From positions 1-46,834 of the forward strand of contig JAAYDC010000017.1 of the NCBI GenBank assembly GCA_012729455.1: a stretch of DNA of 46,834 nucleotides, written 5' to 3'. The notes below the pieces were generated by a model, which was not told where the DNA came from, did not search any database, and worked only from the letters and a program-made list of their open reading frames with translations. The position numbers and the translations under genes are program-made. The DNA comes from Chloroflexota bacterium (GTDB lineage: Bacteria > Chloroflexota > Anaerolineae > UBA1429). Below are positions 1 through 46,834 of the stretch, piece by piece; position 1 is the stretch's first letter; each line of letters starts with the position of its first letter.

Positions 1-1
1 A

Positions 2-445
2 TGTTACCCCGAGGGGCATAATGAAAGCCAAAGCCTGATTGATGATATACGCAATCTGAAAACAAAGGTGGATGCTGGAACAGACCAATTAATTACACAA
101 TTATTCTTTGACAATAGCTACTTTTATCGATTTAGGGAACGAGCCCTCATTGCCGGCATAAACGTGCCAGTCGAAGCTGGGATCATGCCGGTAGTAAACA
201 AAAAGCAGATTGATAGAATGGTATCGCTATGTGGCGTAAAGCTTCCAAAAAAGTTTATAGCCATGATGGAAAAATACGAAAACAACCCTGTAGCCATGCG
301 CGATGCGGGAATCGCCTATGCGGTTGATCAAATTGTTGATCTTGTAGCCCAGGGGGTTGATGGGATTCACTTGTATACTATGAATAACTCTTATATTTCC
401 CACAAGATCTGTGCAGCAATCAGAACCCTTATGCTTGCTGCATAA
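2..445 (+). CDS. metF: Methylenetetrahydrofolate reductase, C-terminal part (cut by window start)
   Basis: The reading frame is open from base 2, so the gene begins before the window. About 147 residues are visible. The first ones read CYPEGHNES, followed by KVDAGTDQLITQLFFDN, the core of the MetF TIM barrel that binds FAD and folate. The segment GINVPVEAGIMPVVNKKQI and the ending with SHKICAAI also fit MetF. The family reduces 5,10-methylene-THF to 5-methyl-THF in the cytoplasm for methionine synthesis or the Wood-Ljungdahl pathway. A GTG at 68 is an internal valine, not a start. The gene is AT-richer than the locus from 1.8 kb on and looks Clostridia-like. It converges on the LysR gene with only 24 bases between them. 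Confidence 0.9.
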   Translation, partial: CYPEGHNESQSLIDDIRNLKTKVDAGTDQLITQLFFDNSYFYRFRERALIAGINVPVEAGIMPVVNKKQIDRMVSLCGVKLPKKFIAMMEKYENNPVAMRDAGIAYAVDQIVDLVAQGVDGIHLYTMNNSYISHKICAAIRTLMLAA

Positions 446-469
446 CAAGAGCAGGCCAACCTTTGGAGA

Positions 470-1393
470 TCATGATAGCAGGGTGAAACCGTATTCAGAA
501 ATCAAGCGCTTTAGCTCGGCAATATAATCCGATGCGATCGCACTGAGATGGGCCTTTTCGTTAGCTATCCATCCTACCAGCATTCTCTCCTCCGTCTCCA
601 GCGGGATAGAGATAATGTTATCGCTGTTTAGATTGCTGTTTAAAACGCCTGTGCAAATGGTATATCCGTTCAGCCCGATCAGCAGATTGAAAAGCGTCGC
701 CCGGTCGCTGACGTAGATGGTTTTCTTACGAGGAATAGTGCTCAAAATTTCTTCCGAAAAGTAAAAAGAGTTATATTCACCTTGTTCAAAGGCTAAGAAT
801 GGATAATCATCTAAATCCTGAAGGGTTACTAGTCTCTTATTGGCAAGCGGATGAGAGGAACTGACGAATACATGAGAGTTTGCCATAAATAGAGGATGAA
901 AGACCAAATGGCTTTCCTTTAAGAGCTTATTAATTACTTTATCATTAAAGTCGCTCAAGTATATGATGCCAAGCTCACTGCGAAGGTTTTTAACATCCTC
1001 AATAATCTCATAGGTTCTTGTTTCTCGAAGCATAAACTCATATTCATCCACATCCAATGCGAGTAACAGATTCACAAAGGCGTTGACAGCAAAAGCGTAA
1101 TGTTGAGTTGAAATAGAGCAGAGCAGTTTCGAGGGCTTTTTGCCCAGATAGCGCTGTTCCAGGAGTGCAGTTTGTTCTATAACCTGCCGCGCATAGGAAA
1201 GAAACTCTGCCCCGTCAATCGATAATGATACGCCTTTCGGAGTTCGGTAAAATATCTCTATTCCCAGTTCGGTCTCAAGTTCTTTGACAGCATTTGAAAG
1301 GCTCGGCTGGGAGATATAAAGTTGTTTGGCAGCTTCGGAAATAGAACCGCATTCAACTATTTTTATAATGTATCTCAACTGCTGAAGTGTCAT
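470..1393 (-). CDS. LysR-family transcriptional regulator
   Basis: A 307-residue protein, typical for LysR regulators. Residues 1-60 form the winged helix-turn-helix (MTLQQLRYIIKIVECGSI, then AAKQLYISQPSLSNAVKELE). Residues about 90-300 are the periplasmic-binding-protein-like effector domain. The start is well supported by a purine-rich Shine-Dalgarno run (AAGGAGGAGGAG) just upstream of ATG. The effector is unknown. Its convergent neighbour is metF, so a link to methionine or one-carbon metabolism is possible but only inferred. Codon use is AT-leaning like metF, unlike the GC-rich genes that follow. Confidence 0.9.
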   Translation of the reverse strand: MTLQQLRYIIKIVECGSISEAAKQLYISQPSLSNAVKELETELGIEIFYRTPKGVSLSIDGAEFLSYARQVIEQTALLEQRYLGKKPSKLLCSISTQHYAFAVNAFVNLLLALDVDEYEFMLRETRTYEIIEDVKNLRSELGIIYLSDFNDKVINKLLKESHLVFHPLFMANSHVFVSSSHPLANKRLVTLQDLDDYPFLAFEQGEYNSFYFSEEILSTIPRKKTIYVSDRATLFNLLIGLNGYTICTGVLNSNLNSDNIISIPLETEERMLVGWIANEKAHLSAIASDYIAELKRLISEYGFTLLS

Positions 1394-1572
1394 TGTTGCT
1401 CCTCCTCCTTATCATGTTAAGTACATTGTATCCAGAAACTCAAAACAACTTGTACCCGATTATATCAATAATATTTACTCATGTAAAGTGCAGAGAATAA
1501 TATCTAAGCATAATTACATAATGCTAGAACAATCATAATAGAAAGATTAATAATTACAAAATCCAGACAAAA

Positions 1573-1663
1573 TGGGGCAGGCTGCTTCCTTTGAAAACCG
1601 TTAAAAGAGCGCCGGGAACATGTGTTTGTCAGGATGGCCTTGTGAGACGTAAAGCCTGCCCCA
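1573..1663. repeat. 91-nt element closed by 11-bp perfect inverted repeat
   Basis: TGGGGCAGGCT at 1573-1583 is the exact reverse complement of 1653-1663. Just outside, both ends read ACAAAA on their own 5' side, so the arms extend imperfectly to about 17-19 bp with T-runs on both strands. The 69-nt interior has no convincing ORF. It lies in the 465-bp gap between the LysR and GntR genes, at the step from AT-richer to GC-rich DNA. It could be a structured RNA, a bidirectional terminator or a small non-autonomous mobile element. I do not recognise the family. The rest of the gap holds only the GntR promoter region. Confidence 0.55.
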
Positions 1664-1786
1664 GCTTTTGTATCAACTAGAATCCTTAGCCAGGAGTGTG
1701 GGTGAGTATCTCACAACACCTGGTTGCCAGTTGCCCATCTTGTGTTTTCCAGCGTTTACAGCGATCGTTTTGCCGTATTATTCCCC

Positions 1787-1834
1787 TTGACAAACCTGCT
1801 GCGGAGCGTTAGATTGCAGATAACCGGTCTGACC
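1787..1834 (+). promoter_or_regulatory. Promoter and operator-like palindrome of the GntR gene
   Basis: A sigma-70-type -35 TTGACA (1787-1792) is followed by a 17-bp spacer and TAGATT (1810-1815). The expected transcription start near 1822 sits beside GGTCTGACC (1826-1834), an odd-centred palindrome (GGTC-T-GACC) close to the core of FadR-subfamily GntR operators. Placement at the start point suggests autoregulation. The sites are seen directly; the binding is inferred. Confidence 0.55.
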
Positions 1835-1858
1835 ATTCTATCAGCTGGTAACATACCT

Positions 1859-2575
1859 ATGGCAATGAAAGCCAATCCCTTCCGCGCCGTGCGTGCTGAA
1901 TCGCTGGGCGACCAGATCAGCCGCCAGCTGCTGAGCGCCATCGTGCAGGGGCACTACCCCGAGGGCGCCAATCTACCCTGCGAACGCGAGCTGGCCGGCG
2001 CCTTTCAGGTGAGCGTGATCGCCGTGCGCGAGGCTCTCTCGCGGCTGCGCCACCTCGGGATCGTCTCGGTGCGGCAGGGGCGCGGCACCACCGTCAACCC
2101 GGCCGCGCAGTGGAACACACTCGCCCCCGAAGTCTTTCTGGCCATCCACACCAACCAGGCGTTCGAGCAGCTGTTGGCGGTGCGCGTGATCATCGAGCCC
2201 GAATGTGCCGGCCTGGCGGCACAGAACGCCACCCCCGAGCACCTCGCGCGCCTGAAAGAGCTCATGTCGCTCTCCGAATCCGACTCGGTGGAGCGCCACG
2301 TCGAGCGCGACACCAGTTTTCACCTCGAGATCGCCAAAGCCACCGGCAACCCGGTGCTGCTGACGGTCTTTAACGCCATCAACGTGCTTTTGCGCGAGAG
2401 CCGTTCCGTCACCTATCGCGTTGCCGGCGGGATCCTCGCCGCCGACTATTACCACAGGCAGCTCTACCGTGCTATCGCCGATGGCCAGGCCGAGACCGCC
2501 CAACGTGTCATGCGCGACCACCTCGCCCAGGTGGGCGAGACGCTGCGCGAATACCGCAAGCTCTCTGCAGGTTAG
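1859..2575 (+). CDS. GntR-family regulator, FadR/FCD subfamily
   Basis: A 238-residue protein. Residues about 12-75 form the GntR winged helix (DQISRQLLSAIVQGHYPEG, CERELAGAFQVSVIAVREAL, GIVSVRQGRGTTV). Residues about 95-225 form the all-helical FCD ligand domain (VRVIIEPECAG, DTSFHLEIAKATGNPVL, DYYHRQLYRAI) with the Asp/His residues that usually bind a metal. This subfamily often senses sugar acids or other carboxylates. The ORF is open further upstream, but the promoter at 1787-1815 places the start at ATG 1859, or ATG 1865 two codons later. It sits directly before the glycan genes and likely controls them. Confidence 0.88.
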   Translation: MAMKANPFRAVRAESLGDQISRQLLSAIVQGHYPEGANLPCERELAGAFQVSVIAVREALSRLRHLGIVSVRQGRGTTVNPAAQWNTLAPEVFLAIHTNQAFEQLLAVRVIIEPECAGLAAQNATPEHLARLKELMSLSESDSVERHVERDTSFHLEIAKATGNPVLLTVFNAINVLLRESRSVTYRVAGGILAADYYHRQLYRAIADGQAETAQRVMRDHLAQVGETLREYRKLSAG

Positions 2576-2610
2576 CAGCTTGTAACATAGACATAGCAAA
2601 GGAGAAAAAC

Positions 2611-3582
2611 ATGGCTACCACCACCGATTGGAAATCGATCCGCGGATTCAACTATCAGCCCAGCTATGCCAGCGGGGGCCTCGAGATCTGGCTGCGCTTT
2701 GATGCGGCCTGCGTGGCGCGCGAGCTCGAGCGCGGAGTGCGCTACTTTCCCAACATGAACGCCATTCGGTTGTGGCTGGCGTGGGATGCCTGGCAGCGTC
2801 ATCCGCGCCGATTCGGCGAGTATTTCGAAGAGGCTCTGCGCATTGCCGATTCGTTCAAACTGCGGGTGATGCCGGTGCTCTTTAACCGGTGGCACGATCA
2901 CACTCAGGATTACGGCGGCATCTATATCGACCACTTTTATCCGCGCGCCAGCTGGGTGCAGAGTGCCGACACCTTTGGCGCTTACCTGACCGATGTGGTC
3001 GGCACGCACGCCGATGACCCGAGGGTGATCGCCTGGGATCTGTGCAACGAGCCCTTCTCTTACGGCGCCCCGCAGGCCGAGCTGGGCGAGATCGCGCGGG
3101 CCGAGTTCGCCTGGCTGGAAGGTACCGCCAAACGCTGCCGCGAACTGGGGGCTGAGGCGCCCATCACGATCGGCATTCACCCCGGCCACGGCCGCGCCGG
3201 CCTCGAGCAGGTCGAGCCGCTGTGCGACGTGCTCTCGATCCATCCCTACTGGACGCGCCACAGCCCCGAACATCCCAAAGAGGGCTATGAGGCGCTGCTG
3301 GATGACTATGTGGATGTGGCGGCCAAGGCGGGCAAGCCGCTGGTGGCGACCGAGACGACCTGGGGCTCGCAGGATGATGACGTGCGCGTCGAGATCATCC
3401 GCTACACCCTCACCCAGCTAAAGGCGCGCGAGATCGGCTGGTTTGCCTATATTTTGCATCACAGCCTGATCCCCGATGCGCATCGCAGCGCCTATGGTCC
3501 CCTGAGCGCGCCCGGCAACCTGGCTTACATCGAAGCCGACGGCGCGCTGCGGCGCGGCCATGGGGTCTATAACGAGTTCTAG
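2611..3582 (+). CDS. Cellulase-family (GH5-like) glycoside hydrolase
   Basis: A 323-residue (beta/alpha)8-barrel enzyme without a signal peptide, so probably cytoplasmic. The acid/base is the Glu of WDLCNEPF (about residue 147) and the nucleophile the Glu of VATETTWGS (about 248), the clan GH-A pattern. Other conserved barrel pieces are MNAIRLWLAW and VLSIHPYW. The start follows a good Shine-Dalgarno sequence (AAAGGAGAAAAAC). It is the first structural gene after the regulator and runs into the binding-protein genes. The substrate cannot be read from sequence; a beta-linked glycan is most likely. GH5 versus a nearby GH-A family is not certain. Confidence 0.8.
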   Translation: MATTTDWKSIRGFNYQPSYASGGLEIWLRFDAACVARELERGVRYFPNMNAIRLWLAWDAWQRHPRRFGEYFEEALRIADSFKLRVMPVLFNRWHDHTQDYGGIYIDHFYPRASWVQSADTFGAYLTDVVGTHADDPRVIAWDLCNEPFSYGAPQAELGEIARAEFAWLEGTAKRCRELGAEAPITIGIHPGHGRAGLEQVEPLCDVLSIHPYWTRHSPEHPKEGYEALLDDYVDVAAKAGKPLVATETTWGSQDDDVRVEIIRYTLTQLKAREIGWFAYILHHSLIPDAHRSAYGPLSAPGNLAYIEADGALRRGHGVYNEF

Positions 3583-3669
3583 TACGATCAGTAAAGGAGG
3601 GCCTATCGAACAACAGCTACGGTTCGGTGTGTGATTTGTGTTCTGTACAACCTAATGAGGAGGCACATG

Positions 3670-5352
3670 ATGTCGTTAACACTCAAACGCCGTGATCTTC
3701 TCAAACTATCGGCACTGACAGGCGTGGGGGTCCTGGCAGCTGCCTGCCAGCCCGCCGCGCCGACTGACGTTGCTCCCACTGATGCCCCCAAGGCCACCGA
3801 CGCCCCCAAGGCTACCGACGCGCCAAAAGCCACCGAAGCCCCAATGCAAGCCAGTTTTCAGGGGACGATCGAGTTCTATGCGCAGGCATATACGCCCACG
3901 TCCGTCCAGCAGAACCCCGACCCCAAGGCCCCCAAGCGCGAGGCCATGGCGATCCTGGCACAGCAATGGATGGACCTGCACCCCGGCATCGATTTTCAGT
4001 TGGTGCTGGCCGGCCAAGGTGACTATACGTCGTGGATCACCACTCAGCTGATCGGCGGTACCGGACCGGATATCTTTTGGCTGTGGCTGAGCAAGCTCAA
4101 CGAGTTTGTGGATGACGGCAAGGTTGTGCCGTTCAACGACTATCTCGAACTGCCCAACGCCCACACGCCCGATTCGGCGGCCGCCTGGAAAAACACGTTT
4201 AAGAACCCCTTCCTGACCAGCACCAGCCTAAAGGGCCAGTGGGGCGGTGTGCCGCTCGACCTGGTCTCGACCGGCCTGTACGCCAACGTCGACATGTTCA
4301 AGGAAGTGGGTATCGACCTCAAGACCGGCCTGGTGCCCGAGCTGGGCTCGCCCAAAGACTGGGCCACCATGGTCGAATGGTTTACCAAGCTCAAGGAGGG
4401 GGGATTCCTGGGCTTTGGCATGAACGGCTACTATTTGCTGGATTGGTGGCTGCAGGGCGTGTTGGGCGACCAGCTTTACTGGAACCTGATCCCGGATTTC
4501 GACACCATGAACTATCACGACCTGCCCAGCGAGCTGCAGGAGGGCCTCATCTCGCAGGAAGAGACCATGGTGCAGTACATCTGCAACAAGTGGGATGTCT
4601 TTAACGAGCCCGCCACCATTACCATGTTTGAGCTGATCAAAGAGCTGTACAGCTTTATGCCTGAAGGCGTGACTAACTCGGAGAGTTACTCGCAGGGCTA
4701 TGATATGTTCATGCAGGGGACTCTGGCGACCTGGTGGGACGGCTCGTGGGCAGTCGGCAATATCCTGCAGGATGACCGCCGCAAGTTCGAGTTCACCAGC
4801 TTTTGGTTCCCGCCCATCACCAAGGCCACCACCGATCTGGCCAAGGATCCGCCGATCCTACCGATCGGCATCGGCGGATACAGTTCGATTGCTTACGGCA
4901 TCAACCGCAAATGCATCGAAAAGGGCAACGTGGATGCCTGTATCGACTGGCTGATGTACATCACCACGCCCGAAAACGAAGAGATGATCGTCAACGAAGT
5001 ACCGTCGTTTATCCCTTCGCACAAGCAGGCCCGGGCGCTGCCCGAGGTCGAGAACATGTTCGTGGGCGAAACCCGCCTGACGGCCGGCTCGGGGCATCCC
5101 TGGCCGGCGCTGACAGGCTGGTCCGACCCGTTCCCCACCATTTTCGGCGGGGCGGGCGCCAAGTTCTCGGATATCTATGCCCGCGAATTTGCGCTTTACT
5201 TGCTTGATGAGTCGGACTTGGCTACCCTGTTAGCGAACCTGGCAGCCAACGCCGAGATCGAATCGAAAGAGATCATCCGCAAGGCCGCCGTACAGTATTC
5301 GCAGGACGGCACCTGGGATCTCACGCGCTGGCCCTGCCAGCCGGCCATCTAG
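3670..5352 (+). CDS. Sugar ABC transporter substrate-binding lipoprotein 1 (COG1653 type)
   Basis: 560 residues. The N-terminus has a twin-arginine-like motif (KRRDLLKLSA), a hydrophobic stretch and a lipobox (VLAAAC), so a Tat-exported lipoprotein is expected. A flexible linker of repeated DAPKAT units follows. The mature domain is a UgpB/MalE-like family 1 solute-binding protein (GGTGPDIFWLWL, YLELPN, MIVNEVPSFIPS). ATG 3670 is preferred over ATG 3667 because GAGGAGG lies 6 bases upstream and the length then equals that of the next paralogue. It lies in tandem with binding protein 2, and a third copy is at 40104. No permease or ATPase is adjacent. Confidence 0.92.
   Translation: MSLTLKRRDLLKLSALTGVGVLAAACQPAAPTDVAPTDAPKATDAPKATDAPKATEAPMQASFQGTIEFYAQAYTPTSVQQNPDPKAPKREAMAILAQQWMDLHPGIDFQLVLAGQGDYTSWITTQLIGGTGPDIFWLWLSKLNEFVDDGKVVPFNDYLELPNAHTPDSAAAWKNTFKNPFLTSTSLKGQWGGVPLDLVSTGLYANVDMFKEVGIDLKTGLVPELGSPKDWATMVEWFTKLKEGGFLGFGMNGYYLLDWWLQGVLGDQLYWNLIPDFDTMNYHDLPSELQEGLISQEETMVQYICNKWDVFNEPATITMFELIKELYSFMPEGVTNSESYSQGYDMFMQGTLATWWDGSWAVGNILQDDRRKFEFTSFWFPPITKATTDLAKDPPILPIGIGGYSSIAYGINRKCIEKGNVDACIDWLMYITTPENEEMIVNEVPSFIPSHKQARALPEVENMFVGETRLTAGSGHPWPALTGWSDPFPTIFGGAGAKFSDIYAREFALYLLDESDLATLLANLAANAEIESKEIIRKAAVQYSQDGTWDLTRWPCQPAI
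3781..3841 (+). repeat. Tandem 18-bp coding repeat in lipoprotein linker
   Basis: Units around GCCCCCAAGGCCACCGAC recur in tandem and encode TDAPKA-type hexamers between the lipobox and the binding domain. A matching array lies in the next gene at about 5527-5585. Such arrays can change copy number by slippage, which would alter only linker length. Confidence 0.75.
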
Positions 5353-5367
5353 TTGTATCCGTCACGA

Positions 5368-5394
5368 GGCGCGGAGTGACTGAGGCTCCGCGCC
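5368..5394 (+). promoter_or_regulatory. Intercistronic hairpin between the two binding-protein genes
   Basis: GGCGCGGAG (5368-5376) and CTCCGCGCC (5386-5394) form a perfect 9-bp stem with a 9-nt loop. No T-run follows, so this is not a normal terminator. Stable hairpins just after a binding-protein gene commonly protect its mRNA and lower downstream expression; that role is inferred here. Confidence 0.6.
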
Positions 5395-5415
5395 GCCAAA
5401 CCACAGGAGGAAAGC

Positions 5416-7098
5416 ATGTCAATACGCATTACCCGTCGCAGCCTGTTACGCACGACCGCGCTAACCGGCCTGGCCGCTCTGGCGGCTGCCTGCCAGCCCG
5501 CCGCGCCGGCCACCACTGTTCCCACCGATGCCCCCAAGGCTACCGACGCCCCCAAGGCGACGGATGCCCCCAAGGCTACCGACGCGCCCGAGCCCACCGC
5601 CGAACCGGCAGCCGTCAGTTTTCAGGGAGAGATCGCCTTTTACGCTCAGGCCTACACGCCCACCTCGTTCCAGGCCAACCCTGATCCCAAGGCTCCCAAG
5701 CGCGAGGCGCTGGCGCTGCTGGCTGAGGAGTGGGCTGAGCTCAACCCGGGCGCCAAAATCACCTTTGTGCAGGCCGGTGAAGGTGCCTACGACTCGTGGA
5801 TCAACACCCAGCTGATCGGCGGCACCGGCCCGGACGTGTTCTGGAACCCGCTGTGGATCCTCAACCAGTTTGCCGACGAGGGCAAGGTCGTGCCGCTCAA
5901 CGACTATCTCGAGCTGCCCAACAAGTACGTGCCCGAGTCTACCAGCCCGTGGAAGTCGACCTTTAAGAATCCCTACATCACGACCATCTCGCCCAAAGGG
6001 CAGTGGGGCGGTATCCCGCTCGACCTGGTCTCGACGGGCGTCTACACCAACGTCGACATGTTCAAGTCGGTGGGCATCGACGTCAAAGCCGAGATTGTGC
6101 CCGAGCTGGGTTCGCCCAAAGACTGGGCTACCCTGATCAGATGGTGCAAAACGTTAAAAGAAGCCGGCTACTGGGCATTCTCCAACGGCGGCTACATCCT
6201 CAAGCGCTGGCTGCAGTGGGCATTGGTCGACCAGCTCTTCTGGCACCTGATCCCCGAGTTCGACAAGCTCAACTACCAGCCCGCCCTGCCGGCACTCTAT
6301 CAGGAGGGCATGATCTCGCAGGAAGAGGTCGTGATGCAATATGCCTGCGAGGGCTGGAAGGCCTTTGAGGAGCCTGCTCTGCGGGTGATGTTTGAGATAT
6401 TCAAAGATCTGTCAGAGTACATGCCGGAAGGATTTGTCTCATCGGAAGATAACTTTGGCGCGCCCTATGACCTGTTTGTTACCAACCAGCTGGCCATGTT
6501 CTGGGATGGCTCGTGGTCGCTGGGGCCGATCATGCAGGATAACCGCCGCGCCTTTGAGTTCACCACTTTCTGGGTGCCGCCGATCACCAAAGAAACCACC
6601 GAGCTGGCGCACGATCCCCCGATCCTGCCGCTGGGCGCGGGCGGGTATGGCTCGATCAACTATGGCATCAACCGCAAGGTGCTCGAGGCCGGCGCAGCGG
6701 ATGCCTGCATCGACTGGCTGATGTTCCTGACGACGCCCGAAAACGACGAGATGATCGTCAACGAGGTGCCCAGCTTTATCCCCTCCAACAAACAGGCCAA
6801 AAGCCTGCCCGAGGTGGAGAGCATGTTTGTGGGTGAGACACGCCTGGTGGCAGCGCCCGGCAGCACCTGGAAGATCCCGCGCGACTGGTTCAGCTACCAG
6901 GAATCCAAGTACAGCGACTCATTCGAGCGGGAACTGACCCTCTACCTGCTGGGTGAGCAGGATATGGATCAATTTATGGCCAACATGAAGGCCGCCGCCG
7001 ACGAGGCCTTGCCGGCCACGATTCGCGCGGCTGCCATGCAATACAGCGATTCCGGTTCGTGGGATCTGACCAAATGGACCTGCCAGCCCGACGTATAG
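5416..7098 (+). CDS. Sugar ABC transporter substrate-binding lipoprotein 2
   Basis: 560 residues, a clear paralogue of the preceding gene. It has TRRSLLRTTALTG as a Tat-like signal, the lipobox LAAAC, a linker of four DAPKAT-type units, and the same mature start (FYAQAYTPTS). Shared motifs include GGTGPDVFW, YLELPNKY, IPLDLVSTGVYTN and MIVNEVPSFIPS. The start is supported by CACAGGAGGAAAGC. Tandem duplication with divergence suggests two related but different ligands. It is followed after 19 bases by the GH116-like gene, so the mRNA is probably shared. Confidence 0.92.
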   Translation: MSIRITRRSLLRTTALTGLAALAAACQPAAPATTVPTDAPKATDAPKATDAPKATDAPEPTAEPAAVSFQGEIAFYAQAYTPTSFQANPDPKAPKREALALLAEEWAELNPGAKITFVQAGEGAYDSWINTQLIGGTGPDVFWNPLWILNQFADEGKVVPLNDYLELPNKYVPESTSPWKSTFKNPYITTISPKGQWGGIPLDLVSTGVYTNVDMFKSVGIDVKAEIVPELGSPKDWATLIRWCKTLKEAGYWAFSNGGYILKRWLQWALVDQLFWHLIPEFDKLNYQPALPALYQEGMISQEEVVMQYACEGWKAFEEPALRVMFEIFKDLSEYMPEGFVSSEDNFGAPYDLFVTNQLAMFWDGSWSLGPIMQDNRRAFEFTTFWVPPITKETTELAHDPPILPLGAGGYGSINYGINRKVLEAGAADACIDWLMFLTTPENDEMIVNEVPSFIPSNKQAKSLPEVESMFVGETRLVAAPGSTWKIPRDWFSYQESKYSDSFERELTLYLLGEQDMDQFMANMKAAADEALPATIRAAAMQYSDSGSWDLTKWTCQPDV

Positions 7099-7117
7099 GG
7101 CGGCGAAAGGGGAGACC

Positions 7118-9148
7118 ATGACTCGCTGGCCGTTCGAGGACAATGCTACCCATAACAGCTGGTCGCGCATCCGCGCGACCGGCTTTTGCGTTGAGGTGCC
7201 GGGCTGCATCTATGACGGCGCCCGCCTGGATGGCGGCATGCCGTTGGGAGGCCTGGGCACCGGCTACATCAACCTGGAAGGCGACGGCCGCTTTGGGCTG
7301 TGTTCAGCCCTCAACGACATCGTGCCGCCGCGCAAACTCTTTTTCGACTGGCTGACTCTCGAGGCCGAGGGCGTGCGTTTGCCGCTCTCGTCCGCGCCGA
7401 TCTCCTACTTTGGGCACTACCCGGTAGCCGATCTGCTGGCGGAATTTCGCGAGGTGCCGCTGGCGCTGGGGCTGCGCGCCTTTACGCCGCTCATCCCCGG
7501 CGATGCTGCTGCCAGTAACCTGCCGGCTGCCCTGTTTGAGCTGGCGCTGACCAACCGCGGCGACCATGCCATGCGCGTCTCGCTGGAGCTCGAGATGCGC
7601 GCTCCCGAACCCAAAACCGGCGGGCTGCTGTGGGCCGGCGAGGGCGTGACATGCTCGCGTGCCGGCGAACGCGTCAGCGGTGCGGCGGCCGTCGAGCTGG
7701 CTGCCGGCGAGACCCGCCATATCCGCTTTGTGCTGGCGTGGTATCTGCCCAACTGGCGCGATTCGGGCAACGAGGCGCACGTGCACCGCTACGGCACGCG
7801 CTACAGCTCGGTGCAGGATGTAGCCGAGCACGCCCTCGAGCACTATGATACGCTGCTTGCGCGGGTGCTGGGCTGGCAGGCGGTGCTGTACGGCGCCGAG
7901 ATGCCCGGCTGGATGGCGGACGCGCTCGTGCAGGGCCTGTATTCGCTGGCCAAGAACACTGTATGGATCGCCAAGACGCGCCACGACGAGTGGTGGCCCG
8001 AGGACGGGTGGTTTACTCACAACGAGTCGCACACCGGCTGCCCGATCACCGAGACGATGGTCTGCCGCATGCACGGCCATTTTCCGGCGCTGTTTTTCTT
8101 CCCGGAGCTGGAATACTCGACCCTCGTGGCCTTCCGGCACTTTCAGATCGCAGATGGCGAGATACCCTTTTCGTACGGCGCGCCCACCTCGATGCGCGAC
8201 CCGCGCTATCACTGCCAGCACCCGCTCAACCCCGGGCAGTACGCCCAGATGGTTTGGCGGCTGTGGCGGCGCACTGGCAACCGCGCCAAGCTGGAAGCGC
8301 TCTATGATTCTGCCAAGCGCGCCATCCGCTACCAGTACTCACTGGATGACGACGGCGACGGCCTGATCAACGAGCAGGCGCATGTGGGGCCGGGCGAGAA
8401 CTGGCCCGCCAACCAGTTTTACGATATCTGGCCCTGGCAGGGCACCTCGGCCTATGTGGCCGGCACCTGGCTGGCGACGCTTACCTGCGGCGAGGCGCTC
8501 GCCCAAGCCGTCGGCGACGAGGCCTTTGCCGCTGAATGCCGTGAGCGCCTGGAGCGCGGCAAGCAGGCCTATGAAGACAAGCTGTGGAACGGCGCGTTCT
8601 ACCGTGTTTGGGCCGACCCGGCCAACGGCGAACAGCTCGACGTCTCGCTGGGCAACCAGCTGATGGCCGAGTGGTGCACCTCGGTGGCGGGCCTCGAGGC
8701 GGCGCTGCCGCCCGAGCATGTTGCCACGGCACTCGACACCGTGTGGGAATGGAACGTGGCGGCCACCCCCTACGGGGCTGTCAATGCCGCGCAGGGTCCC
8801 GCCGAGCGCTACGCCTCGGGTTATTCGCTGGTCAACGACTTTGGCGAACACACCTTTGTGGGCGAGAACCTGTGCACAGCCATGACCTATCTGTACCGCG
8901 GGGAGCGCGAGCGTGGGCTGGAGGTCGCCAAACGCATTTATGAAGCGATCGCGCTCAAGACCCTTTCGCCCTGGAACCAGCGCTGCCTGATCAGCTCGTA
9001 TTCGGGCCTGCCGGTGTGGGGCGACGACTATTATTCCAACCTGGCGGTCTGGGCGCTGCCGATGGCGCTGGCGGGCCAGGATGTGGCATCCTTCAGCGCA
9101 CCGGGCGGGCTGCTGGCCAAGCTGCTTGCGGCCGCCAACCATAAGTAA
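7118..9148 (+). CDS. GH116-like beta-glycosidase (DUF608 / glucosylceramidase family)
   Basis: 676 residues, no signal peptide. The N-terminal beta domain carries the GH116 hallmark MPLGGLGTGYINLEGDGRFG. The C-terminal (alpha/alpha)6 domain has FYDIWPWQGTSAYVAGTWLA, where the Asp of YDIWP corresponds to the acid/base of characterised GH116 enzymes. Glu residues in the segment about 300-330 (HNESHTGCPITE) are near where the nucleophile is expected, but I cannot assign it. The family cleaves beta-glucosides, beta-xylosides and related links with retention. The protein is shorter than human GBA2 and similar to bacterial members. Position after the binding proteins suggests it acts on imported oligosaccharides. 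Confidence 0.8.
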   Translation: MTRWPFEDNATHNSWSRIRATGFCVEVPGCIYDGARLDGGMPLGGLGTGYINLEGDGRFGLCSALNDIVPPRKLFFDWLTLEAEGVRLPLSSAPISYFGHYPVADLLAEFREVPLALGLRAFTPLIPGDAAASNLPAALFELALTNRGDHAMRVSLELEMRAPEPKTGGLLWAGEGVTCSRAGERVSGAAAVELAAGETRHIRFVLAWYLPNWRDSGNEAHVHRYGTRYSSVQDVAEHALEHYDTLLARVLGWQAVLYGAEMPGWMADALVQGLYSLAKNTVWIAKTRHDEWWPEDGWFTHNESHTGCPITETMVCRMHGHFPALFFFPELEYSTLVAFRHFQIADGEIPFSYGAPTSMRDPRYHCQHPLNPGQYAQMVWRLWRRTGNRAKLEALYDSAKRAIRYQYSLDDDGDGLINEQAHVGPGENWPANQFYDIWPWQGTSAYVAGTWLATLTCGEALAQAVGDEAFAAECRERLERGKQAYEDKLWNGAFYRVWADPANGEQLDVSLGNQLMAEWCTSVAGLEAALPPEHVATALDTVWEWNVAATPYGAVNAAQGPAERYASGYSLVNDFGEHTFVGENLCTAMTYLYRGERERGLEVAKRIYEAIALKTLSPWNQRCLISSYSGLPVWGDDYYSNLAVWALPMALAGQDVASFSAPGGLLAKLLAAANHK

Positions 9149-9162
9149 ATCAAGGAGGTCGA

Positions 9163-9993
9163 ATGAGCAGCACACGCAAGTTTGTGCCCAACCGCTTTGC
9201 CGGCAAGGTCGCCATCGTCACCGGCGGTTCGTCAGGGATCGGCCGATCGATCGTCGAGGAGCTGTGCCGCGAGGGCGCGCGGGTGGCGTTTTCCGGTATC
9301 AGCGAGATCGGCATCACCACCGCCCGCGAGTTCAGCGAGGCCGGCTATGATGTGCACTTTATCCAGGGGGATATGGAAGAGGAATCCACTTGTCATAAAG
9401 TAGTGGATGCAGCTCTGGCGCGCTACGGGAAGATCAACTATCTGGTCAACAACGCCTTTTCTTTCACCGCCAAGGGGCGCGACGCCACCCGCAAAGAGTG
9501 GCAGCGCAGCATGATGGTCGGCCCGGTGGGTTACGCCACGATGGGCGCTCTGGTAGCCGAGCCGATGCGCGCGGTTGGGGGCGGGGCGATCGTTAACACG
9601 TCGAGCATCTCGGCCTTTATCGCCCAGCCGAACCGCTGGACCTATAACGCCGCCAAAGGCGCGGTGCTCAACCTGACGCGCTGCATGGCGCTCGATCTGG
9701 CGCCGCTGGGCATCCGCGTCAACAGCATCAGCCCCGGCTGGATCTGGACGCGCGAGGTGTTGAAGGCGGCCGCTATCGACGGCGGGGGCCGCGAAAAGTG
9801 GGATCCCATCTGGGGCGAATACCATATGCTCGCCCGCTGCGGCGAGCCGGTCGAGTGTGCCGGCCCGGTCCTGTTCCTGCTTTCCGACGATGCCTCGTTC
9901 ATCACCGGCACCGACCTGGCGGTGGATGGCGGTTACTGTGGCATGGGCCCCGAGGGGCTCGGGCGCACCACCGTCATCGCCGGCTCGGACTGA
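9163..9993 (+). CDS. Short-chain dehydrogenase/reductase 1
   Basis: 276 residues, a classical SDR. The Rossmann motif TGGSSGIG is near residues 20-28, with NNAF in place of NNAG. The catalytic Ser lies in NTSSIS (about 147) and Tyr161/Lys165 in YNAAK. The C-terminus has ITGTDLAVDGGY. It uses NAD(P)H in the cytoplasm. A lactonase and a second SDR follow immediately, which fits oxidation of an aldose to its lactone, as in non-phosphorylative L-fucose or L-rhamnose pathways. The substrate is an inference from context. AAGGAGGTCG precedes the ATG. Confidence 0.88.
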   Translation: MSSTRKFVPNRFAGKVAIVTGGSSGIGRSIVEELCREGARVAFSGISEIGITTAREFSEAGYDVHFIQGDMEEESTCHKVVDAALARYGKINYLVNNAFSFTAKGRDATRKEWQRSMMVGPVGYATMGALVAEPMRAVGGGAIVNTSSISAFIAQPNRWTYNAAKGAVLNLTRCMALDLAPLGIRVNSISPGWIWTREVLKAAAIDGGGREKWDPIWGEYHMLARCGEPVECAGPVLFLLSDDASFITGTDLAVDGGYCGMGPEGLGRTTVIAGSD

Positions 9994-10004
9994 GGGGGAT
10001 GACC

Positions 10005-10868
10005 ATGTTGGATCTGCCGATTGTCGATACTCATCTGCACGTGTGGGATACGGCTGTCCTACGCTATCCCTGGCTGGATGGCAACGACCTGCTCAACCGC
10101 CCCTACCTGCCCTCCGATTACCGGCGTGCTACGGCCGGCTATAACGTCGAGCAGATGGTCTTTGTGCAGGCTGAGGCCGACTTTAGCTTGTTCGCAGAAG
10201 AGGCTGCCTGGGTCACGCTGCTTGCGCGCGACGAACCGCGCATTGCCGGCATAGTGGCGTGGGCGCCGCTTGAGCTGGGAGATGGCGCGCGCCCGGCACT
10301 CGAGGGATTGGCGCGCAACCCGCTGATGCGCGGGATCCGGCGCATCATCCAGTTCGAGCCGGATATTGATTTCTGCCTCAGGCCCGATTTCGTGCGCGGC
10401 GTGCAGGCCCTGCCGGATTACGGCCTGAGCTTTGATATCTGCATCAACCCGACCCAGCTGGCCAACACCATCCTGTTGGTGGAGCAGTGCCCGCGGGTGT
10501 GCTTTGTGCTGGATCATATCGCCAAGCCCAACATCGCCGAACGCGAATGGCAGCCGTGGGCCGCGCAGATTCAGACCCTGGCCGGGTTCGATAACGTGTG
10601 CTGCAAGCTATCGGGCCTGGTGACCGAGGCCGACCACGCCGCCTGGCAGGAACCCCAGCTGCAGCCCTACCTCGAGCACGTGGTGGGTGCTTTCGGCACG
10701 GAGCGGGTCATGTTCGGCGGCGATTGGCCGGTGGTGCTGCAGGCCAGCCCGTGGGCACGCTGGATCGAGGCGCTCTCAGCGGCGCTGACGGGGCTCGCGC
10801 CCGGGGAACGCGCGGCGGTGTTTGCCGGCAATGCGCGCCGGTTCTACCGCCTGGAGTCGCAGGCGTGA
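10005..10868 (+). CDS. COG3618 amidohydrolase, probable sugar lactonase
   Basis: 287 residues. The N-terminus DTHLHVWD is the metal-binding HxH of the amidohydrolase_2 family. Further markers are FVLDHIAKPNI, CCKLSGLVTEAD and MFGGDWPV, typical of COG3618 L-fuconolactonase/L-rhamnono-lactonase-like enzymes. ATG 10005 is preferred over ATG 9999 because GAGGGGG ends at 9998 and leaves a normal 6-base spacing. The stop overlaps the next start (GTGA), so translation is coupled to the second SDR. The predicted reaction is hydrolysis of an aldonolactone made by one of the flanking dehydrogenases. 4-sulfomuconolactonase-like or 2-pyrone hydrolase activity are alternatives within the family. Confidence 0.8.
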   Translation: MLDLPIVDTHLHVWDTAVLRYPWLDGNDLLNRPYLPSDYRRATAGYNVEQMVFVQAEADFSLFAEEAAWVTLLARDEPRIAGIVAWAPLELGDGARPALEGLARNPLMRGIRRIIQFEPDIDFCLRPDFVRGVQALPDYGLSFDICINPTQLANTILLVEQCPRVCFVLDHIAKPNIAEREWQPWAAQIQTLAGFDNVCCKLSGLVTEADHAAWQEPQLQPYLEHVVGAFGTERVMFGGDWPVVLQASPWARWIEALSAALTGLAPGERAAVFAGNARRFYRLESQA

Positions 10869-11614
10869 GGGCTATCGACCTGAGCTGCTGGCGCGCCTTG
10901 GTGACGGGCGGCGGGGCGGGCATCGGGCGGGCCTGTGCGCATACCCTGGCACAGGCCGGCGCGCAGGTGGCCGTGTGCGACCTGAATTTGGCTGCCGCGC
11001 GCGAGACGGTGGCGTCGGGCTGCCCGGACGGCATGGCGCTTAAATGCGACGTCTCAGACGAGCGCAGCGTCGCGGCCATGGCGGAGGCGATCGAGGCGGC
11101 GTGGGGCGGGATCGATATCCTGCTCAACAATGCCGGCGTAATATCGTTTCGCCGCGGGCTCCAGGCTATCACCCCGGAGGAATGGGACCGCGTGATAGCC
11201 GTCAACCTGCGCGGGCCCTACCTGGTGTGCCGCGCCTTTACCGAGGGCATGAAAACGCGCCGCAGAGGACGCATCATCAACTTTTCGAGCATGTCGGCGC
11301 ACGTCGGCGGGATCGAGGTGGGCGCGCATTACGCGGCGTCAAAGGCCGGCATTTTGGGCCTGACGAGGACGCTTGCCAAAGAGATGGCCCCGTTCGGCGT
11401 GACGGTCAACACCATCGCGCCGGGCTTTACCCATACCGGGCCGGTGGTCAACCAGCTGGCCGGGCGCGAGGCCCAGTTCGACGCCGCCGTGCCGCTTGGC
11501 AGGTTGGGCGAGGTCACCGATGTGGCCGACGCGGTGCTCTTTCTGGCCAGCCCGCTGGCGGGGTATCTCACTGGTCAGACGCTGGACGTCAACGGCGGGC
11601 AGACGATGCGCTGA
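10865..11614 (+). CDS. Short-chain dehydrogenase/reductase 2
   Basis: 249 residues with all SDR marks: TGGGAGIG near the N-terminus, NNAG, NFSSMS, Tyr156 and Lys160 in YAASK, and LTGQTLDVNGGQTM at the end. The start is a GTG that overlaps the lactonase stop by 4 bases, so the two are translationally coupled. In known fucose/rhamnose oxidation a second SDR oxidises the 2-keto-3-deoxy acid after a dehydratase. No dehydratase is visible here, so it would have to be encoded elsewhere. The exact substrate is unknown. Confidence 0.88.
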   Translation: MRAIDLSCWRALVTGGGAGIGRACAHTLAQAGAQVAVCDLNLAAARETVASGCPDGMALKCDVSDERSVAAMAEAIEAAWGGIDILLNNAGVISFRRGLQAITPEEWDRVIAVNLRGPYLVCRAFTEGMKTRRRGRIINFSSMSAHVGGIEVGAHYAASKAGILGLTRTLAKEMAPFGVTVNTIAPGFTHTGPVVNQLAGREAQFDAAVPLGRLGEVTDVADAVLFLASPLAGYLTGQTLDVNGGQTMR

Positions 11615-11673
11615 GGCGCTTGCGCCAAATCCACCGCTGGATAAGATAAGGTCAGCCTGACGAGGAGCTGACC

Positions 11674-13155
11674 ATGCCCGATAACGCGCGCCCCAACATT
11701 CTGATCGTGCAGAACGACCAGTTCGGGGGTGCCGCGCTCGATCCCGGACATCCGTGCCGCACGCCCAATGCCGACCGTCTGGCGGCCGAGGGCGTGCGCT
11801 TTTCACAGACCTATACCATCGCGGCGCACTGCTGCCCCTCGAGGGCCAGTTTCATGTCGGGGCTGTATCCCTCGCGGCACGGCATCCGCAACAACGTGCT
11901 GAATGCCACCGCCCAGGCAACCAGCCTGCGCCCCGGCACGCGCCTCTTTAGCGAGGCCCTTCAGGAGGCGGGCTACCGTCTTGCCTTTGCCGGCAAGTGG
12001 CACGTGTGTGCCGACGAGCGTCCGCGCGACCGCGGCTGGCAGGAAAGCGATCTGGTGACCTCGGTGGCTCCCGAACACCATGGGCGCACCTGGGCGCAGT
12101 GGCGCGCATACGCCGAGAGGCTCGACGACAGCGCCCCGCGCGGCCGCGGCGAGATCCTGCGGCCCGGCTGGGGGCGTTACCGCCTGTACGGCACCGCCGC
12201 CGATGACCCCGTCTCGGCGCCCTTGCCGCGCGGCGACTGGAACATTGTGCAGGCCGGCATCCGTGCCCTGCAGGGGCTGACGGCGGATCAGTCGTCGCCG
12301 TGGTGCTGCTACATCGGACCCAACGGCCCGCACGACCCGTACATCATCCCCGAACATTATGCCACCATGTACGACCCGGCCGATGTGGCATTGCCGCCCA
12401 ACTACCGCGACGATTTCGCCGACAAGCCCAGAGTGCTGCAGCGTCTGCGGCGCGAGCGCTGGTCGCAGCTGACGGATGACGAGGTGCGCGAGGCCATCGC
12501 CCACTATTGGGGCTATTGCACCCTGCAGGATGACCTGCTCGGGCTGGTGCTGGAGGCGCTCGACCGTACCGGACAGGCCGCCAACACCCTCGTGCTGTAC
12601 TGTTCCGACCATGGCGATTACGCAGGCGCGCACGGCTTGTTTGCCAAGGGCGTGGCAGCCTACGAGGAGGCCTACCGCATCCCCTGCGTGATGCGCTGGC
12701 CGAACGGTATCGCCAGAGCGGGACGCACCGAGGATTGCTTTGTGAGCATGGTCGACTTTGCGCCGACATTCGCCGAGCTGGCCGGCGCCGAGCTGCCGGA
12801 TGTGCACGGCCGCAGCCTGCTGCCCTGGCTGCAGGGCATGTGCCCAGACGACTGGCCGGATGCCATCCATACCCAGTTTGACGGCGTCGAGCTCTATTAT
12901 ACCCAGCGCATGCTGCGCACCCGCGGTTGGCAGCTGACCTATAACGGCTTTGATGAGGATGAGCTCTACGACTTGCGCGCCGACCCGCACTGTCTGCACA
13001 ACCTGGCGCTCGACCCGGCCTATGCGCCGGTGATGCGCGAGCTGTATGCGCGTATGTGGGCGCAGGCCGAGCGCACCACCGACTATGCCTGCAACGATTA
13101 TATCCCCGTCTCGTTCGCGCCCTGGGGCCCGATGGAAGGCCTGCGGACGCCCTGA
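11674..13155 (+). CDS. Sulfatase, type I (formylglycine-dependent)
   Basis: 493 residues, alkaline-phosphatase-like fold. The signature C53-C-P-S-R57 (then AS) fits CxPSR, with C53 expected to become formylglycine. NILIVQNDQFGG (metal site), FAGKWHV and CSDHGDYAGAHGLFAKG are further sulfatase motifs, and DELYDLRADPHCLHNLA near the end is the usual C-terminal segment. There is no signal peptide, so it is predicted cytoplasmic. A formylglycine-generating or anaerobic maturase enzyme is needed and is not in this window. It lies in the glycan locus, so removal of sulfate from an imported sugar is likely. Confidence 0.9.
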   Translation: MPDNARPNILIVQNDQFGGAALDPGHPCRTPNADRLAAEGVRFSQTYTIAAHCCPSRASFMSGLYPSRHGIRNNVLNATAQATSLRPGTRLFSEALQEAGYRLAFAGKWHVCADERPRDRGWQESDLVTSVAPEHHGRTWAQWRAYAERLDDSAPRGRGEILRPGWGRYRLYGTAADDPVSAPLPRGDWNIVQAGIRALQGLTADQSSPWCCYIGPNGPHDPYIIPEHYATMYDPADVALPPNYRDDFADKPRVLQRLRRERWSQLTDDEVREAIAHYWGYCTLQDDLLGLVLEALDRTGQAANTLVLYCSDHGDYAGAHGLFAKGVAAYEEAYRIPCVMRWPNGIARAGRTEDCFVSMVDFAPTFAELAGAELPDVHGRSLLPWLQGMCPDDWPDAIHTQFDGVELYYTQRMLRTRGWQLTYNGFDEDELYDLRADPHCLHNLALDPAYAPVMRELYARMWAQAERTTDYACNDYIPVSFAPWGPMEGLRTP

Positions 13156-13166
13156 AAGGAGCACAA

Positions 13167-14504
13167 ATGCCGTATCCGAAAGACTTTATATGGGGGGTGG
13201 CTACCGCGGCCGCCCAGATCGAGGGCGGCGCGCGCGACGGCGGGCGCGGGCCGAGCATCTGGGATGCCTACGCCGCCGCCGGCAAGATCAAAAACAACGA
13301 CACCCCCTCGGTGGCGTGCGACAGCTACCACCGCTTTGAGACCGATCTGGCCAATTTAAAGGCACTGGGGGTCAATTCATACCGCCTGTCGATCGCCTGG
13401 CCGCGGGTGATGCCCTCCGGCACGGGCGCGCTCAACCCGGCGGGGCTCGCTTACTACCGGCGCGTGTTTGAATCCCTGCTAGAGGCCGGCATTGCCCCCA
13501 ACGTGACGCTGTATCACTGGGATCTGCCGCAGGCCCTCGAAGAGCGCGGCGGGTGGCTGAGCCCCGATAGCGGTAAGTGGTTTGCCGATTACGCCGACGC
13601 CATGTTTCGGCAATACGGCGACATTGTGCCGATGTGGGTCACGATCAACGAGCCGATCGCGGTCTATGTCGGTTACGGACTGGGCTGGTTTGCCCCAGGC
13701 TACAAGGATATCGCCCGCGGCAACCAGGCACGCCACAACGTGCTGACGGCGCACGGCCGCGCGGTGGAGGCCTTCCGGGCTTCGGACGCAGTCGGCAAGA
13801 TCGGCATCGTCATCGATATCTGGAAGCGCCACCCCGCCACCGATTCAGAAGCCGATGCGGCCATGGTGATCGATCAGGATGAGGATAACTGGAAGTTTTA
13901 CACCGACCGCGTCTTTGCCGGGCGCTACAGCGACTATCTGCTCAAAAAGCTCGGGCGCGAGGGTACGCTGATGACGATCGGCCCAGACGACCTGCGTCTG
14001 GGCGCCGTGCCGCTCGACTTTTACGGCCTCAACTGTTACAACCGCGTGGTGGTCTCGGCCGAAAAAGAGGACAAGCGCGACCCCGGCACTGGCGGCAACC
14101 CGCACCTCGAGCCGCAGTTTTACGATCGTGTGATTTATGACGCAGTGCACCTCCTGCGCGGGCTCTATAACCTGCAGCTGCCCATCTATGTCACCGAGAA
14201 CGGCACGTTTTTTGGCGCCGAAGAGGTGCCCGACGAGCGGGGCATCGTGCAGGATCGCTACCGCCAGCGTTACCTGGCGGCTATGCTCGAGAGCGTCGAG
14301 ATGCTGCTGAAGGAGGGCATCGACCTGCGCGGCTATTACCTGTGGAGCCTGATGGACAACTTTGAGTGGACTGCCGGCTACAGCGTGCGTTACGGCATCC
14401 TGCGCACCGATTTCACCACTCTGGCGCGCACCTGGAAGGCCTCGGCCTACTGGTACCGCGATTATATCCGCCGCGCGAGCGGCAGGGAGGCCGCCAATGC
14501 GTAA
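13167..14504 (+). CDS. GH1 family beta-glycosidase
   Basis: 445 residues, the usual GH1 length. The N-terminus PKDFIWGVATAAAQIEGG is the GH1 N-terminal signature. Acid/base Glu162 is in TINEPIAV and nucleophile Glu344 in VTENGT. LYHWDLPQAL and YYLWSLMDNFEWTAGY are additional subsite motifs. The family hydrolyses beta-glucosides, galactosides or 6-phospho forms. No phosphate-binding loop could be judged. The start has AAAGGAGCACAA upstream and follows the sulfatase by 11 bases. The stop overlaps the next start by 8 bases. Confidence 0.92.
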   Translation: MPYPKDFIWGVATAAAQIEGGARDGGRGPSIWDAYAAAGKIKNNDTPSVACDSYHRFETDLANLKALGVNSYRLSIAWPRVMPSGTGALNPAGLAYYRRVFESLLEAGIAPNVTLYHWDLPQALEERGGWLSPDSGKWFADYADAMFRQYGDIVPMWVTINEPIAVYVGYGLGWFAPGYKDIARGNQARHNVLTAHGRAVEAFRASDAVGKIGIVIDIWKRHPATDSEADAAMVIDQDEDNWKFYTDRVFAGRYSDYLLKKLGREGTLMTIGPDDLRLGAVPLDFYGLNCYNRVVVSAEKEDKRDPGTGGNPHLEPQFYDRVIYDAVHLLRGLYNLQLPIYVTENGTFFGAEEVPDERGIVQDRYRQRYLAAMLESVEMLLKEGIDLRGYYLWSLMDNFEWTAGYSVRYGILRTDFTTLARTWKASAYWYRDYIRRASGREAANA

Positions 14505-15642
14505 GTGGGATGCCGGCAAGCTGCAGCGCGTGCTCAGCGAGCGCATGCGCGCAGATATCGCCTCGTGTGAGATCGGCGGCGCCATGGCGCTCGTCTCGCA
14601 GGACGGCCGCGAGTTGTGCCGCGTGGTGGAGGGCCTGGCCGATGTTGAGGCCGGCGTCAAGCTGCGCGACGACCACATCTTTTTGCTGGCCAGCATGACC
14701 AAAGTCGTCACGGCGGCGGCGGTGATGCGCGAGTGGCAGCGCGGCGCGCTCTCTCTGGGTGACGCGGTGGCCGACTATCTGCCCGCCTACAGGCACATGA
14801 CGGTCGGCAAGCTCGACGAGGCGGGTCGGGCCGTGCCCGATCATCCCGCTCAGACGACGCTCACCATCCGCCACCTGCTCACCCATACCTGCGGGGTCAA
14901 CAGCGGGCCGGTCGGCAACGCCCAGTGGGAAGCCGCCCCGCCCGAGGTGTTCGAGACCGAGACGACGCTGGTGGATCATTTCGCCACCACCCTGCTCGAT
15001 TTCGAGCCCGGCAGCGCCATGGCCTACAGCGGCATCGGCGGACTGGATATCGCCGCGCGCATCGTCGAGATCACCTCGGGGATGGCGATCGAAGAGTACC
15101 TGGCAGAGCACATCTTTGTGCCGCTCGGTATGCGCGATACCACCTATACCCCCACGGATGCCCAGCTGGCCAGGCTGGTGCGCATGCACGACTGCGTGGA
15201 GGGTAAATCCGTATCGCTGCCGGTTGTCGAGCACAGGGTGCTGGGCATGCCCCCATCGCTGCATTCGGGGAGCGCGTCTCTGATGGGCACGGCCGACGAT
15301 TACCTGCACTTTGCGGAAATGTGGGCCAACGCCGGGCGCTATGCCGGCCAGCAGGTGCTGGATGTGAGCACCGTCGCGGTATCCGCCAGCGGCTGGCTGC
15401 CGCACGACCTGCCGGGGCTGTGGCCGGGCATGAACTGGTCGGCCGGCATGTACGTGCGCCACGCCGGCGTGCTCACCCCCGGATCGTTTGGCTGGAGCGG
15501 CGCCTTTGGCACGCACTTTTGGGCGGATCCGGCCAACCGTCTGGCGGCCGTCTATATGCGCAACTCGGCGCAGGCTAATGGGGCAGGCGCGGCTACCGCC
15601 GCCCGCTTTGAAGCCGACGTGATGTCGTGTGCGCTGGATTAA
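14497..15642 (+). CDS. Beta-lactamase-fold serine hydrolase (class C / esterase family)
   Basis: 381 residues. The active-site SxxK is S66-M-T-K69 (LASMTKV), and Y177-S-G stands where class C enzymes have YxN. LTIRHLLTHTCGV and FGWSGAFGTHFWADP fit the family (COG1680). There is no signal peptide, so a role against beta-lactams is unlikely. Esterases or deacetylases of this family often sit in sugar loci, so deacylation of a glycan or glycoside is a reasonable guess. It overlaps the GH1 stop by 8 bases and is the last gene of the + strand run. Its 3' end overlaps the convergent flavodoxin by 4 bases. Confidence 0.85.
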   Translation: MRKWDAGKLQRVLSERMRADIASCEIGGAMALVSQDGRELCRVVEGLADVEAGVKLRDDHIFLLASMTKVVTAAAVMREWQRGALSLGDAVADYLPAYRHMTVGKLDEAGRAVPDHPAQTTLTIRHLLTHTCGVNSGPVGNAQWEAAPPEVFETETTLVDHFATTLLDFEPGSAMAYSGIGGLDIAARIVEITSGMAIEEYLAEHIFVPLGMRDTTYTPTDAQLARLVRMHDCVEGKSVSLPVVEHRVLGMPPSLHSGSASLMGTADDYLHFAEMWANAGRYAGQQVLDVSTVAVSASGWLPHDLPGLWPGMNWSAGMYVRHAGVLTPGSFGWSGAFGTHFWADPANRLAAVYMRNSAQANGAGAATAARFEADVMSCALD

Positions 15643-16172
15643 GACCCCGGGTTGAGCAGCCCGCGCGCCGCGGTGATCAGCTCAGCGGTGTTTTCGAGCG
15701 TTACATAATCGGCGGGAACATCGTAGGAATCCAGCAGGGAGCGCATTTCGGCGTCCAGGTTCTTGTTGCCCTTCAGCACGCAGAACATGGTCCGCATGAT
15801 AAGCTTGTGCCCCAGGCGCAGCCGGTTATAGTCAAAGCCGCCGCGCATGTAAAAGCGGGGCAGCTCCTCGCCGGGCTTCAGGTTGGTGCTCCACAACCTC
15901 TGCATGTCGGCTTCTGTGCCGGCCAGGTAGCCCACCGCGCCAAGGATTATTCTGGCGCCGCGCGGTGCGCAGCGGTCATAAAAGGCGCGCCAGCCGTTGA
16001 TGCGGTTGGCGTACACCCCGCCCAGGTAGATCAGCAGATTGCAGCCTGCCACCTCAGAGGGCTGGCAGCGTGAGCCTTCCAGCAGTTGGGCGTCGAGCGC
16101 CTGGGCGATCAACTCGGCATAACGGCGCGTATACCCATACATCGAGCGATACACGACCACACAGCGCGGCAT
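15639..16172 (-). CDS. Flavodoxin-domain protein
   Basis: 177 residues. The N-terminal VVVYRSMYGYTRRYAELIA matches the flavodoxin FMN phosphate-binding loop (T/S-x-x-G-x-T), and NLLIYLGGVYANRINGWRAF fits the second FMN-contact region of HemG/menaquinone-dependent flavodoxin-like proteins. Such proteins carry electrons or act as quinone-dependent oxidases. The tail from about residue 105 (RGGFDYNRLRLGHKLIMRTM) resembles that group. The start has GAGGTACG upstream. A decayed second copy of the 5' end lies directly upstream at 16258-16389. Confidence 0.8.
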   Translation of the reverse strand: MPRCVVVYRSMYGYTRRYAELIAQALDAQLLEGSRCQPSEVAGCNLLIYLGGVYANRINGWRAFYDRCAPRGARIILGAVGYLAGTEADMQRLWSTNLKPGEELPRFYMRGGFDYNRLRLGHKLIMRTMFCVLKGNKNLDAEMRSLLDSYDVPADYVTLENTAELITAARGLLNPGS

Positions 16173-16180
16173 GGCGTACC

Positions 16181-16210
16181 TCGTATAGACTGGTGTTATC
16201 GACTATACGA
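16181..16210 (-). promoter_or_regulatory. 8-bp palindrome upstream of flavodoxin gene
   Basis: TCGTATAG (16181-16188) and CTATACGA (16203-16210) are perfect inverted repeats spaced by 14 bases. They begin 9 bases before the flavodoxin ATG on the minus strand and overlap its likely ribosome-binding region. The spacing is one and a half helical turns. It may be an operator. No regulator for it is identified. Confidence 0.4.
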
Positions 16211-16257
16211 CGGTGCTCAAGCATAGATACGAGGAAGCGGTGTTCTTAACCAAACTG

Positions 16258-16389
16258 TTACAAAGGATCCGCCAGTTGATCCCAGCGGCAGCTGCCGCGT
16301 ACGTCGCCCCTGAGCTGAGTGACAACCGCCAAGCCGTAAAAGCGCGTCGAACCATGGCCCGAGCGATACATCACTGCCAAGCCCGGCAT
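16258..16389 (-). pseudogene. Truncated flavodoxin paralogue (5' remnant)
   Basis: A 43-codon ORF on the minus strand starts MPGLAVMYRSGHGSTRFYGL, which aligns with the neighbouring flavodoxin start MPRCVVVYRSMYGYTRRYAE, including the GxT phosphate loop. The preceding GAGGTACG is also shared. After about 30 residues the likeness fades and a TAA stops the frame. It is most simply the remnant of a tandem duplicate. A functional short peptide is possible but less likely. Confidence 0.6.
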
Positions 16390-16413
16390 TTCGTACCTCT
16401 CAAGGCGGCTCGG

Positions 16414-17028
16414 TCAGCGCAATTCGTACACCAGCTGGTGCCAGCGATAGCCCTCGCGTTCGAACGAGTCGGCCTCGTCGCTCGCGGCAACGAGCTGCAG
16501 GCCCACCCTGGCGCACTCGGCGCTGAGCTCGTCGGGCGAAAGGGGGGTGAACAAACGCCCCTGGGCGTCGCGATGGGCCGGCGTCAGGCCAGGGCGTTCG
16601 GCCGGCACCGAGATCAGCAGCCTGCCGCCGGAGACGAGCAGAGCCGCCATGGCGCGCAGAGCCTCGGGCAGCTGCGTTCGCTCGAGGTGCATCAGCACCG
16701 CCAGGCACAGCAGACCCTCGTACATCCCGCCAAAGGGGTTGACGAGTTCGGGCAGGCCGCCGGGGGCCACCCGCCCCAGCAGCTGCGGGTGCAGCTCCAG
16801 CGCGGCAGAGAGCATCGCCATAGAGGGCTCCACGCCATAGGCCTGGTAGCCCAGCTCGAGCAGCTTGGCCACCTCACGGCCGGTGCCGCAGCCGATATCG
16901 AGCACCCGGGAGCCCGCGCTAAAGGTCGCGGTGATCAGCTCGATAAAAGGCGATTGCAGCGCCTCGTAGCGCAGCGCCAGTTCGGCGGCGTGGGCATCGT
17001 AATAGGCCAGTGTTTCACGGTCGGTCAT
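16414..17028 (-). CDS. Class I SAM-dependent methyltransferase
   Basis: 204 residues. Motif I is VLDIGCGTGREV (about residues 41-52), the acidic residue after beta-2 is in AYGVEP, and the later strands are in LLCLAVLMHLE and GGRLLISVP. The substrate is not readable from sequence; small-molecule methyltransferases of this size are common. It is divergent from the second sulfatase with 71 bases between starts. That gap contains a TATAAT-like -10 on this strand (17056-17061) and an inverted repeat. Confidence 0.85.
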   Translation of the reverse strand: MTDRETLAYYDAHAAELALRYEALQSPFIELITATFSAGSRVLDIGCGTGREVAKLLELGYQAYGVEPSMAMLSAALELHPQLLGRVAPGGLPELVNPFGGMYEGLLCLAVLMHLERTQLPEALRAMAALLVSGGRLLISVPAERPGLTPAHRDAQGRLFTPLSPDELSAECARVGLQLVAASDEADSFEREGYRWHQLVYELR

Positions 17029-17035
17029 ACCAGCA

Positions 17036-17061
17036 CCCTCACGAGAGTGAGGGATATTATA
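17036..17061. promoter_or_regulatory. Divergent promoter region with 7-bp inverted repeat
   Basis: CCCTCAC (17036-17042) and GTGAGGG (17047-17053) are perfect inverted repeats around GAGA. They abut TATTATA, which reads TATAAT on the minus strand. The repeat would lie at the start point of the methyltransferase transcript and upstream of the sulfatase, so it could be a shared operator. The pattern is seen directly; the function is inferred. Confidence 0.4.
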
Positions 17062-17099
17062 GCGGCTGCCTAGTGCACCGCGAAATCAGAAAGGACGCT

Positions 17100-18497
17100 A
17101 TGACTGCTCAATCCAACATCCTGCTAATCCATGCTGACCAGTGGCGCTACGACTGTGTAGCCGCCAACGGCCATCCGCTCCTGCAGACCCCGCACCTCGA
17201 CCGTCTGGCAGCAGAGGGTGTGCGTTTTACGCACGCCTTTACCCCGAGCCCGATCTGCGTGCCCGAGCGCAACTGCCTGCTGCACGGCCAGTGGGCCACG
17301 CGCCACGGCTGCATCACCAACTATGATTCTGAGGCGCCCAAGCCGGTTGAGGGCACGCCGATCACCTTTACGCGCGTATTAAAGGAAGCCGGCTATTACC
17401 TGGGCTATGTGGGCAAGTGGCACGTGCGGCGCGATAAAGAGCCTACCGACCCCATGTACGGCTATGACGATTATGTTTCCGAGGACGCCCCTTATGCCGA
17501 GTGGCGCGCTGCCCAGGGCTATGCGCCCGGCCCGCACACCAACGGCTGGTTTGGCGAGGTCGATCCGCACATCCCGCCCGAGGGCAGCCGGATCGTTTGG
17601 GGCGTCGATCGCGCGCTCGAATACATCCGCCGCGGCCAGGAGCGGGGCGGGCCGTGGATGGTGCGCTGGGATCCCGTCGAGCCGCACCTGCCCAACGTGG
17701 TGCCCGAGCCGTACGCCTCGATGTATCCGCCCGAGACGATCGCGCCGTGGCCGAGCTTTCCTGATCCGCTGGTGGGCAAGCCCTACATTCAGGTTCAGCA
17801 GCGCCGCACCTGGAAGGTCGACGGCTGGGGCTGGGAGCGCTGGGCGCCGATCGTCAGCCGGTATCTGGGCGAGATCAGCCTGCTGGATTTCGCCGTCGGC
17901 CGGCTGCTGGCGGGGCTGGAGCGCCTGGGCGAGCGCGACAACACCCTGGTGGTGTTCACCTCCGACCACGGCGACCTGTGCGGCGGGCACGGCATGATGG
18001 ACAAGATGCACATCATGTACGAAGACGTGGTGCATGTGCCGCTCATCGTGCGCTGGCCGGGCGTGGCGCCTGCCGGCCAGGTGCAGGATGCCTTTATCTC
18101 GCACGCCCTCGACCTGGCAGCCACCTTTTGCGAGGCGGCCGGCGCCGAGATCCCCGCGGGCTTTCAGGGCGAGAGCCTGGTGACCTGTTTGCGCGATGGG
18201 GTGGGGCCGGAGCGCGACGGCATCGCCTCGACATTCGCCGGCAACCAGTTCGGGCTTTATTCGCAGCGCATGTGGCGCGAACGGCGCTGGAAGTACATCT
18301 GGAACCCGACCGCCGAGGACGAGCTCTACGACCTCGAAACCGACCCGGGCGAGGTCACCAACCGTGCTACTGATCCGGCTTGTGCGGGGCTGCTGCAGCG
18401 CCTGCGCGAACGGCTGGTGGCGTGGATGGAGGCCACCGACGACCCGCTCCTCAACCAGTGGACGCGCCCGCAGCTACTGGAGGGCTTAAAGGTCTAG
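17100..18497 (+). CDS. Sulfatase-family hydrolase with CVPER active-site motif
   Basis: 465 residues, alkaline-phosphatase-like sulfatase fold. NILLIHADQWRYD, YVGKWHVRRDKEP and FTSDHGDLCGGHGMMDK are the metal and substrate motifs. DELYDLETDPGEVTN is the usual C-terminal segment. The position of the catalytic Cys is C53-V-P-E-R57, so the Ser of CxPSR is replaced by Glu. It has no signal peptide. AAAGGACGCT precedes the ATG. It may be a sulfatase that accepts the variant motif, or a phosphonate or phosphodiester hydrolase of the same superfamily. It stands apart from the main locus but in the same direction. Confidence 0.82.
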   Translation: MTAQSNILLIHADQWRYDCVAANGHPLLQTPHLDRLAAEGVRFTHAFTPSPICVPERNCLLHGQWATRHGCITNYDSEAPKPVEGTPITFTRVLKEAGYYLGYVGKWHVRRDKEPTDPMYGYDDYVSEDAPYAEWRAAQGYAPGPHTNGWFGEVDPHIPPEGSRIVWGVDRALEYIRRGQERGGPWMVRWDPVEPHLPNVVPEPYASMYPPETIAPWPSFPDPLVGKPYIQVQQRRTWKVDGWGWERWAPIVSRYLGEISLLDFAVGRLLAGLERLGERDNTLVVFTSDHGDLCGGHGMMDKMHIMYEDVVHVPLIVRWPGVAPAGQVQDAFISHALDLAATFCEAAGAEIPAGFQGESLVTCLRDGVGPERDGIASTFAGNQFGLYSQRMWRERRWKYIWNPTAEDELYDLETDPGEVTNRATDPACAGLLQRLRERLVAWMEATDDPLLNQWTRPQLLEGLKV

Positions 18498-18498
18498 C

Positions 18499-18527
18499 TT
18501 GGCGCGCACTTATTGCGGCTCTATACT
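18499..18527 (+). promoter_or_regulatory. Promoter of the pseudokinase-trk operon
   Basis: TTGGCG (18499-18504), a 17-bp spacer and TATACT (18522-18527) form a sigma-70-like promoter starting just after the sulfatase stop. The expected start is near 18534, about 30-50 bases before the candidate start codons of the next gene. Confidence 0.5.
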
Positions 18528-18562
18528 GTGCCCATGCAAGGCTTACGTCGGCTTGATTGCCG

Positions 18563-19954
18563 ATGGCGGTTCAGGAGCAGGTTTTGTTGATCAGTAACAC
18601 CTCGCAATTGGCGCTGACGGTGCTCGACCCGCAGGCGCGCGCCGCTTATGCCGCGCAGCCTTTTGTATGGCGCGCGCTCAACGAGGCGGCGCTCCCTCGC
18701 GAGCGTACGGCGCGAGAAGCGCTGCTCGCCGACCTCGAGGGGCTCCTGCGGCGCGGCGATCTCGGCGCCTTTACGCTCATCCCGGAAAACCTCGCCAGCA
18801 ACTATCTGGTGGATATCGGCAATGGCCAGCGCATCAGCCGCAAGGTGTACGTGCGCCACCCGGCTGCGCCCGATCAGCTGATCGTCGCCGGCGGGGTGGG
18901 GCAGGTGCGCCCGGATGCGGACGGCGCGCGCCTGACGCTCGAGACGCCCCTGGTGGGCGCCACCCTGCACGGCACCTTTCCCGATCTGCCGCGTTCGGCC
19001 ATGTCGGCGGCGCATCCTACCCCCCAGAAAGGCCTCGAGAGCCGCCCCAACGTCGATCCGCTGGGGGCGCTCAGCGTGGGCGTGGCAGAGCGCAAATACG
19101 CCAACGCCGCGGCCCTATCCGATACGCGCTACCCGGTGATCAGCAACCTCGCCTGGGGCACCATCGGCGAGGGCGGCGCCGCCTTTTATGTGTATGCCCT
19201 GCCCTCAGACGCGCGCATGGCCACCGACCTGCTGCAGGGCGAGGATCCTGCACAGGCCGTGGCGGCGCTGGGGGCGTATCTCGCGGTGGGACAGCGCTTT
19301 ATGCGCGCCCTGCGCGCCCTGCACGAGGCGGGCTATATCCACAACCAGCCGCATCAGGGCAACCTTTACACCTACAGCCGCGGACGCATTGTGGTGGCGG
19401 ATCTCGACAGCCTGCAGGAACTCGCACCCTTTAGCACGATGTGCTCCGAGGGCGACACTCTGTCGCCCAGAGCGTTTGGCGTGCTTGTCAACGTGCAGGT
19501 GGCGGCCTGCAGCATCGCCCATCTGGCGTGGCTCGAGCACCTTGGCGGCTGGCTGCGGCGCGGTCAGACGGAGGGCCTCGAGCGGCTCGACACGCTGTAC
19601 GCCGATATTGTCATCGCCCTGGTGCGCGGCTACCTGCCTGGACTGGCAGAGGGGGCTTGCACCGCCTTTCGCGAGCAGGCACGCCGCTACTGTGCTGGGC
19701 TGTTCACCCGCGGACGAGCCGGCACCGCGCGTCTGACGGGCGCCGAGGCATACGAAGAGGACGTCTGGGGGCTGCTTTTTACGCGCATCCTGCTGGATAC
19801 GGATTGGTGCACATGCTTTGGTGCCCGCTACCTTGCAAAAGATATGGACGGTGAGCTGTATACTGACCTGATGATCTCGCAGCGTGCCCAGCGCGCCATG
19901 AGCGCCTATCGGCTGCCCTTTGTCCGGCGTCGTACGCCGCAGGGGGGGGCGTGA
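18563..19954 (+). CDS. Protein-kinase-like protein lacking the catalytic Asp (possible pseudokinase)
   Basis: About 463 residues. The segment near 255-300, ALRALHEAGYIHNQPHQGNL then VVADLDSL, follows the kinase-like pattern H-x-D-x-H-x-x-N ... D-x-D seen in UbiB/APH/protein-kinase folds. Here the HGD-type catalytic motif reads HNQ, so the base Asp is absent, while the metal-binding Asn and the DLD Asp remain. The N-terminal half has no family I can name. Starts at ATG 18563 or TTG 18584/18587 (AGGAG at 18573-18577 favours a TTG) cannot be settled. Its stop overlaps the GTG of the TrkH-like gene, so it belongs to the potassium-uptake operon. A role in regulating that transporter is inferred only. 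Confidence 0.6.
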   Translation: MAVQEQVLLISNTSQLALTVLDPQARAAYAAQPFVWRALNEAALPRERTAREALLADLEGLLRRGDLGAFTLIPENLASNYLVDIGNGQRISRKVYVRHPAAPDQLIVAGGVGQVRPDADGARLTLETPLVGATLHGTFPDLPRSAMSAAHPTPQKGLESRPNVDPLGALSVGVAERKYANAAALSDTRYPVISNLAWGTIGEGGAAFYVYALPSDARMATDLLQGEDPAQAVAALGAYLAVGQRFMRALRALHEAGYIHNQPHQGNLYTYSRGRIVVADLDSLQELAPFSTMCSEGDTLSPRAFGVLVNVQVAACSIAHLAWLEHLGGWLRRGQTEGLERLDTLYADIVIALVRGYLPGLAEGACTAFREQARRYCAGLFTRGRAGTARLTGAEAYEEDVWGLLFTRILLDTDWCTCFGARYLAKDMDGELYTDLMISQRAQRAMSAYRLPFVRRRTPQGGA

Positions 19955-21291
19955 ATAGGCTGCGGCGTCGTATGTCGTTCTCGCAAGCCTCTTTTCTGGC
20001 GTTCCTGCTGCTCATCCTTGTGGGAACGGGCGCGCTGATGCTGCCTGTTTCTACGCGCCCCGGCCGGGTGACGCAACTGACGGACGCGCTCTTTACTGCG
20101 ACCAGCGCTGTGTGCGTGACGGGCCTTTCGGTAGTGGATACCTATACCCACTGGAGTCTTGTGGGCCAGCTGGTGATCCTGCTCCTGATCCAGGTCGGCG
20201 GTTTGGGCTTGATGATCCTGGTGATCGGCGCGTTCTCGGTGCTGGGCAAGCGCATTGGCTTGCAGGAACGAGCTTACCTACGCGATTCGACGGGCTCTGC
20301 CTCGCTTTCGGGTATGGTGGTGCTTGTCAAGCACATCCTGCTTTATTCCGGGGTGATCGAAGCAGTCGGTACGGCCTTTTTAGCGATCCGCTTTGTACCG
20401 CAGTTCGGGATATGGCGTGGACTCTATATGGCCATGTTTCACGCCATCACCAGCTTTACGCATGCTGGTCTCGACTTGATGGGCATCCGGCAGCCATTTT
20501 CCTCGATGAGCGCCTATGTGGACGATCCGCTGGTGCTCCTCACCATGGTAGCGCTTATCACCCTAGGTGGGCTGGGCTTTATCGTGTGGGAGGACCTGGT
20601 GCGCTACCGCTTACGGTGGCAGCACTGGTCGCTGCAGACCAACATCGTACTGGTGACTAACACCTTTTTACTGCTGGGCGGAATGGTGTGCCTGTACGTT
20701 TTCGAGGCTGACGCCAGCATGGCGGGTATGCCCGTGTGGCAGCGGCTGGTGGTGTCGCTCTTTTACTCAGCCAGTGCGCGCACGGCCAGTTTCCATTTGC
20801 TTGATCCGGCGCGGCTGACTTCAGCCAGCTCGCTGTTGATGGCCGGGCTGATGTTGATCGGCGGGAGCCCGGGTTCAATGGCTGGCGGCATCAAAACTAC
20901 CACCTTTTTTGTGCTGGTGATGGCTCTGGTGCAATTTACCAGCGGACAGCCGGATGTGGTGGTCTTTCGAAAGCGCATCGACAAGACGGCCCTGCACCGT
21001 GCCACAGTCATCGCTACGCTGTATCTGCTGCTCGTGGCGGTATTCAGCGTGCTGATCAGTGCGGTAGAGAGGCTGCCGGTGATGCCGGTTGTGCATGAAG
21101 TGATCTCGGCGCTGGCTACGGTGGGCTTTTCGACGGGCATCACAGCCAACCTGGATACCTTTTCGCGCATCTGCTTGGTGATACTGATGTTTGTCGGCCG
21201 CCTCGGCGGCTTTACTCTGATGGCACTCTTTGGGTTCGGCAGGCGCATCGCTGGGCTGCAACGGCCCGAGGAACAGGTCCTGATCGGCTAA
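19951..21291 (+). CDS. TrkH/KtrB-family potassium uptake channel subunit
   Basis: 446 residues, a polytopic membrane protein with the four-fold M1-P-M2 plan of Trk/Ktr channels. Selectivity-filter regions are visible at TSAVCVTGL, SFTHAGLDLM, SARTASFHLL and LATVGFSTGI. The third repeat lacks the usual TGF/TAG wording. Before the last repeat is the GGSPGSMAGGIKTTT loop, the intramembrane gate of KtrB/TrkH. The length is nearer KtrB than TrkH. GTG start with AGGGGGGG upstream, overlapping the previous stop (GTGA). It works with the adjacent RCK subunit to import K+ driven by Na+ or H+. Confidence 0.92.
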   Translation: MNRLRRRMSFSQASFLAFLLLILVGTGALMLPVSTRPGRVTQLTDALFTATSAVCVTGLSVVDTYTHWSLVGQLVILLLIQVGGLGLMILVIGAFSVLGKRIGLQERAYLRDSTGSASLSGMVVLVKHILLYSGVIEAVGTAFLAIRFVPQFGIWRGLYMAMFHAITSFTHAGLDLMGIRQPFSSMSAYVDDPLVLLTMVALITLGGLGFIVWEDLVRYRLRWQHWSLQTNIVLVTNTFLLLGGMVCLYVFEADASMAGMPVWQRLVVSLFYSASARTASFHLLDPARLTSASSLLMAGLMLIGGSPGSMAGGIKTTTFFVLVMALVQFTSGQPDVVVFRKRIDKTALHRATVIATLYLLLVAVFSVLISAVERLPVMPVVHEVISALATVGFSTGITANLDTFSRICLVILMFVGRLGGFTLMALFGFGRRIAGLQRPEEQVLIG

Positions 21292-21303
21292 GAGGGAGGG
21301 GCT

Positions 21304-21948
21304 ATGCAATCGTTTCTTATAATTGGCATGGGCGTTTTCGGCACGCACTTGGCAGCTGGGCTGCAGCGCCTCGGCAACGAGGTGCTGGTGATCGACAAGA
21401 ATCCGCAGCGCATCGAAGAGATCTCGGTCGACTTTGACAACGCCTATACCGGCGATTGCACCAACCCGAACATACTTAAATCGATAGGAGTCAACAACTT
21501 TGACCGCTGTGTGGTGGCGATCGGCGAGGATTTTTACGCCTCGATCGAGATCCTGACGCTGCTAAAAGAGATGGGTGCCCGGTATGTGATATCAAAAGCC
21601 AAGATGGAGCGCCAGGCCAGTATCCTGACCAAGCTGGGGGCAGATGAGGTGGTCTATCCTGAACGCGACATGGCTGATCGCTTGGCGATGCGCTACCATG
21701 CCGGCAGTATCACTGAATACTACATGTTGCAGGGTGGGATGGCGCTATTTGAGCTGCCCGTGCCAGAAAAGTGGGTGGAGCACAGCATTGGCGATCTGGA
21801 TATCCGCAAGCGCTACCAGGTGACGGTGGTGGCGATCAAGCGCGGTGAGGCGATGCTGCCCAATCCTGGGCCGGCACAGGTGCTGGAGGCCGGCGACGTG
21901 CTGGTGACGCTAGGAGATTCCGAACAGGTCGCCAGACTGCGATTTTAG
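21304..21948 (+). CDS. TrkA/KtrA-type RCK subunit of potassium uptake
   Basis: 214 residues, a single RCK unit. The Rossmann fold FLIIGMGVFGTHLAAGL binds nucleotide, with VLVIDKNPQRIE as the acidic end of beta-2. ARYVISKAKMERQASILTKL and GADEVVYPERDMADRLA are conserved TrkA_N features. The TrkA_C part is about residues 140-214 (IRKRYQVTVVAIKRGEAMLP). Such rings gate the channel by ATP/ADP or NAD(H), and in many bacteria by c-di-AMP. It follows the channel gene by 12 bases with AGAGGGAGG upstream, so both are made from one mRNA. Confidence 0.93.
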   Translation: MQSFLIIGMGVFGTHLAAGLQRLGNEVLVIDKNPQRIEEISVDFDNAYTGDCTNPNILKSIGVNNFDRCVVAIGEDFYASIEILTLLKEMGARYVISKAKMERQASILTKLGADEVVYPERDMADRLAMRYHAGSITEYYMLQGGMALFELPVPEKWVEHSIGDLDIRKRYQVTVVAIKRGEAMLPNPGPAQVLEAGDVLVTLGDSEQVARLRF

Positions 21949-21958
21949 GGGGAAGGAT

Positions 21959-22588
21959 ATGGATATCGCCGCGGGGCACCTCTTTATGCAGGCGCGCGCG
22001 TATGTGCCCGAGGCGGCCGGAAGGCTGCCGGCGGGGTTTGCCTTTGGCGGGCTTGAGCGCCGCGAGTTTTACACCTGGGCGACGATGCACTTTGACGCAT
22101 CGAACCAGCACGCCTACCTGCCGATGATGCTGCGCTACTATGCGCAGGTGTATGCCCCATGGGAGGACGAATTCTTCCGCCAGGTGCGCACCGTGCGCCA
22201 GGATGGGCGCATTATCGCCAGCTGTTTCAAGTGGCGAGCCTACCGCGCGGTGACGACCGTACACTGGTTCAGGGTGCTGCCGGCTTTCGAGGGGCGCGGC
22301 ATCGGGCGGGCATTGCTGGGCGAGGTGCTGGGGGCGCTCAAGCCGCAGGAATGGCCGGTGTACCTGCACACCCATCCGGCCAGCTACCGCGCCATCAAGC
22401 TCTATACCGATTTCGGCTTTCGCTTGATAGAAGACGAGCGCATTGGCACGCGCAGCAATTCCTTGCGCGCGGCGCTGCCCTGGTTGCGCGCGCGCATGCC
22501 GGAGGGGGTGTTCGCGAGTCTGCGCAGCGAGCCCGCCGATGCTGCCTTGGTGGCCGCAGCGGCGAGCAGAGAGGTCAGCGAGTTCTAG
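21959..22588 (+). CDS. GNAT-family N-acetyltransferase
   Basis: 209 residues. The acetyl-CoA pyrophosphate-binding motif A is VLPAFEGRGIGRALLGEVL, around residues 110-130, followed by YRAIKLYTDFGFRL (motif B). The target, whether a small molecule or a protein amine, is unknown. It starts 10 bases after the RCK gene with GGGGGAAGG upstream, so it is likely the last gene of the operon. Its 3' end overlaps the convergent helicase gene by 4 bases. Confidence 0.85.
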   Translation: MDIAAGHLFMQARAYVPEAAGRLPAGFAFGGLERREFYTWATMHFDASNQHAYLPMMLRYYAQVYAPWEDEFFRQVRTVRQDGRIIASCFKWRAYRAVTTVHWFRVLPAFEGRGIGRALLGEVLGALKPQEWPVYLHTHPASYRAIKLYTDFGFRLIEDERIGTRSNSLRAALPWLRARMPEGVFASLRSEPADAALVAAAASREVSEF

Positions 22589-25587
22589 GGGGATGACAGA
22601 GATGGCTCGCTGAGGTGGAGAAAACCCTCACTAAAGGCCGCCGGGAAAATGAAAGCCTTGACCTTGAACTCGGCGCCGAAATCGACGCGGATAATATCGC
22701 CCTCGATGGCGCTCACCACGCCGCGCCCAAAGGAGCGATGATAGACAGGTGTGCCCTCCGCCACGCCCGAGGTATCCACCACGACATGCAGGCGCGCGGG
22801 CGCTACAGGCGCAGCCGGTTTAGCAACGGGCGGCGCCGGCGGAGGCTGGTGGGCTGCTGAGGAGCTCGCCTTGACTTGCGGTGCGGGGGCAGAGGCGGAC
22901 GGCGCCGAGAGGCTCTCTAGGGCATCCTCGGATTGCGCACAAGCACGCGGCGAGCGAACCACCAGCATGGCTTTGTCCTCATCTTCATCCTCATCCTCGT
23001 CGCTCACTTCAGGCGGTGGCGCATCCGGCAGCTCGCGAGCGAGGTAGCCGTCAAAGACCATTCCCGCCTGGCGCGAGCGGTCCAGTTCCTCATAGTCCTC
23101 AGCGCTCAGCACCGTATCATAGAGCCCCACGGGCTGCTTTTTGTGGCGGCTGGGCAGGCCGGTATATTCCAGCGAGTCATCCTCATAGCGCTTGAACTGG
23201 TAAACGGCATCGTTCATCAGCGGGGCGTTAAAGACGTTCAGTTCGCACAACAGGTTAAAGTCTTTGACCTCCAGCCCCGTGACGCGCTTGAACAGGCCTG
23301 GCTCGAGTTGGGTGATGACATCCTTTAGGCTATGTTCGCGGAAATCCGTCAGATACATAAAGATGGGGATGCGCGTGGCGAACTTGATCAGTTTCGTCTG
23401 GATCTCTTTGCGCTTGGAACGATATTCTTTTTCTTCGTCAGAGAGGTGCTTGAGTTCCTGCGGGCTGCGCTCGACGCCATCTTTGCGGGCGTTTTTGACG
23501 GCTTCGGACTTGGAGATGATCGTACGGATATCGCTGTTCAGGCTGCGAAAGCCCTCGATGCGCATCAGGGCGTCCAGGGCGGCTGGGGTTTCGAGCAGAC
23601 GCCTGAGCACCTCATCAGTGACGTTCACCAAGAGGGCGCTCTCCCAACGCTTGGCCAGGAGGGTCGACGTGGTGCCCGAGACGACCAGATCGAGGATGCC
23701 GGCAGCGTCGACCTCTTTCATCACAAAGCCGTCGTAGGCGAGCACTGGTAAAAACTTGATAAACTCAGCCACGCGCTTTTCGGGGTTGGGCTCGCTGACG
23801 TTCAACTCGCTGGCATAGCGTGAAAGCAACTGCAGGGCGCGGTCGAGCGCGAAATCAAACAAATAGCAATCATGTTTGATGATCTCTGATTTCCCATTTT
23901 CGTCCTCGACGACCCAGGGGCTCTGCGCGCGAAAGGCAGTCTGAAAATAGGTCTCTGGGCTTTTTAGGTTGCGCAGCATAAACACGCCCGACCAGGGCGG
24001 CACCGTCACACCGGTGGTCAGCTTGCCGCAGCTGAGCGTGATCGTCCGCGAATGCAGTGGATCACCCATCGCCTCCCACACCGGCGGTAAAGCCGCAACC
24101 CCTATCCCTGCTTTGGTGCCGGCAGCCACCACGATGTTAAAATCGTGGAAAAAGGCGTTCTGACGGCTGCGCAGCAGGTTTGCCATAGCATGGCACGAAG
24201 CCACATCCGGCAAGAGCCACAGGGTGTGAGTGAGCGCCTCCAATAACCTCACGTCGCCAAAGGGCATCGGCGGGCGGCCGCGCCCCTGCCTGAGCTGATC
24301 GGTGGCGCTTTCTAGGGCAGCTCCGCGGATCAGGTCGAGCCACTTTTGTACATCGTCGGCGTGTTCGAACTTGGCATTCTTTCCACGGCCGCTGGCCTTG
24401 AAGAAGAGGTTCAGGTCAAACTCGTTGAATTCGCCCTGCAGCGCGATGCGGGTGATCTCTTCGGGGATGCGGTAAGTGAGCATCACCATCCGCGGGAGCG
24501 CGGCATAGGGGTTATCGGGCCCCACCCAGGCGGCCTTGGCGCGCTGCTCGTCGCCATAGGTCCACGAATAGACCTGCTCTTCGATAAACTCGCCCGAGCT
24601 GAGCGAGCGAAAGGGAGTGCCCGAGAGGTGCAGGTAGGCGTAGGCTGTGATCGGCAGCCAGGTCTCGTTGAGGGCGTTGCCGCGATCATAGGTATCCGGG
24701 TCGGGATCGGCGATCTCGTCCTCATCGCCGCGGTCAAAAAGCGCTTGAGCCGTCTCGCGCCAGGCGCCAAAGTGATACTCGTCAAAAATCACCAGATCCC
24801 AGTTGGTCGTATGCACCCATTCGTTGTGCGGCTTGATGCTCTTGGTACGCTTGTCGTAGCCCATGAAATCCTGGAACGAGCCAAAGCAGACGATCGGCCT
24901 GCTTTTATCGGCGCGTTGGTACTGTAAATCGATGCCGTCATCACGGGCACGCGTCGGCCGGGCGACAAACTGCCAGCCCTCAAAATCAACATGCTGCTCG
25001 AGGTCGGATTGCCAGGCGGATTGCACGGCGGGTTTAAAGGTTAATACCAGCACCTTGGTGTAGCCCAGGCGCTTGGCCAGCTGGTAGGCGGCAAAGGTCT
25101 TGCCAAAGCGCATCTTGGCATTCCACAAAAAGCGCGGGATGCGCCCAGCAGCCCGTTCGCGCTCCAGGTAAGCGGCGGTTTTTTCCACGGCCTTTCTCTG
25201 CTCGGGGCGCATGCCAAAGGTGAGGGTGCGGTTTTCGGGGTTGGAGTGGCCTTCGCGCACCGCCACCCAGGCGGCGCGCACCTGATCGGGGGTACACGCG
25301 AACCACTCGCCCTCCTTGCGGACGATCCCGCGGTTTACCAGAGCTCTATGGACTTCGTAGTCTTTAAAGGTAGAGCCGTCGCTGCGTATGGCCGGCTCGC
25401 GAAAGACGACCTTCCAGGGCCGGCCGCCCGGCAGCTCCACCGGGTATTGCTCGGCGACGCGCTCATCGCCCCCGCGGGTGGTGTAGCCAACCCTGAGCAA
25501 GCCGGGATAGTTGACGTCGCTGTAGGCATAGACGGTAGGCGCCAACTCAGGGCGCGGAGAAACATATTGATCCAGCAGGTCAGTCAT
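22585..25587 (-). CDS. GIY-YIG-like nuclease / superfamily 2 helicase fusion (restriction-like)
   Basis: 1000 residues. Residues about 18-100 resemble a GIY-YIG/T5orf172 nuclease: VYAYSDVNYPGLLRVGYTTR, then YEVHRAL and GEWF. The helicase has motif I AKMRFGKT (157-164), DEYH (269-272) and SGTPF (322-326). The second RecA half carries LTTGVTVPPWSGVFMLRN and YFQTAFRAQSPW. An acidic run (DEDEDEDEDK) and an Ala/Pro-rich linker lead to a tail, VYHRSFGRGVVSAIEGD, like the small beta domain of DUF3553/UvrD tails. The start overlaps the methylase stop by 8 bases, so it is the third gene of a minus-strand operon. The predicted role is DNA translocation and cleavage in a restriction-type defence system. 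Confidence 0.8.
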   Translation of the reverse strand: MTDLLDQYVSPRPELAPTVYAYSDVNYPGLLRVGYTTRGGDERVAEQYPVELPGGRPWKVVFREPAIRSDGSTFKDYEVHRALVNRGIVRKEGEWFACTPDQVRAAWVAVREGHSNPENRTLTFGMRPEQRKAVEKTAAYLERERAAGRIPRFLWNAKMRFGKTFAAYQLAKRLGYTKVLVLTFKPAVQSAWQSDLEQHVDFEGWQFVARPTRARDDGIDLQYQRADKSRPIVCFGSFQDFMGYDKRTKSIKPHNEWVHTTNWDLVIFDEYHFGAWRETAQALFDRGDEDEIADPDPDTYDRGNALNETWLPITAYAYLHLSGTPFRSLSSGEFIEEQVYSWTYGDEQRAKAAWVGPDNPYAALPRMVMLTYRIPEEITRIALQGEFNEFDLNLFFKASGRGKNAKFEHADDVQKWLDLIRGAALESATDQLRQGRGRPPMPFGDVRLLEALTHTLWLLPDVASCHAMANLLRSRQNAFFHDFNIVVAAGTKAGIGVAALPPVWEAMGDPLHSRTITLSCGKLTTGVTVPPWSGVFMLRNLKSPETYFQTAFRAQSPWVVEDENGKSEIIKHDCYLFDFALDRALQLLSRYASELNVSEPNPEKRVAEFIKFLPVLAYDGFVMKEVDAAGILDLVVSGTTSTLLAKRWESALLVNVTDEVLRRLLETPAALDALMRIEGFRSLNSDIRTIISKSEAVKNARKDGVERSPQELKHLSDEEKEYRSKRKEIQTKLIKFATRIPIFMYLTDFREHSLKDVITQLEPGLFKRVTGLEVKDFNLLCELNVFNAPLMNDAVYQFKRYEDDSLEYTGLPSRHKKQPVGLYDTVLSAEDYEELDRSRQAGMVFDGYLARELPDAPPPEVSDEDEDEDEDKAMLVVRSPRACAQSEDALESLSAPSASAPAPQVKASSSAAHQPPPAPPVAKPAAPVAPARLHVVVDTSGVAEGTPVYHRSFGRGVVSAIEGDIIRVDFGAEFKVKAFIFPAAFSEGFLHLSEPSLSSP

Positions 25588-27091
25588 CGCTGGCCTCCAT
25601 CGGGCGGATCATCGATTCGATAAAGGCGATCTCGTCCTCATCCAGGCCATACTTGGCGTAAAGCTCGGCGTCGCTCCAGGGTTTGGAAAAGTCCTGCATG
25701 GGGACAAAGGAGTATGCTTCTCGTGTTATATGTTGAGACACAGCAATCTGACTCACCAAAAACCTAGCAAAGCGTGTGAGAAGATAGCTGCGCATATTCC
25801 AAGCGTCATTTTCAGTATCAAAAGCTCCTGCTATCAAGTAAGTCTCGGAACAGATGGTTTTTGGTGGTAGAAGCTCAATTGTCGATAGTACACGATACAT
25901 ACCGTTCTTGTCCGGCTTACCTGCATGCTCAGAACTGAGGTACGAGATCATAACCTTCCACTTGTTTATTAGTTCTTTGCCAGAGGTTACTTTTTCAATG
26001 GGAAATGGACCTGTACCCTTATTATATCTCAACAACAAGTCACCCTTTTCTGGCCGCACATTTGTCGCCAACCCAAATGGCTTTCTTGCTGATACTATCT
26101 TGTCCATAGTTACAGGCTGTGTTTTGAGAACTTTTCTAATAATGTTTTCCGCCATTGGATGCCGGATAAAAGTATCAAACTCATTAAGTTCTTTACATAC
26201 CGTAACGCTATTATTGTTGAATATACTAGTAAATTCACACAAACCCCGATGATCTCGATCCCATAGAAAATAGCAAATGCCCCCAGCTACATCAACGCCA
26301 GGGAAGCAATCTGTAGAATTAGGATAGTCTACAAGAGCGCGTATCCGGTTATCATTAAGCATTGCGGTTCTGAATGCACGGAGGCCTTTGCCACCTGAAT
26401 ACCATCTAGCAGGTATAATAAACGAAATAAAACGAGGCTTTAACTTCATAGACTGCTCAACAAATAGTTGGTATATTGGTTTAGCGCTTGCCTTATTCCC
26501 CCCATCGCTCAGCTGGTACGGCGGGTTGCCGATGATCACATCAAACTTCATATCAAAAATCCTCTCGGGGTGTACGGTGTGTAAAAAGGCATAGGCGTGG
26601 CTCTCGAGCTCCTCGGGGCGGTCGTACTGGCTTTGCGAGGCCCCGCAGAACACGCAGCGGCCATCCAGCCACTGGTGCGGCTGGCGCTGGTAGTGGATAT
26701 TGCCCTCGGCGTTCTCAAAGGCCGAAAGGCTATAGATGCTGTTGGGGTACTTGCTGCCATACAGGGTGCGGCGCGTCATCAGCGAGGTGATCTCGGTGAT
26801 GGCGATGCCGTACAGCTGGCGCTGAAAGATATGGTCGACGCGTTCTTGCAGATCGGGGATGGTATCCTCAAGGCCTACGATCAGGCGCTTGGCGATCTCG
26901 CGCAAAAAGACGCCCGTCTTGGTGGCGGGGTCTAAAAAGGTGGTCTCGGGGCTGCGAAAGAGCTCGGGCGGCAAGAGGTCGAGCATGTCGTTAACCACTT
27001 TGGGCGGGGTAAAGACCTCGTCGCTGGAGAGGTTGGCCAGGCACGAGAGCACGTCGGGGTTGTAGGCGATGCGCGGCGCAGCCATACTCAT
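25580..27091 (-). CDS. Eco57I-like N6-adenine DNA methylase with AT-rich recognition region
   Basis: 503 residues. Motif I is variant, LDPATKTGVFLREIA (about 53-67), and the catalytic NPPY is at 189-192 (FDVIIGNPPYQLSDGG). Between them lies WLDGRCVFCG, possibly half of a metal site. From about residue 204 to 450 the sequence is the likely target-recognition domain (FIIPARWYSGGKGLRAFR, SYLSSEHAGKPDKNGMYRVL). The DNA of that part (about 25740-26480) is visibly AT-rich, while both flanks are GC-rich. It lies 4 bases after the first methylase-like gene and overlaps the helicase. It predicts modification of an unknown site. Confidence 0.85.
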   Translation of the reverse strand: MSMAAPRIAYNPDVLSCLANLSSDEVFTPPKVVNDMLDLLPPELFRSPETTFLDPATKTGVFLREIAKRLIVGLEDTIPDLQERVDHIFQRQLYGIAITEITSLMTRRTLYGSKYPNSIYSLSAFENAEGNIHYQRQPHQWLDGRCVFCGASQSQYDRPEELESHAYAFLHTVHPERIFDMKFDVIIGNPPYQLSDGGNKASAKPIYQLFVEQSMKLKPRFISFIIPARWYSGGKGLRAFRTAMLNDNRIRALVDYPNSTDCFPGVDVAGGICYFLWDRDHRGLCEFTSIFNNNSVTVCKELNEFDTFIRHPMAENIIRKVLKTQPVTMDKIVSARKPFGLATNVRPEKGDLLLRYNKGTGPFPIEKVTSGKELINKWKVMISYLSSEHAGKPDKNGMYRVLSTIELLPPKTICSETYLIAGAFDTENDAWNMRSYLLTRFARFLVSQIAVSQHITREAYSFVPMQDFSKPWSDAELYAKYGLDEDEIAFIESMIRPMEASDD

Positions 27092-27094
27092 CTC

Positions 27095-27835
27095 TTAGGC
27101 CTCCTCGGGGGCGATGATCTCTAGGTAATGCACCACCTTGAACTCGGCCACGCGGCGCCCCTCGCTATCGTCGGCGGTGTCAGCAGGCTCGGGCGTGCCA
27201 AACAGGCTCAGCTGAGTCTCGGCGGGCGCGGCCCTCTCCAGCTGCGGGCCCGGGTCGGGCGTGACGGCGGGCGGGTTCAGGAGCTCGGCAAGGGTCCAGT
27301 CGGTGCGTTTGATGCGGCGGCCTGCCAGGTGCGCTCCCCAGTGCGAAAAGACCAGGGGCTGCCCGCGGCTATCCAGCAGGCTGAGGGCATCGCCGCACAG
27401 GATGTTGCGCTCCAGCACATAGCGCACAACCGCGCGGCATGCCTCGGTGGCCTCTTTTTTGTTGTTGGCGCTGTATTGCGTATTCCAGGTGTCGTACAAG
27501 CGTGACCGGCACTCGGCGGCGTTATCCTCCAGCAGCTCGACGCCGTACACGCTCATGACGGCAATCACCGACCAGAACTCGAAATCGGCGCGCCGGCGCA
27601 CGCCGCCATAGCGCTTTTTGACCACATCCAGCTTGCGCTGCAGGATCGGCACCAGAAAGTTGCCCGTGCCGCAGGCCGGCTCGAGAAAGAGGCTGTCGAT
27701 GCGTTCGGTCTGCAGCTTTACCAGGTCCAGCATGGCGTTGACCTCGCGCTCGGCGGTAAAGACCTCGCCGTGCTCGGCAACACGTGCTTTGGATTTGACC
27801 TGCGGGTTCATCGGTTCGCTTTTCTCGGGGCACAT
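27095..27835 (-). CDS. DNA-methylase-like SAM-binding protein without NPPY
   Basis: 246 residues. SLFLEPACGTGNFLVPIL (about 49-66) is a textbook motif I of N6-adenine DNA methylases, preceded by a conserved GEVFTAEREVNAMLDLV segment. The protein then ends with no NPPY/DPPY catalytic motif, so it may bind SAM or act only together with the next gene product, which has NPPY. Pro-rich residues near 195-225 form a linker. The promoter lies at 27879-27907. M9 (27811) is an alternative start. A decayed copy of its 5' end is found 3.4 kb upstream. Confidence 0.75.
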   Translation of the reverse strand: MCPEKSEPMNPQVKSKARVAEHGEVFTAEREVNAMLDLVKLQTERIDSLFLEPACGTGNFLVPILQRKLDVVKKRYGGVRRRADFEFWSVIAVMSVYGVELLEDNAAECRSRLYDTWNTQYSANNKKEATEACRAVVRYVLERNILCGDALSLLDSRGQPLVFSHWGAHLAGRRIKRTDWTLAELLNPPAVTPDPGPQLERAAPAETQLSLFGTPEPADTADDSEGRRVAEFKVVHYLEIIAPEEA

Positions 27836-27985
27836 CCGCGTGGTAGGGTGCGGGTGTGTTTGATACCTAGCTGAACAGACGTTATCCCACTGTTAACATT
27901 TTGTCAACCTTTGTTATTAGCCACCCCCGCTCTTTCTGCTGCGCTATCCTAACCCTCACAATGTAGGAGAAATTGCAGACGCTTT
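27664..27985. repeat. Left copy of long direct repeat flanking the 28-31 kb cassette
   Basis: This segment covers the 5' end of the methylase-like gene, its promoter and the leader beyond it. It matches 31132-31420 in the same orientation. Clear shared blocks are GACCTGGTxAAGCTGCAGACC, CGCATCGACAGCCTCTTT, TTTTCTCGGGGCACATCC and GCTCTTTCTGCT (read on the appropriate strands). The likeness is imperfect, with indels, so the duplication is not recent or came from a diverged relative. Confidence 0.65.
27879..27907 (-). promoter_or_regulatory. Promoter of the restriction-like operon
   Basis: On the minus strand TTGACA (27902-27907), 17 bases, then TAACGT (27879-27884), with the expected start near 27872, about 37 bases before the first ATG. 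The region from here to about 27985 is duplicated at 31.33-31.42 kb. Confidence 0.55.
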
Positions 27986-28020
27986 TATGCTGAAAGCCGT
28001 ATGATAATGAGTGTTAAGGC

Positions 28021-29778
28021 TCATCCTCTCCAATTCGGATTGAACGCCGAGATATTGCTGCCGTCCAATGAAAGCATTCGGTAGTAATTAACCGTGTACG
28101 TCTCCTCGTTTACCTTTTCGTGGCCGGTCATACTCATCGCGTGGAATTCCGGCAGATCCAACACTACCCCGTTGGTATCCCACGAGAAGAACCCCTCGGC
28201 TCCTGCCTGCTTCATCCGCCGTGCGATTCCCGGATATTCATGCGGCGACACGGTATGCTCCCAGGGGAATGCCGCATAGAATTTCACCCCGTATTTTTTA
28301 CAGATCGGCAGGTATTGCGGGATTCCGTCGAGAACCCTGTCCACATCCGTGTCGTGATTCCGCTTGATGATATAGTCACGACCAAGCTTTTCTTTATACC
28401 GTGCCAGATCGATGGTGCCGTCCTCACGCAGGCAGCCCTCCAGATCCTCAAAGGTCTCCATATTGCTCTGCAGGATTTCGTCGATCAGCCCCTCTCTCGC
28501 CCAGGTTTCCACATCGAGCCCGAAATGCCTGGCGGTTTCCGGCGTGTATTCCGACACCACATTGATCTGCATGCGTTTTCCGGCCGCTTCATCTAGCGCC
28601 GCCCGGAGCTTGCGCATGAACTCTGTCATGAACTCGCACCAGATGCCGTTTAAACGGTCGTCCTTGACAGGCAGGACAAAGGGATCCACGCCCGGATGCC
28701 TTTCCTCAAAGCGCCGTATGACCGGTTCCTCGAACGCGATGTGCAGTCCCCGATGCCAAAGCAGCGTAAACCCGTCAAAGCCGTATTGCACATACTCTTT
28801 CAGCGTGTCGATCACATACGTCTGCACTTGCTCAAAGGCATAGGAGCAAACCTTGACCGTGCTGCCGTCGCGCATGACGGCGTAATACTCGGGATGATGA
28901 TTCGCAAAAGCCAGCTGAAACGCCGGACTCGTAAACGGCGTCTGAAAGCTCGCGACGCTCATGCGGTTCGCCGCGTAGACTCGAATGCCGTGCCGGTGCA
29001 GAAAGTCAATCCTCAGGGCATAAGCCTTCTCACGGTTTTCGTAAAAGAGCCGGTTTCCCCGCAGGTTGCATTCCGCCGACACCGTCAGAAGCGCCGCGTC
29101 CTCGTCGTCGGTGGACGTGAGGAATGCCTCGTTATCGATGTCTCCCGAAATCTCCATCGAGAGCTCTGATATATCCGTACCGCACAGCGGCATCTCTTTT
29201 ACAAGCAGCTTTTCGGAATCCACAGACTGGTCAAAGGTGTTGCGGTCGCCGTCCACATGCCCGTGGATGCACGCGGTCGCCGATGTATCATGATACGCCA
29301 GGTATTCGGCTGTTTCCTCCTCCGTCATCGGCACGCAACGAATCCACAGCAGGCAGCAGGCGTTTCGTACCAGTTCAATGCGCGCCGGCTTGGATAGGAT
29401 GATGTCTTCGCCCGTCAGATCGGCGCTTTTCCAGTAGAACTCTTCTGCAAATTCCGTCGGGCACCATCTGTGCCGATGTTCGCGGAACGGCGATCTCAGC
29501 CCCGTAAAGCCTTCGTCTCCCGTCAGCTTCAAGTACATGTAGTTTTCGCTGCGCAGATTCAGCACCGCTACGAATATCTTGTGCCAGCCCCGCAGCCCGA
29601 GCTTGAACCTGATATCCTCTGGCGATGTCAGTTCGCCCGCCGCAAGAGCCGTGCCCTGCACCTCTCCCGTCTCATACGGCATCGCGAGCCACCTCGTTCT
29701 ACTCCCCCTTGGGGATACCGCGTCGGGCTTGGCCACAATCTCATCAAGTCTGCTGAAAACGATGTCTCTCGTTTCCAT
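28021..29778 (-). CDS. Glycoside-hydrolase-like TIM-barrel protein, uncharacterised
   Basis: 585 residues, no signal peptide. Residues about 1-150 look like a beta-rich accessory domain. From about 245 a barrel-like domain follows: IDFLHRHGIRVYAANRMSVA, YVQYGFDGFTLLWHRGLHIA, VEPVIRR-type helix, YGVKFYAAFPWEHTVSPHEY and GAEGFFSWDTNGV. This resembles GHL10/DUF187-type putative glycosidases, but I cannot name a family or point to the acid residues. The ATG has GAGGAGAAATGTA upstream. Codon use is less GC-biased than the neighbours. It sits with a broken glycosyltransferase gene between two direct repeats, so it is probably imported. Confidence 0.6.
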   Translation of the reverse strand: METRDIVFSRLDEIVAKPDAVSPRGSRTRWLAMPYETGEVQGTALAAGELTSPEDIRFKLGLRGWHKIFVAVLNLRSENYMYLKLTGDEGFTGLRSPFREHRHRWCPTEFAEEFYWKSADLTGEDIILSKPARIELVRNACCLLWIRCVPMTEEETAEYLAYHDTSATACIHGHVDGDRNTFDQSVDSEKLLVKEMPLCGTDISELSMEISGDIDNEAFLTSTDDEDAALLTVSAECNLRGNRLFYENREKAYALRIDFLHRHGIRVYAANRMSVASFQTPFTSPAFQLAFANHHPEYYAVMRDGSTVKVCSYAFEQVQTYVIDTLKEYVQYGFDGFTLLWHRGLHIAFEEPVIRRFEERHPGVDPFVLPVKDDRLNGIWCEFMTEFMRKLRAALDEAAGKRMQINVVSEYTPETARHFGLDVETWAREGLIDEILQSNMETFEDLEGCLREDGTIDLARYKEKLGRDYIIKRNHDTDVDRVLDGIPQYLPICKKYGVKFYAAFPWEHTVSPHEYPGIARRMKQAGAEGFFSWDTNGVVLDLPEFHAMSMTGHEKVNEETYTVNYYRMLSLDGSNISAFNPNWRG

Positions 29779-29856
29779 TACATTTCTCCTCGTAGAAAAG
29801 TTCGTTTTCCTGCCTTCAGCATTTATCTGATACCAGGGGTATCAGCACCACCAGTG

Positions 29857-31069
29857 TTACAAACCGGACTTGTCCATCGCTTTTTTGATCAATCTCACAG
29901 CTTCCTCTACACCTCTTTCTTCTCTGATTTTAGCAGAGAGCAAGTCCACGTTCTTTTTCTTTTCCTCATAAGTGCTTTTCATTTCCAATAATGCTTCTCG
30001 TATTGAACTGGAGCACAAATCTTGATTTTAGAGGCTTTGTCGCAACATTAATATCGTACAGTTGCCTGGCAAATCCCATTTGGTCCAGAATATGCGGCAC
30101 TGGAATGGACGGAATACCATAAATGATTGAAGCTGCTGAAGTACCAAACCCGCAGTGATGAATGACAAACAGACACTGCCTGAAAAGAAAGCTATGCGGA
30201 ACACTTCCGCATGAAATCATTGTTTGTGGTAACTCATAAGCCTGGAGTGTCTTCTGAAACCCTTGGATAATGGCTCGATATCCCAGTTCATCAAAAGCAC
30301 TCACAAACATATCCAGTTTTTCTTTATTAGATTCTGCTTCAAATGACATCGCTCCGAGAGAAAGAAGTATTGGTTTTTCTCCGCCTGCAAGAAAAGCAGC
30401 CAGCTTTTCGTCGGGTATATATTCTTTTTCATCATCGTACCAATAGCCGGTCAAAACGTGATGCGCTTCCCAATATGGATTTCGCTCTAAAACATACTTG
30501 CTGATAGGAATCAAATTCAGTTTACGGGAAATAATTTCGTCGGAAGATTGAAGCGGTTTCAATCCATATACCCGCCTGATTTTGTTATATGGTTTGGCCG
30601 TTTGTTTTCCGATTATCCTGCCAATCAGCTTATTCCAAAAGGTTTGAGGCTTTAGTTTTTCGGCGATCATCTCTTTCTGCAAAGTCACATTAACCGTAGG
30701 AATTCCAAGGACTTGAGCCTCTGTTGCACCCATTTGACTATGGCTTACAACGATTAAATCCTTGCCCTTGCATACATTGTAAATTTCGTTTGTTGAATTA
30801 TGAATCATTTTGAAAACGAAATTCATCATTCTGAGCATACTTAATACAGGATTTGAGGTTTTCCCTCTGATAATGGCCGCCTCTTGTTCGATATCAATAT
30901 CCGGACCAATCGGCTCAAAATGAATATTGGAATCCTCAACTAATTTTCTCCAACAGGAGTGTGAGCCAAGTGTTACGTCATATCCGTTTCTGATAAGTTC
31001 TTCAGATAAAAAAATATATGGCTGAATATCACCTCTTGTACCCATTGTAAACATAGCAATCTTGTTCAT
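29857..31069 (-). pseudogene. MGT/UGT-type glycosyltransferase with C-terminal frameshift
   Basis: The intact part gives 367 codons: MNKIAMFTMGTRGDIQPYIF is the GT-B N-terminus, and SLGAMSFEA, CGSVPHSFLF and HHCGFGTSAASIIYGIPSI form the UDP-sugar-binding C-terminal half. Near 30017-30024 the frame slips. The displaced frame continues with DLCSSSIREALLEM, then SAKIREERGVEEAVRLIKKA, to a TAA at 29857-29859, which is the normal end of this family. One extra A, or two lost, explains it. The present frame stops early at 29966. It may be a true mutation or a sequencing error. GAGGAG precedes the ATG. The DNA is markedly AT-rich and Clostridia-like. Confidence 0.8.
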
Positions 31070-31131
31070 TATCAGCTCCTCTATATCTAGATTGCCTGCT
31101 AATTACGATTCGTTGCTGCGTTACTTACCTG

Positions 31132-31290
31132 TGACATCCTCTGCGCAAGCCGCCTCGTAAAAGAGGCTGTCGATGCGTTAGGTCTGCAGCTTGACCAGGT
31201 CCGCACGGGGCTGACCTCGTGCTCGGCAACACGTGCTTGCGATTTGACCTGCGGGTGTGGGTTCATCGGTTCGGTTTTCTCGGGGCACAT
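31132..31290 (-). pseudogene. Decayed 5' copy of the methylase-like gene
   Basis: The minus-strand reading begins MCPEKTEPMNPHPQVKSQAR, nearly the same as the intact gene at 27835 (MCPEKSEPMNPQVKSKAR). A deletion of about 30 bases and frame changes follow. In DNA the likeness continues through the codons for LVKLQTERIDSLF and into the start of motif I near 31132. It cannot make a methylase. A promoter-like CTGACA, 17 bases, TAATAT survives upstream (31331-31359, minus strand). Confidence 0.8.
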
Positions 31291-31420
31291 CCACGTGGTA
31301 TGGTGCGGATGCGTTTGATGCCTCGCCTGGATATTATCAAAAAACTACCAGCTTGTCAGCGTTTCCTCTTGCCCTTCTTCGCTCTTTCTGCTAGGCTATT
31401 CGTAGCCTCACAGTTAGGAG
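31132..31420. repeat. Right copy of long direct repeat flanking the 28-31 kb cassette
   Basis: This copy carries the methylase remnant, its promoter and the leader up to the ribosome-binding site of the zinc-ribbon gene (ending CTCACAGTTAGGAGGACG). The left copy ends CCTCACAATGTAGGAGAAA. Together the copies suggest an ancestral order of methylase (minus) and zinc-ribbon gene (plus) sharing one divergent promoter region, later split by the cassette. Confidence 0.65.
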
Positions 31421-31427
31421 GACGCGC

Positions 31428-32207
31428 ATGTTCTGTACCCAATGCGGCAATCCCATCACCGCGCAGTACCGCTTTTGCGGTAGCTGCGGCGCCCGGCTGG
31501 CACAGCCGCAGCCACAACCACAACCACTACCGCAGCGACAACCACAGTCACAACAACTGCCGCAGCCGCAGCCACAGCGACAACCACAACCGCAGCCACA
31601 GCGACAACCACAACCCACCGTACACCCCGCAGTAGCGGCAGCGGCGGCACGGCGGGAGGCAGCGATGCAGGCTCAGCAGCAGGCAGCGGCGCAGGCGCAG
31701 AGCCGCCGGGCATCGGGCGAGACGCCTTATTGGGTACTGCGCTGTACCCGGCAGGACAGTTTTTTCAAGGCAACCGAGATGGCACTGGTCTTTTTCTCCG
31801 ACCAGCTGGTGGTGGCGACGCTCAGCAACGAGCTGCACAAGCGCTTTATCGCCCAAAAGGATATTGAAAACAAGGCCACCGGCCGCGGATTCATCCGCGG
31901 CGGATGGAACAAGGTGGCTGGCTGGATGATCTATCACCAGAGCTATATGCGCGCCACGGTTGAGGAAGTCCTGGCGGATGACCCCAACAACCTTGCCGTG
32001 CCCTATCGCGCCATCCAGGAGCTCAGGTTTGAGGCTTTTCGTCAGGAGAGCGACGATGATGGCACTACCACCTACGGCGGCAAGCTGCACCTTACGTTAG
32101 TGGGCCAGGGCAAGGTCAAATACACGCATCGGCAAGAGCACGAAGGTCGCATCCAAAACCTGCTGTTCAGTCTGCTCGGCCCCAGGCTGGTCTATAAGAA
32201 GCGTTAG
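31428..32207 (+). CDS. Zinc-ribbon protein with Pro/Gln repeat linker and PH-like domain
   Basis: 259 residues. Residues 3-22 are a zinc ribbon, CTQCG ... CGSCG. Residues about 26-63 are a low-complexity PQPQ/RQPQ stretch, followed by an Ala/Gln-rich helix to about 95. The C-terminal 160 residues (YWVLRCTRQDSFFKATEMAL, VPYRAIQELRFEAF, GGKLHLTLVGQGKVKYTHR) look like a bacterial PH-like beta domain. Function is unknown; zinc-ribbon proteins of this plan are often membrane- or complex-associated. The start has GTTAGGAGGACGCGC. A related protein lies at 34471. Confidence 0.7.
   Translation: MFCTQCGNPITAQYRFCGSCGARLAQPQPQPQPLPQRQPQSQQLPQPQPQRQPQPQPQRQPQPTVHPAVAAAAARREAAMQAQQQAAAQAQSRRASGETPYWVLRCTRQDSFFKATEMALVFFSDQLVVATLSNELHKRFIAQKDIENKATGRGFIRGGWNKVAGWMIYHQSYMRATVEEVLADDPNNLAVPYRAIQELRFEAFRQESDDDGTTTYGGKLHLTLVGQGKVKYTHRQEHEGRIQNLLFSLLGPRLVYKKR
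31501..31620 (+). repeat. Low-complexity CARCCR coding repeat
   Basis: About 120 bases built from CAACCA, CAGCCA and CAGCGA hexamers encode the Pro/Gln/Arg linker of the zinc-ribbon protein. Such tracts vary in length by slippage. There are no spacers, so it is not a CRISPR array. Confidence 0.85.
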
Positions 32208-32208
32208 C

Positions 32209-33240
32209 TTAATCTGCCGTGAATAAAAACGCGCGGCAGAAGATATAGACAACATACATACCAACAAACACATAAGCGCCTGCCCGAGCGATGCGCCCCT
32301 TGCGCCACAAGAGCCACCCCAGCAATGCTGCGCCGGTGAGGGTCTCCCACGGCAGGTCCCACCAGACTAGCGGCTTGGGCACATAGTAGCGAGAGACCAG
32401 CGCCCCCAGCCCGATCGCCACCAGCGGGTTGGTGATGTTGGAGCCCACCAGGGTGCCCATCGAGATGCCGTGCGCCTTGTTGCGTGCTCCGGCCAGGGCG
32501 GTGGTCAACTCGGGCAGAGCAGATGCCAATCCCAGCGTCGCTACCCCCAATAACGATCCGCCCACACCCGTCACTAGAACGACGCGCTCTGTCACAGAAA
32601 GTACCGCCTGGGCTGCCAACACAGTCGCGACCATTGCCAAGATAGCCACCCCCAGAGCCAGCCAGGCTTGGCGGTTGGTCTGTATCTCGCTCACCGCCTC
32701 TGGCTCGGATGGCCGGGAATCGCCGGTACCGAAAAAGCGCCGCTCGTCTTTATACAGATACCAGGTATACGCCACGAAGCTGCCCACCAGGATGGCGCCA
32801 TCCAGACGCGAGTAGATACCATCGAATCCCAAGATCAGGCACATCAGGGTGGTGCCGATCATCGGTAGCATGCTTTTGATGAGAAAATAGCGCCGAAAGT
32901 AGAGCGAGCCGGCTACCAGCACCACCAGCCCCATCACAAGGGTCTGCTGCACTACATCCGAGCCGATGTTGGCGCCTAGCACGATCGACGAACCGACCTT
33001 GAAGTCGAGTGTACCGCGCAAAATGCCTGCCGAGGCCGTCAGATGGGCGGTGATCTCAGGTATAGAGGTCGCCAGTGAAAGCACCGTCATGCCCATGAAG
33101 GTGGCGGAAAGGTGCAGGTATTCGGCCAAGCCCACCATCTTGCGAACCGCGGTGTTGGCGGCTAGTACGAGGATCACCAGTGCCGCCAGGGCGGCCGCGA
33201 TGGCATAGGGCAGAGCCAGGGAATCGAGTAGTTGTGACAT
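32209..33240 (-). CDS. CaCA-family cation (Na+/Ca2+ type) exchanger
   Basis: 343 residues, about ten membrane helices in two inverted halves. The alpha-1 repeat reads TVLSLATSIPEITAHL with GANIGSDV, and alpha-2 reads TLGLASALPELTTALAGARN with GTLVGSNITNP. These are the ion-binding motifs of YrbG-like exchangers. A charged loop (DERRFFGTGDSRPSEPEAV) separates the halves. ATG 33240 is chosen because AGGAGAAAACTA lies directly upstream and the ORF beyond it runs through a terminator hairpin. Expression is probably controlled by the structured leader at 33257-33421. Confidence 0.9.
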   Translation of the reverse strand: MSQLLDSLALPYAIAAALAALVILVLAANTAVRKMVGLAEYLHLSATFMGMTVLSLATSIPEITAHLTASAGILRGTLDFKVGSSIVLGANIGSDVVQQTLVMGLVVLVAGSLYFRRYFLIKSMLPMIGTTLMCLILGFDGIYSRLDGAILVGSFVAYTWYLYKDERRFFGTGDSRPSEPEAVSEIQTNRQAWLALGVAILAMVATVLAAQAVLSVTERVVLVTGVGGSLLGVATLGLASALPELTTALAGARNKAHGISMGTLVGSNITNPLVAIGLGALVSRYYVPKPLVWWDLPWETLTGAALLGWLLWRKGRIARAGAYVFVGMYVVYIFCRAFLFTAD

Positions 33241-33256
33241 TAGTTTTCTCCTGAGA

Positions 33257-33282
33257 ATAAAAAAGCGCGGGAGCACCGCGCT
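33257..33282 (-). terminator. Intrinsic terminator inside the exchanger leader
   Basis: Read on the minus strand, AGCGCGG, loop TGCTC, CCGCGCT, then TTTTTATT. The stem is a perfect 7 bp and very GC-rich. It lies 16 bases before the exchanger start codon, so it can only serve as a conditional terminator. Confidence 0.8.
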
Positions 33283-33416
33283 GAGGTGAGCGAAGCGGGG
33301 TAAAACCGACCGGCATACCAACACGGCATGCTAGGATGGGGGGCTCTGGTCTCCATAGCCCGCGACACAGCGAGCTAGACGGTATCCTTTGGATAAGATC
33401 ACGAATTCTTCCTCAG
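33281..33416 (-). promoter_or_regulatory. Candidate riboswitch/attenuator leader of the exchanger gene
   Basis: The transcript is expected to start near 33421. CTGAGG (minus strand, 33416-33411) can pair with CCTCAG (33286-33281), closing a 136-nt domain. The 3' side of that helix shares two bases with the terminator's 5' arm, the usual mutually exclusive layout. Inside are GGGCT/AGCCC (33361-33341) and a GCAT/ATGC hairpin near 33331-33313. I looked for yybP-ykoY, M-box and ydaO hallmarks and did not find them. Ligand and class are unknown. Confidence 0.5.
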
Positions 33417-33427
33417 GTAGCTAGAAA

Positions 33428-33456
33428 ATTATAGCTATATCAGGTGCGCTGGTCAA
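33428..33456 (-). promoter_or_regulatory. Promoter of the exchanger leader
   Basis: On the minus strand TTGACC (33456-33451), a 17-bp spacer and a perfect TATAAT (33433-33428). It lies directly after the ABC permease stop codon, so the exchanger is an independent transcription unit with a leader of about 180 nt. Confidence 0.7.
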
Positions 33457-33464
33457 GCGTTAGC

Positions 33465-34292
33465 TCAGGCTTTGATGGCCCCGGATGTGACGCCGCTGAT
33501 ATAGGTGCGCATCCCCACCGAAAACAAGAGCACCAGTGGCAGGCAAGCCACCAGGTAGGCGGCCGTCGAGCCTTGCACCTCGCGCAAGCCTACCGCGACG
33601 ACCTGTTTCGAGTGCGACGAAATGATCAGAAGCGGCCAGAGGAACTCGTTATAGGTCGTCATCAGGTTCATCACCGCCAGGGTGGCCAGGATCGGCTGCG
33701 AGACCGGCAGGGCGATGCAGGCATACAGCACCAGCTCATTGGCGCCGTCGATGCGCGCCGCCTCAAAGATCTCTTCCGGCAGGCCCTCCAGGTAGCCGCG
33801 GCAGATCAGGATGCCCAGGACCTGCCCCGAGGCAATCCACGGCAGGATCAGCCCCCAACGGCTGTTAACCAGACCCAGGTCGTTGACCACCATAAAGGCG
33901 GGGATGAGGGTGAGAAAGGTGGGGATCATCATCAGGGCGAGGATCGCCAGGTAGAGCCAGTCCTTGCCGGGGAAGCGGTGGCGCGCAAAGGTATAGCCCG
34001 CCAGCGACGAGCAAAAGAGCACCCCGACCAGGGTCGTGAGCGAGGCGATCGCCGAGTTGATCATGTACCCGCGGATCGCCAGCCACCCTGCGGTATAGTT
34101 GGCCACCGCGCGCTCCCAGAGCGTGCCGCGCCCCTGCAGCGACTGCCGCACCATTTCGGCGAGCGGCACCATCGTGAGCACCAGCAGGATCAAGAGCACC
34201 AGCAGCATGAGGGCCTGCCCGAGCCAGCGGCGCACCAGCACGGCGCGGTTGCGGCGGGTGCGGTAGCGCTTCAAGCGACGGCCTCGAGCCAA
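33465..34292 (-). CDS. Carbohydrate ABC transporter permease (MalG type), orphan
   Basis: About 275 residues, six predicted membrane helices. The EAA loop, EAARIDGANELVLYACIALP, contacts the ATPase. NSAIASLTTLVGVLFCSSLAGYTFAR and MMIPTFLTLIPAFMV are standard MalG/UgpE segments. The start is unsure: the frame opens at a TTG (34292) after an upstream stop. Another frame from ATG 34357 (MSTRLFNEFGRAARARPWLE) could be its true N-terminus if a frameshift lies near 34300. No MalF partner, ATPase or binding protein is next to it. It could serve the binding proteins at 3.7, 5.4 and 40.1 kb. Confidence 0.85.
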   Translation of the reverse strand: MARGRRLKRYRTRRNRAVLVRRWLGQALMLLVLLILLVLTMVPLAEMVRQSLQGRGTLWERAVANYTAGWLAIRGYMINSAIASLTTLVGVLFCSSLAGYTFARHRFPGKDWLYLAILALMMIPTFLTLIPAFMVVNDLGLVNSRWGLILPWIASGQVLGILICRGYLEGLPEEIFEAARIDGANELVLYACIALPVSQPILATLAVMNLMTTYNEFLWPLLIISSHSKQVVAVGLREVQGSTAAYLVACLPLVLLFSVGMRTYISGVTSGAIKA

Positions 34293-34369
34293 GGGCGCGC
34301 ACGGGCAGCCCGCCCGAATTCGTTAAAAAGACGCGTTGACATAGCCTGCATATTCATTTAGCTGTCTAC

Positions 34370-34405
34370 GATCCGACTCCTGCCAGGGACTGCAGCGGTC
34401 GGATC
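34370..34405. other. 8-bp inverted repeat upstream of the permease
   Basis: GATCCGAC (34370-34377) pairs with GTCGGATC (34398-34405), and an inner CTGC/GCAG can pair in the loop. There is no T-run. It lies in the 178-bp gap between permease and zinc-ribbon genes and could be a control hairpin or operator. Confidence 0.4.
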
Positions 34406-34470
34406 ATGGTGATATCCTTACTGGTTGAATCCAGTGATTAATCGCGGCTGGCACGACCTTGCGCTGATTC

Positions 34471-35040
34471 TTACCTCTGATAGTGCAGTTTGAACGCAAA
34501 CAGGCGCTCGAGTACCGCCTTGACCGCCACCTGATGCGGCTGAAAGTGAATAAAGCGGATCTCGTTGCCCTCGGCATCAAAGAGCGCCAGCTCGCCCTCG
34601 CGGCGCACGAGGGGCACATCGTCGCTGCCGGGCGCCACCACGGCGCTCTGCCACTCTACGCGCGCGAGCTGGCGGTAGGGCAGCCAGCCGTTGCGGTCAT
34701 CCTCGGGCAGGATCTCATCGGCGCGCATCGACTCGTAGCGCTGGTAAAAGTTGGCCTGACGGCGCATCATCGCCAGGTTGGTCTTGACGGGGCTGGCCCC
34801 CTTTGCGGCGCACTCGGCGCGCACGCGCTCCAGGTCGGCCGCCTCGAGCTCGGGCGAGCTGTAGGCGATGATCAGCCGCGCATCAAAAAAGACGGCATAG
34901 CAGCTCACCATGCTCACCAGCGAGGTCACGCGGTTAACCGGCAGCACCAGCTGGACCTGTTCGGGCCCCTGTGCCGTCGCGCAATAGGGACAAACCAGGG
35001 TGCCGTCTTCGAGCGGTTCCGCGCAATGGTTACAGTTCAT
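34471..35040 (-). CDS. Zinc-ribbon protein with PH-like domain
   Basis: 189 residues. CNHCAEPL ... CPYCATA near residues 3-24 is a zinc ribbon. The rest, SLVSMVSCYAVFFDARLIIAY, LPYRQLARVEWQSAV, EGELALFDAEGNEIRFIHFQ, is a beta-rich PH-like domain with a central helical stretch (about 65-105). The plan parallels the protein at 31428, but without the Gln/Pro linker. ATG 35040 is chosen over the ORF's upstream codon because the zinc ribbon begins there and GGAGACGAGAGC precedes it. Function unknown. The 254 bases upstream hold nothing I can name. Confidence 0.65.
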   Translation of the reverse strand: MNCNHCAEPLEDGTLVCPYCATAQGPEQVQLVLPVNRVTSLVSMVSCYAVFFDARLIIAYSSPELEAADLERVRAECAAKGASPVKTNLAMMRRQANFYQRYESMRADEILPEDDRNGWLPYRQLARVEWQSAVVAPGSDDVPLVRREGELALFDAEGNEIRFIHFQPHQVAVKAVLERLFAFKLHYQR

Positions 35041-35294
35041 GCTCTCGTCTCCATGTGCCCTACGATTATGCCCCGCTACCACCGAGATAGCAAACAAAAA
35101 GTTGTCGGCGGCTCGTATCCGTATCAGGCTGTGCGCACGCATGAGGAACCCGATGGAGACACGTCTGAGCCCGCAGGCAGCGCGCTGGCTGGAGCCGCTC
35201 GATGTCGCCCGGCAGCCGACCGCACAGGCCTCAAGTGGTGAGCTGGTGCTGGGGAGAGGCGTCAGAGATGGCCGAGGACTGCAAGAGGAGCATG

Positions 35295-35420
35295 CTAAAG
35301 CTCGAGGATCATCGGGCTGGGTTTAAAGGCGCCCCACAGCGTCATTCCGAGGGCAAACGCCAGCACGACGACCATGAGGATGCGTATTTTGCGTTTTTCG
35401 CGCACTCGACGCTCGCTCAC
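35295..35420 (-). CDS. Small single-pass membrane protein (41 aa)
   Basis: A 41-residue ORF starts at GTG 35420 with GGGAGG six bases upstream. A basic N-terminus (SERRVREKRKIR) precedes a hydrophobic segment ILMVVVLAFALGMTLWGAF, then KPSPMILEL. A strong promoter lies at 35455-35482. The positive-inside rule predicts the N-terminus in the cytoplasm. No family is recognised. Confidence 0.55.
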   Translation of the reverse strand: MSERRVREKRKIRILMVVVLAFALGMTLWGAFKPSPMILEL

Positions 35421-35454
35421 GGGAGCCTCCCGCTCATTCGCTGGCGATGTGCTT

Positions 35455-35482
35455 ATTGTAAAGCCGCCGCGGGGGATGTCAA
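35455..35482 (-). promoter_or_regulatory. Promoter of the small membrane protein
   Basis: On the minus strand TTGACA (35482-35477), 16 bases, TACAAT (35460-35455). The start point would be near 35448, 28 bases before the GTG. Confidence 0.55.
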
Positions 35483-35530
35483 GCACGCTTAGCAGCCGAT
35501 TGGTGGGGCTGGTCAGGGGCTCCGGCTCAG

Positions 35531-36298
35531 CTACGGTGTGAATTCCGCCGCATCCTGATGCAGCGGCAGGCGCGCCTTGGCGTCCGCAATCGCCGCTTTG
35601 CTCACCTCTGCCGTCAGCAGACCGCCTCGCGTGCAGCCCAGTGCCTGCCACTCGCCCAGCGGACTCGCAACACCGCTCAAGCCCCCCATCGCAAGCCCGG
35701 CATCGGTGCCGGTGCGGTTGGCGCCGATGTGCCACAGCTGTCCGTCGAGGGCACGCGCGCGCAGCAGCACCCGCCAGTGCTCGATGCGTACCGCCGGCCA
35801 TGCCGCCGCGTTGAGGATCAGCTCAGCCCCCTGCGCCGCCAGCTCGCGGTGCAGCGCGCCAAAGCGCAGGTCGTAGCAGATCGTGAGGCCGATCCGCCAG
35901 CCGCACAGCTCGGCCGTCACCGCGCGGTCGCCGCGGGTAAAGACCTGCCGTTCACTCCTAAAGAGGTGCAGCTTGCGGTAATGCCCCGCGAGCGCCCCAT
36001 CGGCGCCGACCAGGGCCAGGGAGTTGTAGAATGCCTCGTCGGCGCGCTCGCTCAATCCGGCGGCGATCGCCAGATTGTGGCGCACGGCCAGCTCGCGCAG
36101 GGTATCCAGCGGACAGCCCGGCCAGGGGGAGGCCAGGATGGGGATGGCATCCAGCAGGTAGCCTGTATCGCACAGCTCGGGCAGCACCAGGAGCCGGCAG
36201 CCGGCATCGGCGGCACGCTCGGCCAGACGCGCCCAGCGACGCAGGTTGGCGCGCACATCGCCGGGGGCGCACACCAGCTGGCCCACGCCGATGCGCAT
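35531..36298 (-). CDS. Carbon-nitrogen hydrolase (nitrilase superfamily amidase)
   Basis: 255 residues. The catalytic triad is visible as E41 (LVLPELCDTGY), K109 (HYRKLHLF) and C141 (TICYDLRF). The family hydrolyses C-N bonds in omega-amides, carbamoyl compounds and nitriles in the cytoplasm. The closest general pattern is the omega-amidase/carbamoylputrescine hydrolase branch, but the substrate is not certain. ATG 36298 is preferred over the ORF's first codon 36322, because that would overlap the upstream gene. It starts 8 bases after the small zinc-binding gene ends, so the two form an operon. Confidence 0.87.
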   Translation of the reverse strand: MRIGVGQLVCAPGDVRANLRRWARLAERAADAGCRLLVLPELCDTGYLLDAIPILASPWPGCPLDTLRELAVRHNLAIAAGLSERADEAFYNSLALVGADGALAGHYRKLHLFRSERQVFTRGDRAVTAELCGWRIGLTICYDLRFGALHRELAAQGAELILNAAAWPAVRIEHWRVLLRARALDGQLWHIGANRTGTDAGLAMGGLSGVASPLGEWQALGCTRGGLLTAEVSKAAIADAKARLPLHQDAAEFTP

Positions 36299-36305
36299 CG
36301 CAGCG

Positions 36306-36524
36306 TCAGTTGGGGATGGCACTCGCCACCACGTTCATGCTAAAGTGATAGGTGTATCCGCATAGCCCGCAATAGATCACCAGTTCGCGGTAATCCTTCC
36401 CGCTCTCGATCATCTCAGCCGGCTGCCAGTCGCGCCGGCGGCAGACCGGGCAATCCAGCAGCACTCCTCCGCGGCTCGAAAGCCACATCCGAAAGGCTCG
36501 CGTTTGCGCATCGCTCAACTTCAT
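36306..36524 (-). CDS. Small zinc-finger protein (72 aa)
   Basis: 72 residues. Two CxxC pairs, CPVCRRRDW and CGLCGYTYHFS, should bind one zinc ion. MKLSDAQTRAFRMWLSSRGG precedes them as a helix. ATG 36524 has GGAGGCTAGCT upstream. It is the first gene of a pair with the nitrilase-family enzyme and diverges from the MntP gene. The role is unknown; such ribbons may bind nucleic acid or a partner protein. Confidence 0.65.
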   Translation of the reverse strand: MKLSDAQTRAFRMWLSSRGGVLLDCPVCRRRDWQPAEMIESGKDYRELVIYCGLCGYTYHFSMNVVASAIPN

Positions 36525-36630
36525 AGCTAGCCTCCATAACGCGGGAATTGCAGACGACAATCCTCAGTGTAGCGCATATGAACGTAATCGACAATAACCT
36601 GTCGTGCAGGATGGTAAAACAGGCCTGCGT

Positions 36631-36659
36631 TTGCGAGCGCGCTCCGGCAAGCCTATACT
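36631..36659 (+). promoter_or_regulatory. Promoter of the MntP-like gene
   Basis: TTGCGA (36631-36636), 17 bases, TATACT (36654-36659). The start near 36666 leaves only about 20 bases of leader before the TTG at 36686. That rules out the far upstream codon as start and leaves no room for a riboswitch. Confidence 0.55.
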
Positions 36660-36685
36660 CGAGCGGTTATCGGAGGGGCGTCAGC

Positions 36686-37249
36686 TTGGGGATTGTCGAA
36701 AACCTGCTTTTAGCCGTCGGCCTGGCGATGGATGCCTTTGCCGTCTCGCTGTGCGTGGGCGCCACCGGCCGCGTGCCCAGCAAAGCCTGGTATGCGGTGC
36801 CACCCCTGTATTTCGGCCTGTTTCAGGCGCTGATGCCGATCATCGGCTGGTTCGGGGGGGCGTGGCTTGTGCACCTGATCGGCCCGTGGGACCACTGGCT
36901 GGCCTTTGGTTTGCTGGCCTTTGTGGGCGGACGCATGCTCAAGAGCGGCCTCTCCAAGGAAGAAAACCCCGTTTGTGTGCTGCTGACGCATCGCGAGGCG
37001 CTGGTGCTGGCGGTGGCCACCAGCATCGATGCCCTGGCGGTGGGCCTCAGCCTGGCGATGCTGCAGGTCAGCATCTGGCAGCCGGCAGCGATCATCGGCA
37101 TGGTAACGGCTCTGCTGTCAGGGGCGGCGATCCTTCTGGGCCGCAAGGTGGGCATGTGTTTCGGCCGGCGCGCCGAGCTTGTAGGCGGGATCGTGCTCCT
37201 GGCGATTGGGCTGCGGGTGCTGATCAGCCACCTGGTGCAGCAGATCTAG
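36686..37249 (+). CDS. mntP: Putative manganese efflux pump MntP
   Basis: 187 residues, six membrane helices, the exact size of MntP/YebN. LAVGLAMDAFAVSLCVGA and AVATSIDALAVGLSLAML are the paired repeats with the conserved Asp residues in helices 1 and 4 that line the ion path. GFAFGLLAFVGGRML-like and GLRVLISHLV segments also match. Translation likely starts at TTG 36686, with GGAGGG 8 bases upstream. It exports Mn2+ from the cytoplasm. No yybP-ykoY leader precedes it, so control would be different from the E. coli gene. Confidence 0.88.
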   Translation: MGIVENLLLAVGLAMDAFAVSLCVGATGRVPSKAWYAVPPLYFGLFQALMPIIGWFGGAWLVHLIGPWDHWLAFGLLAFVGGRMLKSGLSKEENPVCVLLTHREALVLAVATSIDALAVGLSLAMLQVSIWQPAAIIGMVTALLSGAAILLGRKVGMCFGRRAELVGGIVLLAIGLRVLISHLVQQI

Positions 37250-37327
37250 CGTATTACCTCACAGGATGCGCCGCACCGAGCGCTGGCTCAAGTCCGGCGC
37301 AATACCTGTAAACGACTTTTGGTCCCC

Positions 37328-37356
37328 TTGACGCTCCACCTACCGCATGTTATGCT
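37328..37356 (+). promoter_or_regulatory. Promoter of leader RNA copy 1
   Basis: TTGACG (37328-37333), 17 bases, TATGCT (37351-37356). The same -35 and a near-identical spacer occur before copy 2, where the -10 is TATTAT. Confidence 0.7.
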
Positions 37357-37362
37357 CATTCT

Positions 37363-37454
37363 CAGATAGCTTTTGGATGCCGCAGGACGGTTGGTGGGGA
37401 TCGTTCTATTGGCAAGTCACCAGCCGGATGCGCCTGCATCTGGCTGTTTTGTTT
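37363..37454 (+). ncRNA. Leader/small RNA copy 1, upstream of the GH106-like gene
   Basis: About 92 nt between a promoter and an intrinsic terminator. The terminator is AGCCGGATGC (37422-37431), loop GCCT, GCATCTGGCT (37436-37445), then GTTTTGTTT. An alternative helix, GGTTGGTG (37389-37396) with CACCAGCC (37418-37425), overlaps the terminator's 5' arm by four bases. A second copy at 39916 conserves both helices, with changes that keep pairing. I recognise no known riboswitch. It may be an attenuator for the next gene or a separate small RNA. The remaining 170 bases before the gene contain one arm of a 15-bp inverted repeat. Confidence 0.65.
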
Positions 37455-37566
37455 CCAAAGGCAAGCTCTGCGTTGTTAACGGATATGACCCATTTCAGGT
37501 AACAAAATAATAGAATAAAGCGCACAGCAAATCAAATAGCCGAAAGCTATACCCGGTGTCAATAGT

Positions 37567-37581
37567 CCGGGATACCGCCCG
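37567..37581. repeat. 15-bp inverted repeat, left arm
   Basis: CCGGGATACCGCCCG here is the exact reverse complement of 39769-39783. The two arms bracket the GH106-like gene. No target-site duplication is visible beside them. Confidence 0.7.
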
Positions 37582-37627
37582 TCGACTTTAAACAAACATA
37601 TTCTACTGACAGAAAGAAGGTGCGAAT

Positions 37628-39733
37628 ATGAGCATTATCGAGAAATACGGCAAGAGCTTTGCAAACCCCGACAGACGGAACGCGATCTATCAGATAATCC
37701 ACGGCGGCGCTGTGGACAAAGAAAAGGCTGAATATTACGACTCACGCTGGTTCGGCGGCATCGTGGGCAACGTGCCATATACATCAGAATTCCCCGATTC
37801 TGACGAGGAATGGAATGACACCGCAGCGGGGATACGCGAGTATATCCAGCGGGGTATGTATACCTGGCTTTACGATGAAAAGGGCTATCCCTCGGGTACC
37901 GCCGGCGGCTATGTCACTGAGTTTAACCCCGAGTATGTGGCAAAGGGACTCTACTGCTACGACTACTGGCGCAAGATCAGCGGTCCGAGCACGTATCGCG
38001 CCGACGTGCCGGGAGACAAGCTTTGGAAAGCGCTCTTGCTGCCGGTGGAGGGGGGAGATCCAATCGATGTCACCGACTGCCTCAACGAGCGGGGGGTGCT
38101 GTATATAGAGGTTCCCGCCGGACAGTTCTACCTCTTTATGATGAGTATTCGCCGGCTCTTTGACGGCACCCATGCCACCGAGAGCTACTCTGAGCCGCGC
38201 AACTATATAAGCCTGTCCGACCGCAAGGCGGTGCGCGAGTTTATCAACTGTACCCATGAGAATTACAAAAAGGTGCTGGGCGACGAGTTCGGCAAGGGCG
38301 TTCTCGCCATGTTCACCGACGAACCCTCTCTTATATCCTGGAATATCCGGGCGGGTGTTTTCCCGATCCTGCCCTGGCTTGACAGCTATCCCGCCGACTT
38401 TGAGGCGAAATATGGCTACGAGTTTTACAAGGCATGCACAGCGGTGGTGCTGCGCCGAGGGGACGATGCCGTCAAGCGCCGCTGCGACTTTTGGGAATTC
38501 ATCGCCGACACGATTGCCGACAGCTACTTTGGACAGATCCAGGACTGGTGCCGGGCTAATAACCTCAAATCCTCGGGCCATATGCTGGAGGAAGAGCGGC
38601 TGCAGGCGCACGTTAACAACTATGGCTCGTTCTACCGTTCAATGAAGCGCTTTGACTGGCCGGGCATAGACCAGCTGGCCACCGAGACCTCGGCACTTAT
38701 GCGTGACGGGACCATCCCTATCGCCCGCTTTATAGCCTCCTTTGCCGATATAAACGGCGAACGCGAGGTCTTTACCGAGTTCTCCGACCACAGTGTCAGA
38801 GAACGTGGCGACCGGGCAGAGCTTGGTTGTTACTATGGCTCGGTCAACTGGCATCTTGCTATGGGCGTGAATAACTTTACAAGCTATTATTCCTGGGACG
38901 GCATAACCAAAGAAGAGACCCGCGAACTCAACCGCTATACAGCGCGTTCCGGCGGGCTGCTCAGGATGGGCAGCCGCGACAGCCGCGTGGCTCTGTTCTA
39001 TCCTGAGGCGGCAATGTGGGAAAGCTATATCCCCAACACCAACGTCCGGGCTATCGATTATTCAGAGGCGACACAAGCGCTTGATGATGCCTTTGCCCAG
39101 GCGTCCTGGGATCTCGTCCAGCGTCAGATAGACTTTGACTATATCGACTGCGCGCTGCTGCTGGAGGGCGAGATACAAGACGGACGGCTTATCTACCGCG
39201 ACCGCGCCTATTCGGCTCTGGTTCTGCCCTGTGCACGGGTGCTTGAGGAAGCGGCGATGGCAAAGCTGCTCGAATGCGAGGCGGCAGGAATTGCCATACT
39301 CTTTTGCGGTGAAGCGCCCAGGCTCTCCCGCGAGACCGGCGTCACATCGCCGGCCGCCCTTGAAATTGCCGATGCTATAGAGAAAGGACGCATGGCGCTT
39401 GCTCCCACAGAGGATTTTGGCAAGCTGCTTGATGCCAAGCTGCCCAGAATCTGCCGCACATTGAAAATCGAAAACGAAAAGGGCTGCTACCATCCTATGC
39501 TGCTATCCCACTGCCGTGTCACCGATGATGGGGAGCGGGTGATCTATCTTGCCAACATGGACAGCGTACCCTTTACCGGCAGACTGACAGTTGACGGCTG
39601 CTGTGCTGAGGCGGTGGAATGCGATGCCTTTACCGGCGAAATGACGAAACTTGACGTTGACGGGAGGCTGTCGCTGGATATAACCATACGCCCCGGTGAG
39701 GGACGTTTCTGGCTGATTGCCGGGAGGAAATAG
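37628..39733 (+). CDS. GH106-like glycoside hydrolase (putative alpha-L-rhamnosidase)
   Basis: 701 residues, no signal peptide. WLYDEKGYPSGTAGGYVTEF (about residues 79-98) matches the conserved core of GH106-type rhamnosidases and related uncharacterised families. Further blocks are MFTDEPSL (possible catalytic Glu), SSGHMLEEERLQAH and FTEFSDHSVRERGDRAELGC. C-terminal beta strands (RVIYLANMDSVPFTGRLTVD) form an accessory domain. The protein is shorter than typical secreted GH106 enzymes (over 1000), so it may be a separate cytoplasmic group. The ATG follows GAAAGAAGGTGCGAAT. It is less GC-rich than its neighbours and sits between duplicated leader RNAs, so it is probably an inserted gene. Confidence 0.65.
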   Translation: MSIIEKYGKSFANPDRRNAIYQIIHGGAVDKEKAEYYDSRWFGGIVGNVPYTSEFPDSDEEWNDTAAGIREYIQRGMYTWLYDEKGYPSGTAGGYVTEFNPEYVAKGLYCYDYWRKISGPSTYRADVPGDKLWKALLLPVEGGDPIDVTDCLNERGVLYIEVPAGQFYLFMMSIRRLFDGTHATESYSEPRNYISLSDRKAVREFINCTHENYKKVLGDEFGKGVLAMFTDEPSLISWNIRAGVFPILPWLDSYPADFEAKYGYEFYKACTAVVLRRGDDAVKRRCDFWEFIADTIADSYFGQIQDWCRANNLKSSGHMLEEERLQAHVNNYGSFYRSMKRFDWPGIDQLATETSALMRDGTIPIARFIASFADINGEREVFTEFSDHSVRERGDRAELGCYYGSVNWHLAMGVNNFTSYYSWDGITKEETRELNRYTARSGGLLRMGSRDSRVALFYPEAAMWESYIPNTNVRAIDYSEATQALDDAFAQASWDLVQRQIDFDYIDCALLLEGEIQDGRLIYRDRAYSALVLPCARVLEEAAMAKLLECEAAGIAILFCGEAPRLSRETGVTSPAALEIADAIEKGRMALAPTEDFGKLLDAKLPRICRTLKIENEKGCYHPMLLSHCRVTDDGERVIYLANMDSVPFTGRLTVDGCCAEAVECDAFTGEMTKLDVDGRLSLDITIRPGEGRFWLIAGRK

Positions 39734-39768
39734 TAGAGATAGGTATCTGCATGGCAACCGGCGCTGAT

Positions 39769-39783
39769 CGGGCGGTATCCCGG
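39769..39783. repeat. 15-bp inverted repeat, right arm
   Basis: CGGGCGGTATCCCGG, the reverse complement of 37567-37581, placed 35 bases after the GH106-like stop codon. Confidence 0.7.
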
Positions 39784-39808
39784 GAGATGTTTAACTTGTT
39801 TTTTCGAT

Positions 39809-39860
39809 TCAGGCACAGGTATCCCAGGTGTACGAGTTTGTCGAGCATGGCTTAATGGCC
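39809..39860 (-). pseudogene. Fragment resembling the FeoC-like gene
   Basis: On the minus strand this reads MLDKLVHLGYLCLNR, matching MLDDLVRLGYLCDAL of the FeoC-like protein at 41790-42050. The DNA likeness is clear over about 50 bases, including GTCGAGCATGGC. It is cut off next to the promoter of leader RNA copy 2. It suggests that a unit of leader RNA, gene and feoC was once duplicated in tandem. Confidence 0.5.
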
Positions 39861-39880
39861 GTAAACGGCTCGAGATACCC

Positions 39881-39909
39881 TTGACGCTCTACCTGCCGCG
39901 TGCTATTAT
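39881..39909 (+). promoter_or_regulatory. Promoter of leader RNA copy 2
   Basis: TTGACG (39881-39886), 17 bases, TATTAT (39904-39909). A TATAAT one turn further is an alternative -10. Spacer and -35 match copy 1. Confidence 0.7.
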
Positions 39910-39915
39910 AATAAT

Positions 39916-40015
39916 AGTAATATTAAAATAGCTTTAAATGCCGCAGGACGGTTGGTGGGGAATCGTTCTATTGGCAAGTCGCCAGCCAGACGCGCCTGCG
40001 TCTGGCTGTTTTGTT
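39916..40015 (+). ncRNA. Leader/small RNA copy 2, upstream of binding protein 3
   Basis: About 100 nt. The conserved core GCCGCAGGACGGTTGGTGGG and TCGTTCTATTGGCAAGTC match copy 1 almost exactly. The terminator is AGCCAGACGC (39984-39993), loop GCCT, GCGTCTGGCT (39998-40007), GTTTTGTT. The alternative helix is GGTTGGTG (39950-39957) with CGCCAGCC (39980-39987). Relative to copy 1, one terminator pair changes from T-A to C-G and a G-U becomes A-U, so both arms changed together. Beyond it lie a Shine-Dalgarno-like AAAGGAGG near 40021 with no start codon, then the real one before 40104. Confidence 0.65.
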
Positions 40016-40103
40016 GCCACGAAAGGAGGCGCCTATTCCAATTCATTGATCCTTCTCGCGCTCGTACCGCACTGTTTGACTCACATAAAGGAGGAAAAGA
40101 CTG

Positions 40104-41708
40104 ATGTTGCAGATCAAACGCCGCGAGTTCCTGCGCCTGGCTGCCCTGGGAGCGGTTGCCACCCTGGCAGCCTGTACTCCCGCCACCACCTCTCCCACAG
40201 CTGCACCCAAGGATGGCGAACCGACCGAGGTGCCAGCCGAAAGCAGCTACAAGGGAGAGCTAGAGTTTTACGCGCAGGCCTATACGCCCACTTCTGAGAA
40301 TCCCAACCCCGACCCGAAGGCCCCCAAACGCGAGGCCATGCGCCGGCTGGCAGACGAATGGATGGATCTGCACCCGGGCATCGATTTCAAGTTTATGCAG
40401 GCCCCCGAGGGCGACTATATCTCGTGGATCGGCACCCAGCTGGTGGGCGGCACCGGCCCCGACGTCTTTTGGATCTGGCTGAGCACCCTCAACCAGTGGG
40501 CTGACGAGGGTAAGACTGTGCCGATCAACGATTACCTCGAGCTGCCCAACAAGTATGCCGAGGGCGACTCAACCCCCTGGAAGGAGACCTTTAAGGATCC
40601 CTTCCTGGAAAGCTATTCGACCAAGGGCAACTATGGCGGCGTGCCGCTCGACCTGGTGGGCACGGGTTTGTTCACCAACCTCGACATGATGAAAGAGGCC
40701 GGCATCGACTTTGAGGCCGGCATCAACAAAGAATGGGGCTCGCCCAACTCGTGGGCCGACCTGATCGCCTGGTGCGAACAGCTCAAGGCCGCCGGCTTTA
40801 TCCCGATCTCGGCGGGCGCCGGCATCATCAACCAGTGGTGGATCAGCGGTATGCTGGCCGACCAGTTTCTGCACACCTGGATCGAAAAGTTCGATGGGTT
40901 GAACTATTACGAGAACATTGAAGAAAAATATCAAAAGGGCGTCATCAGCCAGGAAGAAATCTTCCAGGCCTACTATTGCGACAAGTTCGACCCGTATGCC
41001 GCGCCCGAGCTGCGCGATATGTACCGCCTGGTGAAAGAGTGGGCAACCTACATGCCGGTGGGCTTTGCCAACCCGGATTACGGCAACCCGATGGACCTCT
41101 TCCTCAATAACGAGCTGGCAATCGTCTGGGATGGCTCGTGGGCAGTCGGCACTATCCTGCAGGATAGCCGCCGCAAGTTCGAGTTCACCAGCTTTTTGAT
41201 CCCGCCCGTCACCAAGGAATCCTCCGAGTTCGTGCCCGATCCGCCCTTCCTGCCGATTCAGGGAGCCGGTTATGGGTCGCTCTCTTATGGCCTTAACCGC
41301 AAGACGCTTGAAAAGGGCTGCGTGGATGCCTGCGTGGACTGGCTGATGTGGATCACCACCGCCGAGCACGACGAGATGATCGTCAACGAGGTGCCCAGCT
41401 TTATCCCGTCGCATAAAAAGGCCAAGAGCCTGCCCGAAATGTCGGGCTTTGTCCCCTCAGACCGCCATATCCACCCCGTCACCGACCCGTACTCGTGGTT
41501 CGGCTGGCAGGAGGATAAATGGGGCGACCTCTTGCGCCGCGAACAGACCCTCTACTATACCGGTGAGATCGATATCGACACCTTTATGGAGAACCTGCGT
41601 TCACAGACGCCCGCCCTGGCAGCGGATGTGCTGCGCAAGGCAGCTATCCAGTACTCGCCGGATGGCGTCTGGGACCTGACGCGCTGGAAGTGCCAGCCGG
41701 ATATCTAG
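40104..41708 (+). CDS. Sugar ABC transporter substrate-binding lipoprotein 3
   Basis: 534 residues. KRREFLRLAALGAVATLAAC combines a strong Tat motif and a lipobox. The linker is short (TTSPTAAPKDGEPTEVP) and lacks the DAPKAT array of the two paralogues. The mature part starts EFYAQAYTPTSENPNPDPKA and shares GGTGPDVFWIWL, YLELPNKY, VPLDLVGTGLFTN and MIVNEVPSFIPSHKKAKSLPE with them. AAAGGAGGAAAAGACTG precedes the ATG. It is a single gene behind leader RNA copy 2 and ends at a bidirectional terminator, so it is controlled apart from the main locus. The ligand is probably related to those of copies 1 and 2. Confidence 0.92.
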   Translation: MLQIKRREFLRLAALGAVATLAACTPATTSPTAAPKDGEPTEVPAESSYKGELEFYAQAYTPTSENPNPDPKAPKREAMRRLADEWMDLHPGIDFKFMQAPEGDYISWIGTQLVGGTGPDVFWIWLSTLNQWADEGKTVPINDYLELPNKYAEGDSTPWKETFKDPFLESYSTKGNYGGVPLDLVGTGLFTNLDMMKEAGIDFEAGINKEWGSPNSWADLIAWCEQLKAAGFIPISAGAGIINQWWISGMLADQFLHTWIEKFDGLNYYENIEEKYQKGVISQEEIFQAYYCDKFDPYAAPELRDMYRLVKEWATYMPVGFANPDYGNPMDLFLNNELAIVWDGSWAVGTILQDSRRKFEFTSFLIPPVTKESSEFVPDPPFLPIQGAGYGSLSYGLNRKTLEKGCVDACVDWLMWITTAEHDEMIVNEVPSFIPSHKKAKSLPEMSGFVPSDRHIHPVTDPYSWFGWQEDKWGDLLRREQTLYYTGEIDIDTFMENLRSQTPALAADVLRKAAIQYSPDGVWDLTRWKCQPDI

Positions 41709-41760
41709 TGTGCATCAGTCGGCGGGCATGTGCCCGCTGACCGATCCTTATGCCGACATA

Positions 41761-41788
41761 AACACGGCGGGATTACTCCCGCCGTGTT
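41761..41788. terminator. Terminator between binding protein 3 and the feo operon
   Basis: AACACGGCGGG (41761-41771), loop ATTACT, CCCGCCGTGTT (41778-41788), then GTTA. The 11-bp stem is perfect and symmetrical, so it can end transcription from both converging sides. A second hairpin, CGGGCA/TGCCCG, lies just before it near 41723-41736. Confidence 0.75.
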
Positions 41789-41789
41789 G

Positions 41790-42050
41790 TTACCCAGCCG
41801 CCCTTTTCCCCGCCGCGCTGAGCTGCAGCACCCTCCGATCGCCCACGCCCGGCGGGCATCCGGCACAGCCGCGGCACTCGACGCAAGCCGCTGGGCCGCC
41901 TTTGAGCGCGTCGCACAGATATCCCAGGCGCACCAGATCGTCGAGCATGGCCGTGAGTATGGCCTCATCCAGGCCCAGGTGCGCGGCGAGCTCGGGCAGG
42001 CTCACCGGGCCTTTAACATCCGCCAACGCCCGCAGCACGCGCCGCAGCAT
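41790..42050 (-). CDS. FeoC-like winged-helix protein with Cys cluster
   Basis: 86 residues. MLRRVLRALADVKGPVSLPE, then AAHLGLDEAILTAMLDDLVR, is a winged helix. The motif CVECRGCAGCPPG has four closely spaced Cys residues, as in FeoC proteins that bind an iron-sulfur cluster. Its ATG overlaps the FeoB stop (TGATG), so translation is coupled. FeoC is thought to protect or regulate FeoB under low oxygen. The gene ends just before the shared terminator. Confidence 0.75.
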   Translation of the reverse strand: MLRRVLRALADVKGPVSLPELAAHLGLDEAILTAMLDDLVRLGYLCDALKGGPAACVECRGCAGCPPGVGDRRVLQLSAAGKRAAG

Positions 42051-44038
42051 CACACCCCCCAGTCGATCAGGCGCAGCACCTGATACACTACAATCCCCAG
42101 ACCAAAGCTCAGGATAGCCAGATAAGCGACCACGCTGGCCGTCAGGCGCCAGGATCGGGTCTCCGCCTTTAATGCCGCGATCGTCGCCACGCAGGGGATG
42201 AACAGCATCTGTACAATCAGAAACGCCAGCCCCGCTGCCGGCGAGAGCAGTTTGGGCAGGGCGTCCGAGAGATCGCCGGCTGAGCCCGTCAGGATCGCCA
42301 GGGTCGCGAGGGCCTGCTCCTTGGCTGCCACGCTGGCCAGCAGGGAGGTCAGGCTGCGCCAGTCCATTCCCATCAGGCGCCCGAACGGCGCCAGCCATTG
42401 GCCGATATTTGCCAGCCAGCTGGTCTCGAGCACCCCGTTAGGGGCACTCGATAGAGCCCAGATCAAGAGCGAGACGAGCAGGATCACGCTGCCGGCGCGC
42501 CGCAGGAACTCGGCTATCTGCTGCCAGGTGTAGAGCGCGATGGTGCGCGCGTTGGGCAGATGGTAGAGCGGCAGCTCCATAATGAACCCGGGGGCGTGGT
42601 CGCGCAAGGTAGCGCGTCCCAGCAGCCTCGCGCTCAGCACGATCACCCCCACGTCGATCGCCAGCAGCCCCACCAGCACCAGCGGCGCCCAGGCGCGGTA
42701 GAGGGCGCCGGCGATAAAGACCAGCACGCTCATGCGCCCAGCGCAGGGCACCAGCGGCGCCAGCACGGCCGTCAGCATGCGCTCGCGCGGGGTATCCAGG
42801 ATGCGCGTACCGCTGATAGCCGGCACATTGCAGCCCATCCCCAAAAAGAGCGGCAGGAACGACTTGCCGTGCAGCCCCAGGCGGTGCATCAGGCGGTCGG
42901 CCACATAAGCGCCGCGCGCCAGATAGCCCACATCCTCAAGCAGCGCGATCATGGCAAAAAAGAGGGCCAGCACCGGCAAAAGCGTGAGGACCGTGCCGAC
43001 CCCGCCCAGCAGACCATCCGCCAGCAGACCCTGTACCCAGGCCGGCTGGGCGTGCAGGGCGGTGCGCAGCCAGTCGGCTGCGGCGCTCTGGACGGATTCC
43101 AGCAGCGCAACCAGCGGCGCCGAAAGCTGAAATACCAGCCCATAGAGGGCTGCCAGCACGGCGATCAGCAGCACGGCGCCCCACACGGGGTGGGTGGCTA
43201 CGCGGTCGAGGCGCTCGGTGAGCATCACGGCGCCGTGGGCTGGGCGGCGCAGGGCCTGCTGCGTGAGCGCGCCGATCCACGCATAGCGTGCCCCGGCGAT
43301 CTCGAGCACCGCGTCGTCATGTGCTTCCAGGAGCGCCTCGATCGCAGCCCAGCCATCCGGGGTGCTGGCGGCACGCGCCAAGCCCAGCATCTGGCGGTCG
43401 CCCTCCAGCAGCTTGATGGCGGTAAAGCGCGGCGGATAGCTGGCGCTCAGCTCGGGCGGCAGGAGCGGCTGCAGCGCCTCGAGGACGGCTTCCAGATCGG
43501 GGCTGAGCGTGGGCGGGCTCAGCCTGGCGGGCGGATATGCGCTCAGGGCGTTATCCAGCATATCCAGCACCTCGGCCTGCGCGCTGGCCTGCACCGCCGA
43601 GATGCCCACCACCGGCACTCCCAGGGCACGCCCCAGTGCGGCGGCATCTACACGCTGGCCGTGCTGTTCGGCTACATCGAGCATGTTGACGACCACTGCC
43701 ACCGGCAGGCCCAGCTCAGCAACCTCGGCCAGCAGATAGAGGGTGCGTTCCAGCGAGGTGGCATTGACCACCACCAGCACCAGGCGCGGGGCGGCGCTCA
43801 GCAGATAGTCGCGCGTGACGAGCTCTTCGGGCGAGTTGGCCGAGAGGCTGTAGGAGCCGGGCAGATCCACCAGCCGCACTGTGCTGCCCGGCAGACGGCA
43901 GACGCCCGTCTTTTGCTCGATGGTCTTGCCGGGCCAGTTGCCGACGTGCTGCGAGAGGCCTGTTAAGCGGTTAAAGATGCTCGATTTGCCCACGTTGGGC
44001 GAGCCCACCAGGGCGACCAGCGCTTCGTCCTTGCTCAT
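42050..44038 (-). CDS. feoB: Ferrous iron transport protein B
   Basis: 662 residues. The N-terminal GTPase has G1 GSPNVGKSS (12-20), G3 DLPGSYSLS and G4 NMLD, followed by a helical GDI domain. The membrane half carries two gate repeats with conserved Cys: GMGCNVPAISGTRIL and VQMLFIPCVATIAALKAE. GYLARGAYVADRLMHRLGLHGKS is also typical. It imports Fe2+ across the inner membrane. The ATG at 44038 overlaps the stop of the DtxR-FeoA gene (ATGA). The upstream extension of the ORF is a shadow of that gene. Confidence 0.95.
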   Translation of the reverse strand: MSKDEALVALVGSPNVGKSSIFNRLTGLSQHVGNWPGKTIEQKTGVCRLPGSTVRLVDLPGSYSLSANSPEELVTRDYLLSAAPRLVLVVVNATSLERTLYLLAEVAELGLPVAVVVNMLDVAEQHGQRVDAAALGRALGVPVVGISAVQASAQAEVLDMLDNALSAYPPARLSPPTLSPDLEAVLEALQPLLPPELSASYPPRFTAIKLLEGDRQMLGLARAASTPDGWAAIEALLEAHDDAVLEIAGARYAWIGALTQQALRRPAHGAVMLTERLDRVATHPVWGAVLLIAVLAALYGLVFQLSAPLVALLESVQSAAADWLRTALHAQPAWVQGLLADGLLGGVGTVLTLLPVLALFFAMIALLEDVGYLARGAYVADRLMHRLGLHGKSFLPLFLGMGCNVPAISGTRILDTPRERMLTAVLAPLVPCAGRMSVLVFIAGALYRAWAPLVLVGLLAIDVGVIVLSARLLGRATLRDHAPGFIMELPLYHLPNARTIALYTWQQIAEFLRRAGSVILLVSLLIWALSSAPNGVLETSWLANIGQWLAPFGRLMGMDWRSLTSLLASVAAKEQALATLAILTGSAGDLSDALPKLLSPAAGLAFLIVQMLFIPCVATIAALKAETRSWRLTASVVAYLAILSFGLGIVVYQVLRLIDWGV

Positions 44039-44940
44039 CGGCTGGCCTTGGCGCGCACCAGGATGCGCTGCGCCTCGCGGCACCCAAGCGCCACCCGAGT
44101 ATCGCGCACCAGGACGATCATCGCTCCGCCGCGCTGGTTCTGCAGCACCCGCACCTCTGCCCCCGGGGTAAAACCGAGCGCCAGGCAGCGCGAGATCATC
44201 CCCTTGCCGGCCCGAAAGCCGCTCACCGTAGCGATCTCGCCGGCGGCCAGATCGCCCAGGGGGAGCACCGCTTCGTCGGCTATGGGGCTGCAGGGCGCCA
44301 GCCATAGGGCGTGGCTCTGCGCGGTGCTGAGGGTCACCTCGGCGCCGTGCGTCAGTACCCGGATTGCGCCATCCGGCATAACCTCGAGTACCCTGAGGTG
44401 CACGCCTGGCTCAAGCTGGAGGCGGTCAAAAGCCTGCAGGAGGTCCGGATCGTCCCCTACACGGGTGATGATGCCCTCCTGTCCGGGCGCATAACTGCAC
44501 AGGGCCTCGCCGGGGCCCAGCCCCTGCGCAAATCCGCCCGCCGGCGGGATCGGGCTGCCGTGCGGACAGGTGAGCGGCTCGCCGGCGGCTTGCGCCAAGC
44601 GCTCCTCGAGTGCCGGCGAGGTAACGTGCTCAAGCTGGCAGGCTTGCTCGTGGACCTCGTCCCACCGTAAACCCAGCACGTCGTGTAAAAAGCGTTCCCA
44701 CAGGCGGTGCTTGCGGATCAGCCCGCCCGCCACGTTGGCGCCGGTGGGGGTCAGCACGGCGGCCTCGCGCGCGTTGTGGGTGATATAGCCCTGCTCGCGC
44801 AGCCTGCCGAGCATTTCAGAGACGCTGGGGGGCGAGACGCCCAGGGCATTGGATAGCGCGCTGACGGTGGCCGGCTGGCCGGATTCCTCCAGGCGCCCGA
44901 GGGTTTCGAGGTATTCTTCCATCTTGGGGGAGATTGACAT
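44035..44940 (-). CDS. DtxR-family metalloregulator fused to a FeoA domain
   Basis: 301 residues. Residues 1-65 are a DtxR/MntR winged helix (EYLETLGRLEE, VSPPSVSEMLGRLREQGYIT). Residues 65-140 are the dimerisation/metal domain with HRLWERFLHDVLGLRWDEVH and EQACQLEHVTS, holding the usual His, Glu and Cys ligands. The C-terminal about 80 residues (LPLGDLAAGEIATVSGFRAG, GFTPGAEVRVLQNQRGG) form a FeoA SH3-like domain, here supplied in fusion. It heads an operon with feoB and feoC. The promoter and an iron-box-like repeat at 44958-45000 point to iron-dependent autoregulation. Confidence 0.88.
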   Translation of the reverse strand: MSISPKMEEYLETLGRLEESGQPATVSALSNALGVSPPSVSEMLGRLREQGYITHNAREAAVLTPTGANVAGGLIRKHRLWERFLHDVLGLRWDEVHEQACQLEHVTSPALEERLAQAAGEPLTCPHGSPIPPAGGFAQGLGPGEALCSYAPGQEGIITRVGDDPDLLQAFDRLQLEPGVHLRVLEVMPDGAIRVLTHGAEVTLSTAQSHALWLAPCSPIADEAVLPLGDLAAGEIATVSGFRAGKGMISRCLALGFTPGAEVRVLQNQRGGAMIVLVRDTRVALGCREAQRILVRAKASR

Positions 44941-44957
44941 GGATTGAATCTTCCTAG

Positions 44958-45000
44958 TTAGGTAGCCCTAAGTGATATCACCACGCGGGGGATGTGTCAA
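44958..45000 (-). promoter_or_regulatory. Promoter and DtxR-box-like operator of the feo operon
   Basis: On the minus strand TTGACA (45000-44995), 17 bases, TATCAC (44977-44972). The start near 44965 falls inside TTAGGTAGCCCTAA (44958-44971), an interrupted palindrome close to the DtxR/IdeR consensus TTAGG...CCTAA. Repressor bound there would block the start point. Confidence 0.6.
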
Positions 45001-45127
45001 ATGGCCCTGGTGCATGCGCACACTGCCGAGATCGGTACGATCCTGGCCGGTTTGCACTGCCGCCCGGCCGATGGTGACCGCCAGCAGCAGCACGGTAACA
45101 GGGTAGCGCGCCACAACCAGCGTGTAA
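44968..45127 (-). other. Possible remnant of a membrane-protein gene
   Basis: One minus-strand frame reads LYTLVVARYPVTVLLLAVTI then GRAAVQTGQDRTDLGSV, a hydrophobic helix and a polar tail, before stopping near 44968. The GC-rich part ends at about 45127, where AT-rich DNA begins. It may be the 3' end of a gene cut by the incoming AT-rich island. No start codon is visible. From there to 45307 the sequence is AT-rich with no other feature I can support. Confidence 0.3.
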
Positions 45128-45307
45128 AGTAAAATTATAGTGTAATCTGTACTACAATATCTTGAATAGAATTGGAAGAGGATATCTTAAAAGATAGCGA
45201 GCAAACCAGTTAATACGATAATAAAGGTTATTGATTTTTCAAGGCTATATATATAAATTAGTAAGGTACTTGATGAGAGATGGCTTGGGATTGATTTGAG
45301 GTACACC

Positions 45308-46429
45308 ATGAAAATACTCGTTATCAATCTTCCATATTATGGTCATGTTGTGCCCACAATAGGTCTTGTTCAGGAGCTGATAAATAAAAGATGTAAAGTC
45401 ACATACCTGATGCCCTTTGATTGGAAGGAAAAGGTCGCGGAGAGCGGGGCAGTGTTTTATGGATATGAGAATCACAGACGGTTATCAGAACAGATTAAAA
45501 ATGCCTATGCTGCCGCGGAGAGCATTGTCGAAGAGTTTGATTTCATCATCTATGAGCAATTCTTTTTTCTGGGCAAGCACCTTGCTGAAAAACACCGTAA
45601 GCCCGTAGCAAGGATATTCACCGCGCCCGTTACAAACGATAAACTGATGAAGGAGTTTACTTTAAAGGGTCCTTTATCTGTTTTCAAGCATAAATGGATT
45701 GCAAGAGCATTTACGAAAGATATTGCCAGAAATATTCCGATGAAAACGGATAATTGGCTGGATGAGATTATCCATAATCCTCCGCGTTTGAACCTTGTAT
45801 ATACGCTCCGTGAGTATCAGCCTTATGAGGCGGAATTTCCAGAGGAGCAGTACAAGTTCCTCGGTCCATCCATATATGAAAGGAAAGAGGAGGCCTTTGA
45901 GTTCGTAAAAGGAAGATATCCTGTTATCTATATATCGCTGGGTACGGTTATAAAGGGAGCAGTATCCTTTTTCAGAAACTGTTTGGAAGCCTTTCGTGGC
46001 GAAAATGTTGATGTGATTATCTCTGTGGGACCCAAGTTTAATGTCAGCAGACTGAAAAATGTGCCATCCAATATTCATGTTTACAAATCTGTGCCACAGC
46101 TGAAAGTATTAAAAACAGCGGATGTGTTTGTTACACATGGCGGAATGAATAGTGTTTCGGAAGCCCTGGTATGTGGTGTACCAATGGTCGTTATACCGTT
46201 TGTATCAGACCAGCCTGTAAATGCGCGGTGTGTAGAGAAACTTGGAGTGGGCAAGCGGTTGGAGTATTCGTCAGTTAATCAAGATACCCTAAGAGAATCT
46301 GTTCTGTCTGTACTTGTAGATAACGGTATAAAGGACAATATTGTTAAAGTTCAAAAGCTGATAAAACAAGCCCCTGGCAACATAGGCGGAGCAGAAATGA
46401 TTATCGATTATCATAATAGCCTGGAATAA
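45308..46429 (+). CDS. MGT/UGT-family glycosyltransferase
   Basis: 373 residues, GT-B fold. The N-terminus MKILVINLPYYGHVVPTIGL is typical of macrolide/antibiotic glycosyltransferases. The C-terminal half has VIYISLGTV, NVDVIISVGPKFN, YKSVPQLKVLKTADVFVTHG and GMNSVSEALVCGVPMVVIPF, the UDP-sugar-binding segment. GAGG lies upstream of the ATG. The acceptor is unknown; such enzymes can inactivate macrolides or decorate lipids and natural products. The gene is AT-rich and Clostridia-like, of the same broad family as the broken gene at 29857-31069. Confidence 0.88.
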   Translation: MKILVINLPYYGHVVPTIGLVQELINKRCKVTYLMPFDWKEKVAESGAVFYGYENHRRLSEQIKNAYAAAESIVEEFDFIIYEQFFFLGKHLAEKHRKPVARIFTAPVTNDKLMKEFTLKGPLSVFKHKWIARAFTKDIARNIPMKTDNWLDEIIHNPPRLNLVYTLREYQPYEAEFPEEQYKFLGPSIYERKEEAFEFVKGRYPVIYISLGTVIKGAVSFFRNCLEAFRGENVDVIISVGPKFNVSRLKNVPSNIHVYKSVPQLKVLKTADVFVTHGGMNSVSEALVCGVPMVVIPFVSDQPVNARCVEKLGVGKRLEYSSVNQDTLRESVLSVLVDNGIKDNIVKVQKLIKQAPGNIGGAEMIIDYHNSLE

Positions 46430-46497
46430 TGAACTTGTATATGGGGGAGCGTCTGTATAAATAAATAGGGTTGTATCGTTATATGCAGGCGGCTTGT

Positions 46498-46834
46498 TTA
46501 TAGAGCTTGTTCGTTGTATAGATTTTTGTAATAAAAAACCACAATCTGCGAGCGATCTCGGAGATCCAGTTTATCAAGCAGATTCGAAACATAATTACGA
46601 ACCGTGCCCTCGCTAAGGAAGAGCGACTGAGCAATCTCTTTGTTATTCATCCCCTCTGCAAGCAATTTGATAACATCCAATTCACGCTCGGTAATATCGA
46701 AATCCTCAATGGATTTTCTCTCCTGATTCAGCAGCTTGATGTCTTTAATCACCTCGGAATCGAGTACCATATTACCGGCCATCACTGTTTGAATCGATTG
46801 AAACAACGAATCAATATTATCCTTTAAAATATAA
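46498..46834 (-). CDS. LuxR/NarL-type response regulator, C-terminal part (cut by window end)
   Basis: The frame is open to the window edge and the first visible codons read YILKDNIDSLFQSIQTV, the end of a receiver domain (the usual GYILKD region). So this is the DNA-binding half of a longer protein. ITERELDVIKLLAEGMNNKE, then IAQSLFLSEGTVRNYVSNLL and LRDRSQIVVFYYKN, form the LuxR-type helix-turn-helix. A sensor kinase would be expected beyond the window. It converges with the glycosyltransferase, and its AT-rich, Firmicutes-like codons match that gene. Confidence 0.9.
   Translation of the reverse strand, partial: YILKDNIDSLFQSIQTVMAGNMVLDSEVIKDIKLLNQERKSIEDFDITERELDVIKLLAEGMNNKEIAQSLFLSEGTVRNYVSNLLDKLDLRDRSQIVVFYYKNLYNEQAL

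Follow-up and report, generated by a model that had tools for sequence, protein, structure and literature searches.

Target-duplicating insertion is a known yet rarely followed route of bacterial gene movement, and its description for RM genes, as insertion with long target duplication, is said to go back to Nobusato et al. in 2000. The accounts from Helicobacter describe this insertion for RM genes (PMC1643837, PMC3874152, PMC3031569). In the E. coli experiments reported in PMC3240628, 56 of 60 Lac- recombinants gave a PCR product marking target duplication; the duplications spanned 109-950 bp in the 14 sequenced and were explained there as the single crossover of circularised linear DNA. Homology-facilitated illegitimate recombination is described as displacing modules in Vibrio type VI clusters (PMC5361080), and transformation-driven tandem duplications are a related route (PMC3784515). 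Literature searches on defence-operon insertions and on single-crossover duplication of promoters found no paper, to which little weight is given since the word combinations are rare.

The window analysed here is the whole of contig C13 (46,834 bases), from a genome of 2.64 Mb in 30 contigs that is 99.2% complete. The probable insertion in it works like insertion with long target duplication, although we do not insist on membership, as the cargo is not an RM gene complex. As in the described cases, cargo lies between direct landing-site copies of about 100 bp or more (in the window, about 300 nt at 73%), RM genes are involved and no transposase is needed. The cases portrayed in these accounts, however, have RM genes as cargo and an empty site in a sister strain, whereas the window has an RM gene and its promoter as the target, sugar genes as the cargo and no empty site found. 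The E. coli integration resembles it in requiring one crossover and in leaving an insert flanked by a partial target duplication, but employed a laboratory plasmid with a designed homology arm, while in the window the donor and its arm are hypothetical. The Vibrio modules, as described, are likewise anchored at one homologous end and leave stumps of resident genes; there, the anchor is conserved and upstream and older effector genes are displaced, whereas the resident gene in the window stays intact.

The minus strand of the window carries a three-gene RM operon, M1-M2-HEL (Table 1). The order is identical on pDrdVI, with identities of 46% for M1, 45% for M2 and 53% for HEL, and by this order and the similarity across each gene the operon is DrdVI-like. 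The M1-2.DrdVI entry gives type IIG, the motif GCAGCC and 6mA (PMC6430315); a specificity other than GCAGCC is possible for the system in the window. M1 gave a weak MmeI_Mtase-like match slightly below the Pfam cut-off, and the sequence search for solved structures resembling M2 or HEL returned none.

Table 1. Features of the RM operon, the repeat copies and the cassette in the window
Feature	Position	Strand	Remarks
HEL	22585..25587	-	T5orf172 + ResIII helicase protein, 1000 aa; Pfam
M2	25580..27091	-	Eco57I-type methylase, 503 aa; Pfam
M1	27095..27835	-	Intact methylase-like gene, 246 aa; gene 1 of the DrdVI-like operon
Left repeat copy	27670..27969	-	M1 codons 1-55, leader and promoter region, to the former zinc-ribbon ribosome-binding site
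Glycosidase-like gene	28021..29778	-	585 aa; without a Pfam match; related proteins at 38-39% in MAGs of Oscillospiraceae
Glycosyltransferase	29857..31069	-	GT28/MGT-type, 40% GC; frameshift near 3' end
Relic ORF	31099..31290	-	63 aa; opens with the former M1 start codon and extends past the junction into cassette DNA
Right repeat copy	31144..31420	-	Decayed M1 5' end and promoter region still serving the zinc-ribbon gene
Promoter-like site	31331..31359	-	CTGACA-17-TAATAT, within the right copy and directed at the cassette; identified by consensus alone
Zinc-ribbon gene	31428..32207	+	259 aa; served by the right copy

The within-window alignment revealed two direct copies with 72.6% identity over 307 columns (E 4.6e-46), comprising M1 codons 1-55, the M1 leader and the intergenic stretch as far as the zinc-ribbon gene. 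When the left copy was used as a query against the 2.64-Mb genome, two places only were matched at E<=0.001, both of them the repeat copies, and exact matches to GCTCTTTCTGCTNNGCTAT were confined genome-wide to the same two copies. The zinc-ribbon side of the repeat is homologous as well, with a local score of 60 versus a highest score of 35 in 2000 shuffles. The first-pass annotation had described an intact and a decayed methylase copy sharing coding sequence, promoter and leader in one orientation, and the alignment of the two copies showed this repeat to be real, coding sequence included. Its boundaries had to be moved, as the right copy starts at 31144 instead of 31132 and the left one ends at about 27969 instead of 27985; the decayed copy placed at 31132-31290 is actually an ORF that extends from 31099, past the junction with the cassette. 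Native sequence lies outside each copy and cargo inside. The intact M1 keeps the left flank and the zinc-ribbon gene the right flank, in agreement with the earlier assignment of the working methylase to the left copy and the working zinc-ribbon gene to the right.

The two copies have diverged unevenly. The M1 coding section contained 12 mismatches at 141 aligned sites, the leader 6 at 36 and the zinc-ribbon side 33 at 99 (67% identical), the last exceeding twice the coding rate (P 6e-5). The right M1 copy, a pseudogene, has a 24-nt in-frame deletion (8 codons), a 6-nt insertion (two codons), a 1-nt deletion and a stop codon in frame. When functional homologues meet via transfer, their differences are expected mostly at third positions. 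The 12 coding mismatches were distributed 6/3/3 over the codon positions, nine of them were non-synonymous and only 3 of 47 third positions differed between the copies; so few third-position changes have a P of 0.0017 if 70% are expected there, the value of 70% being our own choice. Since the mismatches were spread evenly over the codon positions, the coding copies are judged to have been nearly identical when formed, the right one having decayed freely afterwards. In Campbell-type terms, copies that were nearly identical at the event (6/3/3) each run into native flank on the outside. The excess on the zinc-ribbon side could have arisen if the incoming piece carried another allele, or by local replacement at a later time.

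The interior had been annotated as a foreign cassette of a glycosidase-like gene, a label we retain from the first-pass annotation, and an AT-rich glycosyltransferase. Both genes were found between the copies, and the glycosyltransferase is additionally frameshifted, with an ORF at 29966-31069 and a C-terminal part that runs on in another frame. Its closest relative in the plasmid collection was 67% identical, on pCY186 of Butyrivibrio proteoclasticus B316, where it adjoins a VirD4-like conjugation gene. The glycosidase-like protein had no Pfam, NCBIfam or plasmid match; its two matches among named genomes (38-39%) were both in Oscillospiraceae MAGs, and G006, one of the 14 further genomes of the family, contained a weaker relative (27-37%). 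At least one of the two sugar-processing genes is foreign: the glycosyltransferase looks so from its 40% GC and its likeness to the Butyrivibrio plasmid gene. The idea that both genes arrived jointly gained no support, as their relatives differ, and the cargo looks composite, with the nearest relatives of the two genes in different families.

Cassette DNA was sought in 72,556 plasmid records, in which the glycosyltransferase part alone was recovered from one Butyrivibrio plasmid, and in 50,697 phage records, which contained none; a circular form of the cassette, which the first-pass annotation had suggested looking for, appeared in neither set. Searched with single-protein patterns, which reach close relatives only, viral contigs yielded no relative of the M1, glycosyltransferase or zinc-ribbon proteins. 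A phage origin was dropped on these two results. An IS or integrase element was ruled out, as no integrase or transposase was present among the ORFs and no inverted-repeat pair at the cassette ends, and a tRNA landing site was rejected because the window contains no tRNA. RNA families gave no window match at the gathering threshold, and the matches in the cassette were at chance level only. A 123-bp piece 80% identical to the glycosyltransferase was detected on contig C25. It belongs to an AT-rich island of 3 kb, which splits an apparent aldo-keto reductase gene (read from translations) and also contains a RepA_N replication-protein fragment. The C25 end sequence GAGGRTGTCATAATNATGCTAA had only two copies at <=3 mismatches, both in C25, and no element common to C25 and the right end in the window is claimed, the likeness amounting to about 10 nt plus scattered bases.

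Promoter-like sites were compared between the two copies. Towards M1, the left copy has TTGACA-17-TAACGT where the right one has CTGACA-17-TAATAT, and the spacers have diverged. The promoter scan reported the right-copy site alone for this direction, in a region holding 3 sites versus 4.0 in shuffles, and as a putative promoter facing the glycosyltransferase the site is suggestive only. The end of the relic ORF lies about 30 nt before the glycosyltransferase start. In the zinc-ribbon direction, the right copy reads TTGCCC-17-TAGGCT, while in the left copy TGCGCT replaces the second hexamer (read by eye).

Relatives of M1 were present in 22 of 396 class genomes, the own genome counted (E<=1e-8), and in 11 of 400 phylum genomes (E<=1e-10), the phylum and class sets overlapping. 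Besides the window, the 25 regions compared comprised four from new phylum genomes and 20 from the class set. The latter came from 19 of the 21 other genomes of that set in which M1 had a match, G179 and G333 being left out. A decayed copy including the 5' part of an operon gene was found in five of them: an M1 stump in the window and in L098, a HEL stump, twice, in L097, a stump fusing M1 5' to HEL 3' in L100 and, in L101, a second fusion of this kind, placed downstream of the operon and separated from it by TA-like genes. The other 20 regions had no such stump; several are cut off by a contig edge near M1, and in five only fragments of M1 are present. L097 runs from the first HEL stump through a Fic gene, the second HEL stump and a YhcG-type nuclease gene to the intact HEL, each cargo gene preceding a new HEL start. 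The first stump overlaps the M2 stop, much like the HEL-M2 junction in L099 and L121; it is thus in its native place, which shows that the cargo came later there. The second stump differs from the intact gene by 3/3/9, mainly at third positions, and the incoming start there therefore stemmed from a diverged allele, unlike in the window. Direct repeats 150-6000 bp apart that join the 5' part of a gene with a stump were found, in 705 kb scanned, in those five regions and additionally in L107, whose intact PARG-like gene is set apart from a 228-nt stump by a HepT-like/nucleotidyltransferase pair; the scan was post hoc, its regions were mostly M1-chosen and its ORF starts are approximate. The pDrdVI operon, alike in its M1-M2-HEL order at 45-53% identity, differs in having no duplication by the same test.

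We tentatively propose, as a minority expectation, that DrdVI-like operons repeatedly receive insertions at their gene starts. Modules consisting of sugar, Fic, YhcG nuclease or antitoxin genes may enter by start-duplicating insertion, which would supply the resident gene with a new 5' end and leave the old start as a stump, sometimes with a promoter able to drive the newcomer. If true, the operon takes in and feeds neighbours and is itself never broken. The window case is ordinary in kind, and the recurrence within one RM family is the interesting part.

For the window itself, a homology-anchored insertion that duplicated its target of about 300 bases is the explanation we consider probable. 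M1 and the zinc-ribbon gene would originally have been divergent neighbours with about 130 bp of intergenic DNA in common. The entering DNA would have carried sugar genes joined to a near-identical piece of the target, and one crossover, most simply of a ligated circle, would have left a target copy, the cargo and a second target copy. The inner halves would then have lost their use: the right M1 end decayed, as its lesions document, and in the left copy the second hexamer was lost from the zinc-ribbon promoter, a visible change in the sequence with a presumed effect on function. The M1-direction promoter of the right copy would now point at the cargo, leaving the neighbours unbroken and the cargo with a promoter. 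The two cargo genes probably entered in separate steps, as their differing relatives suggest.

The reading as a whole is held with moderate confidence. It is favoured by the exact copy-cargo-copy geometry, the near identity of the coding copies at the event, the plasmid-related glycosyltransferase and the parallels in five of 25 regions, with the order of events visible in L097; the E. coli experiments provide a laboratory precedent. Against it stand the divergence of the zinc-ribbon side (33/99, over twice the coding rate), the 20 regions lacking a stump, and the need for a donor circle with a near-identical host segment that itself has no documentation; the 3/3/9 pattern in L097 means that the parallels need not have one mechanism. 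The family, class, plasmid and phage sets yielded no empty site, donor or circular form. A zinc-ribbon orthologue was absent from the 14 other family genomes and the 396 class genomes, sets in which no other member of the genus appeared, and the empty site looked for in these relatives was not found, as they had no orthologous locus. The first-pass annotation had read the locus as a single-crossover integration or a duplication plus insertion; this reading is partly supported, in that the geometry fits a target-duplicating insertion, and the empty site and circular form did not materialise.

The order of events could also be reversed, with slippage or unequal crossing-over first duplicating the promoter region or the whole operon, and foreign genes landing later while intervening DNA was lost. 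A single crossover and a tandem duplication followed by insertion leave an identical picture, and therefore the duplication-first course, with the same final geometry, is rated as unlikely rather than dismissed. The stumps in L100 and L101 would suit it, since a fusion of M1 5' to HEL 3' is expected from an internally deleted operon copy; it needs, however, two or more events at one place, and in L097, with a stump in its native place and one cargo gene per stump, insertion takes one step each. Lower still do we rate a serial replacement, by which the right copy would be all that remains of a complete, earlier RM operon beside the zinc-ribbon gene and the present operon would have come later with its own upstream region. 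Isolated M1 5' remnants elsewhere (L103, L104, L107, L108, L109) are of the kind it predicts, but with 3 of 47 third positions differing the copies were not long separate as evolving alleles, and 27972-31143 holds nothing else from an older operon. That the similarity reflects a mere common promoter motif or chance might be argued from the 67% identity of the zinc-ribbon half; with coding sequence in the repeat, the E value of the alignment and no third genomic copy, this explanation was ruled out, its probability being negligible.

If it arose by target-duplicating insertion, the locus is a legible trace of an insertion that left the genes on either side unharmed, set the cargo behind a putative promoter and had an RM gene as its target instead of its cargo. 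Should the recurrence hold in a larger unbiased sample, DrdVI-like operons would be a natural record of gene entry without transposases or integrases.

The window contains another repeat pair. Two copies of a 159-nt element, at 37308-37457 and 39861-40019, are 78% identical and have no further counterpart in the genome; read by eye, the element contains a promoter-like site, a leader and a terminator-like hairpin. A GH106-like gene (37628-39733) lies between the two elements and a solute-binding-protein gene after them. The architecture is like that of the methylase repeat, and common regulation of the two genes would explain the pair as well.

A second promoter/leader duplication was identified in the window (159 nt, 78% identity between the copies), and the genome-wide search returned two copies only. 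A GH106-like gene lies between these copies and is followed, beyond them, by a solute-binding-protein gene. The base composition of the restriction-modification (RM) operon was uneven: the C-terminal two thirds of M2, the Eco57I-type methylase gene, were AT-rich (45% GC versus 65% GC in its operon neighbour, the methylase-like gene M1), a contrast that an exchange of part of M2 might have produced. Both contig ends were also AT-rich (42-43% GC), one of them carrying MTHFR and LysR genes, and the other a second glycosyltransferase and a LuxR-type gene.

Elsewhere in the same genome, a 3 kb AT-rich island was found on contig C25, splitting a gene that we read as an aldo-keto reductase (AKR). GGGG is present at each of the two island edges. 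Fragments of a glycosyltransferase gene and of a RepA_N gene lie inside the island, along with ORFs that, in our reading, are GNAT-like and YegP-like; an end-like sequence of 106 nt occurs there twice. On contig C10, a decayed partial copy of a TIR/NTPase-like defence gene (187 nt, 78% identity; 18/14/15 mismatches at codon positions 1/2/3) sits between the intact gene and the 3' end of a gene that reads as guaA.

Further observations concern regions from other genomes. A DarT and macrodomain gene was located between M1 and M2 in two regions, assigned by Pfam in L091 and by likeness of the ORF in L096, and the distant operon of L106, ordered M1-HEL-M2 (HEL, T5orf172 and ResIII helicase protein), has direct repeats on either side (about 113 nt, 88%). 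In L100 and L101, decayed stumps joining the M1 5' end to the HEL 3' end sit beside the intact gene or operon, and the L100 stump is an open frame of 71 codons. In L107, a 5' stump of a PARG-like gene (228 nt, 92%) is separated from the intact PARG-like gene by a HepT-like/nucleotidyltransferase pair.

Coordinates of the described features
Feature	Region	Positions
M2, C-terminal two thirds	window	25561-26620
AT-rich contig ends	window	1-1920; 44881-46820
Second promoter/leader repeat	window	37308-37457; 39861-40019
AT-rich island	L030 (G000:C25)	7763-10728
TIR/NTPase-like repeat pair	L056	8787-8973; 9261-9447
Same pair, contig numbering	G000:C10	228787-228973; 229261-229447
DarT + macrodomain gene	L091	7937-9109
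DarT + macrodomain gene	L096	10420-11595
Flanking direct repeats	L106	1178-1291; 9823-10185
M1-HEL stump	L100	3861-4076
M1-HEL stump	L101	9854-10128
PARG-like repeat pair	L107	10503-10729; 11877-12104

Follow-up and report, generated by a model that had tools for sequence, protein, structure and literature searches.

A promoter-leader-terminator cassette is present twice on the plus strand of the window, a 46,834-nt stretch of a Chloroflexota genome, as copy 1 at 37328-37452 and copy 2 at 39881-40014, each with a predicted RNA of ~100 nt. Copy 1 lies between an MntP-type gene on its 5' side and a GH106-like gene (alpha-L-rhamnosidase family; 37628-39733, plus strand) on its 3' side, the latter assigned by a partial Pfam match to PF17132 (E 1.3e-11). 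Copy 2 precedes a gene for a sugar ABC transporter solute-binding lipoprotein (40104-41708, plus strand; PF01547 (SBP_bac_1) and PF13416), with no permease gene adjoining it. These GH106 and SBP_bac_1 matches agree with an earlier note made from the sequence, which had placed a GH106-like enzyme and a sugar-binding lipoprotein behind the two copies. The copies themselves, in the same orientation and each with a promoter, a hairpin and a terminator, were found where that note had put them.

Both promoters share the form TTGACG-17-TATnnT, of which the note had described the TTGACG and the 17-bp spacer, with the -35 hexamers starting at 37328 and 39881. The copy 1 promoter (37328-37356, plus strand) has the extended -10 element TGTTATGCT, with the hexamer TATGCT ending at 37356, and is identical at 23/29 positions to its copy 2 counterpart (39881-39909, plus strand), whose extended -10 element is TGCTATTAT, with TATTAT ending at 39909; a TG precedes the -10 hexamer in both. 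Transcription would start near 37364 in copy 1 and 39916 in copy 2. Scanning the plus strand between terminator and gene revealed no promoter-like site behind either copy; the 175 AT-rich nucleotides that precede the GH106-like gene could contain an unrecognised promoter.

The first predicted hairpin of the leader, H1, is composed of 5 + 9 stacked pairs closed by a G-rich loop of 6-7 nt. It spans 37378-37414 in copy 1 (fold z -2.9) and 39939-39976 in copy 2 (both plus strand), the two being identical except for a 1-nt indel. H1 is more stable than ~99% of shuffled sequences (z -2.8 to -2.9, both copies), and the full element folds with a z of about -3.7 to -4.0. An H-type pseudoknot between the H1 loop and UCRCC was considered and discarded as presumably impossible: with H1 closed, a linker of 3 nt would have to bridge 14 pairs.

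The terminators are located at 37421-37452 and 39983-40014 (plus strand), each composed of an 11-bp stem (37421-37446 and 39983-40008) followed by TTTTGT (UUUUGU in the RNA). Between the copies, a U-A pair is replaced on both sides by C-G and a G-U pair by A-U, with every pair retained. The double change is matched by equally good outcomes in 246/500 shuffles, and it counts as one event because only two sequences are available. The paired changes previously claimed for the stems are thus present in the terminator and absent from H1, whose 14 pairs never vary between the two copies and show no covariation.

A second helix, mutually exclusive with both hairpins, is a candidate antiterminator. 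Its 5' strand, GGUUGGUGG, lies within H1 and pairs with UCRCCAGCC, which includes the start of the terminator arm, so that H1 and the terminator are both excluded when it forms. The pairing strands are CGGUUGGUGG / UCACCAGCCG in copy 1 (37388-37427, plus strand), overlapping H1 and the terminator 5' arm, and GGUUGGUGG / UCGCCAGCC in copy 2 (39950-39987, plus strand). The single difference between the copies, U-A to U-G, keeps the pairing. The overlapping helix is present in both copies as proposed, its length being 10 bp (copy 1) or 9 bp (copy 2) rather than the 8 originally given; helices of these lengths are reached by 1.8% and 2.9% of matched shuffles, respectively, values uncorrected for the post hoc choice of the helix. 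Folded from its predicted start, copy 1 is near isoenergetic and bistable, at -37.5 for the alternative helix vs -36.5 for H1 plus terminator, and with longer ends the terminator form is favoured. At full length copy 2 strongly favours termination, by about 8 kcal/mol (-30.5 for the alternative helix vs -38.0). At intermediate transcript lengths the alternative helix is predicted to outcompete H1; its lead is clear for copy 1 and short-lived for copy 2. Together, the exclusive helix and the length-dependent energetics give a design that resembles a default-off attenuator.

Alignment within the window reveals 78% identity between the cassettes over 160 nt (E 7e-32), with divergence distributed unevenly. 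The 43-nt core has 42 identical positions, no substitutions and 1 indel, and a search of the window for either core string, with up to 3 mismatches allowed, gives exactly two occurrences, against a shuffle expectation of 0.00-0.01. Differences amount to 6/29 positions in the promoter, 4/34 in the terminator region and 11/32 in the 32 nt 5' of the promoter; the first transcribed nucleotides align poorly. The greater conservation of the core relative to promoter and flanks indicates that the core is either under selection or recently homogenised.

Downstream of the copy 2 terminator, the 5' UTR (40015-40103, plus strand) includes a GGAGGCGCCTAT element at ~40026 and a second Shine-Dalgarno sequence, AAAGGAGG, near the ATG. 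The genome encodes several paralogs of the copy 2 lipoprotein, one of which (contig C25, 26465-28003, minus strand) is 62% identical to it. Upstream of this paralog come the promoter TTGACA-17-TATTGT, 129 nt of leader and a strong terminator of -34 kcal/mol. By the same measure, the distance from terminator to start codon is 95 nt in the C25 paralog vs 96 nt in copy 2. The post-terminator UTRs of the two genes are homologous, with 0/500 shuffles scoring as high, and the C25 leader has no sequence similarity to that of either copy; layout alone is therefore common to the three leaders. The strongest argument for assigning the terminator to the downstream gene is this combination of a homologous UTR and an unrelated leader in the same layout. 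It also suggests that the location before the lipoprotein gene is probably ancestral and copy 1 derived.

Several lipoprotein paralogs in two genomes have an extra Shine-Dalgarno-like GGAGG ~70-80 nt 5' of the actual ribosome binding site (40024-40040, 3592-3606, and loci L047, L055, L050 and L056), in some cases with GCCTAT after it. At L056 (G010:C162), AGGAGG and the 4-codon ORF ATG TAT GAC GCG TGA come ahead of a terminator, CCAGGC...GCCTGGTTTTTTG, in the region 5' of the lipoprotein gene, possibly a leader-peptide attenuator or the end of an upstream operon.

The surroundings of the GH106-like gene bear two marks of another kind. On either side of the gene, at 37567-37581 and 39769-39783, lie the arms of a perfect inverted repeat of 15 bp, CCGGGATACCGCCCG, perhaps the ends of a moved segment; at an E of about 0.02-0.05 in the window, it could be chance. 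Before copy 2, positions 39813-39851 are 85% identical over 39 nt to 41913-41951, part of the FeoC-like gene on the minus strand at a distance of 2 kb (AMLDKLVHLGYLC); by its resemblance, this stretch is the remnant of a winged-helix gene, feoC-like or other.

Further copies were sought with two covariance models, R1 (core plus terminator) and R2 (core only), strict filters being used for the large samples, together with exact pattern scans. None was found beyond copies 1 and 2 in their own genome, in 14 family members, in 396 class genomes with either model, or in 400 phylum genomes, a set overlapping that of the class. Exact patterns gave 0 matches in genome contigs and viral contigs, and blastn gave 0 in plasmids and phages. 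R1 matched in 31/396 class genomes, where the inspected matches outside the element's own genome were terminator-like hairpins or coding DNA lacking the core. Chance was judged to explain the R2 matches (24-32 bits), which included tRNA-adjacent DNA and coding sequences of transmembrane, restriction-enzyme-like and LuxR-type proteins. The covariance search proposed for Chloroflexota thus returned no additional copy from the sampled genomes, an outcome set beforehand as refuting. Homologs with covariation in several species, which define a widespread riboswitch class, were likewise absent from the genomes searched. Close relatives of the lipoprotein occurred, among the named genomes searched, only in MAG JAJFUJ01 (Chloroflexi bacterium, same family), and their leaders gave no R2 match. 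As the lipoprotein family is nearly private, the absence of RNA homologs may reflect poor sampling.

Comparison with Rfam release 15 (4227 models) yielded no match at gathering thresholds across the window and none at E<=10 around the copies, bearing out the statement that the RNA matches no known class; a literature search supplied general comparisons only and, under stricter terms, nothing. Like terminator-type riboswitches and attenuators, the element has a coding gene preceded by a promoter, a structured leader and an intrinsic terminator, with a candidate exclusive helix; unlike them, it matches no known aptamer, and H1 is a simple 14-pair hairpin. It resembles BglG/LicT (RAT) antitermination in having an alternative hairpin that overlaps the terminator in the leader of a carbohydrate gene, and processive antitermination by the NusG paralog LoaP in having a leader hairpin before carbohydrate-type genes. 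The genome encodes no CAT_RBD (PF03123) protein, the RNA-binding protein of BglG/LicT systems, and a single NusG-family protein, lacking the second that LoaP control requires; the absence of a BglG-type RNA-binding protein and the single NusG argue against both modes of control. ANTAR-responsive leaders have two tandem hairpins with hexanucleotide loops carrying A1 and G4. This candidate was rejected: the H1 loop, GGUGGG(G), has G as its first base, and that of the terminator is 4 nt long. The nearest RNAs by host or gene type, neither with a match, are Chloroflexi-1 and msiK. Chloroflexi-1 (RF01698), a structured RNA candidate listed for Chloroflexus aggregans (PMC2864571), shares a Chloroflexota host and was not matched here when the Rfam scan was extended to E<=10. 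The msiK RNA, likewise a candidate cis-regulatory RNA in sugar ABC transporter 5' UTRs, is a long hairpin that has an 11-nt bulge and takes in the ribosome binding site on its 3' side; it precedes an ATPase gene in Actinobacteria (PMC2864571). The present element has no Rfam match.

We favour, at a probability of about 0.58, a cis-acting, default-off transcription attenuator whose cassette would have been copied from the lipoprotein gene to a site before the GH106-like gene. In both copies a promoter lies 5' and an intrinsic terminator sits between it and the coding gene, as such a regulator demands. In the proposed mechanism, H1 would fold first and occupy the GGUUGGUGG strand, whereupon the terminator would form and RNA polymerase would stop before the gene. 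A putative effector (a metabolite, a protein or a change in elongation) would open H1 or stabilise the alternative helix, which would then claim the initial part of the terminator arm, so that the gene would be read. Copying of the promoter-leader-terminator cassette in front of the GH106-like gene would have placed both genes under shared control, the most plausible signal being carbohydrate supply; sugar sensing is no more than a plausible guess. The element is most likely an attenuator of a known general kind with an orphan sequence. That the 43-nt core is a new ligand- or protein-binding RNA domain, sensing a carbohydrate signal and controlling termination in a poorly sampled Chloroflexota lineage, is doubtful.

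The earlier choice between an attenuator and a small RNA stands, given the promoter, terminator and candidate exclusive helix and a paralogous lipoprotein gene with a like layout. Each copy is a complete promoter-terminator unit, termination is strongly favoured in copy 2, and conservation is higher in the core than in the promoter, all of which would suit two independent small RNA genes producing trans-acting transcripts of ~90-100 nt, acting for example via the G-rich H1 loop GGUGGGG, with the downstream genes using their own promoters. Such genes are a minority possibility, since a co-directional coding gene directly follows each copy with no promoter-like site found in between, the C25 paralogous gene retains a terminator at the same distance, and known small RNA families give no match.

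That the genome has two copies and no more, with no other in the sets searched, also fits a recent chance duplication, in which a constitutive promoter and a leaky terminator moved with rearrangements near the GH106-like gene and have no regulatory role; the inverted repeat and the feoC-like relic mean that the region may be rearranged. We consider this quite unlikely: the upstream sequence has diverged by a third, the core is free of substitutions and the terminator changes keep pairing, a pattern that gene conversion would have to be limited to the core to mimic. Attenuation by a leader peptide is hardly credible, although tandem Trp codons occur in both copies (ATG CCG CAG GAC GGT TGG TGG GGA; ATG at 37377 and 39938), because the ATG has no Shine-Dalgarno sequence, the 1-nt indel shifts the frame directly after the Trp codons, neither copy has a stop codon before the terminator, and the downstream genes are unrelated to Trp.

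Should read-through under the favoured attenuator prove sugar-dependent, Chloroflexota would have a leader RNA switch that serves a binding protein together with a glycoside hydrolase, and the lineage would be one that swaps the leader sequence and keeps the layout of promoter, leader, terminator and 95-nt UTR before paralogous transporter genes.
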